From the NCBI RefSeq assembly GCF_000305935.1, contig NC_018870.1, positions 1,907,001 through 1,971,000 of the forward strand: a DNA stretch of 64,000 nucleotides, given 5' to 3'. Source of the DNA: Thermacetogenium phaeum DSM 12270. Lineage in GTDB: Bacteria > Bacillota > DSM-12270 > Thermacetogeniales > Thermacetogeniaceae. A program made the translations under genes and the position numbers. This document shows, piece by piece, positions 1-64,000 of this stretch. Positions within the stretch are counted from its first letter, which is position 1; the number at the start of each line of letters is the position of its first letter. The notes under the pieces were generated by a model. That model ran no database searches, was not told the origin of the DNA, and saw nothing but the letters and a program-made list of their open reading frames with translations.

Positions 1-1098
1 TTCTGGCTGGAAGAGCGCCTGACCGCGCTTTTTCTGTCGGCCGGCGCTCCCGCCTGGCTGCACGGGGTCCTGGTGTTGGGAATGTACAGAACGCTGGCCT
101 GGGTTGTCTCCGTCATGCTCCCCCCAATGGCCATCTTCTTCCCCTTGTTCACCTTGCTGGAAGACCTGGGATACCTGCCCCGGGTGGCCTTCAACCTGGA
201 CCGCTACTTTAAAAAAGCCTGCGCTCACGGTAAGCAGGCCCTCACCATGTGCATGGGCTTCGGCTGCAACGCCGCCGGGGTGACCTCTTGCCGGATCATC
301 GAGTCACCCCGGGAGCGTCTGATCGCCATTCTGACGAACGTCTTTGTTCCCTGCAACGGGCGCTTCCCCACCCTGATCGCCCTGTCGCTGGTCTTTATGG
401 GGGGCGCCGCTGCAACCCCTTTCAGAACGGCCGCAGCAACGGCAACGGTGGTGGCTTTGGTTCTGTTGGGAGTGGCGGTCACCCTCTTGATGTCCTGGGT
501 GTTATCCAGAACCATCCTCAAGGGAATCCCCTCATTTTTTACGCTGGAACTGCCCCCTTACCGCAAACCCCAGGTCGGCCGCCTCCTGGTTCGCTCCCTG
601 CTCGACCGGACCATCTTCGTGCTGATGCGGGCGGTGGTAATGGCAGCTCCCGCCGGCGCCTTTACTTGGATCCTGGCCAACACCCACATCGGGAGCTTGA
701 ACATGATCTCTCACCTCACCGGCCTGCTGGATCCCTTCGGGCGCCTTCTCGGGATGGACGGTGTCATTATCCTGGCCTTTATCCTGGGGCTGCCGGCCAA
801 CGAGATCGTCCTGCCGATCATGATCATGTGCTACGTTTCCGCAGGCACCATGCTGGAACTGGACAGCCTGCAGGCCCTGCAGGCCTTACTGGTGGATAAC
901 GGCTGGACCCGGCTTACCGCCCTCTCCGTGATGCTCTTTTCACTGCTCCACTACCCCTGCGGCACCACCCTGCTGACAATCCACAAGGAGACGAACAGCC
1001 TGAAGTGGACCGTTCTCGCCGCCTTGATACCACTGACAGTGGCCGCTCTCACAACCTTTCTCATGGCGCAGCTGGCTACCGTCCTCGCAAGGCTTTAA
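1..1098 (+). CDS. feoB: Ferrous iron transporter FeoB, C-terminal part (5' truncated by window edge)
   Basis: Frame 1 is open from the first base, so this is the 3' part of a longer gene. The 365 visible residues are hydrophobic with several membrane segments. They carry the FeoB permease signatures: the gate-region block MCMGFGCNAAGV, then NVFVPCNGRFPT, and a late block containing LPANEIVLPIMIMCY. FeoB imports Fe(II) across the cytoplasmic membrane; its GTPase domain would lie upstream of the window. The 3' end overlaps by 23 bp a convergent small membrane gene. An internal ATG at 73 is not a plausible start because conserved reading continues upstream of it. Confidence 0.93.
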   Translation, partial: FWLEERLTALFLSAGAPAWLHGVLVLGMYRTLAWVVSVMLPPMAIFFPLFTLLEDLGYLPRVAFNLDRYFKKACAHGKQALTMCMGFGCNAAGVTSCRIIESPRERLIAILTNVFVPCNGRFPTLIALSLVFMGGAAATPFRTAAATATVVALVLLGVAVTLLMSWVLSRTILKGIPSFFTLELPPYRKPQVGRLLVRSLLDRTIFVLMRAVVMAAPAGAFTWILANTHIGSLNMISHLTGLLDPFGRLLGMDGVIILAFILGLPANEIVLPIMIMCYVSAGTMLELDSLQALQALLVDNGWTRLTALSVMLFSLLHYPCGTTLLTIHKETNSLKWTVLAALIPLTVAALTTFLMAQLATVLARL

Positions 1099-1285
1099 CT
1101 GCTACCACCCCCAAAAGGCCACCTCCTATAATCACAAATGCCGGAAAATACGTCATGTAATAGCCGAGCCAACTGTAAACAGCCTCTCGCAGTGAAACAA
1201 CAGCAAATACCAAAACAGTAATCACTACCCCCAGCAGTGCTCCCAACAACCCGCCCCAAAATAAATACAGCACACTTTTACGCAA
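1076..1285 (-). CDS. Small two-helix membrane protein, unknown function
   Basis: A 69-residue protein with two hydrophobic segments (about residues 7-30 and 43-65) separated by a short polar loop. It starts at TTG with a clean AGGAGG seven bases upstream, which is the main reason to accept it. It converges on and slightly overlaps feoB. No family was recognised and no function is proposed. Confidence 0.6.
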   Translation of the reverse strand: MRKSVLYLFWGGLLGALLGVVITVLVFAVVSLREAVYSWLGYYMTYFPAFVIIGGGLLGVVAVKALRGR

Positions 1286-1329
1286 GGTTGGTACCTCCTG
1301 ACATTAAGGGGAGAAGGGGGAGTGCCTTA

Positions 1330-1992
1330 TCAGCGCATTCTCCGGAGCAGTTCGTAGATCAGCCGGGCGGTGACACCCCAGACAATCCGCGGTCCCATCC
1401 GATACACCAGGATCCGATGGGTTCTGGAGCCCCAGGGCCGGGAATAGCGCTTCGGCAGCCCCAACTCTGCGCTCGGGAACAGGATTCGCACCTGCCCGGT
1501 GTTTTCTTCCGTGTAGGTCGGGTGCACCCGTACCAGAGCCCGATATTCTTCGGGTGAAGTATTTTCAAAGCGCGACACCGGAATGGTGAAGGCGGACTTA
1601 ACCTCGCTTGTGTTGATGCGCAGTTCATCCAAGCCCCGAAGCCGGCATACCCCGACATAGGCGTCCACGATCGCCCCCATCGAGGTGTACAGAGTACCCA
1701 GAGCGCCGAGCAGCTCCAACCGCTCTTTCGCAATCCCTAACTCCTCCACCGTCTCCCGGATTGCGGTTTGCACCGTATCCGCATCTTGTTCCGGGTCGAA
1801 AGCCCCTCCGGGGAAGCAGATCTCTCCACCCTGAGGGATCTCCAATTGGCGTTCCTCAAGGACAAAGTGGTATTCCCCGTCCACCGGCATCAGCAACATC
1901 AGCACGGCGGTGTTAAGGTGGTCCTCCCTGCCTAAGAGGCCCGGCCGGTCAGATAGCCGGTGCTGAAGCTGCATCAATTGTTCTCCAGTCAT
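1330..1992 (-). CDS. Nudix hydrolase, CoA pyrophosphatase-like
   Basis: A 220-residue protein. A Nudix box runs through residues 61-86: FPGGAFDPEQD, then AIRETVEELGI, giving the REx2EE metal-binding helix. The spacing between GG and REx2EE, with an acidic DPEQD insert, matches the NUDT7/YeaB CoA-diphosphatase group rather than MutT. Such enzymes cleave CoA or its oxidised derivatives to phosphopantetheine and 3',5'-ADP. The start is ATG with a GGGGG-type ribosome binding site. Substrate assignment is inference from the box pattern. Confidence 0.8.
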   Translation of the reverse strand: MTGEQLMQLQHRLSDRPGLLGREDHLNTAVLMLLMPVDGEYHFVLEERQLEIPQGGEICFPGGAFDPEQDADTVQTAIRETVEELGIAKERLELLGALGTLYTSMGAIVDAYVGVCRLRGLDELRINTSEVKSAFTIPVSRFENTSPEEYRALVRVHPTYTEENTGQVRILFPSAELGLPKRYSRPWGSRTHRILVYRMGPRIVWGVTARLIYELLRRMR

Positions 1993-2136
1993 CTAAGAGA
2001 CCCCCGTCACAACGCATCAGCCCTGCTTCTTACCCCTCCCCGGCATCCCCGACCGATCCGGGGAATCCCCTCAGAAGAAGGGCACGAGACTAAAAAGCGG
2101 CGTTCCAGCCGGGTGCCAACCCTACCAACATGCAGT

Positions 2137-3048
2137 TTAGCAGGGGCGGGCAGCCTGCTCCAGCAACCGGTCCAGAAAACCCCGCTCCCGGAACCGTTCG
2201 TAGGCCCAAAGACCCACATTGGCAGCTGCCAGCGCCACAAACCCCGCCAGCCCCGTCACTCCCACCGTGAGGTCGCTGCCTCCGGCTATCACCATGATAG
2301 CCAGTGCCGCGGTGCCGTTAAGAGCGCCGTGGACTAAAGCAGCCGCCAGCACCGATTTCCCCGCCAGCCGCAAGAACCCGAACAGAGGTGAAAGAAGCAG
2401 ACACCAGATGATCATCATGAAGACTCCCGCCACCGGGTGCTGAGGGTAATTGTGCCCCTGCAGGATTAAGGGCGCATGCCACACACCCCAGATGAATCCG
2501 ATCAGCAAATTGGCCCGCCAGAACCCCAAACCCGCAGTCTCCCGCAGTAAAAAGCCTCTCCATCCCAGTTCCTCCCCGAAGGCAAAGACGGCATTGATTG
2601 TAGCACCGGCGATCAGTCCCTGAACCAGGGCTATCCACAGGGGGTGCAGCGGCATTGCTTCCATCTGCCGCTGCATCTCCGCTACCGTCTCGGGCGGAAA
2701 CACATGCTGGTAACGCTGAAACATTCCGGAAAGGCTGGGATCGTAGGTAACCCCGGGCAGGAGCAGGCTGACCCCCAGGGCGGCAAAAGCAAGCGCCGGA
2801 GGGAAAAGCCAGGCGGCCACCCACCATTTATTTGGCCGCCAACAAATGCCCATTGTGGACACTACCGGCTCTCGATAAGCAAAGCGCTGCAGCCCCACCA
2901 CCACCAGAGTAGGGATGAACATGTAAGCCATTCCGGCAAATTGGGCCAGGAGGGTATTCCAACGAAGGTGGACACCGAAATAAAGAAAAGCGGCAAAGGC
3001 ATAAGAAAGAGCCAATGTTAAAACGGTAAAGGTCAGCGCTCGCTTCAA
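2137..3048 (-). CDS. CPBP family intramembrane glutamic protease (Abi/CAAX type)
   Basis: A multi-pass membrane protein with the three CPBP motifs in order: EELGWRGFLL (EExxxR), IWGVWHAPL (FxxxH-like) and HGALNG (HxxxN/D). The Glu pair and histidines form the intramembrane active site of this family, which includes Rce1-type proteases and bacteriocin-immunity proteins. I chose the TTG at 3048 because AAGGGG lies six bases upstream. A longer reading to 3105 exists but has a poor ribosome binding site. Substrate unknown. Confidence 0.82.
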   Translation of the reverse strand: MKRALTFTVLTLALSYAFAAFLYFGVHLRWNTLLAQFAGMAYMFIPTLVVVGLQRFAYREPVVSTMGICWRPNKWWVAAWLFPPALAFAALGVSLLLPGVTYDPSLSGMFQRYQHVFPPETVAEMQRQMEAMPLHPLWIALVQGLIAGATINAVFAFGEELGWRGFLLRETAGLGFWRANLLIGFIWGVWHAPLILQGHNYPQHPVAGVFMMIIWCLLLSPLFGFLRLAGKSVLAAALVHGALNGTAALAIMVIAGGSDLTVGVTGLAGFVALAAANVGLWAYERFRERGFLDRLLEQAARPC

Positions 3049-3435
3049 AATCTTCACCCCTTTGTTTTTTAGCAACGGAATTCGCAAGGTTGGTTTTCCA
3101 GCCAACTACAGGAGACACGACTGTTTAAGGTGGGCCTGCGCCTGCTACAAGAAAGGAAGAGGTCTTTAAAAATACTTTCGCGCCAGTCTTTTCACTTTAT
3201 TTCACTATCTTATTTTAATATTCCGGTTCTTTCTCAATCATTTTATCACAAGTACAACGGATTCTCACCAATAATTCATGATCTCAGATGGGTCAAACAG
3301 GCATTTCCTTCTTCCCCGCATCCTTCATCTTCCCGGATGACGGCTCACTCCGTAGCAAGACAGGAGGTAAAGCCGCCTCTTGCCGCCCTTCGCCACAGCT
3401 AGGCTCCCGACAACCGAGGCCCACATTTTCTGTCG

Positions 3436-3466
3436 AGGAAAAAGAAGGAGGCGGCGAACCGCCTCC
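3436..3466 (-). terminator. Rho-independent terminator after the ChlI-like ATPase gene
   Basis: A perfect 8-bp stem (GGAGGCGG/CCGCCTCC, loop of four) at 3447-3466 is followed on the minus strand by a T-rich run (TTCTTTTTCC). It lies about 100 bp past the stop at 3570. The remainder of 3049-3569 shows no convincing gene; short reading frames there lack ribosome binding sites and family features. Confidence 0.75.
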
Positions 3467-3569
3467 CATTATATTGAAGACACCTGGAGGAAGGGAACCT
3501 TTTTCAGCATTCGGGCTCAACAAGGCGATCAAGGATTACGGAGCCTATTATTATACTGACTTTCAGGTA

Positions 3570-4832
3570 TCAACCCCCCCAGGTTCTTGGCGTCAACTTC
3601 TCAATCATGGTTTGGATTTCCGATTCTTTTCTTATGATTCCGTTCTCCGGCAGGTCGCGCAAAAGGCGCGCTTTCTCCGGAGGAGAATCTTCGCTCATCT
3701 GCCGCTTATCTCCCTTTTTGTTGTGAAAAATAGGGGGCAGCTGGCGTCCCTGTGCGCTTCTTTTGCCGTTCTCCTTCTCCTTCTCATTGCCGACCATGCG
3801 GTTGTTGACGGTATTCATGATTTCCGTAAGTGTGGCCGGGCTGACCCGGTGGTAAAGGGCAAGGGGAAGTACCGCCATGATGTCGCTGATCATGACCTGG
3901 CTGCGCTTCCTCAAAGCGCAGTGCAACAGAGCGGCCTGCCGGATCGCTTCCAGCGCCCGGAGGCTTTCGATGTTGAAGTTGATGTAGAGGTTGGCCAGAA
4001 ACGTCGTAAGGTAATCGGGCATCGTCAAATCGCTGTGCAGGGCTATGTTCTCCAGGTTTTTTCGCAGCTGTTCCAGCTGGCTGCGCTCCTGTTCGGAAAG
4101 CTCTCTGTCGTTCTTGGCTTCCTCCGTCGTCAGAATATCCACCACTTCCTCAGGGGTGGTTGGCCTGCCCATGGGGATGACCAGATCGAAGCGGTCGGAC
4201 AGCTGCCGGCGGATCTCCGCCAAAGGCCCCGGCTCTTCATCGGGGTTTGATGCCGCCCAAACCGAAACCGCAACGGGAACCTCGACGACGGGAAGGCCCG
4301 TTTCCTCTATCTGGACGCGCCCTGGCTTGGTGCCCATGGCATCGAGGAGAACGTCCGTTATTTCCGGCGAGGTGTCTGCCAGGCGGTTTATTTCGTCGAC
4401 GAAGACTATCCCCCTGTGCGCCTGAGGGATGATGCCGGGCAGGAGGGCCGCCTCCGGTCGGGAGGGATTGGTGAGCTTGGCCAGGTCGATAGTCCCGGCG
4501 ACCGTACCGATCTTGGCGGAATGGGAGATTTCCAAAAAGGGAACGGGAATCTGTTCTGTGCCCAGGGCGGCGATCTCTTCCGGCGTCATGTTTTTGTGCT
4601 GCGGGCAGTGAGGTCGCTCTGGGTCGCAGTTGTAGAGACACCCCTTGATGCGGGTGATCTTCGGGAGGATCTGTGTAACCGAGCGCATGATAGTGGTCTT
4701 TCCCGTGCCGCGCAGCCCTTCTGCGTGAATGTGCAGGGGTCTTCCCTGCAGGGTGGAGACAAGGGACATTTCTACGGCCAGGAAGAGAGGAGCGTTCCCT
4801 TTGTGACGGGTCAACTGGAGGTAGTTTTTCAT
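3570..4832 (-). CDS. ChlI/MoxR-type AAA+ ATPase (magnesium chelatase subunit I-like)
   Basis: A 420-residue ATPase with Walker A GLRGTGKTT (about residues 39-47), Walker B GIVFVDEIN (about 140-148) and the ChlI-type lid domain (residues 215-340). A Cys cluster CLYNCDPERPHC lies near residue 64, between Walker A and the ChlI insertion. The last 75 residues are charged and low in complexity. MoxR/ChlI ATPases normally act with a von Willebrand A domain partner to remodel proteins or insert metals. No such partner lies beside it here, so its role is open. It is probably transcribed alone and ends at the terminator at 3436-3466. Confidence 0.82.
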   Translation of the reverse strand: MKNYLQLTRHKGNAPLFLAVEMSLVSTLQGRPLHIHAEGLRGTGKTTIMRSVTQILPKITRIKGCLYNCDPERPHCPQHKNMTPEEIAALGTEQIPVPFLEISHSAKIGTVAGTIDLAKLTNPSRPEAALLPGIIPQAHRGIVFVDEINRLADTSPEITDVLLDAMGTKPGRVQIEETGLPVVEVPVAVSVWAASNPDEEPGPLAEIRRQLSDRFDLVIPMGRPTTPEEVVDILTTEEAKNDRELSEQERSQLEQLRKNLENIALHSDLTMPDYLTTFLANLYINFNIESLRALEAIRQAALLHCALRKRSQVMISDIMAVLPLALYHRVSPATLTEIMNTVNNRMVGNEKEKENGKRSAQGRQLPPIFHNKKGDKRQMSEDSPPEKARLLRDLPENGIIRKESEIQTMIEKLTPRTWGG

Positions 4833-5449
4833 TTCGCTTTTGTTTCTCCTTTCTCAAGCCTTTAGTTGCAAGAGCAAACGTGTGGAAATCTGACGGTTCG
4901 GGAGGATAATCTTGTCAGACGCTTGATGGGGGGAATATAAGCGTAAGGCGCCGGTCAACGTGGAATCAACGGCGTGCATTTCAGCGTTCTGTGAAGATGC
5001 CGCCTTAATGGCAAAGTAAATTACCGTAACCCGGAGCAGGAAAATGGAGAGAGATTATTCTTGGGCTGTTGAGCACCGAATGGAAAAAACAAAAAGAACA
5101 AAGCAACGGCGGGGGGATGAGGAATAGCTACCCTCCGTTACTCAGAGTGCTAATAGAATCGATATTTTTGACGGGACATCTTCACAGAACAAATTTTTTT
5201 CAAGATTATTCAGCCCCCTTTAGCCCCCTGCAGCACATTCTATTCGGCCAAGATAGTGAGATCATTTCAAAAAATCATTTATTCGTGGCCAAATTATAGA
5301 GATTATCGTGTATTATTTTTAATACCTGTAAGAAAGCAGAGCAGAATCACTGAGGAGTTGGGCTAGCGCTGCCCGCGATAAGGACAAAAAATATGGTGGA
5401 AATCCTAATTCCACCATGGAGCCGAAAATTATCGCACATACTTCAATTC
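4833..5449. other. Intergenic region with no gene recognised
   Basis: About 600 bp between the ATPase start and the TDT remnant. It is AT-richer than its surroundings and likely holds the promoter of the ATPase gene on the minus strand. A 76-codon frame at 5069 on the plus strand has no ribosome binding site and no recognisable features, so I do not call it. Confidence 0.5.
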
Positions 5450-6029
5450 CTAATCCTTGAAGAGTTCACCTGTACAGACGCGGTAAAACGTATTGCCGAA
5501 CACCATCAGCCAGCAGAAGGCCAGCAGGCAATAGCAACACCCGGTTGAAAAAATTGATGATCGGTGTGGTGATGGCGAAATGGCGAATAGCAAGGCCAGG
5601 TTCCATGCTGACAAACAGCAAACCTTGGCGATCTTGACCGCCAAATTCACGGCCTATGTATTCGATACCTACCACCAAGAAATCTACAGCGAGCACCAAA
5701 CACCCGATCGGCATCGTGGCGTAGAACTGCCCTGTAATAGGATGCTTCAGGTCACGCAGCGATTGTTCTGGAAAGTAAAACCAGCGGATGATCCAGGGAA
5801 AAATCAGCAGGCAAAAGAGGAGAATATTGATAACTCACAGCAGCACTGCAACGTTGTTCAAGAAGGGCCAGTAACAGGAATAGCACTTGCTGGTGACCGC
5901 AAAGATGCCCGTCCCCATAACTGAGGCGAACCAGGCCGGCGCAAAATTTTTTACGACCTTTGCCAAACCCTTCCTCCCTGGTTCCTGCAATTGTGCTTTT
6001 GCTTCCAAAGTATAATCTCCCCTCACCAT
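5450..6029 (-). pseudogene. Decayed TDT/SLAC1 family transporter (TehA-like) gene
   Basis: The N-terminal part reads FAPAWFASVMGTGIFAVTS, the first helix of TDT-family anion/dicarboxylate/tellurite carriers. After residue 64 there is an in-frame TGA (about 5837-5835), yet the same frame carries on with family-like sequence, including HPITGQFYATMPIG and VLAVDFLVVGIEYIG. Further on, family similarity passes to another frame (LAVKIAKV near 5630) and ends by about 5450, far short of the usual 300-plus residues. The gene therefore has a nonsense change, at least one frameshift and a 3' truncation. Confidence 0.75.
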
Positions 6030-6031
6030 AA

Positions 6032-7006
6032 CTATCTGATGATGCCGTTGCTTATTCCTACCTCCTCTGCAGCCGCAGGGGTTTCAATTTCAGATGTGGG
6101 GAACTCTATCAAACGGTCGCGAATTTTGAAATATCTGGCCGTGTGAAACTCAAACTCCGCCATGTAACCCTCTGCCTGGCTGCTGTACTCATCGCTTGCC
6201 TCCAGGTAATTCAGCACCATCTGATAATCCCAAAAAGACCATGCCATCATGTATGTTCCAACTGCCTGCTCGGCGAAAGCGCTTGCCTTTGCGGCAGAAT
6301 CCAGGGCAGCCAAAAGCGCATTAAGCGCGGCATCCCGCTCGTGTAAAGCATTGAGAAATGCTTCTTTAAAGGGTGCCAATGCCGGCGGCCACTGCAGACG
6401 CTCGATATCCTTTCGCAAAACATCGCTGTCTTCAATAAAAGAAGCCAGTTCTACAATCGCGCCCCCGGCATCAGCCGCTCCAATGGCATCCATTACCCCT
6501 GCAATCCTGTCGTCTGTTTCTATCAGGCGCCTGCTAAATGCCTCTATTGTAGGTCGTACCGCAACAATCTCATTTAATTCCTGCTGAAGGTTTGAGAGTT
6601 CTTGAGCCACCGTTTCCTCCTTTAAAAACGGCAGAACAAACCACCACTGCTGCTTCAATTCCGCCATTGTTTGCATTTTTTCCTGACATTCTCTGCTCAA
6701 AGACTCAACATCGTTAAGAAATACCATAACTTTTCGTTCTCCTGCTGTATTTTCAAGCAATCTCAACCTTTCGTTCAGCTTTCGGACCTCCTGTTCAATA
6801 CCGCCAATGCCTTTCTGAAACTCCCCGGCGCCCCATATTTGCAACCCTGTAAAAGAAGCAAAACACATAAACAACAAAGCAAGAAAAAACCATTTCCTGC
6901 TTCCAGCAGGCCTCCTGAATTTTTCATCCGGCTCCACTTCTGGTCCGTAGGAGCCTTCCATTCCCCTGTTCCAGGAGAATTCTCGGTCATTTACTGATTC
7001 ATTCAT
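6032..7006 (-). CDS. Membrane-anchored coiled-coil protein, unknown function
   Basis: 324 residues from the ATG at 7006, which has GAGGTG six bases upstream (a longer frame to 7033 lacks a site). After a short charged N-terminus there is one membrane helix (around KWFFLALLFMCFASFTG). It is followed by heptad-rich, mostly helical sequence with Glu/Lys/Leu patterns over about 250 residues, so an anchored cytoplasmic or extracytoplasmic coiled coil is expected. No enzymatic motif was seen. It lies 88 bp downstream of the ARPP-1 gene on the same strand and may be co-transcribed with it. Confidence 0.65.
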   Translation of the reverse strand: MNESVNDREFSWNRGMEGSYGPEVEPDEKFRRPAGSRKWFFLALLFMCFASFTGLQIWGAGEFQKGIGGIEQEVRKLNERLRLLENTAGERKVMVFLNDVESLSRECQEKMQTMAELKQQWWFVLPFLKEETVAQELSNLQQELNEIVAVRPTIEAFSRRLIETDDRIAGVMDAIGAADAGGAIVELASFIEDSDVLRKDIERLQWPPALAPFKEAFLNALHERDAALNALLAALDSAAKASAFAEQAVGTYMMAWSFWDYQMVLNYLEASDEYSSQAEGYMAEFEFHTARYFKIRDRLIEFPTSEIETPAAAEEVGISNGIIR

Positions 7007-7094
7007 TGAACACACCTCTTTTCCCTTTGACAAAGTTCGATAAATATACCTTCATTGGGTTTCTTATGGTTTCCATCCCGCCCGCAGTAAAAAC

Positions 7095-8081
7095 CTAGAG
7101 ATGGCTTCTGCGCCTTCTACCGGGACTGCTCAGACGGCTGCCGCTATTGGCACGCCCCTCTTCCGCTGCAAATACAGCCAGGTGTATCACTCTGTCCTCT
7201 AACGATAAACAGAAGCCTCCCAAGCCATCAGCTTTGAGACGAAGAGAATCCCCGAGCCCTACGGAAGGATAACGATCTACCCCGGCCCGGGCTATTCTTT
7301 CCAAAAGCTTGTTCACAGCTCCCTTGTCAGGTTTCTCTTTTCCCCGCCAATCAAGCCGCTCTAGGGCATCTAATGCATAACTCTCGATCATTTTCGTGTA
7401 CATCTTATTGAGAACTGCAGGGCTATCAAAGGCGTCAAGACAGAGGAAGTGACAGTTGATATAAACCGCCACTCCCACCTGGTTCTCCAGGGGCGCAAAA
7501 GCGTCGCAGTATTTTCTCAATCTATTTTCATGGCTTTCGTAGACTTCATTGACGGCGCCTGTAGGTGATTCGGCTCCCATTTCCCTCTGCTTACGCCCGA
7601 TCTCCTCCCAAATGGCCCCCTGATTGGCCATAAAAGCCCCGCAGGACATGATGTTTTCCGCTACCTGTTGCGACTTCTTTGCACGCAGAAAAGCATAGGC
7701 AAAGCGTCTGCTCTCAGTAAAACCGTCGGCAACATAACGCCAGCGCCCCTGCTCAACGCAGCTCACCGGTATCTTCAGCTCAACCCGGGGCGCTACCAAG
7801 ATGCTGATGTTGACCACGCGGTTTTGCTTCGCCCCAGAAAGTATCTCCCCATCCATTAGGAGGACGGGTGTTTCCCCCTTATTGATCACCAGGACCTCGT
7901 TGACACTGCCGCTTTCATCTATTTCCCGCACCTCCAGCAAACCCTTTACCAAAGCTTCATCAAGTAAGAGGTAGCCCGGATCCCGTAGTTCCATCCCAAG
8001 CAACGGAAAAATGACTAAATTTTCATACATCTGCGGCTCGCCCACCTGCAAAGTACTAAAAAACTCACTCAACACCGTCAT
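7095..8081 (-). CDS. ARPP-1 family domain protein
   Basis: About 328 residues. The block VNEVLVINKGETPVLLMDGE, followed closely by GAKQNRVVNISILV and IPVSCVEQGRWRY, is typical of the ARPP-1 family (named for association with ADP-ribosylglycohydrolase and rhodanese-phosphatase genes). Biochemical function is not established to my knowledge. The ATG at 8081 has AAGGAGAGG six bases upstream and is preferred over the ATG at 8087. The start is only 22 bp from the last CRISPR repeat, so its promoter must lie in the array's distal end or it is read through from the array. Confidence 0.75.
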   Translation of the reverse strand: MTVLSEFFSTLQVGEPQMYENLVIFPLLGMELRDPGYLLLDEALVKGLLEVREIDESGSVNEVLVINKGETPVLLMDGEILSGAKQNRVVNISILVAPRVELKIPVSCVEQGRWRYVADGFTESRRFAYAFLRAKKSQQVAENIMSCGAFMANQGAIWEEIGRKQREMGAESPTGAVNEVYESHENRLRKYCDAFAPLENQVGVAVYINCHFLCLDAFDSPAVLNKMYTKMIESYALDALERLDWRGKEKPDKGAVNKLLERIARAGVDRYPSVGLGDSLRLKADGLGGFCLSLEDRVIHLAVFAAEEGRANSGSRLSSPGRRRRSHL

Positions 8082-8103
8082 GCCCATCCTCTCCTTCCCT
8101 TAC

Positions 8104-11100
8104 ATTTCAGTCCCCTTTTCATCGGGGTAATTAGTGCAACCGAAGATATTCATAGAAGAGCCATGCTCCACATTTGGCTTTCAGTCCCCTTTTCATCGGG
8201 GTAATTAGTGCAACGTGGATAAGCACCCTTTGGGGCAGAAGAGACTGTGGGCTTTCAGTCCCCTTTTCATCGGGGTAATTAGTGCAACCTCTTCCTCTAA
8301 TTCTTTTTCGGATGAATGTGAAGCTTTCAGTCCCCTTTTCATCGGGGTAATTAGTGCAACTCCAATTCCCTGCCAGCGGTTAAGACTCATATTGGTTCTT
8401 TCAGTCCCCTTTTCATCGGGGTAATTAGTGCAACCATATAATAGGGAGAACGCCAGCCGCTTTTTGCACTTACCTTTCAGTCCCCTTTTCATCGGGGTAA
8501 TTAGTGCAACCCTTATAGCCGCCAGAACAGATACAAGATATTTTCCTTTCAGTCCCCTTTTCATCGGGGTAATTAGTGCAACGTACTACTATTGGATTAA
8601 TTTCTTTCTCCTTAGCGGCTTTCAGTCCCCTTTTCATCGGGGTAATTAGTGCAACCTGCCTTGTCCCGTTCCATGCACTCAACGCACTGGCAGCCTTTCA
8701 GTCCCCTTTTCATCGGGGTAATTAGTGCAACTTTTTGGATACCATGCGGGCCGACAAGCGACAGGTGCCTTTCAGTCCCCTTTTCATCGGGGTAATTAGT
8801 GCAACGGCATTTCTGACCCGGCTATCCAGACCAGCGTGGTTTCCTCTTTCAGTCCCCTTTTCATCGGGGTAATTAGTGCAACCCTGAACCCGTCAGTGTG
8901 CGGTAATCAGTTCCCGCTTTCAGTCCCCTTTTCATCGGGGTAATTAGTGCAACCACATAAGAGTCCAAATATACATTAATCCTCAGCCGGCTTTCAGTCC
9001 CCTTTTCATCGGGGTAATTAGTGCAACGGCGGAAGCGATGTGCAAATGCGGTGGGATTATGGTGCTTTCAGTCCCCTTTTCATCGGGGTAATTAGTGCAA
9101 CCGATGTCAACGTACTGGATGTCGTTGGCGGCAGTGCTTTCAGTCCCCTTTTCATCGGGGTAATTAGTGCAACGGCTTGAAACGACATGGGGTAAGATAT
9201 CAGGATTTACTTTCAGTCCCCTTTTCATCGGGGTAATTAGTGCAACCGCATGACAGCTTGCTGGTAAGTATGTTCTACGACCCTTTCAGTCCCCTTTTCA
9301 TCGGGGTAATTAGTGCAACGGTAATTAGTTTGCTGTGGACACTGACCGGCACGGTCTTTCAGTCCCCTTTTCATCGGGGTAATTAGTGCAACTGAAGGTC
9401 GGACAATGGGAAGGTTTCTGGACGCACAACTTTCAGTCCCCTTTTCATCGGGGTAATTAGTGCAACAAGATGAAATACCGGAAGAAGCGGGGTTGATTGT
9501 GAGACTTTCAGTCCCCTTTTCATCGGGGTAATTAGTGCAACTCTGGTGGAGCCATTATGTTGACACTAACTTTAACTAACTTTCAGTCCCCTTTTCATCG
9601 GGGTAATTAGTGCAACCGAAATAACTGATAGTTAAAAAGGAGGCTAACCAAAATGCTTTCAGTCCCCTTTTCATCGGGGTAATTAGTGCAACTGACGCGC
9701 CTTTCATTGTTTATGTCGAGACTTTTTTGCCTTTCAGTCCCCTTTTCATCGGGGTAATTAGTGCAACAATGCAAACCCCCGCAGGGGCGGGGGCCTGGTG
9801 GTACTTTCAGTCCCCTTTTCATCGGGGTAATTAGTGCAACGGTGTCGAAATCGTCGGGTATGTCGAGAAGGTTTTTTTCTTTCAGTCCCCTTTTCATCGG
9901 GGTAATTAGTGCAACAACGGAAACTCCAGCGGGTAATGAAGCGGTTAGGTGTTCCTTTCAGTCCCCTTTTCATCGGGGTAATTAGTGCAACTATTTCGTC
10001 CTGGAGTCCGTGGCTATCGTAATGGAACTTTCAGTCCCCTTTTCATCGGGGTAATTAGTGCAACACCGCCGGTCCGTGAGGTATCTGATGTGCAGAGCTA
10101 AACTCTTTCAGTCCCCTTTTCATCGGGGTAATTAGTGCAACTATATGTCTTGATGTTGACGATGATGGCAAAATAGCTTTCAGTCCCCTTTTCATCGGGG
10201 TAATTAGTGCAACGATATGGGCAAGGATCGTTGGCAACCAGCGGCACTTGCCTTTCAGTCCCCTTTTCATCGGGGTAATTAGTGCAACGAAACCTGGAAG
10301 AAAATGCTTGCTCCTATGAGTATTCCTTTCAGTCCCCTTTTCATCGGGGTAATTAGTGCAACGAGAGTAGGACGCTCCCAATATTCCTTGACCAAAGCAC
10401 TTTCAGTCCCCTTTTCATCGGGGTAATTAGTGCAACATCGCTGGCCGCCACCGCCCCAATGTCAGCAGGGGTCCTTTCAGTCCCCTTTTCATCGGGGTAA
10501 TTAGTGCAACAGCGGGAACATCTCGCCTTCCCGGAGCAGGTAAATCCTTTCAGTCCCCTTTTCATCGGGGTAATTAGTGCAACACTTCGACGCATCGGCA
10601 ACCACGAAAGACGTGGCCCTTTCAGTCCCCTTTTCATCGGGGTAATTAGTGCAACACATTCACGGCAGCCTGGGCTTCTTCCAGCCCGGCCCTTTCAGTC
10701 CCCTTTTCATCGGGGTAATTAGTGCAACAGAAACGTCCGCAGTGAGTCCTGTCGGCGCAGGAACCTTTCAGTCCCCTTTTCATCGGGGTAATTAGTGCAA
10801 CAATGGCGGTATGGAACTTTGTAAGGTTGTCGAACTTACTTTCAGTCCCCTTTTCATCGGGGTAATTAGTGCAACACCTATAGCTGGGGGACGGTGCACT
10901 CCACCCAAGCGCTTTCAGTCCCCTTTTCATCGGGGTAATTAGTGCAACTACATTCTTTGCTGTCCTTGAAGAAGTTTAGTTAATTCTTTCAGTCCCCTTT
11001 TCATCGGGGTAATTAGTGCAACTTACACAAGGCTAATACTCCATCAAAGTCATCTTTCTGCCTTTCAGTCCCCTTTTCATCGGGGTAATTAGTGCAACGT

Positions 11101-14100
11101 ACCGGATGAGCGTGTATCTTCTGTATGAAGAGTCTTTCAGTCCCCTTTTCATCGGGGTAATTAGTGCAACCCGAACACCCTGCCCTAGGCGAACGAATTG
11201 GATGAACTTTCAGTCCCCTTTTCATCGGGGTAATTAGTGCAACAATGAGAAAGAACGAGATTGTGAACTATCCGATTCACTTTCAGTCCCCTTTTCATCG
11301 GGGTAATTAGTGCAACTTTGGAGCGAGAAGTCCACGAGCTTTGGAATATGGAACTTTCAGTCCCCTTTTCATCGGGGTAATTAGTGCAACGCTAATAAAA
11401 GGCCGAATTTCTCGGCCTACGTCAAACTTTCAGTCCCCTTTTCATCGGGGTAATTAGTGCAACCGCAAGGGTGGGTGATAGTATATATGTTTTTATTCCA
11501 GCTTTCAGTCCCCTTTTCATCGGGGTAATTAGTGCAACTCCTTAAGGGGTCTGCCATCACAAGAGCAGAATAAAGCTTTCAGTCCCCTTTTCATCGGGGT
11601 AATTAGTGCAACTGTACGTTCATCATCAGTCTGTTTTATCTTTGTTACACTTTCAGTCCCCTTTTCATCGGGGTAATTAGTGCAACCCCTGCCACAGGGG
11701 TTCGACAAGCACGTTTCCCACGCCCTTTCAGTCCCCTTTTCATCGGGGTAATTAGTGCAACGCCGGTGCCAAAGGCACGCCACAGGGTGCAACTTTATCT
11801 TTCAGTCCCCTTTTCATCGGGGTAATTAGTGCAACCCTTCGTAATCAGCATCCCATCCTTCCACTTTGTAAACTTTCAGTCCCCTTTTCATCGGGGTAAT
11901 TAGTGCAACCAGATGGTCCGACTACGTGAGAGACAGCCTCGAAATCGCTTTCAGTCCCCTTTTCATCGGGGTAATTAGTGCAACGCCGCGAGGCGGACAA
12001 GTGGGCGCCGAACTTCGTCCTTTCAGTCCCCTTTTCATCGGGGTAATTAGTGCAACTGCGTTTTTCAGCTTGAGCCGTGGCAGCAGTTTATCGTCTTTCA
12101 GTCCCCTTTTCATCGGGGTAATTAGTGCAACACAATCCAGCAGCTGACAACCACCCAGGACGCCGACTTTCAGTCCCCTTTTCATCGGGGTAATTAGTGC
12201 AACTTTGAAGCTCAGTTCGTCCGGTCGACTCCAGAAGGACTTTCAGTCCCCTTTTCATCGGGGTAATTAGTGCAACCTTTCAAGTACCCCTGCTTTGCCC
12301 AGGCCTTATACCTTTCAGTCCCCTTTTCATCGGGGTAATTAGTGCAACTAGCCAGATTCGGACTGTCATTTTGAACGGGGAGCCCCTTTCAGTCCCCTTT
12401 TCATCGGGGTAATTAGTGCAACGCGACATATTCACGTTGCAGCGGTGGGTCCATAGACACCTTTCAGTCCCCTTTTCATCGGGGTAATTAGTGCAACTTC
12501 ATTTCGGGTACGTGGACTAACAGCTGAGGAAACTTTCAGTCCCCTTTTCATCGGGGTAATTAGTGCAACTATGAAAGAATCCATCGAAAACCAAATTGAA
12601 GAAATCGCTTTCAGTCCCCTTTTCATCGGGGTAATTAGTGCAACATAGGTGGTACCGTTAATCTGATATCCACCCTTCACTTTCAGTCCCCTTTTCATCG
12701 GGGTAATTAGTGCAACATACCCTTTGTAACAAAATTATTCGTGTGATTATACCTTTCAGTCCCCTTTTCATCGGGGTAATTAGTGCAACGGAGTAAGTTC
12801 AGTCAAGGAGATTGCGCCGTGAAAGGCTTTCAGTCCCCTTTTCATCGGGGTAATTAGTGCAACCGGAACTCCCATTCCTCCGGGAAATACTTGGGTAAGC
12901 TTTCAGTCCCCTTTTCATCGGGGTAATTAGTGCAACCAAAATTCTGCCTTATACCTGGAATATTGGCCGAATCTTTCAGTCCCCTTTTCATCGGGGTAAT
13001 TAGTGCAACGACGGCCGAACTTGGCCGCGGCGGCCGCCAGGGCGTCCCTTTCAGTCCCCTTTTCATCGGGGTAATTAGTGCAACCAAATACTCAATGGGA
13101 GTGGCTTTGCGGCTGTTGACACTTTCAGTCCCCTTTTCATCGGGGTAATTAGTGCAACTAGCGGAAGCGCAAGGCTCAGAGCTTGAGAAGCTGTATGCTT
13201 TCAGTCCCCTTTTCATCGGGGTAATTAGTGCAACTAAAAAGGGCTGGGAGGAGGAGAAATATGACTTCATGTACTTTCAGTCCCCTTTTCATCGGGGTAA
13301 TTAGTGCAACTCCTTCACCCAGGTCATGCTATCCACGCTATACCACTTTCAGTCCCCTTTTCATCGGGGTAATTAGTGCAACGGAGCAAAGTTCCCCGCT
13401 CCGCTCAACCTATAACAGGACTTTCAGTCCCCTTTTCATCGGGGTAATTAGTGCAACAGAGAAACGAGGGAAAACTTTTATGCTGTTGGAGATCTTTCAG
13501 TCCCCTTTTCATCGGGGTAATTAGTGCAACCGTGCTTGGCGTACTGGTCCAGCTCGTTCAGATAGCTTTCAGTCCCCTTTTCATCGGGGTAATTAGTGCA
13601 ACACTGTGACCCTTCCACGCTTGGGCATCCCAATTACCCTGCTTTCAGTCCCCTTTTCATCGGGGTAATTAGTGCAACACCTCCGGGTGGATGCCGCCGG
13701 CGCCGACCTGACCCTTTCAGTCCCCTTTTCATCGGGGTAATTAGTGCAACGCGGAAGAACGCTGAAAGACCCTATTTCAATTAAGATCTTTCAGTCCCCT
13801 TTTCATCGGGGTAATTAGTGCAACGTATTTGGCTTATAAATCTCACGTTGGCTGGGTTGCACTTTCAGTCCCCTTTTCATCGGGGTAATTAGTGCAACTC
13901 CTCAGGTTTTTTAGAATTACAGCAAATAACTTGATCTTTCAGTCCCCTTTTCATCGGGGTAATTAGTGCAACGGTCCTGAAATTGAGGGTGAGGGTCATA
14001 GCGTCAAAACTTTCAGTCCCCTTTTCATCGGGGTAATTAGTGCAACAAAAGGAAGCGCGGTGCCTTTAATCGCAATAGTGGACTTTCAGTCCCCTTTTCA

Positions 14101-16411
14101 TCGGGGTAATTAGTGCAACTTAATGTCTGCAACGAGAGCGAATTTTTCAGACTTCCTTTCAGTCCCCTTTTCATCGGGGTAATTAGTGCAACAAGATTAA
14201 AGCAAATAATGGAGGCTCGTAATCTGAGACCTTTCAGTCCCCTTTTCATCGGGGTAATTAGTGCAACCGCCAATTATGTGACCGCCGCACTGCAGGGTTA
14301 AGGACTTTCAGTCCCCTTTTCATCGGGGTAATTAGTGCAACCAAATTCAAGCCTGTCGTCCTGGGTATCAACGCCACCTTTCAGTCCCCTTTTCATCGGG
14401 GTAATTAGTGCAACTGAAATGAAGTTGACGCTGAAAATCACTTTGACTCACTTTCAGTCCCCTTTTCATCGGGGTAATTAGTGCAACGATGTAGTCTTCT
14501 TCTCCAGGAAGGGAGAAAACGACCCTTTCAGTCCCCTTTTCATCGGGGTAATTAGTGCAACTTCTGATATGCGGATATATCCGACTGTGTTTTACTGACT
14601 TTCAGTCCCCTTTTCATCGGGGTAATTAGTGCAACGTTGCTAATAGGGTTTGTATCGAGATACGCGAATATGACTTTCAGTCCCCTTTTCATCGGGGTAA
14701 TTAGTGCAACATAATGCAAATTGCCTGGGCTATGGCCAAGGCCGATGCCTTTCAGTCCCCTTTTCATCGGGGTAATTAGTGCAACATTTATATCAAATTT
14801 CATTTCTTTGACGGTGAAAGCCCTTTCAGTCCCCTTTTCATCGGGGTAATTAGTGCAACCAGAAAGAGATAGTTTGTTCAAGCTAGCAGACCAGCGAACT
14901 TTCAGTCCCCTTTTCATCGGGGTAATTAGTGCAACGCCGGCGGCCGCTGAACTGGCAAACTTATATATCGAACTCTTTCAGTCCCCTTTTCATCGGGGTA
15001 ATTAGTGCAACTCATAAACATATTTACAGGCCAGTTTGTAGTCGGTACTTTCAGTCCCCTTTTCATCGGGGTAATTAGTGCAACAATTGAAAAACCCCTG
15101 ATTCGTCTTTCCTGGCCGTTCTTTCAGTCCCCTTTTCATCGGGGTAATTAGTGCAACTGGAAAAACTTTATATGACCGTTACGGTTAATTAACTTTCAGT
15201 CCCCTTTTCATCGGGGTAATTAGTGCAACCCCGACCGGGGGATAACTGGCACCTTCCTGGTACAGACTTTCAGTCCCCTTTTCATCGGGGTAATTAGTGC
15301 AACAACTAAGAGAAACCGGGCTGACCGCCGAGCAGGTACTTTCAGTCCCCTTTTCATCGGGGTAATTAGTGCAACTGCTTTGAATTTGTCCAATGCAAGG
15401 TTTGAATTGCAAACTTTCAGTCCCCTTTTCATCGGGGTAATTAGTGCAACCGTGGTAATATGATATCGGGAGCCGTTTGAGAGGAGCTTTCAGTCCCCTT
15501 TTCATCGGGGTAATTAGTGCAACAGCTCAACGAGCTGGCGTTGTCCTTTAATCAGGTTGCTTTCAGTCCCCTTTTCATCGGGGTAATTAGTGCAACCCTG
15601 GCGTAAGCGATCAAATTGGCTCTCCATGCCCTCTTTCAGTCCCCTTTTCATCGGGGTAATTAGTGCAACAGAATACCATCTCAAAGTCCTCGCCTCGCTC
15701 CCAGAGCCTTTCAGTCCCCTTTTCATCGGGGTAATTAGTGCAACGGGTGTGGGCACGAAGCATTCAAAGTGTACTTTGAAGACTTTCAGTCCCCTTTTCA
15801 TCGGGGTAATTAGTGCAACCAGATCGGAATTCTATGGCGCCGCTACTGCCGGATTGCTTTCAGTCCCCTTTTCATCGGGGTAATTAGTGCAACCCCTGAA
15901 GAGTAAAAGAAAACACAATAGCCGTCCGGGACTTTCAGTCCCCTTTTCATCGGGGTAATTAGTGCAACGATTTTGTTTGTCGAACCATATCATCCGACTT
16001 CCACCTTTCAGTCCCCTTTTCATCGGGGTAATTAGTGCAACAGCCCGTTGATATTTTGAATTGCACATACTTTACATTACTTTCAGTCCCCTTTTCATCG
16101 GGGTAATTAGTGCAACAGCAGTACGGACGGGATTAAGAAGGGGTGAATTGTTCTTTCAGTCCCCTTTTCATCGGGGTAATTAGTGCAACGAGTGCAGCAG
16201 GCCAGCCAGTGCGGGCTTCAGCGATGACTTTCAGTCCCCTTTTCATCGGGGTAATTAGTGCAACGAGTTATTATTGGCGCATAGCTGCCCGTGATACAAC
16301 ACTTTCAGTCCCCTTTTCATCGGGGTAATTAGTGCAACACCTATATCCCTTGGTATATTGGGGCTTTGATGAAACTTTCAGTCCCCTTTTCATCGGGGTA
16401 ATTAGTGCAAC
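8104..16411 (-). CRISPR. CRISPR array, about 113 repeats of 37 nt and 112 spacers
   Basis: Direct repeats of 37 nt, on the plus strand beginning CTTTCAGTCCCC and ending TAATTAGTGCAAC, separated by unique 34-41 nt spacers. I counted 113 repeats by eye; length divided by unit size agrees. An internal CCCC-TTTTCAT-CGGGG inverted repeat gives a short hairpin. Transcription is inferred to be leftward (minus strand): the cas operon and a gene-free leader lie on the right, in that sense repeats end GGGGACTGAAAG (a typical 8-nt crRNA handle), and only the leftmost repeat at 8104 is altered (terminal base), as expected at the leader-distal end. All other copies look identical. Open frames inside the array are artefacts of the repeat. 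Confidence 0.99.
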
Positions 16412-16779
16412 CGCATCAGGCTGTATGGTTCAAAGCCTTACCGTACAGAGGATTCCGCGGAATGTTCAACCGCTTTTCAAGGGCAAAAATTCGAAGCGAA
16501 GATTTTTGCATGAAAAACTACTCCTCTTTCGAAATTTTCGAAATTTCTTTTTTCAGCTAACTTCGTATTTTCAGGGCATTTAATAACAACCTCGAACCCT
16601 TATCGATGTCAGATATTTACTCCTCAGGCTTCTTTTTCGAAAAACCATTGGCGATAACCAATTTGAGCTACGGTTAGGAACATAAGGAACCAACCGAAAG
16701 TAAAAGTCTTATTTCCCTAATCAAGTACTCTTCTAGCGGAACCTTTCTTCTTAATTCCGAAAGTTACATACCAGAAAAA
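16412..16779 (-). promoter_or_regulatory. CRISPR leader (inferred)
   Basis: A 368-bp AT-rich region with no gene lies between the first (leader-proximal) repeat and the csa1 stop codon. It contains nested palindromic blocks around 16519-16545 (TTCGAAATTTTCGAAATTTC) and another Tsp-like TTTTTCGAAAAA near 16632. The leader should hold the array promoter and sites guiding spacer integration at the repeat at 16375-16411. Exact promoter boxes were not assigned. Confidence 0.75.
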
Positions 16780-17736
16780 CTACGGAATTGAAGAAGTCAA
16801 CAATTCGGAACCATCCTCAGCGCAGCAAACGTGATAAAAGGGACAGGTAGCAGGGCAGTCCTCGGCCAGACCGGGGTCAATTTCTTCGGTGACGAAGCGC
16901 GCTTTCTCGTCGCGCTCCTCGATGAACCACTGCCGCAATTCATCGCTTATGATGTGAATATCTCGCTTCACAATCAGCCGGTCTCCCCTGAACTCTCCGT
17001 AAATAATGCACCCCAGGTTCACCGGAAACTCGTAAATGGCCTCCATCACCAGTGCGTAGCCGGTAGTACCCAGTCTATGGAAGTCTCGGGGCTCCCCGAA
17101 CTTCAGGTCGAGGATCATCGGCTCATAAAAGATAAAGGCATCCGTGCTTAAGTTGCCGCTCAAGCCGAGAAAGGCCCCATTGAGCTTCTGTTCCACCACG
17201 ACTGGAATCGTGAGATTCGCAAGGGAATCCTCACCAATGTAAGGGTAGCGGGTGAGCACCTCTTGAAGGCGGGAGAGCACCCGCGCCTTCTCAAAGCTGC
17301 ACAGGATCTCAACTTTTCTGGACAGATCGGCCGCCTCTGAATCGGTAAGGCCTGCAAAATGAGACGTTTTCTCCGGAATGTACTTTTCGAGTTCCTCACA
17401 GATTGCCCGATACTTCTCCGTTCCGTGGAGGTAAATCGCCCGTTTCGCAGTTACGAGAAGGTCGGCCAGGACTTCATGGAGAACCATCCCCTGAATCATT
17501 GCAGAGTTGGGTTCTCCCTTGATTCCTTGTACCCGGCGCAGAAAGACATCCCTGCCGGATGGGCAGTACTTGCCGGCCACCTCGTACAAAGCGAGAACCG
17601 AACCATAAACGGGCTCCAGCGGAGGCTGGTGCCAGTTCCAACCCCGCAGCTCATCGACCACCCCGAGCTCCCGCGCTTTTGGAAGGTAGTAGCGCAGAAG
17701 CTGCTTTCTCTCGTCATCAGACAGAAAATACATCAT
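16780..17736 (-). CDS. csa1: Csa1, second Cas4-family nuclease of the adaptation module
   Basis: 318 residues from the ATG at 17736, which overlaps the cas4 stop as ATGA. The protein has an early YCPSGRDVFLRR motif and a RecB-nuclease-like strand MILDLKFGEPRD (D-x-K). It ends with a C-terminal Cys group CPATCPFYHVCC. This Cys arrangement suits the Fe-S cluster of Cas4/Csa1 proteins. Csa1 is best known from type I-A loci of archaea, where it works with Cas4, Cas1 and Cas2 in trimming and orienting new spacers. It is the last cas gene before the leader. Confidence 0.85.
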   Translation of the reverse strand: MMYFLSDDERKQLLRYYLPKARELGVVDELRGWNWHQPPLEPVYGSVLALYEVAGKYCPSGRDVFLRRVQGIKGEPNSAMIQGMVLHEVLADLLVTAKRAIYLHGTEKYRAICEELEKYIPEKTSHFAGLTDSEAADLSRKVEILCSFEKARVLSRLQEVLTRYPYIGEDSLANLTIPVVVEQKLNGAFLGLSGNLSTDAFIFYEPMILDLKFGEPRDFHRLGTTGYALVMEAIYEFPVNLGCIIYGEFRGDRLIVKRDIHIISDELRQWFIEERDEKARFVTEEIDPGLAEDCPATCPFYHVCCAEDGSELLTSSIP

Positions 17737-18311
17737 CCCACATCCCCGCAGTAGTTCTTGTACTCGCAGTCGGCACACCGTCCCCTGCTCCGGGATACGG
17801 CAGGAAAATGCTCCCGCCTGATCAGGCTGCGGATTGCCCCCATAAGCCGCTTGGTATAAAGCCGAGCCTCTGGAGTGGCCTCTATGTAAACTGTGTGCCT
17901 CGAAGGAATCAAATAGATAAAACCGCCCCGTACAGGCTGCCTGAGATGGTCTTCCAGCAGAAGGGTGTAGGCTAAAAGTTGATACTTGTGATTGACCGCA
18001 GGTCGGTAAGTATTCTTAAAATCAACGGGAAAAGAACCACGTGAAACGGCAACATACATGTCCAGTACTCCCTCAAGTCCCAGGCGAGATGAGAAAAGGT
18101 AGACATTAAAGAATCGCTTACCCTCCTCAAAGCCGTAGGAACGCAGCCGGCGCCGCCCCTCAAGCCTCGCCGTTTTCAGGTGCTCTTCTTTGCCGATCTC
18201 CATCTTGGGAGTTGCCCTTTTCTCCACAGGTAAAACGTAAGTAAAGTAAATTATCCGGGGACAGTAAAGATATTGCTTGATGTCGCTCACCTTTAGGATC
18301 GGTTCCATCAT
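17733..18311 (-). CDS. cas4: CRISPR-associated exonuclease Cas4
   Basis: 192 residues. An N-terminal YCPR Cys, the nuclease core FPVDFKNTYRP (D-x-K), a Q-x3-Y motif in KYQLLAYTLLLED and a C-terminal CADCEYKNYC triplet make the RecB-like fold with a 4-Cys Fe-S cluster. Cas4 processes prespacer 3' ends and helps select PAM-containing fragments. The gene follows cas2 by 37 bp and overlaps csa1 by 4 bp, so the four adaptation genes are translationally linked. Confidence 0.92.
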   Translation of the reverse strand: MMEPILKVSDIKQYLYCPRIIYFTYVLPVEKRATPKMEIGKEEHLKTARLEGRRRLRSYGFEEGKRFFNVYLFSSRLGLEGVLDMYVAVSRGSFPVDFKNTYRPAVNHKYQLLAYTLLLEDHLRQPVRGGFIYLIPSRHTVYIEATPEARLYTKRLMGAIRSLIRREHFPAVSRSRGRCADCEYKNYCGDVG

Positions 18312-18348
18312 AATCCCTCACAAGCCTGACCAAAAGCGCCTAAATCCG

Positions 18349-18651
18349 TTAAATAACTAACGGCCCCTTCTGCAACCCCGCCAATTTTCGTGAGAGAGAA
18401 TCGGTTTCCGGAACCGCGACCTCGAGAATCAGCGACAGGTCCTTATCACAAATAGGGCAGATGAGAATCTTCCCCTCTTTACCTCCAAGGACCCGATACA
18501 GGCGCTGCTGAAGTTCCTGACGACGGTTGTGGTTCAACTCTCCAAAGAAAGCCGAATACTGGATGTGCACGAGACCGTAATCTTTGCAGGTTTCGAAGGT
18601 CTTGGTCCGGATCCGGTCATCGGGAATATCGTAAACAACGAGAGTTTTCAA
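18349..18651 (-). CDS. cas2: CRISPR-associated endonuclease Cas2
   Basis: 100 residues, the normal length. It opens with MKTLVVYDIPDDR, the ferredoxin-like first strand with the conserved Asp, and has the SAFFGEL block typical of Cas2. Cas2 is the central dimer of the Cas1-Cas2 integrase. It lies 30 bp downstream of cas1 in the same operon. Confidence 0.96.
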   Translation of the reverse strand: MKTLVVYDIPDDRIRTKTFETCKDYGLVHIQYSAFFGELNHNRRQELQQRLYRVLGGKEGKILICPICDKDLSLILEVAVPETDSLSRKLAGLQKGPLVI

Positions 18652-18681
18652 GTTACCACCTCCAGTGTGTCCATCCAGCCG

Positions 18682-19692
18682 CTACCATCCGGCAATAAAG
18701 GGCTTGTACTTCCCCTCCCCCCTCAGGTAGGCAGCAACCCGCCTTGCCTGGCGCTGAACAATCGATCTCATCTTGTACTTTTTCCCTTCGTAATTCTCCT
18801 CGCCGTCCAGGCGCTCCAGTATCCTCCTGGCAAGCTCGCGCCTGGTCTCTTCAGTAAGGCTTCCCTCATTCTGGTTAATCGCGGTCCCTCTGAGGATCAT
18901 ACCGATCACCGTACGGTCGACGATGCAGGCGCGGAACTCCTCGGTCAGGTCGAGTACAAGGCTGGGCTTGCCAGGTCGGTCGGTGTGAAGAAATCCGGCA
19001 AAAGGCTCCAGTCCTGCCAGCATCACCGCTCCCCAGACCTGGGAGTAGAGGATGCCGTAGCCGTAGTTCAGCGCTGAATTCACGGGATCCTCAGCGCCCC
19101 GGCGCTCCCGGCCGGCGAACTCGATTCTTTGCCCGAGCAGGAGCCCTACACCTTCCCAGTAAGCCTGGGCAGCACGGCCTTCGATGGAGAAGATATTACC
19201 CCTTGCCTCCTCTACCGTTCCATCAGATATGCCCTCCAACTCCTTTTTGATTTCCTCTATTGCGGCGATCCGGGTGACCAACTCCTGGTAAAGAGCGGCG
19301 TCGGAGGCCCGTCGGTACTTCCCGAAATATTTCAAAACGTTTACCTGGTTCCGGAGCTTTCCGTCGATAAAGGCCAACGCCAGGGCAAGCCCGCGGCCGT
19401 CTTTATAGGCGAGGATCTGCTCCCTGCGGGTGAGCACCGTTCCGCTCAGTTGAGGGGAGGTTATCTTGGCGTAGGGCTTACCCGAAGGCGTCAGGAAGTT
19501 GATCTGGATTCCATGTTGAATGCACTCGAGCACCACGTCGGAGGAAAGGGAAACTCCCCGCGAAGCAATAGTAAGGCACGTGACATCCTGGAAAGGTATC
19601 TCACCTATCACCTTACCCTGTTCTTTGATGACCAGGCGCTCGCTTTTCTTCCCCAGAGTCGTCCCAAAATTGACGATGAAGATTTCGGACAG
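18682..19692 (-). CDS. cas1: CRISPR integrase Cas1, probably starting at CTG
   Basis: The frame shows the Cas1 core: an EARGNIFSIEGRAAQAYW helix (metal Glu), FLHTDRPGKPSLVLDL (His) and DLTEEFRACIVD (acidic). The first usual start (GTG, 19611) would delete the N-terminal strands. The frame remains open upstream and encodes typical Cas1 N-terminus (IFIVNFGTTLGKKSERLVI, then KEQGKVIGEIP). A TGA is met six bases beyond the CTG at 19692, and no ATG/GTG/TTG exists between. GGAGGTGAGGTG sits just before that CTG. I therefore call a CTG start and a 336-residue protein, the normal Cas1 length. Confidence 0.92.
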   Translation of the reverse strand: MSEIFIVNFGTTLGKKSERLVIKEQGKVIGEIPFQDVTCLTIASRGVSLSSDVVLECIQHGIQINFLTPSGKPYAKITSPQLSGTVLTRREQILAYKDGRGLALALAFIDGKLRNQVNVLKYFGKYRRASDAALYQELVTRIAAIEEIKKELEGISDGTVEEARGNIFSIEGRAAQAYWEGVGLLLGQRIEFAGRERRGAEDPVNSALNYGYGILYSQVWGAVMLAGLEPFAGFLHTDRPGKPSLVLDLTEEFRACIVDRTVIGMILRGTAINQNEGSLTEETRRELARRILERLDGEENYEGKKYKMRSIVQRQARRVAAYLRGEGKYKPFIAGW

Positions 19693-19825
19693 TTCACCTC
19701 ACCTCCGACGACCCCACATTGCCACCGCTAAACCCTAAAGATTCTACAGGCTATCTTGATGCCCCGGCCAACCAACCTATTACTCTGAGCAAGATAAGTA
19801 AATCAATCTGAATAGACAAAAGCTA

Positions 19826-20182
19826 TCAGACCAGCGTGTCCTTCGCCCCTTCCCAGCTCTCAGACCACCATCCCCGCCCGGCCTGGACAAGAGCTGAAGT
19901 ATTCTCGGCAATGCGGAAGAGAACGATAATAGTCTCCATCCAAACCCGGCCGCCGATCACCCAGAGGAAAAAGAAGACCACCGCCCAGATCAGGCTGAAA
20001 AGGAAATTTCCAAGCCACCAGCCGAACTGCATCGTTCTCATCCCGCCCGTTGCGAGCATGCCCAGCGCCCCGATGACCCCGATGGCAATCCACAGGCAGT
20101 AGAGAATCGGAATGATTTTCAGTGTGACGAAGGATGAAAAGGAAAAATCGAAGAGCCGGGGCCAGAAAGATTTTTCGGTCAT
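19826..20182 (-). CDS. DUF4282 family membrane protein inside the cas operon
   Basis: 118 residues with an ATG preceded by AGGAGG. The pattern is a short Phe-rich amphipathic start (FWPRLFDFSFSSFVTLKIIPILY) and two hydrophobic segments, with the second ending IETIIV-like MEIIIVLFRIAENT. This matches DUF4282, a two-helix membrane family of unknown function often seen near RDD or tubby-like proteins. It lies 21 bp after csc1 and about 130 bp before cas1, on the same strand, so co-transcription with cas genes is likely. A role in the CRISPR response is unproven. Confidence 0.8.
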   Translation of the reverse strand: MTEKSFWPRLFDFSFSSFVTLKIIPILYCLWIAIGVIGALGMLATGGMRTMQFGWWLGNFLFSLIWAVVFFFLWVIGGRVWMETIIVLFRIAENTSALVQAGRGWWSESWEGAKDTLV

Positions 20183-20203
20183 TGGAGATACCTCCTGGTT
20201 CGC

Positions 20204-20986
20204 TCACAATATCCTCTCTTGTCTCAGGAGCTCAAAGTAGAAATCAGGTACACAGAGACCACTACCGTCGGAAAAGGCAAATTCCATATAACCAGCTTTT
20301 TTTCGGGTGGTTCCACGCAAGATGATATACCGCAAAGTAGTAGCCAATACCTCAAAAGACTCAAAGTTTTGCCAATAATGGCTATGATTAGCATGCAACT
20401 CCAACCAGCCTGTGATGCATTTCCCGCATTTTACTGTTCCCTCAACTACCTCGGAAAGACCTACTATCTGGAACATCGTCCGTTTTTTGCCCAGCAGGAA
20501 GGTCTGGCCTTCGGCAAAACTCTCCAACAATTCAGGTTTAGCTGAAAGGCCATAAGTTACCAATCGCTGGTCGGGCTTGATTGCCTGAATGGTGCCGTAG
20601 GTCGGGACATAGTAAGGGCGATCTTTTGCCTCCAGGCTGCCCTTTTTGAACATATAGCTGCGGCCGGTGCTGGGGTAGAATTCGTGCACGACGTTGAAGG
20701 CCGTAGTATCTAGAAAGGCATCGGGAAGGCGATGGCTTCCCTCTGCCATGAAGATACCCGGTAAGAACCAAACAGGCATAGCCGCCACGTCATAGGCTTG
20801 AGTGAAGGCGTCCGGGTCGTTTCTCAAGTCTATCAGGCGCGGCCGCCAGGTAGCACCCCGTGTTAGGCTGGCGTAGAGGGCCTCGCTGGTCACGTGGGTA
20901 TGGGTTCGGTAATCCGACCCGAAGTCAGATGCTACCACGGTGAAGCGCCCGCAGTTCCTGAGAGTAATAGCCCTAGCGTAGAGCAC
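20204..20986 (-). CDS. csc1: Csc1, Cas5-type subunit of type I-D Cascade
   Basis: 260 residues from a GTG with AGAGGTGAT upstream overlapping the csc2 stop. The N-terminal TLRNCGRFTVVASDFG and THTHVTSEALYASLTRG blocks and the long middle strand region are typical of Csc1/Cas5d-like RAMP proteins of type I-D. It should cap the crRNA 5' handle in the surveillance complex. Order csc2-csc1 directly after Cas10d genes is the standard I-D arrangement. Confidence 0.88.
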   Translation of the reverse strand: MLYARAITLRNCGRFTVVASDFGSDYRTHTHVTSEALYASLTRGATWRPRLIDLRNDPDAFTQAYDVAAMPVWFLPGIFMAEGSHRLPDAFLDTTAFNVVHEFYPSTGRSYMFKKGSLEAKDRPYYVPTYGTIQAIKPDQRLVTYGLSAKPELLESFAEGQTFLLGKKRTMFQIVGLSEVVEGTVKCGKCITGWLELHANHSHYWQNFESFEVLATTLRYIILRGTTRKKAGYMEFAFSDGSGLCVPDFYFELLRQERIL

Positions 20987-20999
20987 AGTGCATCACCTC

Positions 21000-21941
<942 letters not shown>

Positions 21942-21996
21942 GGTGCTTCCCTCCTCGTTTTTGAGATTTTATAAGACAAAAGCCTTACTTCACAAA

Positions 21997-22626
21997 TCAG
22001 TTTCCGGCCGCCTCTTCCGGTGTCTCCATGGCCTCCATCTCCCGCAGTTTCCAGCGATAGCGCTGGCGGTTGGCAAGGAGAAACTCCTCGGCTTCGGTAA
22101 CGATGGTCTGAAGCCGCTCACCTTCACCGTAAACCTGGGCCAGTTTGGCGATGTGCGGCTGAACTACTCTGCGGAAGTTGGCCCGGATGGCATCTTCCTC
22201 CAGAGCATCTGGATTTCCCCGGTTGGCCTCGGCGTAGGCCCCGGTGAGCAGCCTCCGGGGGTAAAGGTACTCATAGGCCCGAGCGTAGAGGCTGCGCTTG
22301 AGATGGTTCAAGTTGTCCTTGCGCCCCTCAAAAAGGCCCCGATGGTCCAGGAGCCACTTCTTAAGGGCCAGGAGTTCAGGGAATTCCTGTTCCCGCCGGT
22401 AGTCGCTGGCATCCCGCAGCACCTTACTCTTCCACTCCTCAAAGCCGGCCTCCACGTTGTCGTAGTAGCGGATGCAGCCCAGTAATAAGCGCGGGTATTT
22501 TTCGTAAGCGGTAGGCCGCTCGCTCAAAAAGAGGGGCAAAAGGTCACCACCTAGCCGGTCAAGGGTGCGAAAGAGAAGCTGACAAAATTCGTCCATTTCC
22601 GTTGTGTTCACCTGTCTTGGCATCAT
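21997..22626 (-). CDS. Stand-alone helical protein in the Cas11d (small subunit) position
   Basis: 209 residues from ATG 22626, set by GGAGGTG four bases upstream; an in-frame extension to 22653 lacks a site. The protein is almost entirely predicted helix, basic and rich in Arg, Tyr and Leu (KRSLYARAYEYLYPRRLL), with no catalytic motif. It lies between the Cas10d gene (gap 39 bp) and csc2 (gap 55 bp). In characterised type I-D systems the small subunit is made by internal translation from the 3' part of cas10d. Here that part seems to be a gene of its own. Assignment as Cas11d rests on position, size and helical character. Confidence 0.6.
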   Translation of the reverse strand: MMPRQVNTTEMDEFCQLLFRTLDRLGGDLLPLFLSERPTAYEKYPRLLLGCIRYYDNVEAGFEEWKSKVLRDASDYRREQEFPELLALKKWLLDHRGLFEGRKDNLNHLKRSLYARAYEYLYPRRLLTGAYAEANRGNPDALEEDAIRANFRRVVQPHIAKLAQVYGEGERLQTIVTEAEEFLLANRQRYRWKLREMEAMETPEEAAGN

Positions 22627-22665
22627 TTCACCTCCTCGATTTGCTGAGGCCACAAATGGCTGGGG

Positions 22666-24726
22666 TCATAATTGTTTGAGTTGCTCTATCAGTTTCAGAT
22701 ACTCTGTCCCGTCAACCACCCCCATTCCTTTCGCGAACTCATTGGAAAGACGCCTGTATCGGGCTTCGCGCAAGTCGTCGCCGACTCGCAAGGGCGAATC
22801 CCGCAGGACCTCCGAGAAAGTGCCTAGAGGATCTTCTTCAAGCCGTTCGGCCAGGAGAATCCAATCGGCCAGAAGCGAATGGCCTTCCCGCCACTTGACT
22901 ACTCGTCGGGCGAAGTTAACGATGGCGCTGAAATGCCGGATGACATCGTCGGCGTTTTCGGCCTTACCCTGGACGTAGAAGGTGTTGGTGTCGAACCCGC
23001 CGGGAGCTAGAGTTGGTACCGATTGGAAGTAATAAGGCCCATCGCAGCCGCACAGCTTGCGTAAGAGGGCTAGCAGGGTGAAAGCAGCGAGACGGCTCTT
23101 GGAAAAACGCCGCTGAACAAAGTCTAGGGCTTCCTCCCGGCCTGGTTGGAGCTGAGGCAAGATGAAGGCCAAGAGGCGGTAGTCGCCCACTCCCAGTGGC
23201 AGGACTTGGGCCTTCACATCGGTGCGCATCTGGCCCAGGGTCTCTAGACCGGGGGCCACGGTGTCGTCAGCAATTAGCGCAGCGAAGGCTTCCTCGGCGC
23301 TGGGGATCTCCCCTGCCGAGCAGGGATCCATGTCTTGGCGCTCCCTTTCCCACCGGATCAATTCCTCCCGCATATATTCTACCGAGAACGGTCTCTTATC
23401 CTCGCGGGCTCTTTGTTGGAAAGTGCCGATTCGCTCAAATAAATAATCAATCACGGCCGCAAGCCGCCGGGCATCTGCCTCACCGTGACGTCCGTAGTGG
23501 AAGATGATGTTAAACTGCTTCGGTACCGGAAAGTCTTTCGCCTTGGGTTGTGGTCTGGCGATGTGCATACCCAATAGTTTAATCACTAAATAGCTACTGA
23601 TCCCACATCGAACACACAGGGCCTCTTCGAAGGGTCGCAGCTTCGGCGACTGATTATAAAAGCGGCCAGCCCCAAACCCACCGGTGATGTTTTTTTCCGC
23701 GATGATGGCGGCATCAGCACTGCAAAAGCGACATGGCATCTTTCTCTCTGCGGCTGCCTTGCATCCAATTTCCCATATTGGCAGAAAACCAAGCTGCACC
23801 CCCTGAACCAGAACACTGGCAGCCTGGGCAAGGCTCAAGGCCGGCATCTTTCTTGCCAAATTGGCTGCTACTGTTTCAGCTGCCCCGTTGTCTATTTGCT
23901 GCTGCACATTGCTCAGAAATCCGTCAATTGCAATCTTAAGTTGAGCCCGGTCAATCACTTGGGCATTCTTTCGTTCAGTGAAAACAGTCTTATCAAAAAT
24001 ATCTCCTGGCCCCAAGGCGAAGGCGCCTCGCACTGGTGCTGTCGGGAGCAAGCCTTCGTTCATAGCCCGGCAAAGAAAGGCGTAGAAGCTCTGCATTTCT
24101 GTACCGTCCTTGGCGTAGAAGAAACTTAGAATAGCCAGGATGATGTTGATATTCGTTTCTTCCTCCTCTACAAGTTCTCGTAACCTCCGATTGATCTTAG
24201 CAAGTAATCCAGGCAAAAGGTCACGTGGGACAGCAAAGGCTGGAAAGGGTTCGATGTTGCTCTTATAGAAAGTCAACATCCGCCCAATATCGCCGTAAAT
24301 GCCACGAGCTTGATCCTCATCGCCGAAGTAAAGGTCAGGTAGGCTATCGAGGATCTCTTGCCGGAAGCATTCAGCTATCTGGTCCAGAACCACCTCTCCG
24401 TGGTAGAGATAGTAATGGCTCTCCAGGTCGTTGGCCAAAAGCCTAATGCGGCCCAGACCGTTCCGCTCTACCGCCCGAATCAATGCCTTGCTCAAAAAAT
24501 CGTTAAGTAGCACGTTGCCGAGGAAAACCTCCTCCCGCCGCACCACAGGGGAATAGAGGCGGATCACGGCCAGATGAGAACCGTCTGAGAGGGTCTGCTC
24601 CCAATAGGCAGCACCATCGGCCACCAGAGACGCCACTGTATGGCTGCCGACAGCGTTGCCCAAACTCCAACTATTCAAGGTTTCCTCTGCCGCTTGAACA
24701 ACGAATGTAAAAGGGTTTCCGTTCAT
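22666..24726 (-). CDS. cas10d: Cas10d/Csc3 large subunit lacking the HD domain
   Basis: 686 residues, well below the usual roughly 1,000 for Csc3. A four-Cys zinc-finger unit is visible in the middle (CRFC near residue 340, CVRC about 40 residues later). N- and C-terminal mixed alpha/beta and helical parts flank it. No GGDD cyclase motif is present, as expected for type I-D. There is no HD motif; the HD domain is encoded by the preceding gene, with which it overlaps by 4 bp (ATGA). It should form the large subunit that recognises PAM in the surveillance complex. Confidence 0.85.
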   Translation of the reverse strand: MNGNPFTFVVQAAEETLNSWSLGNAVGSHTVASLVADGAAYWEQTLSDGSHLAVIRLYSPVVRREEVFLGNVLLNDFLSKALIRAVERNGLGRIRLLANDLESHYYLYHGEVVLDQIAECFRQEILDSLPDLYFGDEDQARGIYGDIGRMLTFYKSNIEPFPAFAVPRDLLPGLLAKINRRLRELVEEEETNINIILAILSFFYAKDGTEMQSFYAFLCRAMNEGLLPTAPVRGAFALGPGDIFDKTVFTERKNAQVIDRAQLKIAIDGFLSNVQQQIDNGAAETVAANLARKMPALSLAQAASVLVQGVQLGFLPIWEIGCKAAAERKMPCRFCSADAAIIAEKNITGGFGAGRFYNQSPKLRPFEEALCVRCGISSYLVIKLLGMHIARPQPKAKDFPVPKQFNIIFHYGRHGEADARRLAAVIDYLFERIGTFQQRAREDKRPFSVEYMREELIRWERERQDMDPCSAGEIPSAEEAFAALIADDTVAPGLETLGQMRTDVKAQVLPLGVGDYRLLAFILPQLQPGREEALDFVQRRFSKSRLAAFTLLALLRKLCGCDGPYYFQSVPTLAPGGFDTNTFYVQGKAENADDVIRHFSAIVNFARRVVKWREGHSLLADWILLAERLEEDPLGTFSEVLRDSPLRVGDDLREARYRRLSNEFAKGMGVVDGTEYLKLIEQLKQL

Positions 24727-25487
24727 CGAAGTCCTCCCCCTATCAGTTTCAGGGTTTCCTTTAGCCCGTAATTTCTGGGGTCATAGCGTTTGAGCCCCGC
24801 TTCGATCTCGTCGGCGTTCTCGGTAAGGTAGGCGAACACCTCCCCAAGGCTAGATGCCTGGTTAAAAAAAGGCCGGTAGTCCTGCCCCTGCTCGTGGCAA
24901 TATGAAGCTACAAGATCGCCAATCATCACGAGACCGCCCAGAGGATGATAGGTAAAGAGCAGGTCCACCAGTGTGATGCGCCGCTCCTCGTTAGGATAGA
25001 AGGAAGTCCATTGGCGGCGAATGAGAGGACGAAGGGTGCCGGCCTTTTCTCGCTCATAGGAAAGATGAAAGAACCCGTGGTGGGTCACCGCAAAGGCCCA
25101 GATGTGATCCATAGCCGTTCCTTCCAGGTTCGCCAGGTCAAGATCATAACCACAAGCTCCCCGCAGTTCCTGCCGGATGGCTTCTTTGCTCTCTTCTACC
25201 ATACGGGGATGGTCATAGTCAAAGGTGCTGGCCTCGTGCTTAACCCTCTTACCGGGCAAGGATTGGGCACTGGCGGCTGCATTCAACATGGCCTGGAAAT
25301 CCGGGTCGAGTTTTCCCACATCGTGTACAAAGGTTGCAAAGATTAGCCGGTCCAGCCGGGGCCCCGGTGCCTCACCGGCCAGCCGGGCCACCCGTAGGGC
25401 CACCTCCACGCAGGACAAAGAGTGATCGTAAAGGGTTTGCCGGCCTGTTGACTTGCCTAAGGTAGCCTTATACTTGTCTATTAGCAT
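24723..25487 (-). CDS. Stand-alone HD nuclease (Cas3''-type) of the I-D system
   Basis: 254 residues from ATG 25487, chosen because GGTGGAG is four bases upstream; the frame is open to 25553. Motifs in order: LYDHSLSC (His 22), FATFVHDVGKL (HD at 55-56), KHEASTFDYDHPRMV and AFAVTHHGFFHL. These are the metal-binding histidines and aspartates of HD-domain CRISPR nucleases. In most type I-D loci this domain is the N-terminus of Cas10d. It overlaps the cas3' 3' end by 20 bp and cas10d by 4 bp, which suggests coupled translation. Confidence 0.88.
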   Translation of the reverse strand: MLIDKYKATLGKSTGRQTLYDHSLSCVEVALRVARLAGEAPGPRLDRLIFATFVHDVGKLDPDFQAMLNAAASAQSLPGKRVKHEASTFDYDHPRMVEESKEAIRQELRGACGYDLDLANLEGTAMDHIWAFAVTHHGFFHLSYEREKAGTLRPLIRRQWTSFYPNEERRITLVDLLFTYHPLGGLVMIGDLVASYCHEQGQDYRPFFNQASSLGEVFAYLTENADEIEAGLKRYDPRNYGLKETLKLIGGGLR

Positions 25488-28383
25488 ACTCCACCAGCCT
25501 CCGATAGACATAAAAACATGCCCCCGCCACCCGTTCGAGAAGCACAGGCCCAAAGCTTCCTGGCACCACCAAGCTTTCCCAATTGTAAATGATCTCTTCC
25601 AAATTAAGGGCCGAGGCTCTTTTTAGTAACTCCTCCGCTTCCTCCCTGGTATAGCCGAACATAATTAACCAGGTTTGGTCGGGCAGCACTAGCGGGTTGC
25701 CAAGTTGGTCCTCCACCGGCTCGGCGATACCATCCGCATCCACCCGCAGAAGATGCACATCACCCTGGCCCAGGACGAGGCGAGAGTAAGACTCAAAGAA
25801 CAAGGGCAATGCCTCTCCTATCTGAACCAGAAGCTGAGGAAGTGGCTTGGACGCCTCAGGGCGTATCTTCGAGAGAAATTCTTCCAAATCATGCCGAATT
25901 TGCTCCTCCAATGCCTTTAAGAGAACTCCAACGGGTTGCCCTTTGCTGACCGGCTCGCTGATAAATAACCTCACGTAATCCGCGGCAACACCATAACCAG
26001 CCCGCACGTGCCACTGTCCGCCTTGCCACCAGAAGAGTACCTGACTGGCCTCCAGCGTGGCTTTAGTGTCTACAGCAATAGCCTTCCATACCGATTTCTT
26101 CCATAGAAACTCCAAGTACCACATCTCAGCCCGGGCCATTTCAAAAGGCGAATCGCCGGGCAAAAGCCGCTCGTTGGACACTTTGCGCAGAATATAGAAG
26201 GGGTCCCCCCCTACGCCCCCCTGGAGAACGACTTCTGGAAGCGTCCCCCTCAAACCATAAGCGAAAGGCAGATTTGCTTCCCGCAACTTCCGGCCTAAAG
26301 TACCCACTTCGTTGCCAAACATGGTCCGATTGAGCCATTCACCAATCTCGCCCAATTGGGCGTTGACCATCCAGTGGGTAGCGTCTAAGAAGGCCGAGCC
26401 TTCGGCGTAAAGCCGGGCCGGAAAAAGACCATTTGCAGGATCGGCAATAAGGGCAGAGAACTCATCCCTGCTCACCGGGGTCCAAAGGCGCTGAAACAAG
26501 TTCACATAAGTCTCGCCATCCCTTATCAAAACGAATATTTTGCCCTGGATACCCGGACGGCGCCCCACCCGTCCGAAGCGCTGCAAGAAACTGTTGCCGT
26601 CGCATTGCTCGGTAATAAGGACATCAGCAGCAAAATCCACTCCGACTTCAACGGCTGGCGTGGATATCAGCACTGCTCTGTGAAGCTTACTAAAGGCATC
26701 TAACAGTCCCTCGCGTTCTGTGCGGGACATTTTACCGGTATAGATTACTACAGGTACATCCGTGTCGCCCCACATAGCAATGTGGCGCGCCTCAACATCC
26801 AGTTCCTTAGCTGCCAAAGCCTGATGTATACGCTCAATCAATGCCTGCTTCCGAGAGGGATCCACGACCAGCCAGTCCAGCCAAGAAAGGGCGACACGCC
26901 GTTCGGCCAACTCCCCGGGGGACATCCTGAGCCCCGCTGCACTTTGCTCCGGAAGATTCACGGTGTATTTCAGATGGTTGGTAATCGCTTCGGACAATTC
27001 GGGACTTGCGCCTGCCTTTTGGAGAGACTCTGTAATCTCTCTGAAAGCCGGAGCGGTTACCCATAGTGAGTCCTCCGTCCAAAGGCGTTCCAGTCCGGAC
27101 TGAATAATCCTTATGTATTCGTTCAGTGCCTCAATGACAGCGTTGATATCCGGTTCCTGATTTAACATCGGCTTAACCTCATTCCATAGTAACCGGGATA
27201 ACTTCCCCTTTCCTCTTAATTGCCGGTTCATGGCTTCAATCAGGTGCTGCTCTCCACCCCGGTTCAGAGAGTAGAGGAGACGTTTAAGACTGTAGGTATG
27301 GCATTCCAGCAACCGTGCTACCCTGGCGGCCAATATCTCAATGGATAGATCAACGCGAGTTCCTTCATCCAGGTCCTTCAGGTAAAAAGGCCCTTCTCGC
27401 TTTAGCCACCCCTCTATCTCCTCCACGGTTTCCATCACCATCCCTTCCTGCTCCAGCCAGCCCTTGAATTTGCCCCAGGGGATGCGTCCAAACCGCATCT
27501 GCAGGTCGGGTGATAAGTCAGGTAGGGATCTGCCTTTGATGCCTTCAAAGACCCTGTGAGCCAGATCAGCGGAGTTGAAAACCAGGAGAATCTTCTGTGC
27601 CCCGTCGGCCAAGACAGATTCAACAGCGCCAATCAGTCTGTCACGGCGCTCTTCGTAGCCCCTCTCCGGTTCAAGAAATGTCACTTCTACATCGCCGCAC
27701 TTGGACCGACCTCGCACCTCCACCCCGTTCGTAAGACGACGCAATTCTGGCGTAGGCGTAGCGGTGAGGACGTGCCAGCGCGGACGCTTGTCCAGCCTCT
27801 CACCAAGCAGACATATTCTTTGCTTGAGATGCGTCAGATTTCGCAGCATCAGACCATTGAACAGGTGTGCTTCGTCTAAAATGAACTCGTCTACCAATGC
27901 CAGGCCATAGATGAGCAGACCGCTATATTTGGCGTTCTTACGGAAAAACCAGTAGACCTCGTCAGGAGTAGCCAGGATAACCGGCTTATTTAGCGCCGCC
28001 ATCAGTTGCGTGCGTGACATCTCGCCATGCAACTGGCCTATCTGTAAGCCAGTAATTTCGGCCAGAGTATCCATCACCCGGCGCTGGTCTTCCATTAAGG
28101 CTATCGTAGGATACATCAGCAAAACCTTGCGAATACGTCCTTCCCGCAACTTATGGAACAGCGGTACGGCGATGGCCAGAGTCTTTCCCGCAGCCGTACC
28201 CGCCACCAGGAATACCTCCTGATCTGACAATACCCGACGAAAGACTTCAGCTTGATGTCGGAAAGGAATCAGCATTTCTCCATACTTTACCCGAGTATAG
28301 GACTGAAAAAGATCCTTCACAGATTCAGGAACATTTTCATCTGTTTCGGGTGGCTGGTTAGTAACCAATACGGACAAAGGCAT
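25468..28383 (-). CDS. cas3': Cas3' superfamily 2 helicase, type I-D
   Basis: 971 residues from ATG 28383 (GAGGAGG upstream); a longer frame to 28452 is not supported. Walker A GTAAGKT at residues 62-68, DEAH at 170-173, and motif VI QRFGRVGRRPG near residue 605 define an SF2 helicase. Several hundred further residues follow. No HD domain is fused, as usual for I-D Cas3'. The protein should be recruited to the R-loop and translocate on target DNA while the HD protein cuts. Confidence 0.92.
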   Translation of the reverse strand: MPLSVLVTNQPPETDENVPESVKDLFQSYTRVKYGEMLIPFRHQAEVFRRVLSDQEVFLVAGTAAGKTLAIAVPLFHKLREGRIRKVLLMYPTIALMEDQRRVMDTLAEITGLQIGQLHGEMSRTQLMAALNKPVILATPDEVYWFFRKNAKYSGLLIYGLALVDEFILDEAHLFNGLMLRNLTHLKQRICLLGERLDKRPRWHVLTATPTPELRRLTNGVEVRGRSKCGDVEVTFLEPERGYEERRDRLIGAVESVLADGAQKILLVFNSADLAHRVFEGIKGRSLPDLSPDLQMRFGRIPWGKFKGWLEQEGMVMETVEEIEGWLKREGPFYLKDLDEGTRVDLSIEILAARVARLLECHTYSLKRLLYSLNRGGEQHLIEAMNRQLRGKGKLSRLLWNEVKPMLNQEPDINAVIEALNEYIRIIQSGLERLWTEDSLWVTAPAFREITESLQKAGASPELSEAITNHLKYTVNLPEQSAAGLRMSPGELAERRVALSWLDWLVVDPSRKQALIERIHQALAAKELDVEARHIAMWGDTDVPVVIYTGKMSRTEREGLLDAFSKLHRAVLISTPAVEVGVDFAADVLITEQCDGNSFLQRFGRVGRRPGIQGKIFVLIRDGETYVNLFQRLWTPVSRDEFSALIADPANGLFPARLYAEGSAFLDATHWMVNAQLGEIGEWLNRTMFGNEVGTLGRKLREANLPFAYGLRGTLPEVVLQGGVGGDPFYILRKVSNERLLPGDSPFEMARAEMWYLEFLWKKSVWKAIAVDTKATLEASQVLFWWQGGQWHVRAGYGVAADYVRLFISEPVSKGQPVGVLLKALEEQIRHDLEEFLSKIRPEASKPLPQLLVQIGEALPLFFESYSRLVLGQGDVHLLRVDADGIAEPVEDQLGNPLVLPDQTWLIMFGYTREEAEELLKRASALNLEEIIYNWESLVVPGSFGPVLLERVAGACFYVYRRLVEYANRQV

Positions 28384-28504
28384 TCGAATGCCCTCCTCTA
28401 CTCCACAAAAGGTGCTGATAGCCGGGCTCAAAAACGCCTGGCACCGTAACAACCCCCTTTATTGCCGGCAGCGAGCGCTCTCCATTTGTGCTTTAAACGG
28501 TTAT

Positions 28505-29488
28505 CTACATCTCGGGGCTCCCTCTATACAGTTTCACAACCTCCCCCGCCTCTGCGGCCACTTCTTCCCGCAGGCTCTGCGGGGCCAGCACCTCGGCGTG
28601 GCTGCCGTACCCCATCACCCACCGCTTGACCTCGGCCAGGCCGCCGGTCCGGAAGCGCAGGATCAAACCGCCGTCCGGCAGCTCCTCCACCGTCTGGGTT
28701 GGGTGCCAGCGCCGCTCCCGGATGTAGCGCGCCTGGTAGGCGTCGAATCTGACAGCCACTTCCACCGGTTCCTCACCGCGTTCTATCTGAAAGGCCTGTC
28801 CCATCCACTCCTCGAGGTGAAAATCAGGGTCACGGGTAAATCCGGATTTCAAAACCTCCCACCGGTCGACGCGCCCGGTATGGAAAATGCGATAGGCAGA
28901 ACGCAGGTGGTCAAAAGCGATCAGGTACCAGTCACCGCTGCGGTTGTAAAGGTGATAGGGGTCGACGACCCGTTCCTGCCAGCAGCCACGGCTCGCGGTG
29001 TAGTAGTGGATCTTCACTTGATGCTGCTCCTGAACGGCTCGCTGCAGGTCGAGGAGAAATTCCTCCGGTACTCCCACATTCGGATACGAGGCAAAGGTAA
29101 AGCTTCTCCGCAACTCCTCCAGATTCACCTCTACCGGAGCCTTCAGGCTGGCTGTGATCTTCTTCACCGCAGAGCGCAGAGCGGCCTCAAAGGGGGTGCC
29201 CAGGCAGCGGCGTGCCGCCTCCACGCTCAGGAAGAAGGCTAAAAGCTCTCCCTGGGTCATCAGCACCGAAGGCAGCACCCAGGTGGGATCGGTGTAGTAC
29301 CAGCCGCCGCGCTGCCGGTCATAAGCCAGAGGAGCGCCCAGCCGGTCCATCAGAAACTGCCGGTCCTGGTAGATTGTGCGCTCGCTCACCTCCAGCTCAC
29401 GGGCCAGGCTCCGGGCGTTGGGATAGAGCTTTGCCCGCACCTGGCGGTCGATTTCCATGATGCGCTCCAGCTGCTGCCTTCCCGACAC
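28505..29488 (-). CDS. HTH-WYL transcriptional regulator of the CRISPR locus
   Basis: 327 residues from a GTG with AAGGGG upstream. An N-terminal winged helix (NARSLARELEVSERTIYQDRQFLM) is followed by a WYL domain with DPYHLYNRSGDWYLIAFDH and a C-terminal WCX extension (RWVMGYGSHAEVLAPQSLREEV). WYL regulators sense ligands, possibly nucleic acids. They are frequent next to type I-D loci; one represses such a locus in Synechocystis. It is 121 bp upstream of cas3' on the same strand. Confidence 0.88.
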   Translation of the reverse strand: MSGRQQLERIMEIDRQVRAKLYPNARSLARELEVSERTIYQDRQFLMDRLGAPLAYDRQRGGWYYTDPTWVLPSVLMTQGELLAFFLSVEAARRCLGTPFEAALRSAVKKITASLKAPVEVNLEELRRSFTFASYPNVGVPEEFLLDLQRAVQEQHQVKIHYYTASRGCWQERVVDPYHLYNRSGDWYLIAFDHLRSAYRIFHTGRVDRWEVLKSGFTRDPDFHLEEWMGQAFQIERGEEPVEVAVRFDAYQARYIRERRWHPTQTVEELPDGGLILRFRTGGLAEVKRWVMGYGSHAEVLAPQSLREEVAAEAGEVVKLYRGSPEM

Positions 29489-29683
29489 GTTTTCTTACCC
29501 CTTACTTAAACTTCTTTGGGTGACATGAGAATCTCTGCAGGGTGCTGATCGGCTGATTTCGGCTGATTATCGGATGAATGGATCGAAGCCTGCCACATCG
29601 ATGTCTACTGCAATTGCAGCCATGTTTCTGTATTCCAGCTTCAGTATATCAGAGCACACTGCAACCAGTGTTCAGTCTGAAAG
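29489..29683 (-). promoter_or_regulatory. Gap between cas6 and the WYL gene, possible regulatory region
   Basis: About 195 bp. It contains a short direct repetition of CGGCTGAT (about 29549-29574) and AT-rich blocks. It is the largest non-coding gap inside the cas cluster upstream of the effector genes, and is the natural place for a promoter or WYL operator. No promoter box was convincing. Confidence 0.35.
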
Positions 29684-30712
29684 TTACTCCGCAAGAATTC
29701 GCAGAGCAAATTTCCCCTGTCCGAAGACCGTCCCCTTGCCCACGTGGATCAGTTCGCCCAGCAGGAGCAGGGGAAGGAATTCCGCAAGCGGCCCTTCGTA
29801 GACCGCCCGCCCTACGAAACCCTCCAGGGGGATCCGTCGCCCCTGGCGGGACGAGTAGCGCCCGATGGTGACCCAGGAGGTTTTGTCCCGGACGAGGTGC
29901 ACCTCACAGGCGCGCCGGATGACCTCGGGGAATTCTGCCTCGTAGAGAAAGCCGTGGTAGAAATAGCAGAGGGATGAAACGCGGCGAAGCAGATTGCGGA
30001 TGATGGTATGAAACTCCGGGGTGTGGATTGCTGCGCCTTGATGGGTGATTCGGGTTGGTGTGCAGAAGTTGATCTCAATTTTCTGCAGGCCGTCTACCGG
30101 ATACCCGGCAGCCCTGTTCCAGATGTCTTCGGCGGTAACGGATAGATCACGAGGCCTGACGATCCGGTCTTCCCGTCGATAGATAACGGCGGCCACACCT
30201 GTAAGAGGATTAACTGCGACTATTTCCTCCAGGAAAAACGGCCTGCGCCCTTTGCCGATGCCCCGGTGTGTAAACTCCTCAAGGGTGACGACGAAATAGG
30301 GCAGAAGGTTTCTCGCCCTTCCAAAGAGGAGCAGGGTAAAGTCAAAGGCCTCTCCCGGGCTGTAGCGGGTTTTCTCATCCGGCGGAGGTTCCAGGACAAA
30401 GGGCCGGGGAACGGCATCAAAGCTGCGCAGGACTTCGGATTCAGGCGGCGGCTCGCTCTCGAAGACCAGAGTATACGGACAGCCGTGCTTTAAACGGCAC
30501 TTTTTGCACTCACCGGTGCCGTCTGAGCAGACGAGGCGCCGAAAGGTTCCGGCAAACCCGCCGCGGAAGGTGGAACCCTTGTAGGGTGGAAGGATGACGC
30601 CGTCTGCGCCGGCGCGAAATCGCGCTTCATAGCGGCTGAGAACGAGGCCCTGCGGGCAAGGAAGGAAACTCAAAGGAAACACCTGCCATGCCATTGATCC
30701 CAAGAAGGGCAT
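29684..30712 (-). CDS. cas6: Cas6 family crRNA-processing endoribonuclease
   Basis: Up to 342 residues; the true start is uncertain because no good site precedes the ATGs at 30712 or 30694, and the conserved part begins at about residue 27 (SRYEARFRAG). Features of PF10040-type Cas6: an N-terminal strand followed by YKGSTFRGGFAGTFRRLVC, a Cys cluster CKKCRLKHGCPY, and the C-terminal Gly-rich loop HVGKGTVFGQGKF. It should cut within each 37-nt repeat to leave an 8-nt 5' handle. It is separated from the WYL gene by 195 bp but is on the same strand. Confidence 0.87.
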   Translation of the reverse strand: MPFLGSMAWQVFPLSFLPCPQGLVLSRYEARFRAGADGVILPPYKGSTFRGGFAGTFRRLVCSDGTGECKKCRLKHGCPYTLVFESEPPPESEVLRSFDAVPRPFVLEPPPDEKTRYSPGEAFDFTLLLFGRARNLLPYFVVTLEEFTHRGIGKGRRPFFLEEIVAVNPLTGVAAVIYRREDRIVRPRDLSVTAEDIWNRAAGYPVDGLQKIEINFCTPTRITHQGAAIHTPEFHTIIRNLLRRVSSLCYFYHGFLYEAEFPEVIRRACEVHLVRDKTSWVTIGRYSSRQGRRIPLEGFVGRAVYEGPLAEFLPLLLLGELIHVGKGTVFGQGKFALRILAE

Positions 30713-31007
30713 TATGTTAATAAGACAGGAGAAATATTCCTGCTGCTGACACGCTTCCCATCGGGTTTACAAGTTGCCCTTAATGACATTCGGAATGCCC
30801 TGGTGGCATTCACTTCCTGGCATATCAGAATATGCTTCTTCTGTTAAATTCGACAAAGAGAGCATTTTCCCTTCAAGAAACTATTATCACCCCCAAGGAA
30901 AGTAGGGGAAGAAGCCCGTCCAGAATTCTCTTTTTGGGAAAAGAAAACACCCCGGCTACTTTCCCGGGGTGCAGTCTCCAGTTTCACTTCAACGGCAGCG
31001 GCACATC
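30713..31007. other. Gap upstream of cas6
   Basis: About 295 bp lying between the cas6 start and the end of the acyl-CoA ligase gene. It holds the ligase terminator and presumably the cas6 promoter; no gene was seen. Confidence 0.4.
30941..30971 (-). terminator. Rho-independent terminator of the acyl-CoA ligase gene
   Basis: Stem CACCCCGG/CCGGGGTG with a 7-8 nt loop at 30948-30971, followed on the minus strand by TTTTCTTTT. It lies about 35 bp past the ligase stop. Confidence 0.85.
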
Positions 31008-32573
31008 CTAAACAACCTGGGCTACACTTCTCGCACAGTACTTTTCGCGCAGCTTCGGCTTTTCGATCTTACCCGTTGGGTTGCGCGGCACCTTGTCGAA
31101 AAAGACCCGCCGCGGCCTCTTGTACCTGGGTAGGGCCTGGCAGAACTCCATCACCATCTCCTCGGTCAGCATTCTTCCGGGCTTGGGTTCCACAATGGCT
31201 ACGGGAACCTCCCCCAAACGCCGGTCGGGCATACCGATGACGGCCGCATCCCTGATGTCGTCGTGCCTTCTGAGGAATTCCTCTATCTCCACCGGAAAGA
31301 TATTCTCTCCCCCGACGATGACGATATCCTTCTTCCGGTCGACCAGGTAAATAAAGCCGTCCCGGTCCTGGCGTGCCATATCACCGGTATAAAGCCATCC
31401 GTCCTTCAACACCTTGCGGGTGGCCTCCGGGTTGTTGTAATACCCCTTCATGACCCCCGGCCCCCTGACGATGAGTTCGCCTACCTTACCGACGGGAACA
31501 GGCCTGCCCTCTTCATCGACGATCATGGCCTCCCAGTTGAAACCCGGCCTCCCGATAGCCCCGACCTTATGGATGTTTTCTATTCCCAGGTGCACACATC
31601 CCGGCCCTGTGGATTCGCTCAGGCCGTAATTGGTGTCGTACATGTGGTTGGGGAAATACTTCTTCCACCTGATGATCAGGCTCGGAGGCACGGGCTGGGC
31701 GCCGATGTGCATCAGCCGCCACTGATCAAGGTGATAGTCCTTCAGGTTCACTTCACCGCTTTCAATGGCATCAAGTATGTCCTGTGCCCACGGCACCAAA
31801 AGCCAGACGATGGTCACTCTTTCTTCCGATACCGCCTCCAGTATCCAGTGGGGTTTCACCCCGCGCAGAATAACGGCCTTAGAACCAACGATGAGGCTTC
31901 CGAACCAGTGCATTTTCGCCCCGGTATGGTAGAGCGGGGGAATGCACAGGAAGTTGTCCTCATGCTGTTGCAGGTGGTGGCGGTTTTCGGTGATGCACGC
32001 CGAAACCAGGTTGGCGTGCGTCAGCAAGATCGGCTTGGGAGCTCCGGTGGTGCCTGACGTAAAGTAGAGGGCGGCATCATCGGTGTCGGCCAGCGCGATG
32101 CCGGGGTCGTCAGGGGGAAGCTGAGCGAGGATTTCCGAAAAGCTCTCCGCCCCTTGAGGGCAGTCCTCACCTACATAAATATAGTAATCAACACAGTTCA
32201 GATCATCTTTAATCGCTGCGATCCTTTCCGTAAACTGAGACTCATAAAACAGCGCCCGCGCCTCGACGATGGCGAGGCACCTTTTGATCTCTTCCGAAGT
32301 ATAGCGAAAATTCAGGGGAACCGCCAGGGCACCCGTCTTCAGAATGCCAAAGTAAATAGGAAGCCACTCCAGGCAGTTCATCAACAGGATGGCGACCTTA
32401 TCCCCCTGCCCGATGCCGCGTTCCAGCAGAGCACCGGCGATCTTGTTGGCCATGTTTTCAAACTCCAGCCAGGTGATCTCCCTCCGCCTGCCCAGAGCCG
32501 GATCCCGCTCTATCAAAGCGGTTTCTTCGGGGTACATCCTGGCATTGCGAGAAAGCATCTCCGTTATCGGCAT
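31008..32573 (-). CDS. Acyl-CoA synthetase / AMP-dependent ligase
   Basis: 521 residues from ATG 32573 with GGAGG upstream. Contains the P-loop-like YFTSGTTGAPKP, the YGLSEST adenylate motif, the DGWLYTGDMARQD hinge and the C-terminal PRNPTGKIEK lysine motif. This is the class I adenylate-forming fold, activating a carboxylate with ATP and transferring it to CoA. Chain-length preference cannot be read from sequence. A divergent amidohydrolase gene lies upstream on the other strand. Confidence 0.9.
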   Translation of the reverse strand: MPITEMLSRNARMYPEETALIERDPALGRRREITWLEFENMANKIAGALLERGIGQGDKVAILLMNCLEWLPIYFGILKTGALAVPLNFRYTSEEIKRCLAIVEARALFYESQFTERIAAIKDDLNCVDYYIYVGEDCPQGAESFSEILAQLPPDDPGIALADTDDAALYFTSGTTGAPKPILLTHANLVSACITENRHHLQQHEDNFLCIPPLYHTGAKMHWFGSLIVGSKAVILRGVKPHWILEAVSEERVTIVWLLVPWAQDILDAIESGEVNLKDYHLDQWRLMHIGAQPVPPSLIIRWKKYFPNHMYDTNYGLSESTGPGCVHLGIENIHKVGAIGRPGFNWEAMIVDEEGRPVPVGKVGELIVRGPGVMKGYYNNPEATRKVLKDGWLYTGDMARQDRDGFIYLVDRKKDIVIVGGENIFPVEIEEFLRRHDDIRDAAVIGMPDRRLGEVPVAIVEPKPGRMLTEEMVMEFCQALPRYKRPRRVFFDKVPRNPTGKIEKPKLREKYCARSVAQVV

Positions 32574-32922
32574 AAACCCAACCTCCCTGCACTCCGACCG
32601 CAAATTACGGCCGGACCTTCCGTTTTCCCTGATGAGCTATCCGGACAAAAAAATAAAGAGCTTCCATCCTTCCGTTCTACCATCGATCACCCTTCCTTGC
32701 GAATTATTTTATTGTAGGGGATATCTTCCAAGGCAGGCTATAAACCGATCCCTAATTAATCTCTATGATCTGAATCCTGGAAAATACCCGGTGTTCTGCT
32801 ATAATAGCATCATAGCACATTTTTTTATTTAATTCTAGATAGTGCCGGAGATTCCTGCCCGAGTAAATTGGGTTTCAATTTATAAAGCTTTTTTCGAAAA
32901 TCGGGAGGTAAGTCAGAACAAG

Positions 32923-33711
32923 ATGATCATTGACGTCCACACCCACTGCTTTCCGGACGAGCTGGCGCCGAGAGCAATCCCCCTCCTTGCTCAAAAGGCA
33001 GGCATACCTGCTTATACCGACGGCACCATTAAGGCCCTCAAAAAGTCGATGAGGGATTCCGGAGTCGACATCAGTGTGCTCCAGCCGGTGGCGACGAAGC
33101 CATCCCAAACCGCTACCATCAACCGCTGGGCGGCCGGGGTTCAGGATCAAAACATTATTACCTTCGGCACCATTCACCCGGACTATCCCAACTGGCAAGA
33201 GGAAATCAAGTGGCTGGCTTCTGCCGGCATCAAAGGGGTCAAATTTCATCCCGATTACCAGGATTACTATGTTGATGACCCAGGAGTCTTCCCCATCTAC
33301 GAAGAGCTCTTCAAGCAGGGTATGATCGTGCTCTTTCATGCGGGGATCGACGTCGGGCTTCCGGACCCCTGCCACTGCCCCCCTTCCCGCCTGAAAAAAG
33401 TTCTGGACGCCTTCCCCGGCGCCTGTATTATCGCCGCCCACATGGGTGGTTACGACTACTGGGACGAGGTTGAAGAGTATTTATTAGGACGGGATATATA
33501 CTTCGACACATCATACTCCATCACGGATTTAGGGCCGGAAGCCATAAAACGGATCATCAGAGGGCACGGCGTTCAAAAGATCCTCTTCGGTTCGGATTCT
33601 CCTTGGGGCCATCAGAAAAGCGAAATTTCGTTGATTAAATCCATAGGTTTAAAGAAAACAGAAATCGCCATGATCCTGGGAGATAATGCCAAGAGGTTGT
33701 TAAGGCTTTAA
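32923..33711 (+). CDS. Amidohydrolase-family metal-dependent hydrolase (TIM barrel)
   Basis: 262 residues from ATG 32923. Opens with MIIDVHTHCF (HxH metal site), has GVKFHPDYQ, a middle HAGIDVGLPDP, AAHMGGYD and a late FGSDSPWG Asp. These are the metal ligands of PF04909 amidohydrolases, a group that includes aminocarboxymuconate decarboxylase-like enzymes. An earlier frame start at 32842 is unsupported; the GGGAGG site sits about 13 bases before 32923. Substrate not determined. Confidence 0.85.
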   Translation: MIIDVHTHCFPDELAPRAIPLLAQKAGIPAYTDGTIKALKKSMRDSGVDISVLQPVATKPSQTATINRWAAGVQDQNIITFGTIHPDYPNWQEEIKWLASAGIKGVKFHPDYQDYYVDDPGVFPIYEELFKQGMIVLFHAGIDVGLPDPCHCPPSRLKKVLDAFPGACIIAAHMGGYDYWDEVEEYLLGRDIYFDTSYSITDLGPEAIKRIIRGHGVQKILFGSDSPWGHQKSEISLIKSIGLKKTEIAMILGDNAKRLLRL

Positions 33712-33823
33712 TGCTATTCCGCAACCGAAACACGGTGTTTGCCACCCACCGCTTGTTTCCGGCAGGAGGGCCAGCCGGAGCGATCCCGTCCGGCCATTAC
33801 CGAACGTGTCCGGTTAATAAAAA

Positions 33824-34171
33824 CTACACTTCCCCTTCTTCCGGCACTATACAGATAATAGCAAATTCCTGTTCCCCGCCGTTGATAAACTGATGCTCCT
33901 TCCCACCGGGGATAAAGGCCACAGACCCCTCCTCCAGATCGTGTTCCTTGCCGTCCAGGAAGAGGATACCCGAGCCCTTCACCACGTAGTTGATATGCGG
34001 CCACGGATGGGAATGGCGGGGAGTATTGCCGTTTGCGGCCAACGTGAAGAGGCGCATAACCCAGCCTTCCCAACCCTGAACAGGTCCGACCAGAACCTGC
34101 TTAACCACACTTCTGGCTCCCGGAGCCGCCACTTGCACCGCTCGGATATTTTTGACGTTATCGATGTACAT
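33824..34171 (-). CDS. Small cupin-domain protein
   Basis: 115 residues from ATG 34171 (AGGAGAGGG upstream). The two cupin motifs are visible: TPRHSHPWPHINYVVKGSG and the later GSVAFIPGGKEHQFIN. The conserved His residues suggest a bound metal. Many such proteins are sugar- or small-molecule-binding or isomerising enzymes. It converges on the amidohydrolase gene. Confidence 0.85.
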   Translation of the reverse strand: MYIDNVKNIRAVQVAAPGARSVVKQVLVGPVQGWEGWVMRLFTLAANGNTPRHSHPWPHINYVVKGSGILFLDGKEHDLEEGSVAFIPGGKEHQFINGGEQEFAIICIVPEEGEV

Positions 34172-34302
34172 AAACCCTCTCCTCTTTTCCATTTTTACCT
34201 CAAGGTCATATCCTTTCTCTGCTGCTTCTCTTTGCATCTCTTATCTTAACACAAGAAACCGCCTGTCAGGTACCTCCCAGAGCAACTGCACCACAAATCC
34301 GG

Positions 34303-36135
34303 CTATGATACCCGCTTAAACTGACTGGAATAAAGTTGGTAGTAGACTCCTTTCCGTTTCAGCAATTCCTCATGAGTCCCCCTTTCGACGATTTCCCCCC
34401 CGTTGACAACAAGAATCAGGTCGGCGTTTCTGACGGTACTCAAACGGTGAGCGATGACAAAGCTCGTGCGCCCTTTCATCAGCGTCAGCATGGCCTGCCG
34501 GAGATAATACTCAGTACGGGTATCCACGTTGCTGGTTGCCTCATCCAGCACGAGAATTGCAGGATCGGCCAGAATAGCCCTGGCAATGGCAAGCAACTGC
34601 CTTTGACCCTGGCTCAGGTTCGAACCGTTTTCGGTTAATATTGTGTCATAGCCTTGAGGAAGACGGCGGATAAAGTGATCGGCGTTGGCCAATCTGGCAG
34701 CTCTTTCAACCTCCTCATCGGTAGCATCCAGTCTTCCGTAGCGGATATTATTCCGTACCGATTCTGAGAAGAGGAAGGTATTCTGCAAAACTATACCCAG
34801 TGCGGAGCGCAGGCTGTTTCTCCGAATTTGCCGGATATCTCTGCCATCGATAGTGATCTTACCCCTGTCAACATCGTAGAAGCGGCAAAGCAGGTTTACT
34901 ATCGTCGTCTTGCCGGCACCGGTAGGGCCTACCAGGGCGATCGTCTGTCCAGGACGAACATCCAGATTGATATTTTTCACAACAGGTGAATCCTTTCGGT
35001 AGCCGAAAAAGACATCTTGAAACCTTACCGCTCCTGCCACCTCATTGAGGACAACCGCATCCGGCTCATCTGCCGGCTCAGGCTCCTCGTCCATCACCTC
35101 AAAAACCCTTTCGGCACCTGCCAGAGCTACCTGGATCATGTTAAACTGGTTGGCCATCTCATTCAGCGGCCTGGAGAACTGCCTGGAATAATTCAAAAAA
35201 CTGGCTATAACACCTACGGTGATGATGTTTCTGACCGCAAGATATCCTCCCACACCTGCGACTATGGCAAAGCCGATATTGTTCAGAAGGTTCATCAAGG
35301 GAGGCATAATCCCTGAAAAAATCTGGGCACGAACGGACACGGCCCTTAAGCGCTGATTACACTTTTCAAATTCCAGAATATTATCCTCTTCTCGAGAGAA
35401 CAGCTTCACAACTTTCTGGCCTGAGATGGTCTCCTCGATAAAGCCGTTCAGATGACCTAACTCCTTTTGCTGATCCACAAAAAGCAGGCGCGTACGTCTG
35501 GCAACCATCCCCGTACAGAAAAGCATGACGGGGACGATAAGCATTGTAAACAGGGTTAACAAAGGGCTGAGATACAACATCATCGCAAGTGTGCCGGTAA
35601 AGGTAAAAACGCTGGAAAAGAACTGCGTAACACTCGTGCTTAAAGTATTGCTTATGTTTTCAACATCATTGGTTAGTCTGCTCATCAAATCACCGTGCGG
35701 CCTGCTATCAAAGAAACTCAACGGAAGAACCTGAAGCTTTTTAAAGAGATCCTTCCTGATCTCCAGGACGGTTTCCTGCGCCAGTCCGACCATAATGTGA
35801 TTCTGCAGCCAGGTGCACAGAGCACCCAGGATATATATCACCAGCATCAAGACTGAAATGCCGATCAGGCCACGAATATCTCCGGGGATAATATAATCAT
35901 CGATAGCTCTCCCGATCAAAAAGGGACCTGTCAGGTTGAATGCGGCGCTCAGGGCAACCATCATCAACACCAAACCCAAAGCGGCTTTTTTAGGCTTCAG
36001 ATACTTCCCTAGCCTTTTCAACGTTTCGCGGGCATTTTTTACTTTAGGTGCGGTTGCGAATCTTCCCTGAAGATGGTGCCCACGACCGAAACCCGCAACA
36101 GGCCCCATCGGCCTTCCGGTGCCGTTACCGGACAA
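34303..36135 (-). CDS. ABC exporter half, consensus ATPase site subunit
   Basis: 610 residues: an N-terminal tail, six membrane helices, then a nucleotide-binding domain with Walker A GPTGAGKTT, signature LSQGQRQ and Walker B ILVLDEATSNVD (catalytic Glu present). It starts at TTG with GGAGGAGG upstream and overlaps the preceding ABC gene by 11 bp. Together they form a heterodimeric exporter like BmrCD, LmrCD or TM287/288, which expel drugs or lipophilic compounds. Confidence 0.92.
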   Translation of the reverse strand: MSGNGTGRPMGPVAGFGRGHHLQGRFATAPKVKNARETLKRLGKYLKPKKAALGLVLMMVALSAAFNLTGPFLIGRAIDDYIIPGDIRGLIGISVLMLVIYILGALCTWLQNHIMVGLAQETVLEIRKDLFKKLQVLPLSFFDSRPHGDLMSRLTNDVENISNTLSTSVTQFFSSVFTFTGTLAMMLYLSPLLTLFTMLIVPVMLFCTGMVARRTRLLFVDQQKELGHLNGFIEETISGQKVVKLFSREEDNILEFEKCNQRLRAVSVRAQIFSGIMPPLMNLLNNIGFAIVAGVGGYLAVRNIITVGVIASFLNYSRQFSRPLNEMANQFNMIQVALAGAERVFEVMDEEPEPADEPDAVVLNEVAGAVRFQDVFFGYRKDSPVVKNINLDVRPGQTIALVGPTGAGKTTIVNLLCRFYDVDRGKITIDGRDIRQIRRNSLRSALGIVLQNTFLFSESVRNNIRYGRLDATDEEVERAARLANADHFIRRLPQGYDTILTENGSNLSQGQRQLLAIARAILADPAILVLDEATSNVDTRTEYYLRQAMLTLMKGRTSFVIAHRLSTVRNADLILVVNGGEIVERGTHEELLKRKGVYYQLYSSQFKRVS

Positions 36136-37867
36136 GTTCTACCTCCTCCTCCCCCAGTTGAGATCTGCAGATATCCCGGTAAACAGGGCTGGTTCTCAAC
36201 AGTTCCTCATGGGTACCCTGTGCTACTATTTTCCCCCTCTCAAGGAGCAGGATCTTATCCGCATCCACTATCGGACTGATCCGTTGGGTAATGATGATCA
36301 TCGTAGTATCCCGCAAAAACATTCTGAGGGCCTGGTGGATCTTGACCTCAGTTTCTGCATCTACGGCGCTGGTGCTGTCATCAAGAATCAGCACAGGAGG
36401 CCTTTTTACCAGTGCTCTGGCGATGGCAAGTCGTTGTTTCTGCCCCCCGGATATGTTCACACCGCGCTGCCCGAGGTGGGTTTCGTAACCATCCTTGAAG
36501 CTCATTATAAAATCGTGCGCCTGGGCTGCCTTTGCAGCAGCGATCACTTCATCATCTGTAGCATCCTTTTTGCCCCAGCGAAGATTATCCTTGATAGTAC
36601 CTGAAAACAACATTGATTCCTGAGGCACAATACCGATACCCTCTCTCAACGTTTTCAGCTTGATGCTACGCACATCTCTTCCATCCACCAAAACCCTTCC
36701 CTCTGTCACATCATAAAGGCGCGGAATCAGATTGACCAACGTCGACTTGCCCGAACCGGTCTCCCCCAGAATAGCCACCCTTTCTCCGGGAGCTACGGAA
36801 AAAGACACGTTTTTCAATACCGGTTCGCCGCTATCCCCTTTGTACTTGAAGGTGACATTTTCAAAAACAATGCTGCCATTCCTGATGGGAGCATCAGAAG
36901 CATCAGCAACATCTTTAATATCCACTTCGGTTTCCAACACCTCATTGATCCGGTCGGCAGAGGCTTTCGCTCGTGAAAACATCATCAAAATATAACCGAC
37001 CATTAACAAAGAAAAAAGAATGATCGTCATGTAGTTGATAAAAGCCATTACCTGCCCGACCTGAAAATCTCCTCTTTTTACTTGAATTCCCCCGAACCAA
37101 ATCACAGCCACAATACTTAAATTCATGATCAGCATCATCAGAGGCATGATCAGCACGATCAGTCTTGACGCCCTAATTGCTATCTCAGCCAATTCCTCAT
37201 TGGCGGTACCGAACCTGGCGTTTTCCAGTTCCATCCTGGCAAACGCCTTCACCACCCGCACTCCGCTGAGATTCTCCCTGATAACCGCATTGACCCTGTC
37301 CAGTTTTTGCTGGACCATGGCAAACAGAGGAAAACTCTTTTTCATAATCAGAGCATGAGAAACAATCAGCAAGGGTATTGTAATCCCGAATATCAACGAC
37401 AATCGGGGGTTGATACTCAAAGCCATCACAAGCCCTCCAACACAAAGGAGAGGCGCCCTGACCAGCATTCGCAGTGACATGAGAACAACCATCTGCACCT
37501 GTACGATATCATTAGTCAGTCTGGTAATCAAAGAAGCGGCCTTAAATCTATCCAGGTTCGCAAAGGAAAACTGCTGTATTTTTTTATAAACGGCGGATCT
37601 CAAGTCGGTCCCCATGTTGACACCGGCGTAACTCGAAGCAGCAATACAACCAAGGCCGCCCAACAAACCCATCAGAGCTATCCCTACCATTTGAAGACCG
37701 GTGGTGATGATAAAGGGCATATTTCCGTTAGCAATACCCTCATCAACGATCCTGGCCATCAAGGTAGGTTGCAACAGGTCGGAGGTAACTTCTACGAACA
37801 TAAACAAAGGGGCCAGCAGCGTCGCCATCCAGTAAGGCTTCAGATATTTAAATAACCCGAACAACAC
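36125..37867 (-). CDS. ABC exporter half, degenerate ATPase site subunit
   Basis: 580 residues from GTG 37867 with GGGAGGAG upstream. Six membrane helices precede a nucleotide-binding domain with Walker A GETGSGKST, signature ISGGQKQR and Walker B VLILDDSTSAVD. The residue after Walker B is Asp instead of catalytic Glu, typical of the non-hydrolysing half of heterodimeric exporters. It lies 20 bp after the marR-type gene. Confidence 0.92.
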   Translation of the reverse strand: MLFGLFKYLKPYWMATLLAPLFMFVEVTSDLLQPTLMARIVDEGIANGNMPFIITTGLQMVGIALMGLLGGLGCIAASSYAGVNMGTDLRSAVYKKIQQFSFANLDRFKAASLITRLTNDIVQVQMVVLMSLRMLVRAPLLCVGGLVMALSINPRLSLIFGITIPLLIVSHALIMKKSFPLFAMVQQKLDRVNAVIRENLSGVRVVKAFARMELENARFGTANEELAEIAIRASRLIVLIMPLMMLIMNLSIVAVIWFGGIQVKRGDFQVGQVMAFINYMTIILFSLLMVGYILMMFSRAKASADRINEVLETEVDIKDVADASDAPIRNGSIVFENVTFKYKGDSGEPVLKNVSFSVAPGERVAILGETGSGKSTLVNLIPRLYDVTEGRVLVDGRDVRSIKLKTLREGIGIVPQESMLFSGTIKDNLRWGKKDATDDEVIAAAKAAQAHDFIMSFKDGYETHLGQRGVNISGGQKQRLAIARALVKRPPVLILDDSTSAVDAETEVKIHQALRMFLRDTTMIIITQRISPIVDADKILLLERGKIVAQGTHEELLRTSPVYRDICRSQLGEEEVELVR

Positions 37868-37887
37868 CTGCTCCTCCCATCAAAAAA

Positions 37888-38340
37888 TCAGCAAGAGCCA
37901 TCCTCACCGATCGCTTGCAAAAGGTTATCCTTAATTTGCAATAAAAAGCGGCGCAACAGAACCTTTTCGTTCTGCGTAAACCCCCGAAAAGCCTCCTCGT
38001 TGAGGACCCTCAGTTTTTCTTCCACCTGTGCCTGCAATTCTCTTCCCTTATCGGTCAGATAGACGCGGGTAACCCGCCTGTCTTCGGGATCGGGCCTCCT
38101 CTCAATCAACCCGACTTTTTCCATGCGTTTTAGTCCGTCGGTTATGGTTGCCGGCTTTAAATGAAGCCTATCCGCTATCTCCTTTTGGGTACGCCCGTCT
38201 TCTTCCCACAGGATGAAAAGAATGGGTGGCTGCCCTCGATACAGCCCCAGTTTCCCGAACAGCTTATGAACCCGGGCACGGTGCAGCCTGATGACCTGCC
38301 CTAGTAGGAAATCCAGGGAATCACTGTTAGCGATTTTCAT
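37888..38340 (-). CDS. MarR family regulator of the ABC exporter
   Basis: 150 residues. The winged helix reads RTQKEIADRLHLKPATITDGLKRMEKVGLIERRPDPEDRRVTRVYLTDKG; the DxRxxRV wing is typical of MarR. It is the first gene of the exporter operon, so it probably represses its own transcription and is released by an exported compound. A palindrome just upstream may be its operator. Confidence 0.92.
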   Translation of the reverse strand: MKIANSDSLDFLLGQVIRLHRARVHKLFGKLGLYRGQPPILFILWEEDGRTQKEIADRLHLKPATITDGLKRMEKVGLIERRPDPEDRRVTRVYLTDKGRELQAQVEEKLRVLNEEAFRGFTQNEKVLLRRFLLQIKDNLLQAIGEDGSC

Positions 38341-38362
38341 CTCACATCCACCGTTATATCGT

Positions 38363-38374
38363 TTAGATATCTAA
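38363..38374 (-). promoter_or_regulatory. Candidate MarR operator palindrome
   Basis: A perfect 12-bp palindrome TTAGATATCTAA lies 23-34 bp upstream of the marR start codon, where a repressor would block transcription. Inferred from symmetry and position only. Confidence 0.5.
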
Positions 38375-38424
38375 CTATTCTTATCGTACCGTTTCAGATT
38401 CTGATGTCAAGGGGGTGATCAAAT

Positions 38425-38720
38425 ATGGGCGGGTATAATTTCATCAGCCTGCAGACTCCGAAAGGAAACAGAGTTATTTTGGAGAAAATACTCGGTTATA
38501 AAGAAATTTTCCGGAGCGCTAACTCCGGAGCATTTAATACCAGCCGTTTTCTGGCCCGAACGCTGGGCTTGCTGGTCGGCATTTCATCTGGTGCGGCGGC
38601 CTATGCCGCCAAGGAGGTGGCCAATCGTCCGGAAAAGCCGGCAAGTGGATCGTGGTGTTTCTTCCAGATGGAGGTGAGCGTTATCTCAGCACGGGCCTTT
38701 TCCAAAGCGAAGAGAGGTAG
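38425..38720 (+). pseudogene. 3' remnant of a cysteine synthase gene (cysK)
   Basis: The reading AFNTSRFLARTLGLLVGISSG followed by AAAYAAKEVANRPE is the C-terminal PLP-binding region of O-acetylserine sulfhydrylase. A frameshift near 38645 moves the continuation (GKWIVVFLPDGGERYLSTGLF) to another frame, ending at a TAG at 38718-38720. Residues N-terminal to about 38500 do not match. Only the last quarter of the gene survives. Confidence 0.8.
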
Positions 38721-38757
38721 ATACGGCATCGCTGAAGTGCCCTACCTATGCCCCCCT

Positions 38758-38940
38758 CTATCGCCCGCTGTCGTTACTTCGTTTTTTCTCTTTCTTCACC
38801 CTGTTTTCTTTTTTATGGTAGGCAACAACATATTTGTCGATAAGTCGGCTGATCCTCAGAAGGACATCCTTGCTGAGGTTTAAGCTGTAAGCATTATTGA
38901 GAATTTTGCGGGCTGCCTCTATCTTTTCTTTCTCATTCAT
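38758..38940 (-). CDS. Spo0E-like sporulation regulatory protein
   Basis: 60 residues from ATG 38940. The pattern of a first helix IEAARKILNNAY and a second with DVLLRISRLIDKYVVAYHK (S/R-x-LI-x2-Y) is that of Spo0E-type aspartyl-phosphatases, which dephosphorylate Spo0A~P and delay sporulation. The match is short, so confidence is moderate. Confidence 0.65.
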   Translation of the reverse strand: MNEKEKIEAARKILNNAYSLNLSKDVLLRISRLIDKYVVAYHKKENRVKKEKKRSNDSGR

Positions 38941-39338
38941 CCCCAGCACCCCCGAAGAAATAGCCGCAGATGTATTTTATAGGGATTACACGCAAATTGC
39001 AAATTTTATTTATTGGCTATCTGCTTCGAATTTTCTGGTAATAGCTCTCATGGTGCTGCTTTTTATCCCTACTCCTTGATCGGCTAATATGATCTTCCAA
39101 TACAGGGAGATGTTTGATAATCTTGTTATAATCCACCCGAAATACCGTTGCTTCCCTGCTGTCACTGCATTCAGAGAACCCAGGAAACGCAAACTTCGGG
39201 TGGATCATTTTTTGCCCCCCAAATATCCTGAAAGACACAGCCGGAGATTGGCTTACGGCAAACCCTTCATATATGCCGTTTGCTGATTCAGGTAATGCTC
39301 AAATTCCGGTAAAGTTAATAAGTGGGGAGTATTACAAA
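38941..39338. other. Gap with a long inverted repeat and T-run
   Basis: About 400 bp without a convincing gene. It contains 11-nt arms (ATCCACCCGAA at 39131-39141 and its complement at 39195-39205) around 53 nt, with secondary pairing inside, followed on the plus strand by CATTTTTTG. It may be a terminator-ended RNA leader or a small mobile remnant upstream of the XRE gene. Confidence 0.45.
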
Positions 39339-39731
39339 ATGACGAAAAGAAAAAAAGTAATGATAGATAATATAGCCATCGGGAAAAGGATACGCGAGGA
39401 GAGAGAAAAGCTCGGCCTTTCCCGGGAAGAATTTGCTGAATTCACAGGATTCTCAAACTACTATATCGGACAACTGGAACGAGGTGAGAGGCAGATGAGC
39501 CTACCGGCCATGGTCAACATTGCCAGATGCCTGCATTTATCACTGGATTACTTGATTTTCGGAAAAACGGCCACCGGTGATCGACTTCAAGAAGCAGGTT
39601 CTACTTACGAGGCCGGTGAAAACAAAAAAGACTGTGAATTGCTCAGCCTGCTCGACAAATGTTCGCCGAAAGAATTAGCGGTGATTGAAAAGATCATCAA
39701 AACCATCCTTCCCTATATAGAAAAAGAATGA
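39339..39731 (+). CDS. XRE family helix-turn-helix regulator
   Basis: 130 residues from ATG 39339 (GGGGAG upstream). The HTH covers residues 11-66: IGKRIREEREKLGLSREEFAE, then NYYIGQLERGERQMSLPAMVNIARCL. A helical C-terminus of 55 residues follows, likely for dimerisation. Target genes unknown. Confidence 0.88.
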   Translation: MTKRKKVMIDNIAIGKRIREEREKLGLSREEFAEFTGFSNYYIGQLERGERQMSLPAMVNIARCLHLSLDYLIFGKTATGDRLQEAGSTYEAGENKKDCELLSLLDKCSPKELAVIEKIIKTILPYIEKE

Positions 39732-39843
39732 AGGGCAACTAGCCCCTCAGATAAAAAGCTATCGGCAAAACTCAAAACGATTTCGTCAAAACACCTGACG
39801 ACATTGTTTTAATGTACCTATAATTTGCTCAACATCTAAGGCA

Positions 39844-40185
39844 TCATCCGAGGTCGATACAGCTGAACACCCCGTCCATCTCCTTCTTAATCTCCTGCAG
39901 GTCCTCTTTGATGACACGATCGATACACTCCAGAAAATTCTTGATACAGGGTGTGCGCAGCCTGTAGTAGACGCTGGTGCCCTCCTGGCGGAAAGCAACT
40001 ACCCCGGCATTCCTCAAAACAGCCAGATGTTTAGATATCACCGGCTGGTCGCAGCCGATAGCTTCCACAAGCTCACAGACGCACCTTTCTCGATCCGAGG
40101 CAAGCTGATCGATTATTTTCAAGCGCAGAGGATGAGCCAAAGCCTTGGCAATCCTGGCGCGCCGATCGTAAATATCACCTCTCAT
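39844..40185 (-). CDS. ArsR family metal/arsenic-responsive repressor
   Basis: 113 residues from ATG 40185 (GGGGGTG upstream). Winged helix with ALAHPLRLKIIDQL and CVCELVEAIGCDQPVISKHLAVLRNAGVV. The CVCEL pair in the recognition-helix region is the ArsR-type As(III)/metal site. The neighbours (a small Cys protein, thioredoxin-like protein and ArsP-like permease) fit an arsenic or related stress operon. It is probably the distal gene of that minus-strand cluster or has its own promoter. Confidence 0.9.
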   Translation of the reverse strand: MRGDIYDRRARIAKALAHPLRLKIIDQLASDRERCVCELVEAIGCDQPVISKHLAVLRNAGVVAFRQEGTSVYYRLRTPCIKNFLECIDRVIKEDLQEIKKEMDGVFSCIDLG

Positions 40186-40255
40186 TTCTTCACCCCCTCT
40201 TCCAACACCGAACGGCCGCAGTATGTCCACACGGGACAATCTACGTCGGCAAATG

Positions 40256-40468
40256 TCACTTCTTTGTTGCCAGCTCTGTTTCTTTAATAAGCAGATACTG
40301 GTAGGCGGTGAGATCTTCATCTGGAACTATCTCAGTGAAGTAGAGGCACCCCCAATCCCATTCACAGTCCTGCGGCTTGATGATGCGCTGATACTTGTAA
40401 CAGTAGCAGGTCCCATTCGGTTCTACAGGCCGAGAGAGGGCACAAACACGGCAGGTCCTGACCGCCAT
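40256..40468 (-). CDS. Small cysteine-rich protein in the arsR region
   Basis: 70 residues with GGAGG nine bases before the ATG. Six cysteines include CRVC near the N-terminus, CYC in TCYCYKYQ, and two later single Cys (DCEWDWGC). The spacing suggests a zinc ribbon or metal-binding knuckle. Its place between a thioredoxin-like gene and arsR suggests a metal- or arsenite-related role, but no family is recognised. Confidence 0.65.
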   Translation of the reverse strand: MAVRTCRVCALSRPVEPNGTCYCYKYQRIIKPQDCEWDWGCLYFTEIVPDEDLTAYQYLLIKETELATKK

Positions 40469-40558
40469 TTCTTCAAGGCCTCCTTTTTGCCAAAATCCAC
40501 AATCATCAGAAGAGGAACCCCTCTTCTTCTGACTTTTAAGCTCCGGCCAGCGGCACCC

Positions 40559-40795
40559 CTATTCTTGCTGCAGCCACTTCCGGATCTCCTCTTTTTTCGG
40601 TATTCTGCCCGAGCATACAACCTCACCGTTTACAACAAGACCGGGGGTCATCATGATATCGTACTCCAATATCTCATTGAGATCGCTGATCTTCACGATA
40701 TCAGCATCTACCCCCAGCTCGCCCACAACTTCCCGCACCATCTCCTCAAGCTTCTTACACTTAGCGCACCCGGTTCCCAAAACCTTGATTTCCAT
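40559..40795 (-). CDS. Thioredoxin-family small redox disulfide protein
   Basis: 78 residues from ATG 40795 (AGGAGG upstream). KVLGTGCAKCKKLEEMV carries the CxxC active site and TPGLVVNGEVV the cis-Pro loop. Such mini-thioredoxins are found next to ArsP/DUF318-type permeases and ArsR repressors, and may deliver electrons or a thiol-bound substrate. Confidence 0.88.
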   Translation of the reverse strand: MEIKVLGTGCAKCKKLEEMVREVVGELGVDADIVKISDLNEILEYDIMMTPGLVVNGEVVCSGRIPKKEEIRKWLQQE

Positions 40796-40936
40796 TCTTT
40801 TTGCCTCCTTCTTAATAGTTTTCTCGACATACTTATATCTCAATTATCTGTCGATTGCCAGTCGAATCAAACAAAACCCGCCACCCAGGTGCAAACCGTT
40901 TTTTGCCGTCCACAGAGCACATTTAAGGGATGCCGT

Positions 40937-42109
40937 TTAAAAAAACATCCCATAAAGCCAACCGGTAAGCGTAGCCATAACGATGACCAGGCCGGCATAA
41001 GTCAAGCCCTTTTTCAATCCGATGACACGAATGATAACCAGCATGCTGGGCAAACTCAAAGCTGGACCCGCCAGCAGCAGGGTCAGAGCCGGGCCCTTCC
41101 CCATACCCGAGCCTATCAATCCCTGAAGAATCGGCACTTCGGTCAGGGTTGCAAAGTACATTAAGGCACCGGCCAGGGCAGCTAAAAAGTTCGCCTGCAG
41201 GGAATTGCCACCCACTACAGCGGCAATCCACGCTGACGGAATAATTCCGTTATCGAATCCGGGACGCCCCAGGAGAAATCCTGCCACGAAAACACCTGCG
41301 AACAGCAGAGGTATAATCTGCCTGGTAAAAAACCAGGTGGCATCCATCCAAGAGACAATCTCATCCTTCTTAAACCAGCGCCAGAGCATCAACCCCAGCA
41401 GGACAAGCAAACCGGCAACGAGATACCACTTCACCTGAAAAACTGCCAGCCAGAATCCTTCGCCCTCTGCAGGTCTGCTCCAGGCAGCAAAAATAAGGAT
41501 AAAAATCATGACCAGGAAGTACAGAAGTGTCTGGACAGGGGTTCTTTCTTCCTCCGGCAGACCGGCCGCCGCTCGACGGCAATTCTCCGCCCGCTCCCTT
41601 TCCTCCTTCCGGAAAATAAAGGCCATCAGCAGGCCGATCACCAGGGCGAAGACTACCGCTCCCACTGCCCTGGCCAGGCCTAACTCCCAACCCAGTACCC
41701 TGGCCGTCAGCACAATCGCCAGGATATTGATGGCAGGGCCTGAGTAAAGAAAAGCGATGGCAGGACCCAATCCCGCCCCACGTCTGTAAATTCCCCCGAA
41801 AAGAGGGAGTACAGTACAGGAACAAACTGCCAGCACAGTTCCGGAAACAGACCCTACGAGATAAGCCAGCCACTTTTTGGCTCCTCCGCCGAAATACTTC
41901 ATTACCGCCTGCTGAGAGAGGAAGTGGGAAATCGCCCCGGCGATAAATAAGGCCGGCACCAGGCAGAAGAGAACATGAGTCCGTGCGTAATCCTGAAGCA
42001 TCAAAAAGCCTTCCAGAACTGCTTTGCTTACCCTCGGGTGACCAAAAGGTATATAATAGGCCGCGAGAAACAACGCCAACAGTGCAAGGAATTTGTCGCG
42101 TTCTTTCAT
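40937..42109 (-). CDS. ArsP/DUF318-type permease
   Basis: 390 residues from ATG 42109 (GGAGGGCGG upstream). Eight or more membrane helices. The block CSCTVLPLFGGIYRRG followed by FLYSGPAINILAI is the family signature, with the paired Cys proposed to bind arsenic or another soft ion. The second half repeats the pattern (LTEVPILQGLIGSGMGKGPALTLLLAGPALSLPS). Likely exports organoarsenicals or a related toxicant. Confidence 0.87.
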   Translation of the reverse strand: MKERDKFLALLALFLAAYYIPFGHPRVSKAVLEGFLMLQDYARTHVLFCLVPALFIAGAISHFLSQQAVMKYFGGGAKKWLAYLVGSVSGTVLAVCSCTVLPLFGGIYRRGAGLGPAIAFLYSGPAINILAIVLTARVLGWELGLARAVGAVVFALVIGLLMAFIFRKEERERAENCRRAAAGLPEEERTPVQTLLYFLVMIFILIFAAWSRPAEGEGFWLAVFQVKWYLVAGLLVLLGLMLWRWFKKDEIVSWMDATWFFTRQIIPLLFAGVFVAGFLLGRPGFDNGIIPSAWIAAVVGGNSLQANFLAALAGALMYFATLTEVPILQGLIGSGMGKGPALTLLLAGPALSLPSMLVIIRVIGLKKGLTYAGLVIVMATLTGWLYGMFF

Positions 42110-42265
42110 AATCCCGCCCTCCTGCGGATGTTTCAACCGCTTATTATTATATTCCTATTTTCTCATAAAGAAATATAAATTGCAACAACATAACTGATCC
42201 CGATTTCGCTAACCATGCTTACTGCTGACATTCTATATTAAGGTCGAGCGCCTCAAACGACCGGT

Positions 42266-43414
42266 TCAGGCGGAAAAAAGCCGGCCTAACTTGCGGACAA
42301 GGCCTTCTAGAGCTTCGATGACAACTGGGATATCCTCTTCAGTATTTGCTCTGCCTAGAGTCATGCGAACTGCACCGTTAAGGTAAGATTCCGGCAGGCC
42401 GAGACTCCGCAACACATGAGATGGCTCGCCGGTGCCGGAACTGCAGGCAGAACCGGAGGAGACCGCGATACCCTGAAGATCCAAGCCTAACACTAACGAC
42501 TCCCCTTCCACATCGGGAAAGGAAAAATTGACATTATGCGGCAGCCGCCTTGTCCGGTGCCCGTTCAGCCGCGCCCCGGGTATTCGCTCTTCGATCCCCT
42601 GTATCAATGCGTCCCGCAGCCTTTGCAGGCGCTGCGTCTCTTCTTCCAGGTCGCGCCGGGCAATATCTGCCGCCTGCCCTAGCCCGGCAATTCCGGGGAT
42701 GTTTTCAGTACCGGAGCGGTAACCCCTTTCCTGACCACCTCCGCGCAGCACTGCGGTGAATGGCGTTCCCTGCCGCACATACAGTGCTCCTACCCCTTTT
42801 GGCCCGTAAAACTTGTGGCCGGAAAGGGAAAGGAGGTCGACACCCAGGCGGTTCACATCAATGGGAAGATGACCTACCGTCTGCACAGCATCTACGTGGA
42901 AGGGTATCCCTTCTTCTCTGGCAATAGCGGCGATTTCCTCTACCGGCTCAATGGTACCCACCTCATTGTTGGCATGCATGATGGAAATAAGCGCCGTCTC
43001 CCTCTCGATCGCCCGCCTTACATCATCGGGATCAACCATTCCAGCTCCGTCAACCGGCAGATAAGTAACACGGCAGTCAAACAGCTCGGCGAGGTAAGCG
43101 CAGTTGTTGAGCACGGCGTGATGCTCAATGGATGAAGTAATGATGTGGGAGCCGCGCCCCTTGCGGGAGGAGACCACTCCCCACAAAGCCAGGAAATCCG
43201 CCTCGGTTCCCCCACTCGTAAAAAAGATCTCCTCCGGCCGGGCGCAGATGAGGTCGGCCACCTGCTGCCGGGCTTTATCCAAGAGGCCTCTGGCCTCTCT
43301 GCCGATCGCATGGAGGGTCGAAGGATTTCCAAAACAATTGCTCATCACATCCTGCACCACGGCAGCTACTTCCGGGTGCACGGGAGTTGTGGCGGCGTGA
43401 TCGAGGTAGATCAT
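42266..43414 (-). CDS. nifS: Cysteine desulfurase (NifS/IscS type)
   Basis: 382 residues from ATG 43414, overlapping the nifU stop by 4 bp. N-terminal YLDHAATTP, PLP-Lys in SLSGHKFYGPKG, and catalytic Cys in SSGSACSSGTGEPSH. The enzyme transfers sulfur from cysteine to a scaffold for Fe-S assembly. Confidence 0.94.
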   Translation of the reverse strand: MIYLDHAATTPVHPEVAAVVQDVMSNCFGNPSTLHAIGREARGLLDKARQQVADLICARPEEIFFTSGGTEADFLALWGVVSSRKGRGSHIITSSIEHHAVLNNCAYLAELFDCRVTYLPVDGAGMVDPDDVRRAIERETALISIMHANNEVGTIEPVEEIAAIAREEGIPFHVDAVQTVGHLPIDVNRLGVDLLSLSGHKFYGPKGVGALYVRQGTPFTAVLRGGGQERGYRSGTENIPGIAGLGQAADIARRDLEEETQRLQRLRDALIQGIEERIPGARLNGHRTRRLPHNVNFSFPDVEGESLVLGLDLQGIAVSSGSACSSGTGEPSHVLRSLGLPESYLNGAVRMTLGRANTEEDIPVVIEALEGLVRKLGRLFSA

Positions 43415-43872
43415 CTCCAATTCCCCTTACTACCAGGGGTCTCCCGTTGCAGGTACAGGTTCCGCCAGTCATCCCCCGATGACCTAGCAGGTGATGTTTT
43501 ACCTTCAAGGGCTCGCTTGTACAGGTAATCCTGTATGGCTTCGTAGAGGGCATCTGCAGCCAGATTAGAACAGTGCTTTTTTTCAGGTGGAAGCCCTCCC
43601 AAGGCCTTTTCTACGACCTGATTTGTGATCTGCATTGCCTCGACCAGAGTCTTTCCTTCGGCAAGCACGGCCGTCATGCTACAGCACGCAATGGCCACCG
43701 GGCATCCTTTGACCTCATAACGCACCTTTTCCAGGCGGTTGTCACGAACTTTTACGTAAAACCGAAAAACGTCCCCACACCCCTCTGCAATCGTGGCCAC
43801 TCCATCGGCATCGGGAATCTTACCTGCGCAGCGGGGGTTTTGAAAATGTTCAATAATCTTAGGACCATACAT
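43411..43872 (-). CDS. nifU: NifU/IscU Fe-S cluster scaffold
   Basis: 153 residues from ATG 43872. MYGPKIIEHFQNPRCAGKI, the EGCGD block, GCPVAIACCSM and KKHCSNLAADAL give the three scaffold Cys. The usual C-terminal Nfu domain is absent, and an extra 30-residue tail is present. The 4-bp overlap with nifS shows a two-gene cluster-assembly operon. Confidence 0.92.
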   Translation of the reverse strand: MYGPKIIEHFQNPRCAGKIPDADGVATIAEGCGDVFRFYVKVRDNRLEKVRYEVKGCPVAIACCSMTAVLAEGKTLVEAMQITNQVVEKALGGLPPEKKHCSNLAADALYEAIQDYLYKRALEGKTSPARSSGDDWRNLYLQRETPGSKGNWR

Positions 43873-43966
43873 CAAACGAACCCCTTCTTTCTCCGTTCCG
43901 ATTCACTTTCGCTCTTCTCCTACCCTGAAAATATGTGTTCATCCTTTACGCTTGCTCCCGGACTCC

Positions 43967-44143
43967 GGTTTAACTCGCCCTAAGACTCGTCGATAGATAA
44001 GCAGCCGACCGGCTCCTATGCGCCTTCCCTGGCGCAGAGTCGCCTATCTCGACATCCTGTCTCGATACGGCTGCTGTTTGCTGCTCCTTCGTCAAGGGCG
44101 AGTAACAACCTCCGTCAGGTCGCTGCGCCGTCAAGGATAAACC
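43967..44143. ncRNA. Candidate multi-branched structured RNA of unknown class
   Basis: Nested complementary arms: GGTTTA/TAAACC (43967-43972 with 44138-44143), ACTCGCCCT/AGGGCGAGT (43973-43981 with 44095-44103), AGCAGCCG/CGGCTGCT (44000-44007 with 44068-44075), and TGCGCC/GGCGCA (44019-44024 with 44031-44036). The plus strand shows CTTTTTT directly after the outer arm, suggesting a plus-strand terminator end. The minus strand would put it in the 5' region of nifU. No coding frame covers it. I do not recognise the class with confidence. Confidence 0.45.
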
Positions 44144-44430
44144 CTTTTTTCGTTACTCTGTTGGTGCCGCCGCTGGCGGCATGGTGGTCTACCACTATTT
44201 TGATGCTGCGCATAAAATAATGCAAGTTTTTCTTCTGCCTTCCCTCTGACCAAGAGCGTTCGGTGCCCCGTCAGCAAGACGCCTCTGTCAACAAATTTGG
44301 CATATGCTCTTTATTTTAATTATATACTCCTCGAGGAATGCGTCAATAACCAAGCGGCTATCATCCGCCTTGCCAAAAGCGGCTCTTTCATCGACAACTG
44401 GAAATGAAGAGTTCTTCCCATCCAGAGTGA
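44144..44430. other. Gap between the RNA candidate and arsC
   Basis: Non-coding. Contains a strong hairpin TGCCGCC-GCT-GGCGGCA at 44165-44181 and a second small one (GTGG-TCTA-CCAC) just after it, followed by TATTTT. These may end a plus-strand transcript or the arsC transcript on the minus strand. Confidence 0.35.
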
Positions 44431-44832
44431 TTAAACCTGATTGTTTCTCACCTTCTGGATTAACTCCTCCACTTTCCCTTTAATGATGTCTCTTGTTTTT
44501 CTATAATCTTCTATCGGGCCGCCTGTGGGGTCGGCAAGCCCCCAATCCTCTCTATACTTGCACGGCAGCGAAGGGCATTCCACATTGCATCCCATCGTTA
44601 TAAGAATATCCACTGCAGCCGGAAGTTCGGTCAGCAATTTGGGACGATGCCCTTTCATATCAATCCCCGCTTCTTTCATCACCTGCACCACCGGCGGCTG
44701 TACTTCAGGATAATCCTCCGTCCCTGCCGAATACGCCTCTAAAACATCACTTCCTAATTTCTTTGCCCAAGCCTCTGCCATTTGAGAACGGCATGAATTG
44801 TGAACACATACGAAGGCCACTTTCTTCTTCAT
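44431..44832 (-). CDS. arsC: Thioredoxin-coupled arsenate reductase (LMW phosphatase fold)
   Basis: 133 residues. FVCVHNSCRSQMAEAW is the phosphatase loop with catalytic Cys. CNVECPSLPCKY (Cys-82/89-type pair) and WGLADPTGG complete the signature. It reduces arsenate to arsenite, using the Cys triad and thioredoxin. Its distance from arsR-permease (4 kb) suggests separate control. Confidence 0.92.
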   Translation of the reverse strand: MKKKVAFVCVHNSCRSQMAEAWAKKLGSDVLEAYSAGTEDYPEVQPPVVQVMKEAGIDMKGHRPKLLTELPAAVDILITMGCNVECPSLPCKYREDWGLADPTGGPIEDYRKTRDIIKGKVEELIQKVRNNQV

Positions 44833-44984
44833 TCAGGCACCCCTCTTCTATTCGTTAATTAAATATTATTTTCTAAAGAACCCTTCTTTGCCTCTCTGTC
44901 TGTTCGTCCGTTTTCTGCCAACTAACAATCAGCTTCGGTAAATCCTCGGTCCCTTCAGGCAAAATTCGGTTTCTGCCATTTCTT

Positions 44985-45036
44985 CACAAAAAACCACAAA
45001 AGCGATACCCAGCAGGTAGAGTAACGGCTTTTGTGG
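44985..45036 (-). terminator. Terminator of the yedE-DUF3343-kinase-tusA operon
   Basis: On the minus strand CCACAAAAGC(C)/GCTTTTGTGG form a 10-bp stem with a 23-nt loop, followed by TTTTTTGTG, about 25 bp past the tusA stop. Confidence 0.7.
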
Positions 45037-45059
45037 CAGGGGATTGCTAAAAAAACAGC

Positions 45060-45281
45060 TTACTTTGAACCCGGCAGGAGAACAACCCGGTATTCGCCGC
45101 CGGATTCCTGCACTTCGGCTCGATACCCTTTACTGTCCGCCAATCTCAACACGTTTTCTTTGGAGACGTTGCTGTCCAGGAGAACGATTATCTCCTCCTG
45201 GGGGTTGCTTTCCATGGCTTTCTTGGTTTTTACTACAGGGATAGGACAGGAAAGCCCCCTGGCATCAACCTCAAGTGGCAT
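45060..45281 (-). CDS. tusA: TusA/SirA-family sulfur carrier
   Basis: 73 residues: VDARGLSCPIPVVKTKKAM has the CPxP motif with the sulfur-carrying Cys near the N-terminus. GGAGG precedes the start. Encoded in an operon with yedE, it probably carries sulfur or selenium as a persulfide/selenide, as in other YedE loci. Confidence 0.93.
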   Translation of the reverse strand: MPLEVDARGLSCPIPVVKTKKAMESNPQEEIIVLLDSNVSKENVLRLADSKGYRAEVQESGGEYRVVLLPGSK

Positions 45282-45296
45282 AACAAAACCTCCTTC

Positions 45297-46160
45297 TCAA
45301 TTATTAAGATCCGCTTGGGCAAGAGCTGCCGGTATTCGTTTAATGACTTCGTAAATTCTGCTAGCCGGGTTAACACCGGCCAGTAAGCCTGCCATTCTGT
45401 TAACCTTTGCGCTGGTTACGGCAGCCTTCTCAAGGGACATTCCGCTGTATATCAGAGCAGCGCACATACCTGTAATAGTATCTCCTGTGCCCCCAATGCA
45501 TTCCATGGCTGGTATATCCGGTTCATCGATCACGGCGATAATTCTGTCTTCGGCAGCAACAATATCCCGTTTTCCTTTGACCAGCAGTATTTTGGATGCT
45601 CCTTTGTTGTTATATGCTGTTGTGATGAGTTCTGGATGCCTGTCAGATTCCGTTTCAAAAAGATGTTTACTGATATATGCAGGATGAAGGGCCTCAGGAT
45701 CGGCAAGAAAAGCCAGCTCTGCAGCGTCCGGGGTAAACACATCGAACTCCGGCGCCAGTCCGCAGGCTTTGGCGGCATACATCGATCCTGCATCGGCAAT
45801 CAACACAGGTTTCTTCGAGCAGCGGACGGCCGCTTCGTATAAGTCCCGCATCAGTTTAAGAACGGGCAGCCAGTAGTGCAGCACCAACACCTGCGGCTGC
45901 AGAGCGGTCAGGTTGTCAATTAAGAATTGGTATAACTGCCGGCTTCCCTTACCTCTACCTGTGTCACCAGCAAAGACAAAGTACGGGGGATCGGTTTTCA
46001 GGTGCCCGGTCACCTCCAGCGCTGCGCTGACCATAGCTGCAGTTCCCTGTGTACAGGGAATTCTATAACCTTCTATCACGAGCAGGTCGTCTTCCCGACG
46101 GACTCTTCCTTTTACTAAGGGCAGATCTTTCAGAGGCATTATCCCGGCCATTAGCAGCAT
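45297..46160 (-). CDS. YjeF C-terminal-type kinase/NAD(P)H-hydrate dehydratase-like protein
   Basis: 287 residues of the ribokinase-like fold, with FVFAGDTGRGKGSRQ (nucleotide loop), a middle ADAGSMY segment and the catalytic ECIGGTGDTITGMCAAL block. Its only close relatives that I recall sit in YedE selenium/sulfur operons, so the hydrate dehydratase label may be misleading. The start overlaps the DUF3343 stop. Confidence 0.75.
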   Translation of the reverse strand: MLLMAGIMPLKDLPLVKGRVRREDDLLVIEGYRIPCTQGTAAMVSAALEVTGHLKTDPPYFVFAGDTGRGKGSRQLYQFLIDNLTALQPQVLVLHYWLPVLKLMRDLYEAAVRCSKKPVLIADAGSMYAAKACGLAPEFDVFTPDAAELAFLADPEALHPAYISKHLFETESDRHPELITTAYNNKGASKILLVKGKRDIVAAEDRIIAVIDEPDIPAMECIGGTGDTITGMCAALIYSGMSLEKAAVTSAKVNRMAGLLAGVNPASRIYEVIKRIPAALAQADLNN

Positions 46161-46639
46161 CCTTTACCGCTTCCTCTCCATATTTCCAGGGCTCCTTCAA
46201 CCGCGCGATCCAGCATCAGAGCACAGAGGGTGTGCCCGAGCTCTCTAGGTTGGGGGATCTGGTCTAACCTGCGCCCCAGCAGTTCCAGATGAAGATAAGG
46301 GATATCGGGGCATCCTCCCCCGGAAATGTTGACTATGACACCGCTGCCGTCCTCAAAGGTCAGCTTCATATTGCCGGCTTTAACCATGGTATAGCCGTCA
46401 TAACGGTACGTTTGGACGACATTAATCAGCTCCGCCGTTCCCGCTAAAGGAGTAATGGCAACATAGGAAACCTTGTCGCTTAGCAGCCTTTCAACGGCCG
46501 CCTGCTCAACAAGATTAATATCCAGAGCGAGGTCACAGCCTTTTCTCAATGCCGGTGGCGGAGCCACAAGCCTGCAGTGATAACCGTTATTCTTTAGAAT
46601 TTTCTCAGCCCTGATAGCATCCCCAACGTTATCGAACAA
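46151..46639 (-). CDS. DUF3343 family protein of the YedE operon (start uncertain)
   Basis: 162 residues from a TTG at 46639. DNVGDAIRAEKILKNNGY opens the family domain, and CDLALDI plus GGCPDIPYLH are typical. The frame stays open upstream with Lys/Glu-rich sequence to a TGA near 46710. A strong GGGAGGTGAT lies at about 46720, followed only by ATC/ATT codons, so a non-standard start giving about 24 extra residues is possible. DUF3343 proteins accompany YedE and TusA and may present a thiol-bound substrate. Confidence 0.8.
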   Translation of the reverse strand: MFDNVGDAIRAEKILKNNGYHCRLVAPPPALRKGCDLALDINLVEQAAVERLLSDKVSYVAITPLAGTAELINVVQTYRYDGYTMVKAGNMKLTFEDGSGVIVNISGGGCPDIPYLHLELLGRRLDQIPQPRELGHTLCALMLDRAVEGALEIWRGSGKGCC

Positions 46640-46747
46640 GACAAGCCCCCGCTCTCTTTGCTCTGTTTCTGTTTTTTCCGTTTGTTTTTCTTTCTTTCTG
46701 CTGAAAAGAATCGATGATCACCTCCCATGACATCCGTAGGGGGTTGG

Positions 46748-47800
46748 CTACGCTGCCCCTTCAGACATGAAGTAGCCTATACAGCAAACAAATACCAAAC
46801 CAATGATCACTGCCGCAGGCCCAAAAAGGCCGACTCCCTTAGCGCTCGAAGCCAGCAAAAAGTTATGGCTGACCGCTGCTCCCAAAAAAATGCCCATGAT
46901 CGTTACGCCTGCGTCGGTATCCCCCTCTGCCGCCAGTACGGTCTGCCGCAGAGGACATCCCCCTAATAAAGTACAACTCAAACCGCACAAGACCATACCC
47001 ATAAAATTCCATAAGGCGTTTGTGTGGGCGACCGGTTGGCCTTCAAAACCGATGTTAACAGCTCCCGTGATAATATTGACGACCAGGACACCGACAAAAA
47101 AGGCTACAATACCGCTGAACAGATAGGTATCCTTTACTAAGAAGAGATCCCGCCAACCGCCTACGAAACACATCCTCGTTCTTTGAGCCAGTGCCCCGAT
47201 GATCAGACCTACGATCAAAGATATGATCAGGGGCGCATGGGAAGCTCCCGGCCCTTCCTTGCTCTGGAAAATGAATTCAGGCCGGAAAACCGCAAAAAGC
47301 AGGAGAAGTACCATTATCAAGGGTATCAAATAGCCGGTAAAGGTATGACCGGGAGTTGCCCTTCCCAAATTAAACCCGCGCCTCAAAAACCATATTCCGA
47401 TGACGGCACCGAAGACAACACCGGCCAGTCCAAAAATCGCATTGAGATCGCCCCCGGCCAGCCTGATGACCGCACGCACCGGACAACCCAAAAAAACCAA
47501 GGCCCCGATCATTAAGAACATGCCCAGGAGGAAACGCACCAGCGGATTGGAACCCCCTCTGGGTTTGAATTCTTTAAAAGCAACAGCCGCTATCAAAGCC
47601 CCCAGACAAATACCCATTATCTCCGGACGCAGATATTGTACTATTTCCGCCCGGTGCAGGCCCAACGCCCCTGAGATATCGCGATAAAAACACGCAATGC
47701 AGACCCCCATGTTGCCCGGATTGCCGAGAACGGTCATGCAAGCTGCCAGCACCCCGAAGACAAACCCCGCAATTATCATTAAATATTTCTTGGTCTTCAA
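46748..47800 (-). CDS. yedE: YedE-type selenium/sulfur transporter
   Basis: 350 residues with about ten membrane helices. Cys-containing motifs MGVCIACFYRDI, GCPVRAVIRLAGGD, RMCFVGGWRDL and LLGGCPLRQTVLAAEGD give the two-repeat YeeE/YedE fold that takes up thiosulfate or selenium compounds. It is the first gene of the operon with DUF3343, the kinase and tusA. Confidence 0.93.
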   Translation of the reverse strand: MKTKKYLMIIAGFVFGVLAACMTVLGNPGNMGVCIACFYRDISGALGLHRAEIVQYLRPEIMGICLGALIAAVAFKEFKPRGGSNPLVRFLLGMFLMIGALVFLGCPVRAVIRLAGGDLNAIFGLAGVVFGAVIGIWFLRRGFNLGRATPGHTFTGYLIPLIMVLLLLFAVFRPEFIFQSKEGPGASHAPLIISLIVGLIIGALAQRTRMCFVGGWRDLFLVKDTYLFSGIVAFFVGVLVVNIITGAVNIGFEGQPVAHTNALWNFMGMVLCGLSCTLLGGCPLRQTVLAAEGDTDAGVTIMGIFLGAAVSHNFLLASSAKGVGLFGPAAVIIGLVFVCCIGYFMSEGAA

Positions 47801-48158
47801 AAGCTCTCCCTCCTTAAAAATATAAAACCACTCTTAACCGACGATCTTTCTGTAACTCGCCCTTTTTCCACTCCTCCTCTCTGTTCTATAACGTTTTGTT
47901 ATTGTTATGATTACGGGATTACTTACTAATTTCTATAAAATGCCTTATTTTCCTCCATTAATTTTTATGTTAATCATAAAAAAATGTTATGTTACCGGTT
48001 GATCGCGAAAGCGGGCTTTAAACCGTGTGACGGCAGCTCAGTACGGCAAGCCCGGAGAAAGGCACTTCTGCAGGAGCCGTCTCCGGCGCAGTCAAACCCG
48101 TAAAATGAGATCGTATTTACCCATCTTCCGTACTAAGCAATTTTTAATCAGGCGAAAA
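47801..48158 (-). promoter_or_regulatory. Upstream region of yedE with a possible structured leader
   Basis: About 358 bp. The part next to yedE is AT-rich. From 48015 to 48100 it is GC-rich and foldable: CCGGAGA (48052-48058) pairs with TCTCCGG (48080-48086), and flanking CTGC/GCAG blocks can extend it. No known riboswitch class was recognised. The IS1634-like element begins at its right end and may have separated the operon from its original promoter. Confidence 0.35.
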
Positions 48159-48242
48159 ATTTTTTAAAAATTTTTCTCAAGAAAGGAGGAAATCTTTAAC
48201 AAGGCGCGAATTTCCTATAAAACCGGCATTTTTTAAAGGAAG

Positions 48243-48723
48243 GTGCGCCTTATGTCCTACAAGAGAAGAAATTACTCCGGCCTGTTTCAGGGAAAGCCCG
48301 TCAACCGTTTTCAGAGCATACCAGGGATTAACATCAATATCGATACCATGAAGACGATCGGCTCCCTCTACCTGCTGGGTCCGTTCCTCCGGGCCCTGGG
48401 CGTCCGGGATATCGTGGACAGGATCGTGCCCATGGAACGTAATGTCGAGAGAGGGCTAACCCATGGCCAGGTGATCGAGCAACTGGTTCTAAACCGTCTC
48501 AACGATCCCTGCCCGCTTCTGCACATTGAAGAATGGGCTGAGGCAAGAGGCGTCCTGGAACTCTACGGAATACCGCCTGATAAGCTGAACGACGACAGGG
48601 TGGGAAGGGCGTTGGATGCAATTGCTCCCTACGAAAACGATATCGAAGAAGCCATCGTGCTCGGCGTTCTTTCCCGCTTCGGCAAAATCGATACAGACCA
48701 GATACTCTGGGACCTCACCTCTT
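48243..48723 (+). pseudogene. IS1634-type transposase, 5' part (DUF4277)
   Basis: N-terminal DUF4277 region: GLTHGQVIEQLVLNRLNDP then LHIEEWAEARGVLELYGI and RVGRALDAIAPYENDIEEAI. It ends at IS21 insertion just after DQILWDLTS, in the middle of the catalytic core. The visible stop at 48744 lies in IS21 sequence. Confidence 0.88.
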
Positions 48724-48794
48724 TGTCAACGGCGCTTGAAAATTGACCCCTTTTGGCGCTCGAATTTTGACCCCATTAGACTGAAACAAATAAA

Positions 48795-49642
<848 letters not shown>

Positions 49643-50957
49643 ATCCAGGCTTCTGACCTCAACCTCAGGTAGCGGAGCAGCCGGTTTCTTGGTGGCATCC
49701 TGTTTTTCTGATAGGCCTCGATAGTGCTCCATGTTCATGATGACCTGGTGCTTGCTCTCCGCCTTGCGGTGGGTGGCGATCAGTTCTCCCTGGTGGTAGA
49801 TAGATATCAGGTCGCCTCCATCCTGCAGTTCTATGGTCTGGTGTACGTACCTCCAGGGCACCGAATAGCGGCTGGATGCGTAGGAGACAAGGCAGTCGGT
49901 AGCCACCCTGCGCATCTGCCAATCTTGCAGAACATATGGCGGCCTGCTGGTAAGGGGCCGGAGGTTTTCCCGCCGGAAGGGCGCCGCCGGCTGCTCGTGA
50001 GTTGTGCCGTGAATCTGCTGGTCGGTTACCTCCCTGATCCAGGCCAGTACCTGCTCGTTGGCAGATGCCAGGGACGGGAACTCCTGACCGGTCAGGAATG
50101 ATCTTTTAACATACTTCACACCCGACTCGACCTTGCCTTTTGTCCTGGCGCGGTACGGCCGGCACAGCCGTGGGGTGTAGCCGTAGTATTGGGAGAAGTC
50201 TTCGAACTTCGGATTAATCCTGGCATTTACAGTCGCCCGGTCAAGGACGATGGTTCTGGGATTGTCATAGAGAATCTCTTCGGGAATGCCTCCAAACCAG
50301 GCAAACGCATGCTCATGGCAGGCGATCAGAGTGAACAGCTTCTCGTCCAGGGTGAACTCCACGTAGATCGCCCTGGAGAAGCCGAGCACCATGACGAAGA
50401 TGTGGACCCCGGTCAGACGGCCTCCGAGCATGATCTTCTTGCTGCCCCAGTCCACCTGCGCTTGCAGCCCGGGAGAGGTTTCAAAGCAAGTTGTTGCCGC
50501 CTCGAGCTGGCGGTGGGTCTCCCTTAGCGGGCGCACCGCCTCTTTGACCAGGGTGTAGCCTCCTGCATAGCCCATCTTTTTGATTTCCCTGAAGAGGCTG
50601 GTGGCATTAAAGTCCAACTGCGGAGCCCGCTCAATCAGGAACGGCATGAATTCAGACAGCAGGCCGGGTTTACAATTTTCCCGCTGATAAGGCTTGTAAG
50701 ACTCGCTACGCAAGGCTTTTCTGACGGTGTTCTTGCTGATCATTAGTTCTTTGGAGATCTTTTTTATAGATTTCCCCATTTTGCGCATGATGCAGATATC
50801 TCTACCCAAAGATCATGTGTTAGCATTTGATTCTCTCTCCCATACTCATTATCATGGGAGATGGTTTCTGCTTGCCCCATTTTGTTACCTCCTTTTTTGA
50901 TGGAGGGGGGTCAGTTTTCATCCGCCATATGGGGTCATTTTATCACCGCCAATGACA

Positions 50958-52099
50958 TTCTTTCTACTTTGAAGGGGACTACATTGAGGAGCGAACTGAT
51001 CAGACTCGGCTACAGTCGTGACCAGAAGAAGGACAAGAAGCAGGCGGTGGTGGAGCTGAACGTGACGGCCAAGGGGGGTATTCCCCTATGCCACCGTCTC
51101 CTCCCCGGCAACGCCTCCGACCAGAAAGAGGCCTTAAAGAACCTGGAGACGCTGAAGAAGCGGCTCAAAAAGAAAGACTTTTTAATCATCGGCGACCGGG
51201 CGATGATGACCAAGCCCAATCTGGCCGCACTGCTCAGAAAAAAGATGAAGTTCCTGGGGCCGCTTGCCTGCAAGGACAGGGAATTCATCCTCAGCTTCCC
51301 CGAGGAACAGTTCCAGCCCCTGGCCTACACCTCGGCCAAGGGCAAAGGCGGCTACTCCGGGATCGACACCACCTACAGCTTCACCCACGATGGCAGGCAT
51401 TACACCTGCAGAGCGGTGGTCGTAAAGAGCGATGATCTCTACAACCAGCAGCGCAAGACCCTTGATAAACAGCTCGATAAAATAGCTAAGAGACTCGACA
51501 AGATAAAGGGCTCCTTAAACACCCGCAAGTTCAAGAATAGGGAGTACGTGATCGGCCAGATCAACAAGGCCTTCGAAGGCCACGGCAACCTGCGACCGCT
51601 GTTTAACATCAGTCTTGAGGGCGAAAACGGCAGTCTCGACCTTAGCTGGAGCTACAACCCGGAGATGCTGGAGCAGCAGCACCGCCTCCTGGGGAAGTAC
51701 ATCCTGGCCACCAGCCTGGCGAGAGCGACCCACGATGCAAACCAGGTGCTGGAGGGGTACAAGTCCCGTCACCGGGTCGAAGCCCGATTCCGGACGACGA
51801 AGAGCACCCTCAAGATCAGGCCGGTGTTCCTGCAGTCAGACGATCGGATCAGATCCCTGGTTCTGGTCAATATCATCGCCCTTATAGTCTATGCCCTGAT
51901 CGAGTATGTCTGCCAGCAAGAAGGGCTCGCTAAATCGGCCAAGCAGGCGCTTTTTATGTTCCGCATACCGGCCATTGTCACCCTGACCGTCAATGGTCAG
52001 GTAGTTCAGCAGATCGGTAATATCAAGCCGTTTATGCATGATATATTAGATGCCTTGAATGTCAAACCAATGGAGTTGGATGACATGGATACTGGTTGA
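50958..52099 (+). pseudogene. IS1634-type transposase, 3' part
   Basis: Continues FYFEGDYI from the IS21 right junction. A one-base insertion near 50992 (ATTGAGG for ATTAGG) shifts to the frame RSELIRLGYSRDQKKDKK, which runs to 52099. The catalytic core KKKDFLIIGDRAM, the SYNPEMLEQQHRLLGKY block and the HRVEARFRTTKSTL region (late Glu) are intact. So this transposase carries a frameshift besides the IS21 insertion. Confidence 0.88.
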
Positions 52100-52189
52100 A
52101 GCTAAATCCAATCCTCTTGAACCCTAAATTTTTAAAAAATCCTCTTCATCGAGGTTTAGATAGATTCCGCTGAAAAAGTCAGCCAAAAA

Positions 52190-53319
52190 GTTCCTTGACA
52201 ATGCATATAAATCAAGGGATTTCGGCTCCTGTGGCGAATTGTCTAAGGAGAAGAAAACAAAACAAACGCACAGGAGGAAATCCCTATGTTGATCATGGTT
52301 CGACGCAAAAGCCCAGTTTCCTGCGGGGGTGAAAAATAATGCTGCGAATCCGGCAGGAAGAAAGCCGACAAATATCACTGGTGGATTTGCTATTGCCGCC
52401 CGAGGTGCTTGAGCTTCCGGACGATCTGGCCAAACTGGACGCCTGGCTGGATGATGAGCGTTTCTTCACACCATCGGGACAAATACCATCGGTGTCTGGG
52501 GCGGCCCTCCGTACCGGCGGAAACCTATTTGCGCATGGTCGCCCTCAAGCACCAGTATGATCTCAGCGACCGGCGCCTTTGTGCCCTGGTCAACGACCGG
52601 ATCAGCTGGCGCCGGTTCTGCCGGATTCCCTGGGACAGGCCGGTGCCCCATCCCAGCAGTCTGTCCAAGATCCGCCAGCGATTAGATGCCGGCGGCAGTG
52701 ACCACATGGTCGAATTAAACGCCCACCTGGTCCGAAAGCAGGTGAATGCCGGTCAGCTGATCCTGCCGAACCGTTTGGTGAGTATTTTTGACCCTGAGGC
52801 CCGGCCCATCAAACGCGGCAAGGCACACCGGGAAACCGAGTTCGGCTACAAAGGGAAAGTGCAGAGTGGCTGGTGACCGAGTACGACGTGATGATAGGCA
52901 ACCCTCCGGATAAAGAACTGCTCGTCCCCGGGGTCAAGGAACACATTCAGCGCACCGGGCGAGTGTCTGAAGGCACAGCTACCGACCGGGGGTTCTGGGC
53001 TCCCGCCAACGAACGCGCTTTAAAGAAAATGGGGGTAAAAAAAGTCAGCCTGCCCTTTAAAGGCAAACGCAGCCGCCGGCGCAACGAACACGAGCGCCAG
53101 TCCTGGTTCCGTCGGCTTCAGCGCTGGCGGGCCGGTCAAGAAGGAACAATCAGTTAGCTGAAAAGGCGCTACGGGCTCGGCCGGACTCTTTACCGGGGAC
53201 TGAACGGCTGCCGGCGCTGGGTGGGCGGAGCCATCTGGGGATATAACCTGAACCGGGTAGCCAGGCTGATCTAAGCCAGGCAGTAGTGCCAAACCATGAT
53301 CAAGTTGTCAAGGAGCAAC
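52190..53319 (+). mobile_element. Decayed DUF772-type insertion sequence
   Basis: A related pair of ends, GTTCCTTGACAA at 52190-52201 and TTGTCAAGGAGCAAC at 53305-53319 (inverted), bracket the broken transposase. Boundaries are tentative. Confidence 0.55.
52339..53274 (+). pseudogene. DUF772/IS1182-like transposase, multiple frameshifts
   Basis: Frames 52339-52560 (QISLVDLLLPPEVLELPDDL), 52409-52876 (LRMVALKHQYDLSDRRLCALV and SIFDPEARPIKRGKAH) and 52873-53157 (ATDRGFWAPANERALKKMGV, RRNEHERQSWFRRLQRWRAG) are consecutive pieces of one transposase. A stop at 53155 is followed in frame by RYGLGRTLYRGLNG to about 53274. Not functional. Confidence 0.85.
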
Positions 53320-54171
53320 CTACAGACCGCAAAAGTAATTAGCGTCTACAAAAGAGAGATAAAAGTGGAGTTTGATAATGGTAAACGGCAGAGAATTCCG
53401 AATGGGCAATACTTTAAATCTCAGGTCGAGGCTGAACAACATTGTTATAGAGTGGCAAATGATGCCTGGAGAAGGGAATGTGTAAATAGGTTACTAAATG
53501 ATCCTCCCGAACAACTATTGCCAAATTTCAGACCAAGAATTACCGGCAATCCGTTAAGGTTTGCAGAAAGAAATATGATGTTTGTAGCTCAAAGTAATGT
53601 CTGGGGAAGTGAAGTTAACGAGCAAAAAATTATTCAAGTTATAGCAATGACGTTTGAAGACATTGAGATGCTGATTGGGATGTTAGAGATCTTAGCATTT
53701 ATGAACGACTATGCCAAAAAGTTGATCGGCAAATATTTCGTGGTGGAATTGAACAGTATTTTTGGTTTACTTAGTAAACTTAAGGATTTAAATAAAGAAT
53801 ATGCACAACTCGAGTACCAAGATATGCTTAAAGAGATAGATCGTTTAGAAAAAAAATATAAATTTCGGTTCATTAGGGATAAGATCGCAGCACATAAAGA
53901 TAGCAATATTGACCTAAAAAGTTATATTAATATCTGGAATGCTATCAACTACATCTCTCTAAATGAATACTGGACGATGTTCGTTACCCACGTAGACAAG
54001 GTTCTAATGAAGTACTATCCAAATGAGAAGAAAATCTATTTTCTTATGCGGCAACAACCACTGGAAGGTGCAATAGCGACAACGAGCAAAGGAAATGAGT
54101 ACATTCCCTTTTTTGGTTTCGAGATAATAGGCTGCCCGCAGGGTAGAGGGCTGGTGGCTGGACACCGGTAA
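53296..54171 (+). CDS. HEPN-like hypothetical protein, 5' end supplied by an IS terminus
   Basis: 291 codons, AT-rich and unlike neighbours. A mostly helical protein with [12 protein letters not shown] near residue 195, an R-x5-H motif of the type seen in HEPN RNases. The first eight or so codons coincide with the terminal repeat of the upstream IS and there is no proper ribosome binding site, so the gene may have lost its true start. The last dozen codons ([13 protein letters not shown]) run into an unrelated fragment, so the C-terminus may be replaced too. Function unknown; abortive-infection type defence is a guess. Confidence 0.5.
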
Positions 54172-54227
54172 AAAGGACGACATCCTGGAGGCCAACCGGG
54201 CGGTCCACGCGGTCCACGGAGATGAGC
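54140..54227 (+). pseudogene. Fragment of a glucose-1-phosphate nucleotidyltransferase gene (rmlA-like)
   Basis: An 88-bp stretch, in a frame different from the HEPN-like gene, reads [22 protein letters not shown] when split over two lines: [14 protein letters not shown] then ILEANRAV. This is the conserved DTG-x-DxLLEAN segment of glucose-1-phosphate thymidylyltransferases. Nothing else of the gene is present. Confidence 0.65.
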
Positions 54228-55088
54228 TTAGTGATCCAGAGCCCATTCAATAATCGCGAAATCGCAACTGCCTTTTGGATTATCGTATTCCTGACATTCG
54301 CGTTACGAAAGGCCGATATACGCAAATCATTTGCGGCAGTTCTGCGAGCATTCTGCCAATTTAAGATTCTCTTATCAGTCTGCCTTATGGTGCTTTATAC
54401 CGGAGCCGCTGTGATGCTACTCGCTGCCATTGGTCTATGGAATGTTTCTCTTCTTAAAGATACCATCGTGTGGTTATGTGTTAATGCTATGGCAATGATG
54501 ATGCGCATTATTACATCGGATGATGCTGAGAATATCTTCCGGAAGATACTGACCGACAGCTTCAAGATTGTAATTGTCCTCGAGTTCCTCGTCAATACTT
54601 ACGCATTTTCGCTCCCTACTGAATTCGTCTTCGTACCGATACTTACATTGCTTGCGATGGTTGACGTATTTGTGAGATCTGACGAGAAATACTCTGCGGT
54701 CGCAAAAATGACCCAAAGGGCGCAGATGGTTATTGGCATCGTTATTTTGGCGATCACAGTTAGCCGCGCCATTTCTAACTTCCAGAATCTCCTCAGTTTG
54801 GATACCTTCAGAAGCATTGCATTGGCTCCGCTTCTTTCCTTGCTATTCACGCCATTTGTTTACGTCATGGTATTAATTTCTAAGTACGAGCTTGTATTTT
54901 TGAGGCTTAATTTTGGTATGGAAAAAGAGAGGGGGTTGAAGCGGTATGCGCGACGCCGCATCCTGATATATGCTGGTCTCAGCCTGAGAAAGCTCCAGCA
55001 TCTTCTTAGAAACCATGCAGGTGATCTAATGCGTATCCAGACTGAAGCTGACGTTGACCGTCTTGTGCAGCGGAGAGTCGACCCGTGA
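54222..55088 (+). CDS. Integral membrane protein, unknown function
   Basis: 288 residues with six or so hydrophobic segments (for example [49 protein letters not shown]). It ends in a soluble basic tail with [28 protein letters not shown]. No family recognised. Base use is AT-rich, as in the preceding HEPN-like gene, suggesting a shared foreign origin. Start uncertain; GGAG is immediately before this ATG. Confidence 0.6.
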
Positions 55089-55115
55089 TTTATATGAAAT
55101 CCTGAACGGCCTGGT

Positions 55116-55234
55116 CAACTGCCTGATCTCCAAAGTGAAGCAGCTCGACTAGGACCTGGAGTTCGTCGTCATCTACTGCCGGGAAATAAGCAGGATAATA
55201 AAGGCGGAGGTTGGCGTTGCCGGTTTTGGCAGGG
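55116..55234 (+). pseudogene. Duplicated fragment of the downstream methyltransferase gene
   Basis: The stretch reading NCLISKVKQLD, stop, DLE...REISRIIKAE matches the intact gene at 57785-57906 (NCLISEVKLLDYDLE, EINRIIKAE) at both DNA and protein level, but with a stop codon (TAG) and several substitutions. It is a degenerate second copy 2.67 kb upstream. Confidence 0.8.
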
Positions 55235-55411
55235 AGATGTTACATCCGAAAAGGAGAGGAAGCTCCTTATCGTGATCCGCTACAGGTCTAACTGCGTCCA
55301 AGCAGTGGAAAATAGTACCATAATTAATTAACCTGTGGTATACTTAAATTGCCGTGTTGCGGGAAAGTAAATAGGGGATGAGATGTCTAAATCTATGTAG
55401 GGGGTTTATAA
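55235..55411. other. Short gap before the MntA/HepT pair
   Basis: Non-coding, AT-rich toward the right, and probably holds the promoter of the MntA/HepT pair (AATTAATTAACCTGTGGTATACTT region near 55322-55345). GGGGGTTTATAA precedes the start. Confidence 0.4.
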
Positions 55412-55795
55412 ATGGGTACACAAAGTGATGAACTGGCTGCTTATTACGCGAAAAAATACCCTTTGACCTTTGTCGATGATTTTTCAGAAACTGACTCCTC
55501 CCTGACAGAGCGTTATAAGGAAGCCTGGCAGGTTGCTGCCAGGGCTGCAGCCATCTTAAAAGAGCGATATGGCGCCCAAAAAGTGGTGGCTTTCGGCTCA
55601 CTTGTAGACCGCACCCGCTTTACGCGCTGGTCCGATGTTGACCTGGCGGCATGGGGCATCCCGGACGACCGATTCTATGCCGCAGTGGGGGCGGTGACGG
55701 GTATTAGTAAAAAATTTAAAGTTGACCTGGTAGACCCGGAAGATTGTCGCACATCTTTGCGCAGCGTTATTGAAAGCGAAGGAGTCGAGCTGTGA
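55412..55795 (+). CDS. MntA-type nucleotidyltransferase antitoxin
   Basis: 127 residues. The minimal nucleotidyltransferase core VVAFGSLVDRTRFTRWSDVDLAAWG gives GS-x10-DxD. A second acidic strand follows (KVDLVDPED). In MntA-HepT modules the antitoxin adenylylates the HEPN toxin and silences it. The next gene overlaps by 4 bp (GTGA) and is the HEPN partner. Confidence 0.85.
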   Translation: MGTQSDELAAYYAKKYPLTFVDDFSETDSSLTERYKEAWQVAARAAAILKERYGAQKVVAFGSLVDRTRFTRWSDVDLAAWGIPDDRFYAAVGAVTGISKKFKVDLVDPEDCRTSLRSVIESEGVEL

Positions 55796-56334
55796 AAAAG
55801 AAGTTCCTCGCCCTGGCCGGCCGCATCCGGGATGAACTCGCTGAAATCCAGCAGGCCGTCGACCGGGCACGAGCCGGATGGGAACGGTATCAGCTTACAG
55901 GTGATGATTTTTACCTTGACAGCGTAGCCTTTAATCTTCACAGCTTTTATACGGGGCTGGAAAGGATTTTTGAACAAATTTCCATCAATGTGGAGCATAG
56001 TAAGCCAGAGGGGCAAAACTGGCATCAGGAGCTTTTGCGCCAGATGGCGGTTGAGATTGAACTGATACGCCCATCTGTCATCTCCAGGGAAACCAGGTTC
56101 AGCCTGGATGAATACAGGGGCTTCCGACATATTGTTCGCAACATATATACCTTCCATCTTTCTCCTAAACGCATTAAGCCTTTAGTGGATAATCTTGTTG
56201 AAGTGTGGGAGCGCACAAAAGGGGAACTTGAAAGGTTTCTTCTTTTCATTGAAGCAAGGTGCAGTGAAAAGTTGACAACTGTAGAGCACGGGCGCATGAA
56301 TACTTGTAACGGAAAAACCGGTAAAAGTATGTAA
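55792..56334 (+). CDS. HEPN-domain toxin (HepT-like)
   Basis: 180 residues, helical. The HEPN motif is RHIVRNIYTFHL (R-x5-H plus Y), near residue 113, within YRGFRHIV. Such toxins are RNases, often cutting tRNA. The start GTG overlaps the MntA gene stop. The last 25 residues are poorly conserved-looking. Confidence 0.85.
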   Translation: MKKKFLALAGRIRDELAEIQQAVDRARAGWERYQLTGDDFYLDSVAFNLHSFYTGLERIFEQISINVEHSKPEGQNWHQELLRQMAVEIELIRPSVISRETRFSLDEYRGFRHIVRNIYTFHLSPKRIKPLVDNLVEVWERTKGELERFLLFIEARCSEKLTTVEHGRMNTCNGKTGKSM

Positions 56335-56368
56335 ATTATTTAAGGGGCTAACCCAGGGAGGCGGGGCT

Positions 56369-57281
56369 ATGATGCGAGCGCAAAAAGAAGCGCCTGAGTA
56401 CCAAGATTCCGTATATCAAGTCTTCTTTAACTTAATGATAGGAAAATTCTTTCTAGTCTCGAAATTATTATTTAGGAGGGGGATGTTATTGCTTGCGACA
56501 GAAATCAAATTAAAAATATCGACTCTACAACGGATAATCAGAAAGAAACTTGATGCCTATACTCCTGAAACAGTTTCTATGCCATTTCACTATAGATTAC
56601 TCGGTAAAGATACATGTGCAATGTTTTCGTTCCTGCAGTCGATGAATACAACATTTGGAATGTCTATTTGGGAGCAAGTTGCAGAAATATTTAAGCAAAA
56701 AGAGCAAAACTCGAAGTGAAAAGACAATATCATCTAACTGGGGAAATCGACCAGGATACTGAGGCTCTGATTAGACATATCCACCTCAAACTGAGAAAAG
56801 GAGAAACGATTCCAGATAAAGACGAGGAGATAGAATTAATCAGGCATTCGATTAAACCTGGTGTTAAAAACAAAAGATCCCGACCGCGTGGTTGATCTAT
56901 TTGTTAAGATTGGAAACAAGGAAAATTATTTCGATATAACAGCAAATCAGTTAAGCCCAACATGAAAGAGTTTGCGGCTTTGAAGCTAAAACTTCTTAGA
57001 TGGGCAGGACTTCGTTTCGGCCAGGACTGAAATGCAAAAGTTATCACAAGGCTTGCCATCCCTTATAATCCCTATGAACACGAGCCATATGAAGATGACC
57101 ACTTAAAGGGTTGTTTGACCTCAACAGAGGAGAGATCCTTGTTGGGGAAGAGTTCTGAAATTTTGTTTCATGCGACAATATTTATGAGGAACTGCTAGAT
57201 GTTTTTAAAGCAGTTGGTGACGAAATCAGATTGGTGACGAAATCAGAGACGAAATCTATGAAAAATTCAAACAGATAAGAT
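56369..57281 (+). pseudogene. Decayed TdeIII-family type II restriction endonuclease
   Basis: Starts from an ATG near 56483 with AGGAGG upstream and reads KLKISTLQRIIRKKL, then FHYRLLGKDTCAMFSFLQS. The frame stops at 56719. Matching sequence goes on in other frames: HLTGEIDQDTEALIRHIHLKLRKG and IELIRHSIKPGVKNK, then VDLFVKIGNKENYFDIT. Later KPNMKEFAALK-like sequence and a DEIRDEIYEKFKQIR end follow. A 17-bp tandem duplication (TTGGTGACGAAATCAGA at 57214-57247) is one of the lesions. TdeIII-type enzymes cut GGNCC. Confidence 0.75.
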
Positions 57282-57305
57282 AACAAACGGAGGTTTAGAG
57301 GGATT

Positions 57306-58910
57306 ATGAACGACCTGCTGGACTTAAACGAAGCCGCCGCCTGGGCTTCAGAATTTACAAACAAATATGTCACACCGACCAACATCAGCTACCTCCTCCA
57401 GTACGGCAAGGTCAAAAAGTACAGCTGGAACGGGAAAACCCTTGTGAGCGTTGAGGAACTCAAGAAGTACTACGAAGAGTATTACTCGGAACTGCGAGAA
57501 AGGTACGAGGAGCGTCTAGGCGGCGACATCAATTGGGCACTGTCGTTTGCCCGGGTGAAGGAGAAAGAAACCACAAAGCACGTCCACCGGCTGCACCCTT
57601 ATAAGGGAAAATTCATCCCGCAGCTGGTGGAGTATTTCCTGGACGGCCACACCGATGACTTCAAGCGAGACGTCTACTTTCGCCCCGGAGACATCATCCT
57701 CGACCCCTTCGCCGGCTCCGGGACGACCCTCGTCCAGGCCGCCGAGCTCGGAATGCATGCGATCGGGCTGGACATATCATACTTCAACTGCCTGATCTCC
57801 GAAGTGAAGCTACTCGACTACGACCTGGAGACCATTGCCGCCCACTGCCAGGAGATAAACAGGATAATCAAAGCGGAGAGCAGCAGACTTGCCGGCTTTG
57901 ATAGAGAACTGTCAGAACTGGTTTCTTCCATAAACGACGAATTTTTCCCTTCACCGGAATTCAAGTACAGCCTGGCGCGGGGAACGGTTGACGAAAACAG
58001 GGTGGTGTCGGAGGCACTCACCTGTCTGAAGGATAAGTATGATGCTTTGATCAACAGGTACGGCGTGGAATTGAAGGGCAGACTGACGGGATCGGATTTC
58101 CTCGACACCTGGCTGGCCGCTCCGGTTCTTCGAGAGGCTCTGGCCGCAAGGAAGTATTTAAACAGGGTTGAATCTGAAAAAGAACGGAAGCTTCTCACCG
58201 TAATCCTGTCCAGGACGATCCGCTCCTGCCGGTTGACCCCGCATTATCAACTGGAGCTGCTGAATAAACCCGTCTCCGGGCCTTATTACTGCTACAAGCA
58301 CAGGAAGATTTGCAAGCCGATCCTCTCAATGGCCAGGATCTTCGGCAGGTATTCCCGGGATACCATCAACAGGCTCGCCGAATTCGGCAGGCTGAAAAAA
58401 GATGCCTTTTCTGCAGTGATCGATGGAGATTCAAGGTTCATCAACATCTTCGAAGAAGTTAAGAAGAGAAATGAAGATTTCTACAAACTGCTGATCAATA
58501 AACGAATAAAAGGCATTTTCACGTCACCGCCCTACGTCGGGCAGCTCGATTACCATGCCCAGCACGAGTACGCCTACGAGCTTTTCGGCTTCAACAGGCG
58601 CGACGATCAGGAAATAGGCAGGTCCGGCAGGGGGAAGGGAAGCAAAGCCAGGGAGGAGTACATCGAGGGGATCGCCGACGTTCTTTTGAACAGCAAAAGG
58701 TACCTGGCGGATGATTTTCACGCATTCATCGTGGCCAACGACGAATACGGACTATATCCTGAGATCGCCCGCCGTGCCGGCCTGAAAATTGTACAGGAGT
58801 TCAAGCGCCCGGTGCTGAACAGAACCTCCAGAGACAGGAATCCCTACGGAGAAAGCATTTTTCATATGGTGAACAATGGTTCTAATTCGACTTCTCCAGA
58901 CCCAGACTGA
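57306..58910 (+). CDS. Site-specific DNA methyltransferase (partner of the TdeIII remnant)
   Basis: 534 residues. AdoMet motif I DPFAGSGTTLVQAAELG at about 137, motif IV TSPPYVGQLDYHAQHEYA at about 407. The TSPPY form suggests N4-cytosine (or N6-adenine) methylation. A long helical section between them probably holds the target recognition domain; the first 60 residues look like a small HTH/excisionase-like module. GGAGG lies before the start. It is intact while its endonuclease is not, so it is an orphan modification enzyme. Confidence 0.88.
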   Translation: MNDLLDLNEAAAWASEFTNKYVTPTNISYLLQYGKVKKYSWNGKTLVSVEELKKYYEEYYSELRERYEERLGGDINWALSFARVKEKETTKHVHRLHPYKGKFIPQLVEYFLDGHTDDFKRDVYFRPGDIILDPFAGSGTTLVQAAELGMHAIGLDISYFNCLISEVKLLDYDLETIAAHCQEINRIIKAESSRLAGFDRELSELVSSINDEFFPSPEFKYSLARGTVDENRVVSEALTCLKDKYDALINRYGVELKGRLTGSDFLDTWLAAPVLREALAARKYLNRVESEKERKLLTVILSRTIRSCRLTPHYQLELLNKPVSGPYYCYKHRKICKPILSMARIFGRYSRDTINRLAEFGRLKKDAFSAVIDGDSRFINIFEEVKKRNEDFYKLLINKRIKGIFTSPPYVGQLDYHAQHEYAYELFGFNRRDDQEIGRSGRGKGSKAREEYIEGIADVLLNSKRYLADDFHAFIVANDEYGLYPEIARRAGLKIVQEFKRPVLNRTSRDRNPYGESIFHMVNNGSNSTSPDPD

Positions 58911-59235
58911 TCCTGACTGCACGGTCCACCTGCTGCATCCTTTCAGCAGAAAGGCTTCCCAATTTCTTAATCAAACGGGACTTGTCTACCGTGAGTATCT
59001 GGCTGGCGTTGACCATGCTGTCCCTCTCCAGTCCCCCCTCACCCGCGGAAAGCCGCACTAAAAAGGGGTAGGTTCTTTCGAAAGCTGCGCTGATCGCCGC
59101 CACGATGGTAGTCGGGCTATACCTGTTACCCACATCGTTCTGAATAATAAGAGCAGGTCGAAAACCTGCCTGCTCGCTACCTCGCGCTGGGTTGAAGTCC
59201 ACCAGGAAAACGTCGCCGCGTTTAACCACGGTCAC
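58882..59235 (-). CDS. mazF: MazF/PemK-family mRNA interferase toxin
   Basis: 117 residues from GTG 59235. KRGDVFLVDFNPARGSEQAGFRPALIIQNDVGN is the family start when split as KRGDVFLVDFNPARGSEQ and AGFRPALIIQNDVGN; TIVAAIS and DSMVNASQILTVDKSRL follow. The start overlaps the antitoxin gene by 14 bp. The 3' end converges on and overlaps the methyltransferase gene by 29 bp. Confidence 0.92.
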   Translation of the reverse strand: MTVVKRGDVFLVDFNPARGSEQAGFRPALIIQNDVGNRYSPTTIVAAISAAFERTYPFLVRLSAGEGGLERDSMVNASQILTVDKSRLIKKLGSLSAERMQQVDRAVRISLGLEKSN

Positions 59236-59461
59236 GCAGCACCACCTCGGCCTGCGCCGGAAGAAAAAGCTCGGCATCCGCACTGTTGGACTCTGCCCAA
59301 ACGGCATACCCTTCTTCCATTTCTCGCTCCAATTCTGCCCGTTCCGCCCGACGTAGGAGTTCGGCCACCGCCCCGCTCCTTGTAGTGGACAGCTGCCGCG
59401 CCAAACGGTCAAGGACGGCCAGCAGCGGTTCGGGCAGGCTCACCGTAATCTTTGTGCTCAC
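59222..59461 (-). CDS. MazE-like ribbon-helix-helix antitoxin
   Basis: 79 residues from GTG 59461 with GGGAGGTG upstream. The RHH signature is KITVSLPEPLLAVLDRLA, followed by TRSGAVAELLRRAE. An acidic C-terminus (EEGYAVWAESNSADAE) would wrap the toxin. First gene of the pair, so it probably represses the operon. Confidence 0.9.
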   Translation of the reverse strand: MSTKITVSLPEPLLAVLDRLARQLSTTRSGAVAELLRRAERAELEREMEEGYAVWAESNSADAELFLPAQAEVVLRDRG

Positions 59462-59579
59462 CGGCAACACCTCCCGGTTTGATGTTATCACACCGAAAGG
59501 CATAACGTCAATCATACCGCATGTCATCCCCCCATTAAGACATAGCCTTTGTCTTGAGTACAGTAGTGATGACAGCCTT

Positions 59580-60160
59580 ACCCAGCTTGGTGGTAGTATT
59601 CATGCGAGACCTCCCAACCTTTTTAAAAAGACCATGAAGCAAAAGGCGCTTCAAGATCCTGGTGACCGATGAGGGGCTCAGATCAGAGATGAATTTACGG
59701 ATCGTCTTACTCACCTCGCGCCAGACTTTTCAAAGTGTTTCTGATCGGCTTGGCTGAAGAAGTTGAAGCCCTTTGTAGCTTCTGTCATCCCCCTTGATAG
59801 GCTCGGAGATTTTAATAAGCTTCTCTTCGCTCCGTCGCTGGGATCGTCAAACCTCGGGGACTATCCTTGATGCCGGAAGAAGCATAACGCCCAAGGATGT
59901 GATCGTCAGCCTGCATCTACAGGGCTACACGGTTAAAGACATTGCCCGAATGACGCATCATTCGCCACGGGCGGGGGATAACTACATCGGAACCTTCGAA
60001 GCAGTCCTGTTATTGTATTTATTCGGTGTTCCGCCTGAGCTTATGGCACGCCTGCAAGGGGGGTCTCCTTGATAAATGAGCACCAGAAACTTTTCCGGGA
60101 ACGCTACCGGGATCATCAGGAGATTAAGGAATATCCAGCTTCCAAGGGGGTGAAAATTTA
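59580..60160 (+). pseudogene. Remnant of a DUF1670 family gene
   Basis: The best part, about 59794-60072, reads DAGRSITPKDVIVSLHLQGYTVKDIAR in sections (RSITPKDVIVSLHLQGYT, VKDIARMTHHS) then YIGTFEAVLLLYLFGVPPELM. This is the conserved end of DUF1670, seen in many copies in thermophilic Clostridia. Upstream parts are broken by stops and frameshifts. Boundaries are approximate. Confidence 0.65.
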
Positions 60161-60195
60161 ATCCTTCATATCTTGACAATCTGGAATTTGACATC

Positions 60196-60510
60196 CTATT
60201 TTGCTGTTCTGTCATGATATACAAGCAGAGTAATTGCATTTAAAATGATGGTAACGATGAGAAGAACTGCTGCGACGAACGCCACATTATCCGTTATGTC
60301 CATAAGAGCAGACCAATCCGCAATCTTAACCAAATGATAGTTGTAGAAAATCTGGAAACACAGCGAAATAGCACAAGCACTGATGCTCAGAATGGAAAGA
60401 GCGACCCAATTCCTATGATCATGTTTTTTATGTCGCATAAGATTAACAACAGGAAGTATCCAAGCAATTAGGCCAAGCGCGAGGCTGCCAAGATTAAGTA
60501 AACCAATCAT
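60196..60510 (-). CDS. Small four-helix membrane protein
   Basis: 104 residues from ATG 60510 (GAGGAG six bases upstream). Membrane segments LLNLGSLALGLIAWILPVVNL, WVALSILSISACAISLCFQ and VAFVAAVLLIVTIILNAITLLVY. A KKHDHRNW loop is conserved-looking. Some databases call similar proteins cytochrome-c-oxidase-subunit-4-like, which I would not trust. Its upstream region is occupied by the IS110 element. Confidence 0.65.
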   Translation of the reverse strand: MIGLLNLGSLALGLIAWILPVVNLMRHKKHDHRNWVALSILSISACAISLCFQIFYNYHLVKIADWSALMDITDNVAFVAAVLLIVTIILNAITLLVYHDRTAK

Positions 60511-60704
60511 GACATACTCCTCGTAAGATAGTTTTTGTAACACCAATTGATCCAGCCCTTAAAAGAAGCCCGGCTTGGATCAAAAATGCTCCTTGACAAC
60601 TGGAAATTGGGTATTCACTTTTGGCGGTGTTCCAGGCAAAATGTAGTCGTGAGATTATGTTCTGGGTAGGTGTTGTCCTCCTTGAGGTCCGACCTCTTAG
60701 AAAG

Positions 60705-60860
60705 CCTGACCCCCAGCCCATAACCTGTACCCCTGACACGTAAGTTGCGCAACTTGTCAAGATCCTGTCCAATGGTAGCAGGTTGGATAGAACAAGGTCC
60801 TGACAGGAAAGCGTTGTTTCCGGCGAGGCTGTTGACCGGTTATGGTGCCTGGGACCCCGC
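60705..60860 (+). ncRNA. Candidate IS110 bridge RNA
   Basis: Within the non-coding left end, CCCAG and CCATAACC (60712-60716, 60718-60725) pair with GGTTATGG and CTGGG (60838-60845, 60849-60853), closing a domain of about 110 nt. Inside is a perfect palindrome AAGTTGCGCAACTT (60742-60755), directly followed by TGTCAAGATCC (60755-60765), an 11-nt exact match to the element's right end at 62144-62154. This is what a donor-binding loop of a bridge RNA should contain. Confidence 0.55.
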
Positions 60861-60900
60861 ATAATCTTGCACAATTCCTCCTTGGGAGGGGGTGAAACTG

Positions 60901-62124
60901 ATGAAACTGTTTGTCGGTATCGATGTCAGCATGAAAGATTTCAAGGCCCGGATGTTCGACGCCGAGGGCGAGGAGATCGCCAAGCGCATTCGCTGCAAGA
61001 ACGACGATCCGGGTGCAGAGTCCTTTGTTAAGTACCTGGTGGAGATCTGCGGCGCCAACGAAGTTGATTCCCTGCGGATCGGCATGGAGTCCACCTCTGT
61101 CTATGGCTGGCACCTGCAGATGCGCCTGGCCGGTGAGCCTTTGCTGGCTTCCTTCCACCCCCAGGTGTACGTCTTCAATCCCAAGGTGATCGCCAACTTC
61201 AGAAAACAGTACGTCGATATTCCAAAGGATGACTGGTTCGACTGCCTGGTGATCGCCGACCGGCTAAGGTTCGGGCGGCTGCCCGAGAGCTGCCAGGTGG
61301 ACTTCCGCTACCTGCCCCTCCAGCGGCTGACCAGGTTCCGTTACCACCTGATCCAGACCATCACTCGGGAGAAGAACTACTTCCTGACCAACCTGTTCCT
61401 GAAGTTCAATACCATCTGCCAGGACAAGGTGCTGAGCGACATCTTCGGGGCCACCTCGGAGGCGATCCTGACCGAGTTCCTTTCTCCGGAAGAGATTGCG
61501 GCACGACCGCTTGATGAGTTAATTGATTTCCTGATGGAGAAGGGAAAGAGTCATTTCTCCAACCCCGAAGCTACGGCCAAGGCCTTAAAGCATGCCGCAG
61601 CCTGCGCTTACAGGCTGCACGGAAGCCTCCTGGAGCCGGTGAACCTGATCCTGGCCACCAGTTTGCAGACCATCCGCACCCTGGAACAGCAGGTCAAGAG
61701 TATTGACAGGGCTATTGAGAAAGAACTGTCACACTTTCCGAACACTTTGCAGTCGATACCGGGCATGGGGCCTGTCTGTACCGCCGGAATAATCGCCGAG
61801 ATCGGCGACATCCACCGGTTCGACAACGAGAAGGCAGTCGCCAAGTTTGCCGGCCTCACCTGGCGGAAACACCAGTCAGGCGAGTTTGAAGCCGATGACA
61901 CGCCGCTTACGAAAACCGGCAATGTGTACCTGCGCTATTACTTTGTGATGGCCGCCGACAGCGTGCGTAAATGGGACCCCAGGTTTGCCGAGTTCTATGC
62001 CCGTAAGTTTAAAGAAAGTACTACTCACCACTATCGCCGTGCTTTGGTTCTTACCGCACGTAAACTCGTGCGGGTGGTTGATGCTCTGCTACGCAGCAAC
62101 CAACTATACGTGCCCCAAGAGTAG
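60901..62124 (+). CDS. IS110-family DEDD transposase/recombinase
   Basis: 407 residues from ATG 60901 (GGGAGGGGG upstream). RuvC-like start LFVGIDVSMKDF (D), GMESTS (E), KDDWFDCLVIADRLRFG (D, D). The Tnp domain has LQSIPGMGPVCTAGIIAEIGD and the late HQSGEFEADDTPLTKTGN with the proposed catalytic Ser. No frameshift seen, so the element may be active. Confidence 0.95.
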   Translation: MKLFVGIDVSMKDFKARMFDAEGEEIAKRIRCKNDDPGAESFVKYLVEICGANEVDSLRIGMESTSVYGWHLQMRLAGEPLLASFHPQVYVFNPKVIANFRKQYVDIPKDDWFDCLVIADRLRFGRLPESCQVDFRYLPLQRLTRFRYHLIQTITREKNYFLTNLFLKFNTICQDKVLSDIFGATSEAILTEFLSPEEIAARPLDELIDFLMEKGKSHFSNPEATAKALKHAAACAYRLHGSLLEPVNLILATSLQTIRTLEQQVKSIDRAIEKELSHFPNTLQSIPGMGPVCTAGIIAEIGDIHRFDNEKAVAKFAGLTWRKHQSGEFEADDTPLTKTGNVYLRYYFVMAADSVRKWDPRFAEFYARKFKESTTHHYRRALVLTARKLVRVVDALLRSNQLYVPQE

Positions 62125-62360
62125 AGAAAGCCTTACGGTAATATGTCAAGATCCAAGGGGCAAAATTTCTAAGAAAATTTTCTAATAAAGCGCATACCAA
62201 ACTAAGCTTGTTTCCAGAGGTAAATGGAAAAAAGCAATATAAATGGATTATTGGTTGAAAGACAATAGCCAGGTGGTGATATGCATGCTGCTCCACGCAC
62301 TGTAGCGTCTTATCCGTTGTGGTCTTTCGGGATAAACCCTACTGGACGGTCGATATGGTA

Positions 62361-62747
62361 TTATGAAGCCGTTGCTATTAGTAGAAGAGCCACCCGACAG
62401 ACTAACCCTAAACCACCTCGTATTTCCGTCTGCCGGCAGCGCCTTAACCCGCACTCTGTAGTCCGGATGATTTTTATACACAATTCAGAAAAACAGCTTA
62501 GACGGGTCAATGCATTTCCATCTTCATCTTCGGTCAGGCTGGCTACACCTACACTCTCGGCAAAGTTATCTTGAAAATCCTGCAGAAAATCGAGGTCGAT
62601 AAGGTCAAGCAATTTCACGGTACTCTTCCCCACCATCCGTTCAGCCCCCCCTGAACCAAAACGGTTAATATTACCCACCGTGAATCTGAACCTCTGATAT
62701 CGGATTTCTACGATAATTTGTAGGTTAGTAACAATTTTATCAATCAT
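62361..62747 (-). CDS. Truncated PocR-domain sensory protein
   Basis: 128 codons. [26 protein letters not shown] and the later [26 protein letters not shown] are the PocR ligand-binding domain (one line each here shortened in meaning: DxLQxxQDxFA and FCxxI...C). Only the first two-thirds remain; family-like sequence ends near residue 110 and the rest is unrelated. It overlaps the sigma-54 regulator stop by 4 bp (ATGA). The loss of the 3' part may be tied to the IS110 insertion close by. Confidence 0.65.
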
Positions 62748-64000
62748 TTGTTTATGTTTATATTATAGATCTTCATCTTCCTGTAAATGGTGTTGCGGGA
62801 GACCCCCAGCTCCCTGGCAACTCGGCTGATGTTGCCCCCATGTTTGGACAGCAGTTCCAGGATCCTCCTGCGCTCCCTCTCGGCCTGCATCCTTTTCCTC
62901 TTCTCCCTCTCCTCCTCTATTCTTGCCACCTGCACAAATGAAGACGCCTCGCAGCTTTCCGAATGCCACGGCCTGTAAATTTCTTCAGGAAGGTATTCCG
63001 CCGTGATCCGACTCCCCTCCGCTATGCTCACCATCCTCTCCACCACATTCTGCAGCTCCCGAACATTCCCCGGCCAGTGGTACCGCTTCAGATGCTCCAC
63101 TACCTCCGGGTCTACGCCATCAAAACTCTTCCCCCATTCCCTGCTGATCCTCTCCAAAAAGTGTTTGAACAGTATCGGTATATCTTCAGGACGCTCCCGA
63201 AGCGGAGGAATATTAATCGTGATTACGTTCACCCGGTAGTAAAGATCTCGCCGAAAGTTCCCCTTCTCCACTTCACCCAGAAGATTCTTATTGGTGGCAC
63301 AGATAACCCGCACATCTACCGGAATCACCTTATCACCACCAAGACGGGTGAGCCTCCTCTCCTGCAATACCCGCAGCAGGGCTACCTGTTGCTCCAGCGG
63401 CATCTCCCCAATCTCATCCAGAAAAAGTGTACCCCCCGACGCCAGCTCAAATTTGCCGGGCCTACCCCCTCGCTTCGCTCCGGTAAATGCCCCTCCCTCG
63501 TATCCAAACAGCTCGCTGGCAATCAGCTCCCTCGGTATAGCCCCGCAGTTTACCGCCACAAAGGGACCCTTCCTGCGAGGACTGCGATTGTGAATGGCCT
63601 GCGCAAAAAGCTCCTTCCCCGTGCCGCTCTCCCCCTGCAGCAGTACGGTGGACATGCTCGATGCCGCCAATGACGCCATCCTGATCGCTTCCCGAATCCC
63701 CGCACTTTCCCCAATTATGTCCCTGAAACGAAATGTGGCCTGCGCCCCACTGAAACGGTTAACCAGCTTCTGCACCCGCTCAATCGGACGGAGGAGTATC
63801 ACGCCGCCCGTAAAGACACCTTGGTCATCTAAAATCGGCTTGCCTGATACCAAACAATGGATCAGCCCGTCTACGGAATCCACCATTACCTCCACTTCGT
63901 TAAAGGTATCACGACCAACGAGTAGCTTATCTATAAAATGAACACGGTTTCCCAGAATATCCCTCACCGGCTTACCTACCAAATCCCGACTTTTCCTACC
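62744..64000 (-). CDS. Sigma-54-dependent transcriptional activator (5' truncated by window edge)
   Basis: The frame is open to the right edge, so the N-terminus is outside. Visible: part of a PAS-type sensory domain ([19 protein letters not shown]), the AAA+ core with Walker A GESGTGKE, the sigma-54 contact loop GAFTGA, Walker [13 protein letters not shown] and the R-finger region. It ends with a Fis-type HTH ([19 protein letters not shown]). It activates RNA polymerase with sigma-54; its signal and target are unknown. Confidence 0.94.

What the first reader, a model, noticed from the sequence alone, without database searches (positions are those of the whole stretch)
21997..25487. Type I-D Cas10d divided into three separate genes
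Seen: HD nuclease (254 aa), large subunit without HD (686 aa) and a helical protein (209 aa) follow each other, with overlaps or gaps of 4 and 39 bp. Their summed length, about 1,150 residues, is close to one full Cas10d. Known: in described I-D systems the HD is fused to Cas10d and Cas11d comes from internal translation of the cas10d 3' end. Inference: this locus uncouples all three, giving stoichiometry control by gene rather than by internal start.
Basis: partly seen in the sequence, partly recalled or inferred. Interest (0 to 1): 0.75.

Follow-up and report, generated by a model that had tools for sequence, protein, structure and literature searches.

The report
Three-gene CRISPR type I-D large subunit
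A thermophilic bacterium and at least eleven relatives encode the nuclease, core and small-subunit parts of a type I-D-like CRISPR complex as three separate genes, where textbook type I-D systems have one fused gene, and one relative shows how such genes fuse while keeping an internal start.

Summary
On the minus strand a stand-alone HD nuclease gene (25487-24723), a 686-aa HD-less large subunit (24726-22666) and a ~209-aa helical protein (22626-21997) lie between a Cas3' helicase gene and a Csc2-like cas7. The same three separate genes occur in 11 further genomes (Firmicutes, Chloroflexi, one archaeal MAG, Rubrobacter) under purifying selection. The 686-aa protein aligns end to end with Cas10d between the HD domain and the Cas11d start, so it has no Cas11d region.

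The 'divided Cas10d' reading is partly supported. PADLOC already lists these proteins as I-D large and small subunits, and separately encoded Cas11 is common in other I-D loci (9 of 20 sampled). What is unusual is the detached HD. It stays next to cas3' in 12 of 12 loci but leaves cas10 in 2, so it may act as a Cas3'' partner of Cas3', as in type I-A. Whether the split is ancestral or derived is unresolved. Fold searches were inconclusive.

Two bonuses: Rubrobacter fuses cas10 and cas11 in frame and keeps a perfect internal ribosome site; a same-family relative has replaced this module with another I-D type, leaving scars of cas3' and cas11.

The parts
24723..25487 (-). Stand-alone HD nuclease (Cas3''-like), 254 aa; metal-site residues H22, H55-D56, H84, H136-H137, D191 invariant in the nine aligned sequences
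   Evidence: Pfam Cas3_HD 1.3e-9; PADLOC Cas3 PDLC01254 1.5e-11 against Cas10d 7.8e-4; alignment A7
22666..24726 (-). Large subunit without HD and without Cas11 region, 686 aa; invariant CxxC...CxxC zinc site (C332, C335, C371, C374); degenerate palm hairpin, no GGDD
   Evidence: PADLOC Cas10_Id PDLC01506 1330 bits; global profile alignment to Cas10d, P 2.5e-9; A4; model
21997..22626 (-). Putative Cas11 small subunit, 209 aa (208 if the second ATG at 22623 is used), all helical
   Evidence: PADLOC Cas11d PDLC01499 1.2e-97; model pLDDT 88; fused to Cas10 in L011
22628..22636 (-). Ribosome-binding site AGGAGGTGA of the cas11 gene
25468..28452 (-). Cas3' helicase without HD, 994 aa; its 3' end overlaps the HD gene by 20 bp
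   Evidence: PADLOC Cas3 PDLC01533 1686 bits; TIGR03158 type I-D Cas3' 59.8 bits, cutoff 69.1
21000..21941 (-). Csc2-like Cas7, 313 aa
   Evidence: TIGR03157 37.0 bits, cutoff 38; Pfam Csc2 21.7, cutoff 25.5
20204..20986 (-). Csc1-like Cas5, 260 aa
   Evidence: PADLOC Cas5d PDLC01497 2.6e-147
19826..20182 (-). Small DUF4282 protein between cas5 and cas1; role unknown
   Evidence: Pfam DUF4282 4.6e-22
18682..19611 (-). Cas1
   Evidence: TIGR00287 8e-75
18349..18651 (-). Cas2
   Evidence: position next to cas1; homologues at the same place in relatives
17733..18311 (-). Cas4
   Evidence: homologous to cas4 of relatives
16780..17778 (-). Csa1-type Cas4
   Evidence: PADLOC Cas4 1.8e-72 and Cas4a/Csa1 3.3e-64
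29684..30712 (-). Cas6
   Evidence: Pfam CRISPR_Cas6 2e-21; PADLOC 1e-93
28505..29488 (-). WYL-domain regulator
   Evidence: Pfam WCX 1.5e-23 and WYL 1.8e-20
8104..16412 (-). CRISPR array: 113 repeats of 37 nt, all but the first (one mismatch) of those listed identical; read on the minus strand the repeat ends GGGACTGAAAG

Best explanation
The locus encodes a complete type I-D-like Cascade in which the three domain blocks of Cas10d are separate proteins. The 686-aa protein is the core large subunit (RRM, zinc finger, inactive palm, thumb); it would recognise the PAM at the foot of the Csc2-like Cas7/Cas5 filament. The 209-aa Cas11 would line the filament and hold the non-target strand. The HD protein is a stand-alone Cas3'' nuclease, most likely recruited or activated together with the Cas3' helicase whose gene it overlaps, rather than being a built-in arm of the large subunit. 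Gene order, homology and domain boundaries are shown; subunit roles, assembly and target cleavage are inferred.
For: Order cas3'-HD-cas10-cas11-cas7-cas5 matches Synechocystis cas3'-cas10d-cas7-cas5. Large subunit aligns globally with Cas10d columns 111-844 (P 2.5e-9), stopping where Cas11d begins (column 818); Cmr2, Cas8b, helicase, Cas7, reversed and shuffled profiles give global P of 0.3 or more. HD profile matches the N-terminus of Cas10d (8.7e-8) and carries all metal residues. PADLOC labels the two other proteins I-D large and small subunit. Rubrobacter (L011) joins cas10 to cas11 in frame with AGGAGGTGA before the internal ATG. HD is adjacent to cas3' in 12 of 12 loci, but apart from cas10 in L008 (cmr genes between) and L016. 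dN/dS 0.04-0.18. Array of 113 near-identical repeats.
Against: Foldseek found no significant PDB match for either model. For the small protein the I-D large subunit 7sba_I had the highest TM-score (0.36), but at E 9.2. No sequence-profile similarity links this Cas11 to canonical Cas11d. Csc2 scores fall just under the curated cutoffs. No spacer matched phage or plasmid records, so PAM and activity are untested.
Confidence: 0.72

Rival explanations
1. The three genes arose by fission of a fused Cas10d, and HD still works as a constitutive Cascade subunit bound to the large subunit.
For: Domain order is kept; HD and cas10 overlap by 1-4 bp in several loci including the window; HD resembles the Cas10d HD (8.7e-8 with group b). 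cas11 has separated from cas10d elsewhere in I-D: L042, L074 and L075 carry 148-155-aa ORFs homologous to the Cas10d C-terminus.
Against: Stand-alone Cas3 HD profiles score better than Cas10d HD profiles. HD leaves cas10 in 2 of 12 loci but never leaves cas3'. In the Cas7 tree the clade lies outside all fused I-D loci, on a branch of 5.2 changes per column with midpoint root. The only fusion/split change polarised inside the clade is a fusion (L011).
Confidence: 0.35
2. The gene set is the ancestral, unfused state of I-D (stand-alone HD, stand-alone Cas11), and canonical Cas10d arose by two fusions.
For: Makarova 2011 named a stand-alone HD fusing to inactivated cas10 as one possible origin (PMC3150331), and a 2023 review has cas11 fusing to cas10 with its start site retained (PMC10212523). 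L011 shows exactly that second step. The clade is the outlier of the Cas7 tree.
Against: The tree cannot be rooted: Cas7 of type III shows no detectable similarity at this depth, and long branches may mislead.
Confidence: 0.4
3. The 209-aa protein is an unrelated accessory protein and the 686-aa protein still provides Cas11.
For: No significant fold or profile match to Cas11d.
Against: The large-subunit profile ends at the Cas11d boundary and its C-terminus is too short. No internal start at a position shared by all. Every one of 12 loci has the coding region between cas10 and cas7, and one fuses it to Cas10.
Confidence: 0.08
4. It is really a type I-A or I-B system, as the genome paper's tentative I-A/APERN label (PMC3551663) implies.
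For: Separate Cas3' and Cas3'' and a Csa1-type Cas4 are I-A features.
Against: Cas7 matches Csc2 (2.4e-9), Cas3' matches the I-D helicase family, and the large subunit matches Cas10d better than Cas8b (local P 1.3e-5 against 4e-3). Csa1 also occurs next to HD-fused I-D loci (L048, L051).
Confidence: 0.07
5. Assembly error or decayed genes.
For: One MAG (L012) has a TAG inside its HD gene.
Against: Same arrangement in 12 genomes, a single-contig host genome, purifying selection.
Confidence: 0.01

Closest known systems
Canonical type I-D (Synechocystis pSYSA; S. islandicus)
   Same: cas3' helicase, Cas10d-like core with zinc finger and inactive palm, Csc2/Csc1-type Cas7/Cas5, collinear gene order, WYL regulator, 37-nt repeat ending GGGACTGAAA(C/G)
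   Different: HD and Cas11 are separate genes; large subunit and Cas11 have diverged beyond BLAST or HMMER detection; Csa1-type second Cas4
HD-fused I-D loci with separate cas11 (PADLOC PDLC01192 plus PDLC01194; L047-L051, L077)
   Same: own cas11 gene between cas10 and cas7; related adaptation genes (Cas1 51-96% identical in L047, L048, L051; Csa1)
   Different: HD stays fused to Cas10d; Cas7 only 24-29% identical; the Cas11 families show no detectable similarity
PADLOC I-D families PDLC01506 (large subunit, 670 positions) and PDLC01499 (small subunit, 185 positions)
   Same: These models are this very clade (1330 and 323 bits)
   Different: Library entries only; I found no paper describing the architecture, the detached HD or the L011 fusion
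Type I-A (Cas3', Cas3'', Cas8a, Csa5)
   Same: Helicase, HD nuclease, large and small subunit all separate; Csa1 (from general knowledge)
   Different: Cas7 and large subunit are I-D-like, not I-A

Membership tests
Type I-D CRISPR-Cas | HD nuclease fused to the N-terminus of Cas10d | tested here: not met
   HD is its own gene in all 12 loci
Type I-D CRISPR-Cas | Cas11d made from inside cas10d | tested here: not met
   Own gene with ribosome-binding site; the exception is L011, fused with internal start. Nine of 20 other I-D loci fail this too
Type I-D CRISPR-Cas | Cas10d core (RRM, zinc finger, inactive palm, thumb) | tested here: met
   Global profile match P 2.5e-9 with negative controls; zinc cysteines invariant; no GGDD. 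The fold search gave no significant hit, so this rests on sequence profiles
Type I-D CRISPR-Cas | Csc2-type Cas7 | tested here: inconclusive
   TIGR03157 E 2.4e-9 but 37.0 bits against cutoff 38; profile match to group b 1.1e-9
Type I-D CRISPR-Cas | Csc1-type Cas5 | tested here: inconclusive
   PADLOC Cas5d 2.6e-147, but only P 2e-4 to the canonical Cas5d profile
Type I-D CRISPR-Cas | Separate Cas3' helicase without HD | tested here: met
   994 aa, helicase domains only; TIGR03158 2.4e-16, below its cutoff
Type I-D CRISPR-Cas | GTN PAM and HD-dependent dsDNA cleavage | not testable with these tools
   No protospacer found
Cas11 small subunit | Helical protein of about 120-210 aa encoded between large subunit and cas7 | tested here: met
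Cas11 small subunit | Structural match to known Cas11 | tested here: inconclusive
   Best TM-score 0.36 to 7sba_I at E 9.2
Type I-A CRISPR-Cas | Cas8a large subunit and I-A Cas7 | not tested
   No Cas8a reference was fetched; PADLOC and NCBIfam gave no I-A hit for the large subunit or Cas7

The most novel reading that the evidence does not exclude
The clade is a subtype-level sister of all known I-D that preserves the pre-fusion gene set (stand-alone HD acting with Cas3', stand-alone Cas11), so it is a living intermediate in the origin of Cas10d; Rubrobacter repeats the second fusion step, turning an overlapping ribosome-binding site into an internal start.
Probability: 0.35. Interest if true: 0.75.

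Novelty: new variant of a known kind. Interest (0 to 1): 0.52.

Why it matters
Papers state that type I-D lacks a cas11 gene (PMC7689449) and fuses the nuclease to Cas10d. A natural system with all parts separate lets one test what each fusion does: whether the nuclease must be tethered to the large subunit, and whether internal translation of Cas11 is needed. The L011 gene shows how an internal start can be born: adjacent genes with a ribosome-binding site inside the upstream coding end lose the intervening stop. The unfused parts may also be convenient for use in eukaryotes, where internal starts are a problem (PMC10212523).

Tried and rejected
PDB sequence searches with single proteins and with profiles gave no Cas hit for large subunit, small subunit, Cas7 or HD. 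Foldseek gave nothing significant. Profile comparison of this Cas11 with group-b Cas11, canonical Cas11d and the Cas10d C-terminus gave nothing. Type III Cas7 could not root the tree. Internal-start scan of the large-subunit genes: scattered weak candidates, none at a position shared by all; the scan also misses the known Synechocystis start, so it is insensitive there. Net charge does not mark Cas11. The array found no protospacers. A Cas8b survey of relatives was empty. L052, first taken as a second split-HD I-D, is a I-B-like locus. The 2015 and 2020 classification papers, the 2020 Cas11 paper and the I-D transposon paper were not held, so an earlier description of this variant cannot be excluded.
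Full report
WHAT IS THERE. The window lies in a 2,939,057-bp single-contig genome. The effector genes are there: on the minus strand the order is cas6, WYL regulator, cas3', HD, cas10-like, cas11-like, cas7, cas5, a DUF4282 gene, cas1, cas2, cas4, csa1, array. Reader coordinates, lengths, the 4-bp overlap and the 39-bp gap are all correct.

REAL GENES. Searching 399 genomes of the phylum with the PADLOC large-subunit family gave four further good loci and a scan of 84,980 species genomes gave ten, partly the same: 12 distinct genomes including the window's, from Firmicutes, Chloroflexi, Rubrobacter and one archaeal MAG. All carry HD, large subunit and Cas11 as separate coding regions apart from the fusion below (L012's HD has an in-frame TAG). 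dN/dS between the window and L008/L009 is 0.05-0.08 (HD), 0.09-0.18 (Cas10), 0.04-0.06 (Cas11) (synonymous sites are near saturation, so values are approximate). The family is rare: 1 of 350 genomes in the Chloroflexi sample and 1 of 247 in the archaeal sample, each the seed itself.

IDENTITY OF THE LARGE SUBUNIT. Single-sequence and profile searches of PDB fail. Profile-profile comparison with 26 Cas10d sequences (cyanobacterial, Chloroflexi, Firmicutes, archaeal) gives local P 1.3e-5 around the zinc finger, two weaker matches in the same order on either side, and a global alignment of columns 1-723 with columns 111-844 of 968 (P 2.5e-9). Negative controls (Cmr2, two Cas8b, helicases, Cas7, reversed and shuffled Cas10d) give global P of 0.3 or more. 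Separate archaeal and Firmicutes Cas11d map to columns 818-936 of the same profile (2.5e-21), so the 686-aa protein ends at the Cas11d boundary. The AlphaFold model (mean pLDDT 76) has an RRM-like start, the zinc region, a palm-like sheet with no GGDD, and 5-6 helices after it with a disordered tail. S. islandicus Cas10d has 10 helices there, thumb 624-719 plus Cas11 720-847 (PMC7689449).

IDENTITY OF THE 209-AA PROTEIN. PADLOC calls it I-D small subunit (1.2e-97). The model (pLDDT 88) is all helical, but Foldseek gives no significant hit; the I-D large subunit 7sba_I has the highest TM-score (0.36) of a noise-level list. No sequence similarity to canonical Cas11d, or to group-b Cas11, is detectable. 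The best evidence is Rubrobacter taiwanensis L011: one 942-aa ORF in which the Cas10 part (PADLOC match 6-709) runs into the Cas11 part (match 715-912). The junction reads CTTCAGGAGGTGAATGGCATG, a full ribosome-binding site before the internal ATG, with the strongest predicted pairing of all candidates scanned (-14.6 kcal/mol). In L012 the corresponding DNA is CTTCAGGAGGTGGAATAACATG: stop, one base, ATG. The last Cas10 codons (LQEV) encode the ribosome-binding site in this subclade. L011 nests among split loci in a concatenated tree, so within the clade fusion looks derived. It rests on one draft assembly.

THE HD PROTEIN. Metal-site residues are invariant. It matches Cas10d HD by profile (8.7e-8 with group b), yet stand-alone Cas3 HD models score higher in PADLOC (1.5e-11 against 7.8e-4). 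It is adjacent to cas3' in 12 of 12 loci, overlapping in 11, but is parted from cas10 in L008 (a type III-B cmr cassette lies between) and in L016 (cas3'-HD sits beyond csa1). This favours a Cas3''-Cas3' working pair, as in type I-A, but adjacency is not proof.

Of 21 Csc2-positive loci in Firmicutes and the archaeal phylum, L052 is I-B-like. Of the other 20, nine have a separate cas11: L047-L051 (PADLOC PDLC01194 by direct scan in four of the five), L077 (group-b profile), and L042, L074, L075 with a 148-155-aa ORF homologous to the Cas10d C-terminus. No separate HD gene was seen; HD could not be judged in L049 (truncated) and was not detected in L081. So a separate cas11 is common in I-D outside cyanobacteria, contrary to the literature I could read (PMC7689449, PMC10212523), and the detached HD is the distinctive feature here.

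DIRECTION. In the Cas7 tree the clade is one side of a fully supported, very long branch (5.2 changes per column) with all other I-D on the other side. Without a usable outgroup the tree cannot say whether the genes were never fused or were split.

MODULE EXCHANGE. In G002 (same family; L047) cas6, WYL, DUF4282 and cas1 are 80, 86, 73 and 96% identical to the window's over the parts held, but the effector genes are the HD-fused group-b type. Between WYL and the new cas10d lie leftovers of the window-type module: the first ~60 codons of cas3' joined to the ribosome-binding site and first ~80 codons of cas11, 80-90% identical in DNA. The chassis kept its place while the effector was replaced.

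VERDICT. A real, conserved, domain-exact three-gene arrangement in an I-D-related lineage; already present as PADLOC family models, undescribed in the papers I could read. 'Type I-D' is a label by kinship: two textbook I-D features (fused HD, internal Cas11) were tested and are not met. It works like I-D by gene content and order; the mechanism is untested.

Noticed in passing
L011:8995-11823 (Rubrobacter taiwanensis): cas10 and cas11 fused in frame, with a perfect internal AGGAGGTGA before the cas11 ATG at 11137; a recent fusion that appears to keep internal translation.
   Followed up: yes
L047:11569-11982 (G002, same family as the window): Scar of the window-type effector module (start of cas3' joined to start of cas11) beside a replacing HD-fused I-D module; flanking cas6, WYL, DUF4282 and cas1 are 73-96% identical to the window.
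   Followed up: yes
L042, L074, L075, L077, L047-L051: Separate cas11 genes in HD-fused I-D loci of Firmicutes and archaea, several overlapping cas10d by a few bases; the literature read says I-D lacks a cas11 gene.
   Followed up: partly
L008:994-8530; L012:15461-20115: Type III-B cmr genes inserted inside (between HD and cas10) or directly beside the split I-D locus.
   Followed up: no
window 19826-20182; L047:409-735 and 3934-4247: DUF4282 gene between cas5 and cas1, duplicated in L047 at both ends of a stretch of other genes; possible recombination site or accessory protein.
   Followed up: no
L052:6078-12520 (G134): I-B-like locus with Cas8b-like 720-aa large subunit, Cas5b, a distant Csc2-type Cas7 and a short (520 aa) helicase beside an unassigned 269-aa ORF; unusual mixture.
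   Followed up: partly
L012:8216-8983: In-frame TAG in the HD gene at the conserved KHE motif; pseudogene or assembly error.
   Followed up: no
window 8104-16412: 113-repeat CRISPR array, repeats almost all identical, with no spacer match in phage or plasmid collections.
   Followed up: partly

What the first reader, a model, noticed from the sequence alone, without database searches (positions are those of the whole stretch)
60705..62154. IS110 element with a visible bridge RNA and donor match
The left non-coding end folds into a closed domain (60712-60853), has a perfect 14-bp palindrome, and an 11-nt exact match to the right end of the element. Known: IS110 recombinases use a bridge RNA with loops complementary to target and donor DNA. 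The transposase is intact, so this may be an active programmable recombinase of a thermophile-like host.
Basis: partly seen in the sequence, partly recalled or inferred. Interest (0 to 1): 0.6.

Follow-up and report, generated by a model that had tools for sequence, protein, structure and literature searches.

The report
Transposon guided to ribosome-binding sites
A small mobile DNA element from a heat-loving bacterium carries a guide RNA whose targeting part resembles the ribosome's own mRNA-finding tail, so it inserts just ahead of genes at their ribosome-binding sites; the copy in this window has one end flipped, apparently by its own enzyme.

Summary
The finding is real, but its borders and its "donor match" need correction. 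The window holds one of 8 near-identical IS110 elements in a genome whose size equals that published for Thermacetogenium phaeum. Core to core it spans 60520-62418, not 60705-62154. The left non-coding end encodes an IS621-type bridge RNA. Guides LTG, RTG, LDG, RDG and a handshake position all covary with targets or element ends across about 95 related copies. The 11-nt "donor match" is instead the -35 region of a promoter formed only in the excised circle; it is not conserved. An empty site fixes a 2-bp CT core, as in IS621. All evidence is comparative; nothing was assayed.

The parts
60520..62418 (+). Whole IS110 element, core to core, as it stands in the window (right end inverted)
   Evidence: Comparison of 8 copies and one empty site
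60511..60519 (+). Left target flank (LT, GACATACTC); its reverse complement is part of the Shine-Dalgarno GAGGAG ahead of the ATG of ORF 60196-60510 (minus strand)
60520..60521 (+). Left core dinucleotide CT
   Evidence: Empty-site comparison for copy c2440 gives a 2-bp core
60524..60529 (+). -10 box TAAGAT in LE; pairs with the -35 in RE (17-bp spacing) only in the excised circle
   Evidence: no such promoter in the inserted form
60531..60862 (+). Probable extent of the bridge RNA, ends approximate (5' part, target loop, donor domain)
   Evidence: fold z -3.56, 0 of 100 shuffles; conserved in relatives; the transcript itself is inferred
60664..60712 (+). Target-binding loop: outer stem 60664-60670/60705-60712, hairpin 60684-60688/60692-60696
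   Evidence: covariation on 20 sequences; hairpin 97.5% of cells paired
60676..60682 (+). Left target guide LTG (TCCTCCT, last CT = core)
   Evidence: permutation test 0 of 10000
60699..60704 (+). Right target guide RTG (AGAAAG, complementary to CTTTCT); 60705-60706 CC = handshake guide for RE ..GG
60712..60853 (+).
60739..60744 (+). Left donor guide LDG (CGTAAG = RE ..CGTAAGG-CT)
   Evidence: permutation test 0 of 10000
60824..60827 (+). Right donor guide RDG (CGAG, complementary to CT-CG of LE)
60892..62124 (+). IS110 recombinase ORF, 410 aa; DEDD/Ser residues D11, E66, D114, D117, S329
62129..62418 (-). Right end (RE), inverted relative to the other 7 copies; terminus with -35 TTGACA at 62144-62149 (minus strand), cores at 62129-62130 and 62417-62418

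Best explanation
This is an IS110-group insertion sequence of the IS621 mechanism. Inferred life cycle: the recombinase excises the element at CT cores; the circle joins RE (-35 TTGACA) to LE (-10), creating a promoter that transcribes a bridge RNA from LE. In the donor loop, LDG (CGTAAG) and RDG (CGAG) recognise the circle junction. In the target loop, LTG (UCCUCCU) and RTG (AGAAAG) recognise the target CCTC-CT-TT, the complement of a Shine-Dalgarno sequence. The recombinase exchanges strands at CT, so the element enters just upstream of a gene, antisense to it, and leaves AGGAGG in front of the start codon. Shown by comparison: borders, 2-bp core, guide covariation, ribosome-binding-site context. 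Inferred: transcription, RNP, catalysis. In the window copy RE was then inverted, most likely by the same enzyme using a target-like site at the end of its own ORF (AACCAC-CT-TTCT, minus strand).
For: 8 copies and one empty site (another IS110's ribosome-binding site, intact in two copies of that element and interrupted in the third) give core CT and ends. LDG vs RE: 175 of 240 positions match in 30 unique pairs, permuted mean 114.5, sd 5.2, 0 of 10000. LTG vs target: 254 of 360 in 60 unique pairs, permuted 189, sd 10, 0 of 10000; RTG vs target: 132 of 244 in 61 pairs, permuted 98, sd 8.9, 0 of 10000. RDG vs LE: CGAG/CTCG 73, CAAG/CTTG 5, AAAG/CTTG 1, of 79. Handshake nucleotide vs RE -1: 78 of 83. 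Copy c1213 has a changed LTG (TCACTCCT) and sits at the matching target TTCACTC-CT, 6 of 6 positions at -6 to -1. Ribosome-binding-site context: 54 of 70 sites, against 690 of 6800 random positions and 37 of 72 other AGGAGG. PDB relatives are IS621 and ISCro4. Inversion: only W of 96 copies has the inverted RE; the internal breakpoint ties among the best 6-7 of 232-241 CT sites for guide match in the five copies scored.
Against: No RNA or recombination was measured. Rfam finds nothing, and the automatic consensus folds recover only parts of the structure; the target-loop outer stem is paired in only 62% of cells. My regular expressions for LE and RE presuppose CT-[CT]G-TA and TTGA, so the promoter count (74 of 75) and the RDG count are partly selected. 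c2514, c1992 and c1213 fail the start-codon test. The window copy's own target matches the guide poorly (4 of 6). The PocR gene right of the element stops mid-domain exactly at the junction (profile 1-59 of 162) and its missing half was not found, so the right flank may have been rearranged further and the original right target is unknown.
Confidence: 0.9

Rival explanations
1. One reading: the 11-nt repeat TGTCAAGATCC is the bridge RNA's donor guide and marks the right end at 62154.
For: Exact 11-nt match between the LE RNA region and RE in all 8 copies.
Against: It lies 13 nt or more from the RE core, is absent from relatives, coincides with the -35 box, and a better donor guide next to the core covaries with RE. 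The true end is elsewhere.
Confidence: 0.03
2. Shine-Dalgarno targeting is a by-product: insertions at ribosome-binding sites are only the survivors, because insertions inside genes are harmful.
For: Other AGGAGG sites in the same flanks also often precede ORFs (37 of 72), so context follows partly from the motif. Selection certainly acts.
Against: The guide itself encodes the complement of the motif in nearly all members, and guide variants sit at matching variants.
Confidence: 0.07
3. The inverted right end of the window copy arose without the recombinase, by illegitimate recombination or recombination between two copies, not by RNA-guided inversion.
For: A single case; W's RE is more diverged (93.4-95.5% to the others) than its LE+ORF (97.7-98.9%); the PocR gene beside it is truncated.
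Against: Both breakpoints coincide with CT, one of them exactly at the RE core and the other among the best guide-matching CT sites of the element.
Confidence: 0.25
4. The element is of the IS1111 group, with the RNA in RE.
For: RE is unusually long here (about 290 bp).
Against: Guides and covariation lie in LE; no long subterminal inverted repeat was seen (the 18-nt pair involves the inverted RE).
Confidence: 0.02

Closest known systems
IS621 (IS110 group; Durrant et al. 2024, PMC11208160; Hiraizumi et al. 2024, PMC11208158)
   Same: DEDD plus Ser recombinase, LE bridge RNA with target loop before donor loop, guide polarity, CT core, promoter split over RE-LE, handshake guide
   Different: Targets the Shine-Dalgarno instead of REP; longer LE (about 370 bp) and RE; probably a longer RNA than IS621's 177 nt; larger donor arm between LDG and RDG; recombinase sequence similarity detected mainly in the C-terminal domain
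seekRNA elements of IS1111/IS110 (Siddiquee et al. 2024, PMC11187229)
   Same: RNA-guided target choice, natural retargeting by guide change, like c1213 here
   Different: In IS1111 the RNA lies in RE and subterminal inverted repeats are present
Piv-type DNA invertases
   Same: Related recombinases that invert DNA; the window copy shows a natural inversion with IS110-type sites
   Different: Piv is a dedicated inversion switch (recalled; mentioned in passages); here it looks like an accident of a transposition system

Membership tests
IS110 family, IS110 group (IS621 type) | DEDD_Tnp_IS110 and Transposase_20 domains with D-E-D-D and Ser residues | tested here: met
   IS621 residues D11, E60, D102, D105, S241 from passages
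IS110 family, IS110 group (IS621 type) | Short core shared by target and ends, scarless insertion | tested here: met
   2-bp CT from an empty site
IS110 family, IS110 group (IS621 type) | Bridge RNA in LE with target loop then donor loop, guides covarying with targets and donor | tested here: met
IS110 family, IS110 group (IS621 type) | Sigma-70-like promoter reconstituted across RE-LE | tested here: met
   TTGACA-17-TAAGAT; 74 of 75 copies with both ends found, partly selected by the search pattern
IS110 family, IS110 group (IS621 type) | LE longer than RE | tested here: met
   LE about 372 bp (60520-60891), RE about 290 bp
IS110 family, IS110 group (IS621 type) | RNA expressed, bound by the recombinase and needed for recombination | not testable with these tools
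   needs RNA-seq and biochemistry
IS1111 group | Subterminal inverted repeats of 7-17 bp and RNA in RE | tested here: not met
   guides lie in LE; ends read TTGACATATTACCGTAAGG-CT and CT-CGTAAGATAG without such repeats
Rfam RNA family | Match to a curated family | tested here: not met
   no match up to E=1

The most novel reading that the evidence does not exclude
A large, mainly Bacillota clade of IS110 elements has fixed a bridge RNA whose target loop imitates the anti-Shine-Dalgarno tail of 16S rRNA (CCUCCU in LTG, the following UU read through RTG). Almost every gene start thereby becomes an address, and the site is re-made in front of the gene after insertion. Guide drift follows ribosome-binding-site variants (TCCTC, CACTC, TCCCC, CCCTC, TCTC). 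The window copy is a natural record of RNA-guided self-inversion.
Probability: 0.7. Interest if true: 0.72.

Novelty: new variant of a known kind. Interest (0 to 1): 0.6.

Why it matters
IS110 elements are known to have many targets; a target class that is universal, functional and conserved over a whole clade would be a distinct survival strategy: land just before genes, spare the coding sequence, keep the ribosome-binding site. It offers natural, thermophilic bridge recombinases with a short, very common target, natural guide-target pairs (including one retargeted copy within a single genome), and a natural case in which the system seems to have inverted part of itself. It also warns that IS110 borders called by eye or by ORF can be wrong by hundreds of bases.

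Tried and rejected
The 11-nt repeat as donor guide: rejected. An IS1111-type RNA in RE: rejected. A known Rfam RNA: none. Near matches on plasmids: none. Inverted RE in other copies: W has it; one pattern match in L159 lies downstream of an intact RE and is judged chance. Exact match of the target to the 16S rRNA 3' end in this genome: TCACCTCCTTTCT occurs 0 times exactly and 15 times with one mismatch; none of the 8 sites printed was recognised as rDNA, so the rDNA itself was not examined. The 16S tail sequence is recalled. The missing half of the PocR gene: not found. The automatic consensus folds give only short helices; I used a hand-drawn target-loop structure instead. I did not build a covariance model or predict a protein structure. 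Literature: the searches listed no paper whose listing describes Shine-Dalgarno targeting by IS110; the library lacks most subscription papers, and I read no supplementary tables. Papers: PMC11208160 abstract, sections 5, 6, 12 and passages; PMC11208158 passages; PMC11187229 section 13 and passages; PMC3551663 outline with abstract; PMC6352166 passages; PMC13174815 passages (not an IS110 case).

Rows dropped: of 96 copies, 2 lacked upstream DNA. The LDG test used 30 unique pairs from rows with an RE and an ungapped LDG. The target test kept 73 of 94 rows; the 21 dropped are listed. The ribosome-binding-site test used 70 of 79 rows with an LE; the 9 others had short or masked flanks. The permutations do not correct for relatedness; targets are host DNA and not inherited with the element, LDG and RE are inherited together.

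Full report
What was checked. The ORF at 60892-62124 is an intact IS110 recombinase whose solved relatives are IS621 and ISCro4. The RNA domain 60712-60853 folds far better than shuffled sequence, the palindrome is perfect (60742-60755), and the 11-nt match is exact. So the raw observation stands. The element borders and the meaning of the 11-nt match do not.

Borders and core. The genome has 2,939,057 bases in one contig, the exact size published for Thermacetogenium phaeum (abstract). It holds 8 copies of this element, 97.7-100% identical over LE+ORF. Copy c2440 lies in the ribosome-binding site of a second kind of IS110 element whose two other copies are uninterrupted: empty CTAA-AG-GAGGATC, filled CTAA-AG-CCTTACGG...CTTACG-AG-GAGGATC. 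The shared core is therefore exactly AG, or CT in element orientation. In the window the element runs from core 60520 to core 62418.

The RNA. Its hairpin pairs in 97.5% of cells with compensatory changes. The outer stem is weaker (62%). Reading the guides as in IS621: LDG matches the last bases of RE in 175 of 240 positions over 30 unique pairs, none of 10000 permutations as high. LTG and RTG match the host DNA flanking each insertion, 254 of 360 and 132 of 244, again 0 of 10000. RDG and LE change together (73 CGAG/CTCG, 5 CAAG/CTTG, 1 AAAG/CTTG). The nucleotide after RTG pairs with RE -1 in 78 of 83 rows, the position of IS621's handshake guide. Targets are host DNA, so kinship of the elements cannot by itself create the target matches. 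One copy in this same genome, c1213, carries a changed LTG and sits at a correspondingly changed target.

The 11-nt match. GGATCTTGACA in RE contains TTGACA, which in the circle stands 17 bp before TAAGAT of LE. The same arrangement is present in 74 of 75 copies for which both ends were found, although my search pattern favours it. No promoter-like site is found across the element end in the inserted form. The matching stretch inside the RNA is private to this element. It is therefore not the donor guide.

Where it goes. LTG ends in UCCUCCU or a close variant in nearly all of the 92 copies whose target loop could be aligned. Of 70 distinct insertion sites with readable flank, 54 have a start codon 9-19 nt beyond the core opening an ORF, with the Shine-Dalgarno in the right place (43 with ATG). 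Random positions in the same flanks give 690 of 6800, other AGGAGG occurrences 37 of 72. After insertion the gene keeps AGGAGG before its start codon. Against a strict rule: c2514 and c1992 of this genome are at AGGAGG without a start codon in range, c1213 failed the strict test, and a few relatives have other targets (L097, L099, L128, L129).

The window copy. Only here, among 96 copies, is RE inverted. Both new junctions keep CT: RE-CT now continues into TTCTC at the end of the ORF, and AACCAC-CT now meets the right flank. The internal site matches the guides in 7 of 10 positions, tied among the best 6-7 of 232-241 CT sites in the five copies scored. Durrant et al. showed programmed inversion by IS621 when donor and target lie in opposite orientation (passages), so self-inversion is the simplest account; I give it about 0.75. 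As a result the -35 box faces the ORF and a normal circle cannot form, so this copy is probably immobile. Its RE has drifted further (93.4-95.5% to the others) than its LE+ORF. A complication: the gene to the right, with a PocR domain, ends mid-domain at the junction and its other half was not found, so a deletion or second rearrangement may have followed.

Known or new. Mechanistically it passes every feature of the IS110 group that could be tested by sequence. The target class and its conservation over a clade appear undescribed in the searches I ran, which is weak evidence given the library. I file it as a new variant of a known kind.

Noticed in passing
Relatives at about 65% identity in G055 have CRISPR-repeat halves at every junction read (left side in L193 and L204, right side in L193, L204, L207; L209 lies beside such repeats). 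Its LE contains ATAGGT and TTCAGCG, matching the repeat: possibly an IS110 clade whose guide is aimed at CRISPR repeats.
   Followed up: partly
PMC6352166: The Thermus IS1000 (IS110 family) 5' end is reported to be identical to a 32-bp CRISPR repeat; this might be a mis-set IS border of another CRISPR-repeat-targeting element.
   Followed up: no
L171, L172, L174-L177 (G000:C1 near 972.4k, 1037.0k, 1784.4k, 2618.7k, 2893.5k, 652.7k): Six copies of another repeat ending ..AAAAATACCTACTGGATCTTGACATGGAC then unique DNA; looks like the end of a further mobile element and shares the 11-mer GGATCTTGACA.
   Followed up: partly
L023 / G000:C1 about 2438-2446 kb: Nested insertions: a copy of the window element in the ribosome-binding site of the second IS110, which itself sits in a CRISPR array.
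   Followed up: partly
62419-62747 (minus strand): PocR sensory domain truncated exactly at the element junction, next to a sigma-54 activator gene (62744-63982); the missing half was not found in the genome.
   Followed up: partly
60873-60896: The recombinase's own ribosome-binding site lies in TTCCTCCTTGGGAGGGGGTG, able to form a CCUCC/GGAGG hairpin that would hide it and itself resembling a target.
   Followed up: no
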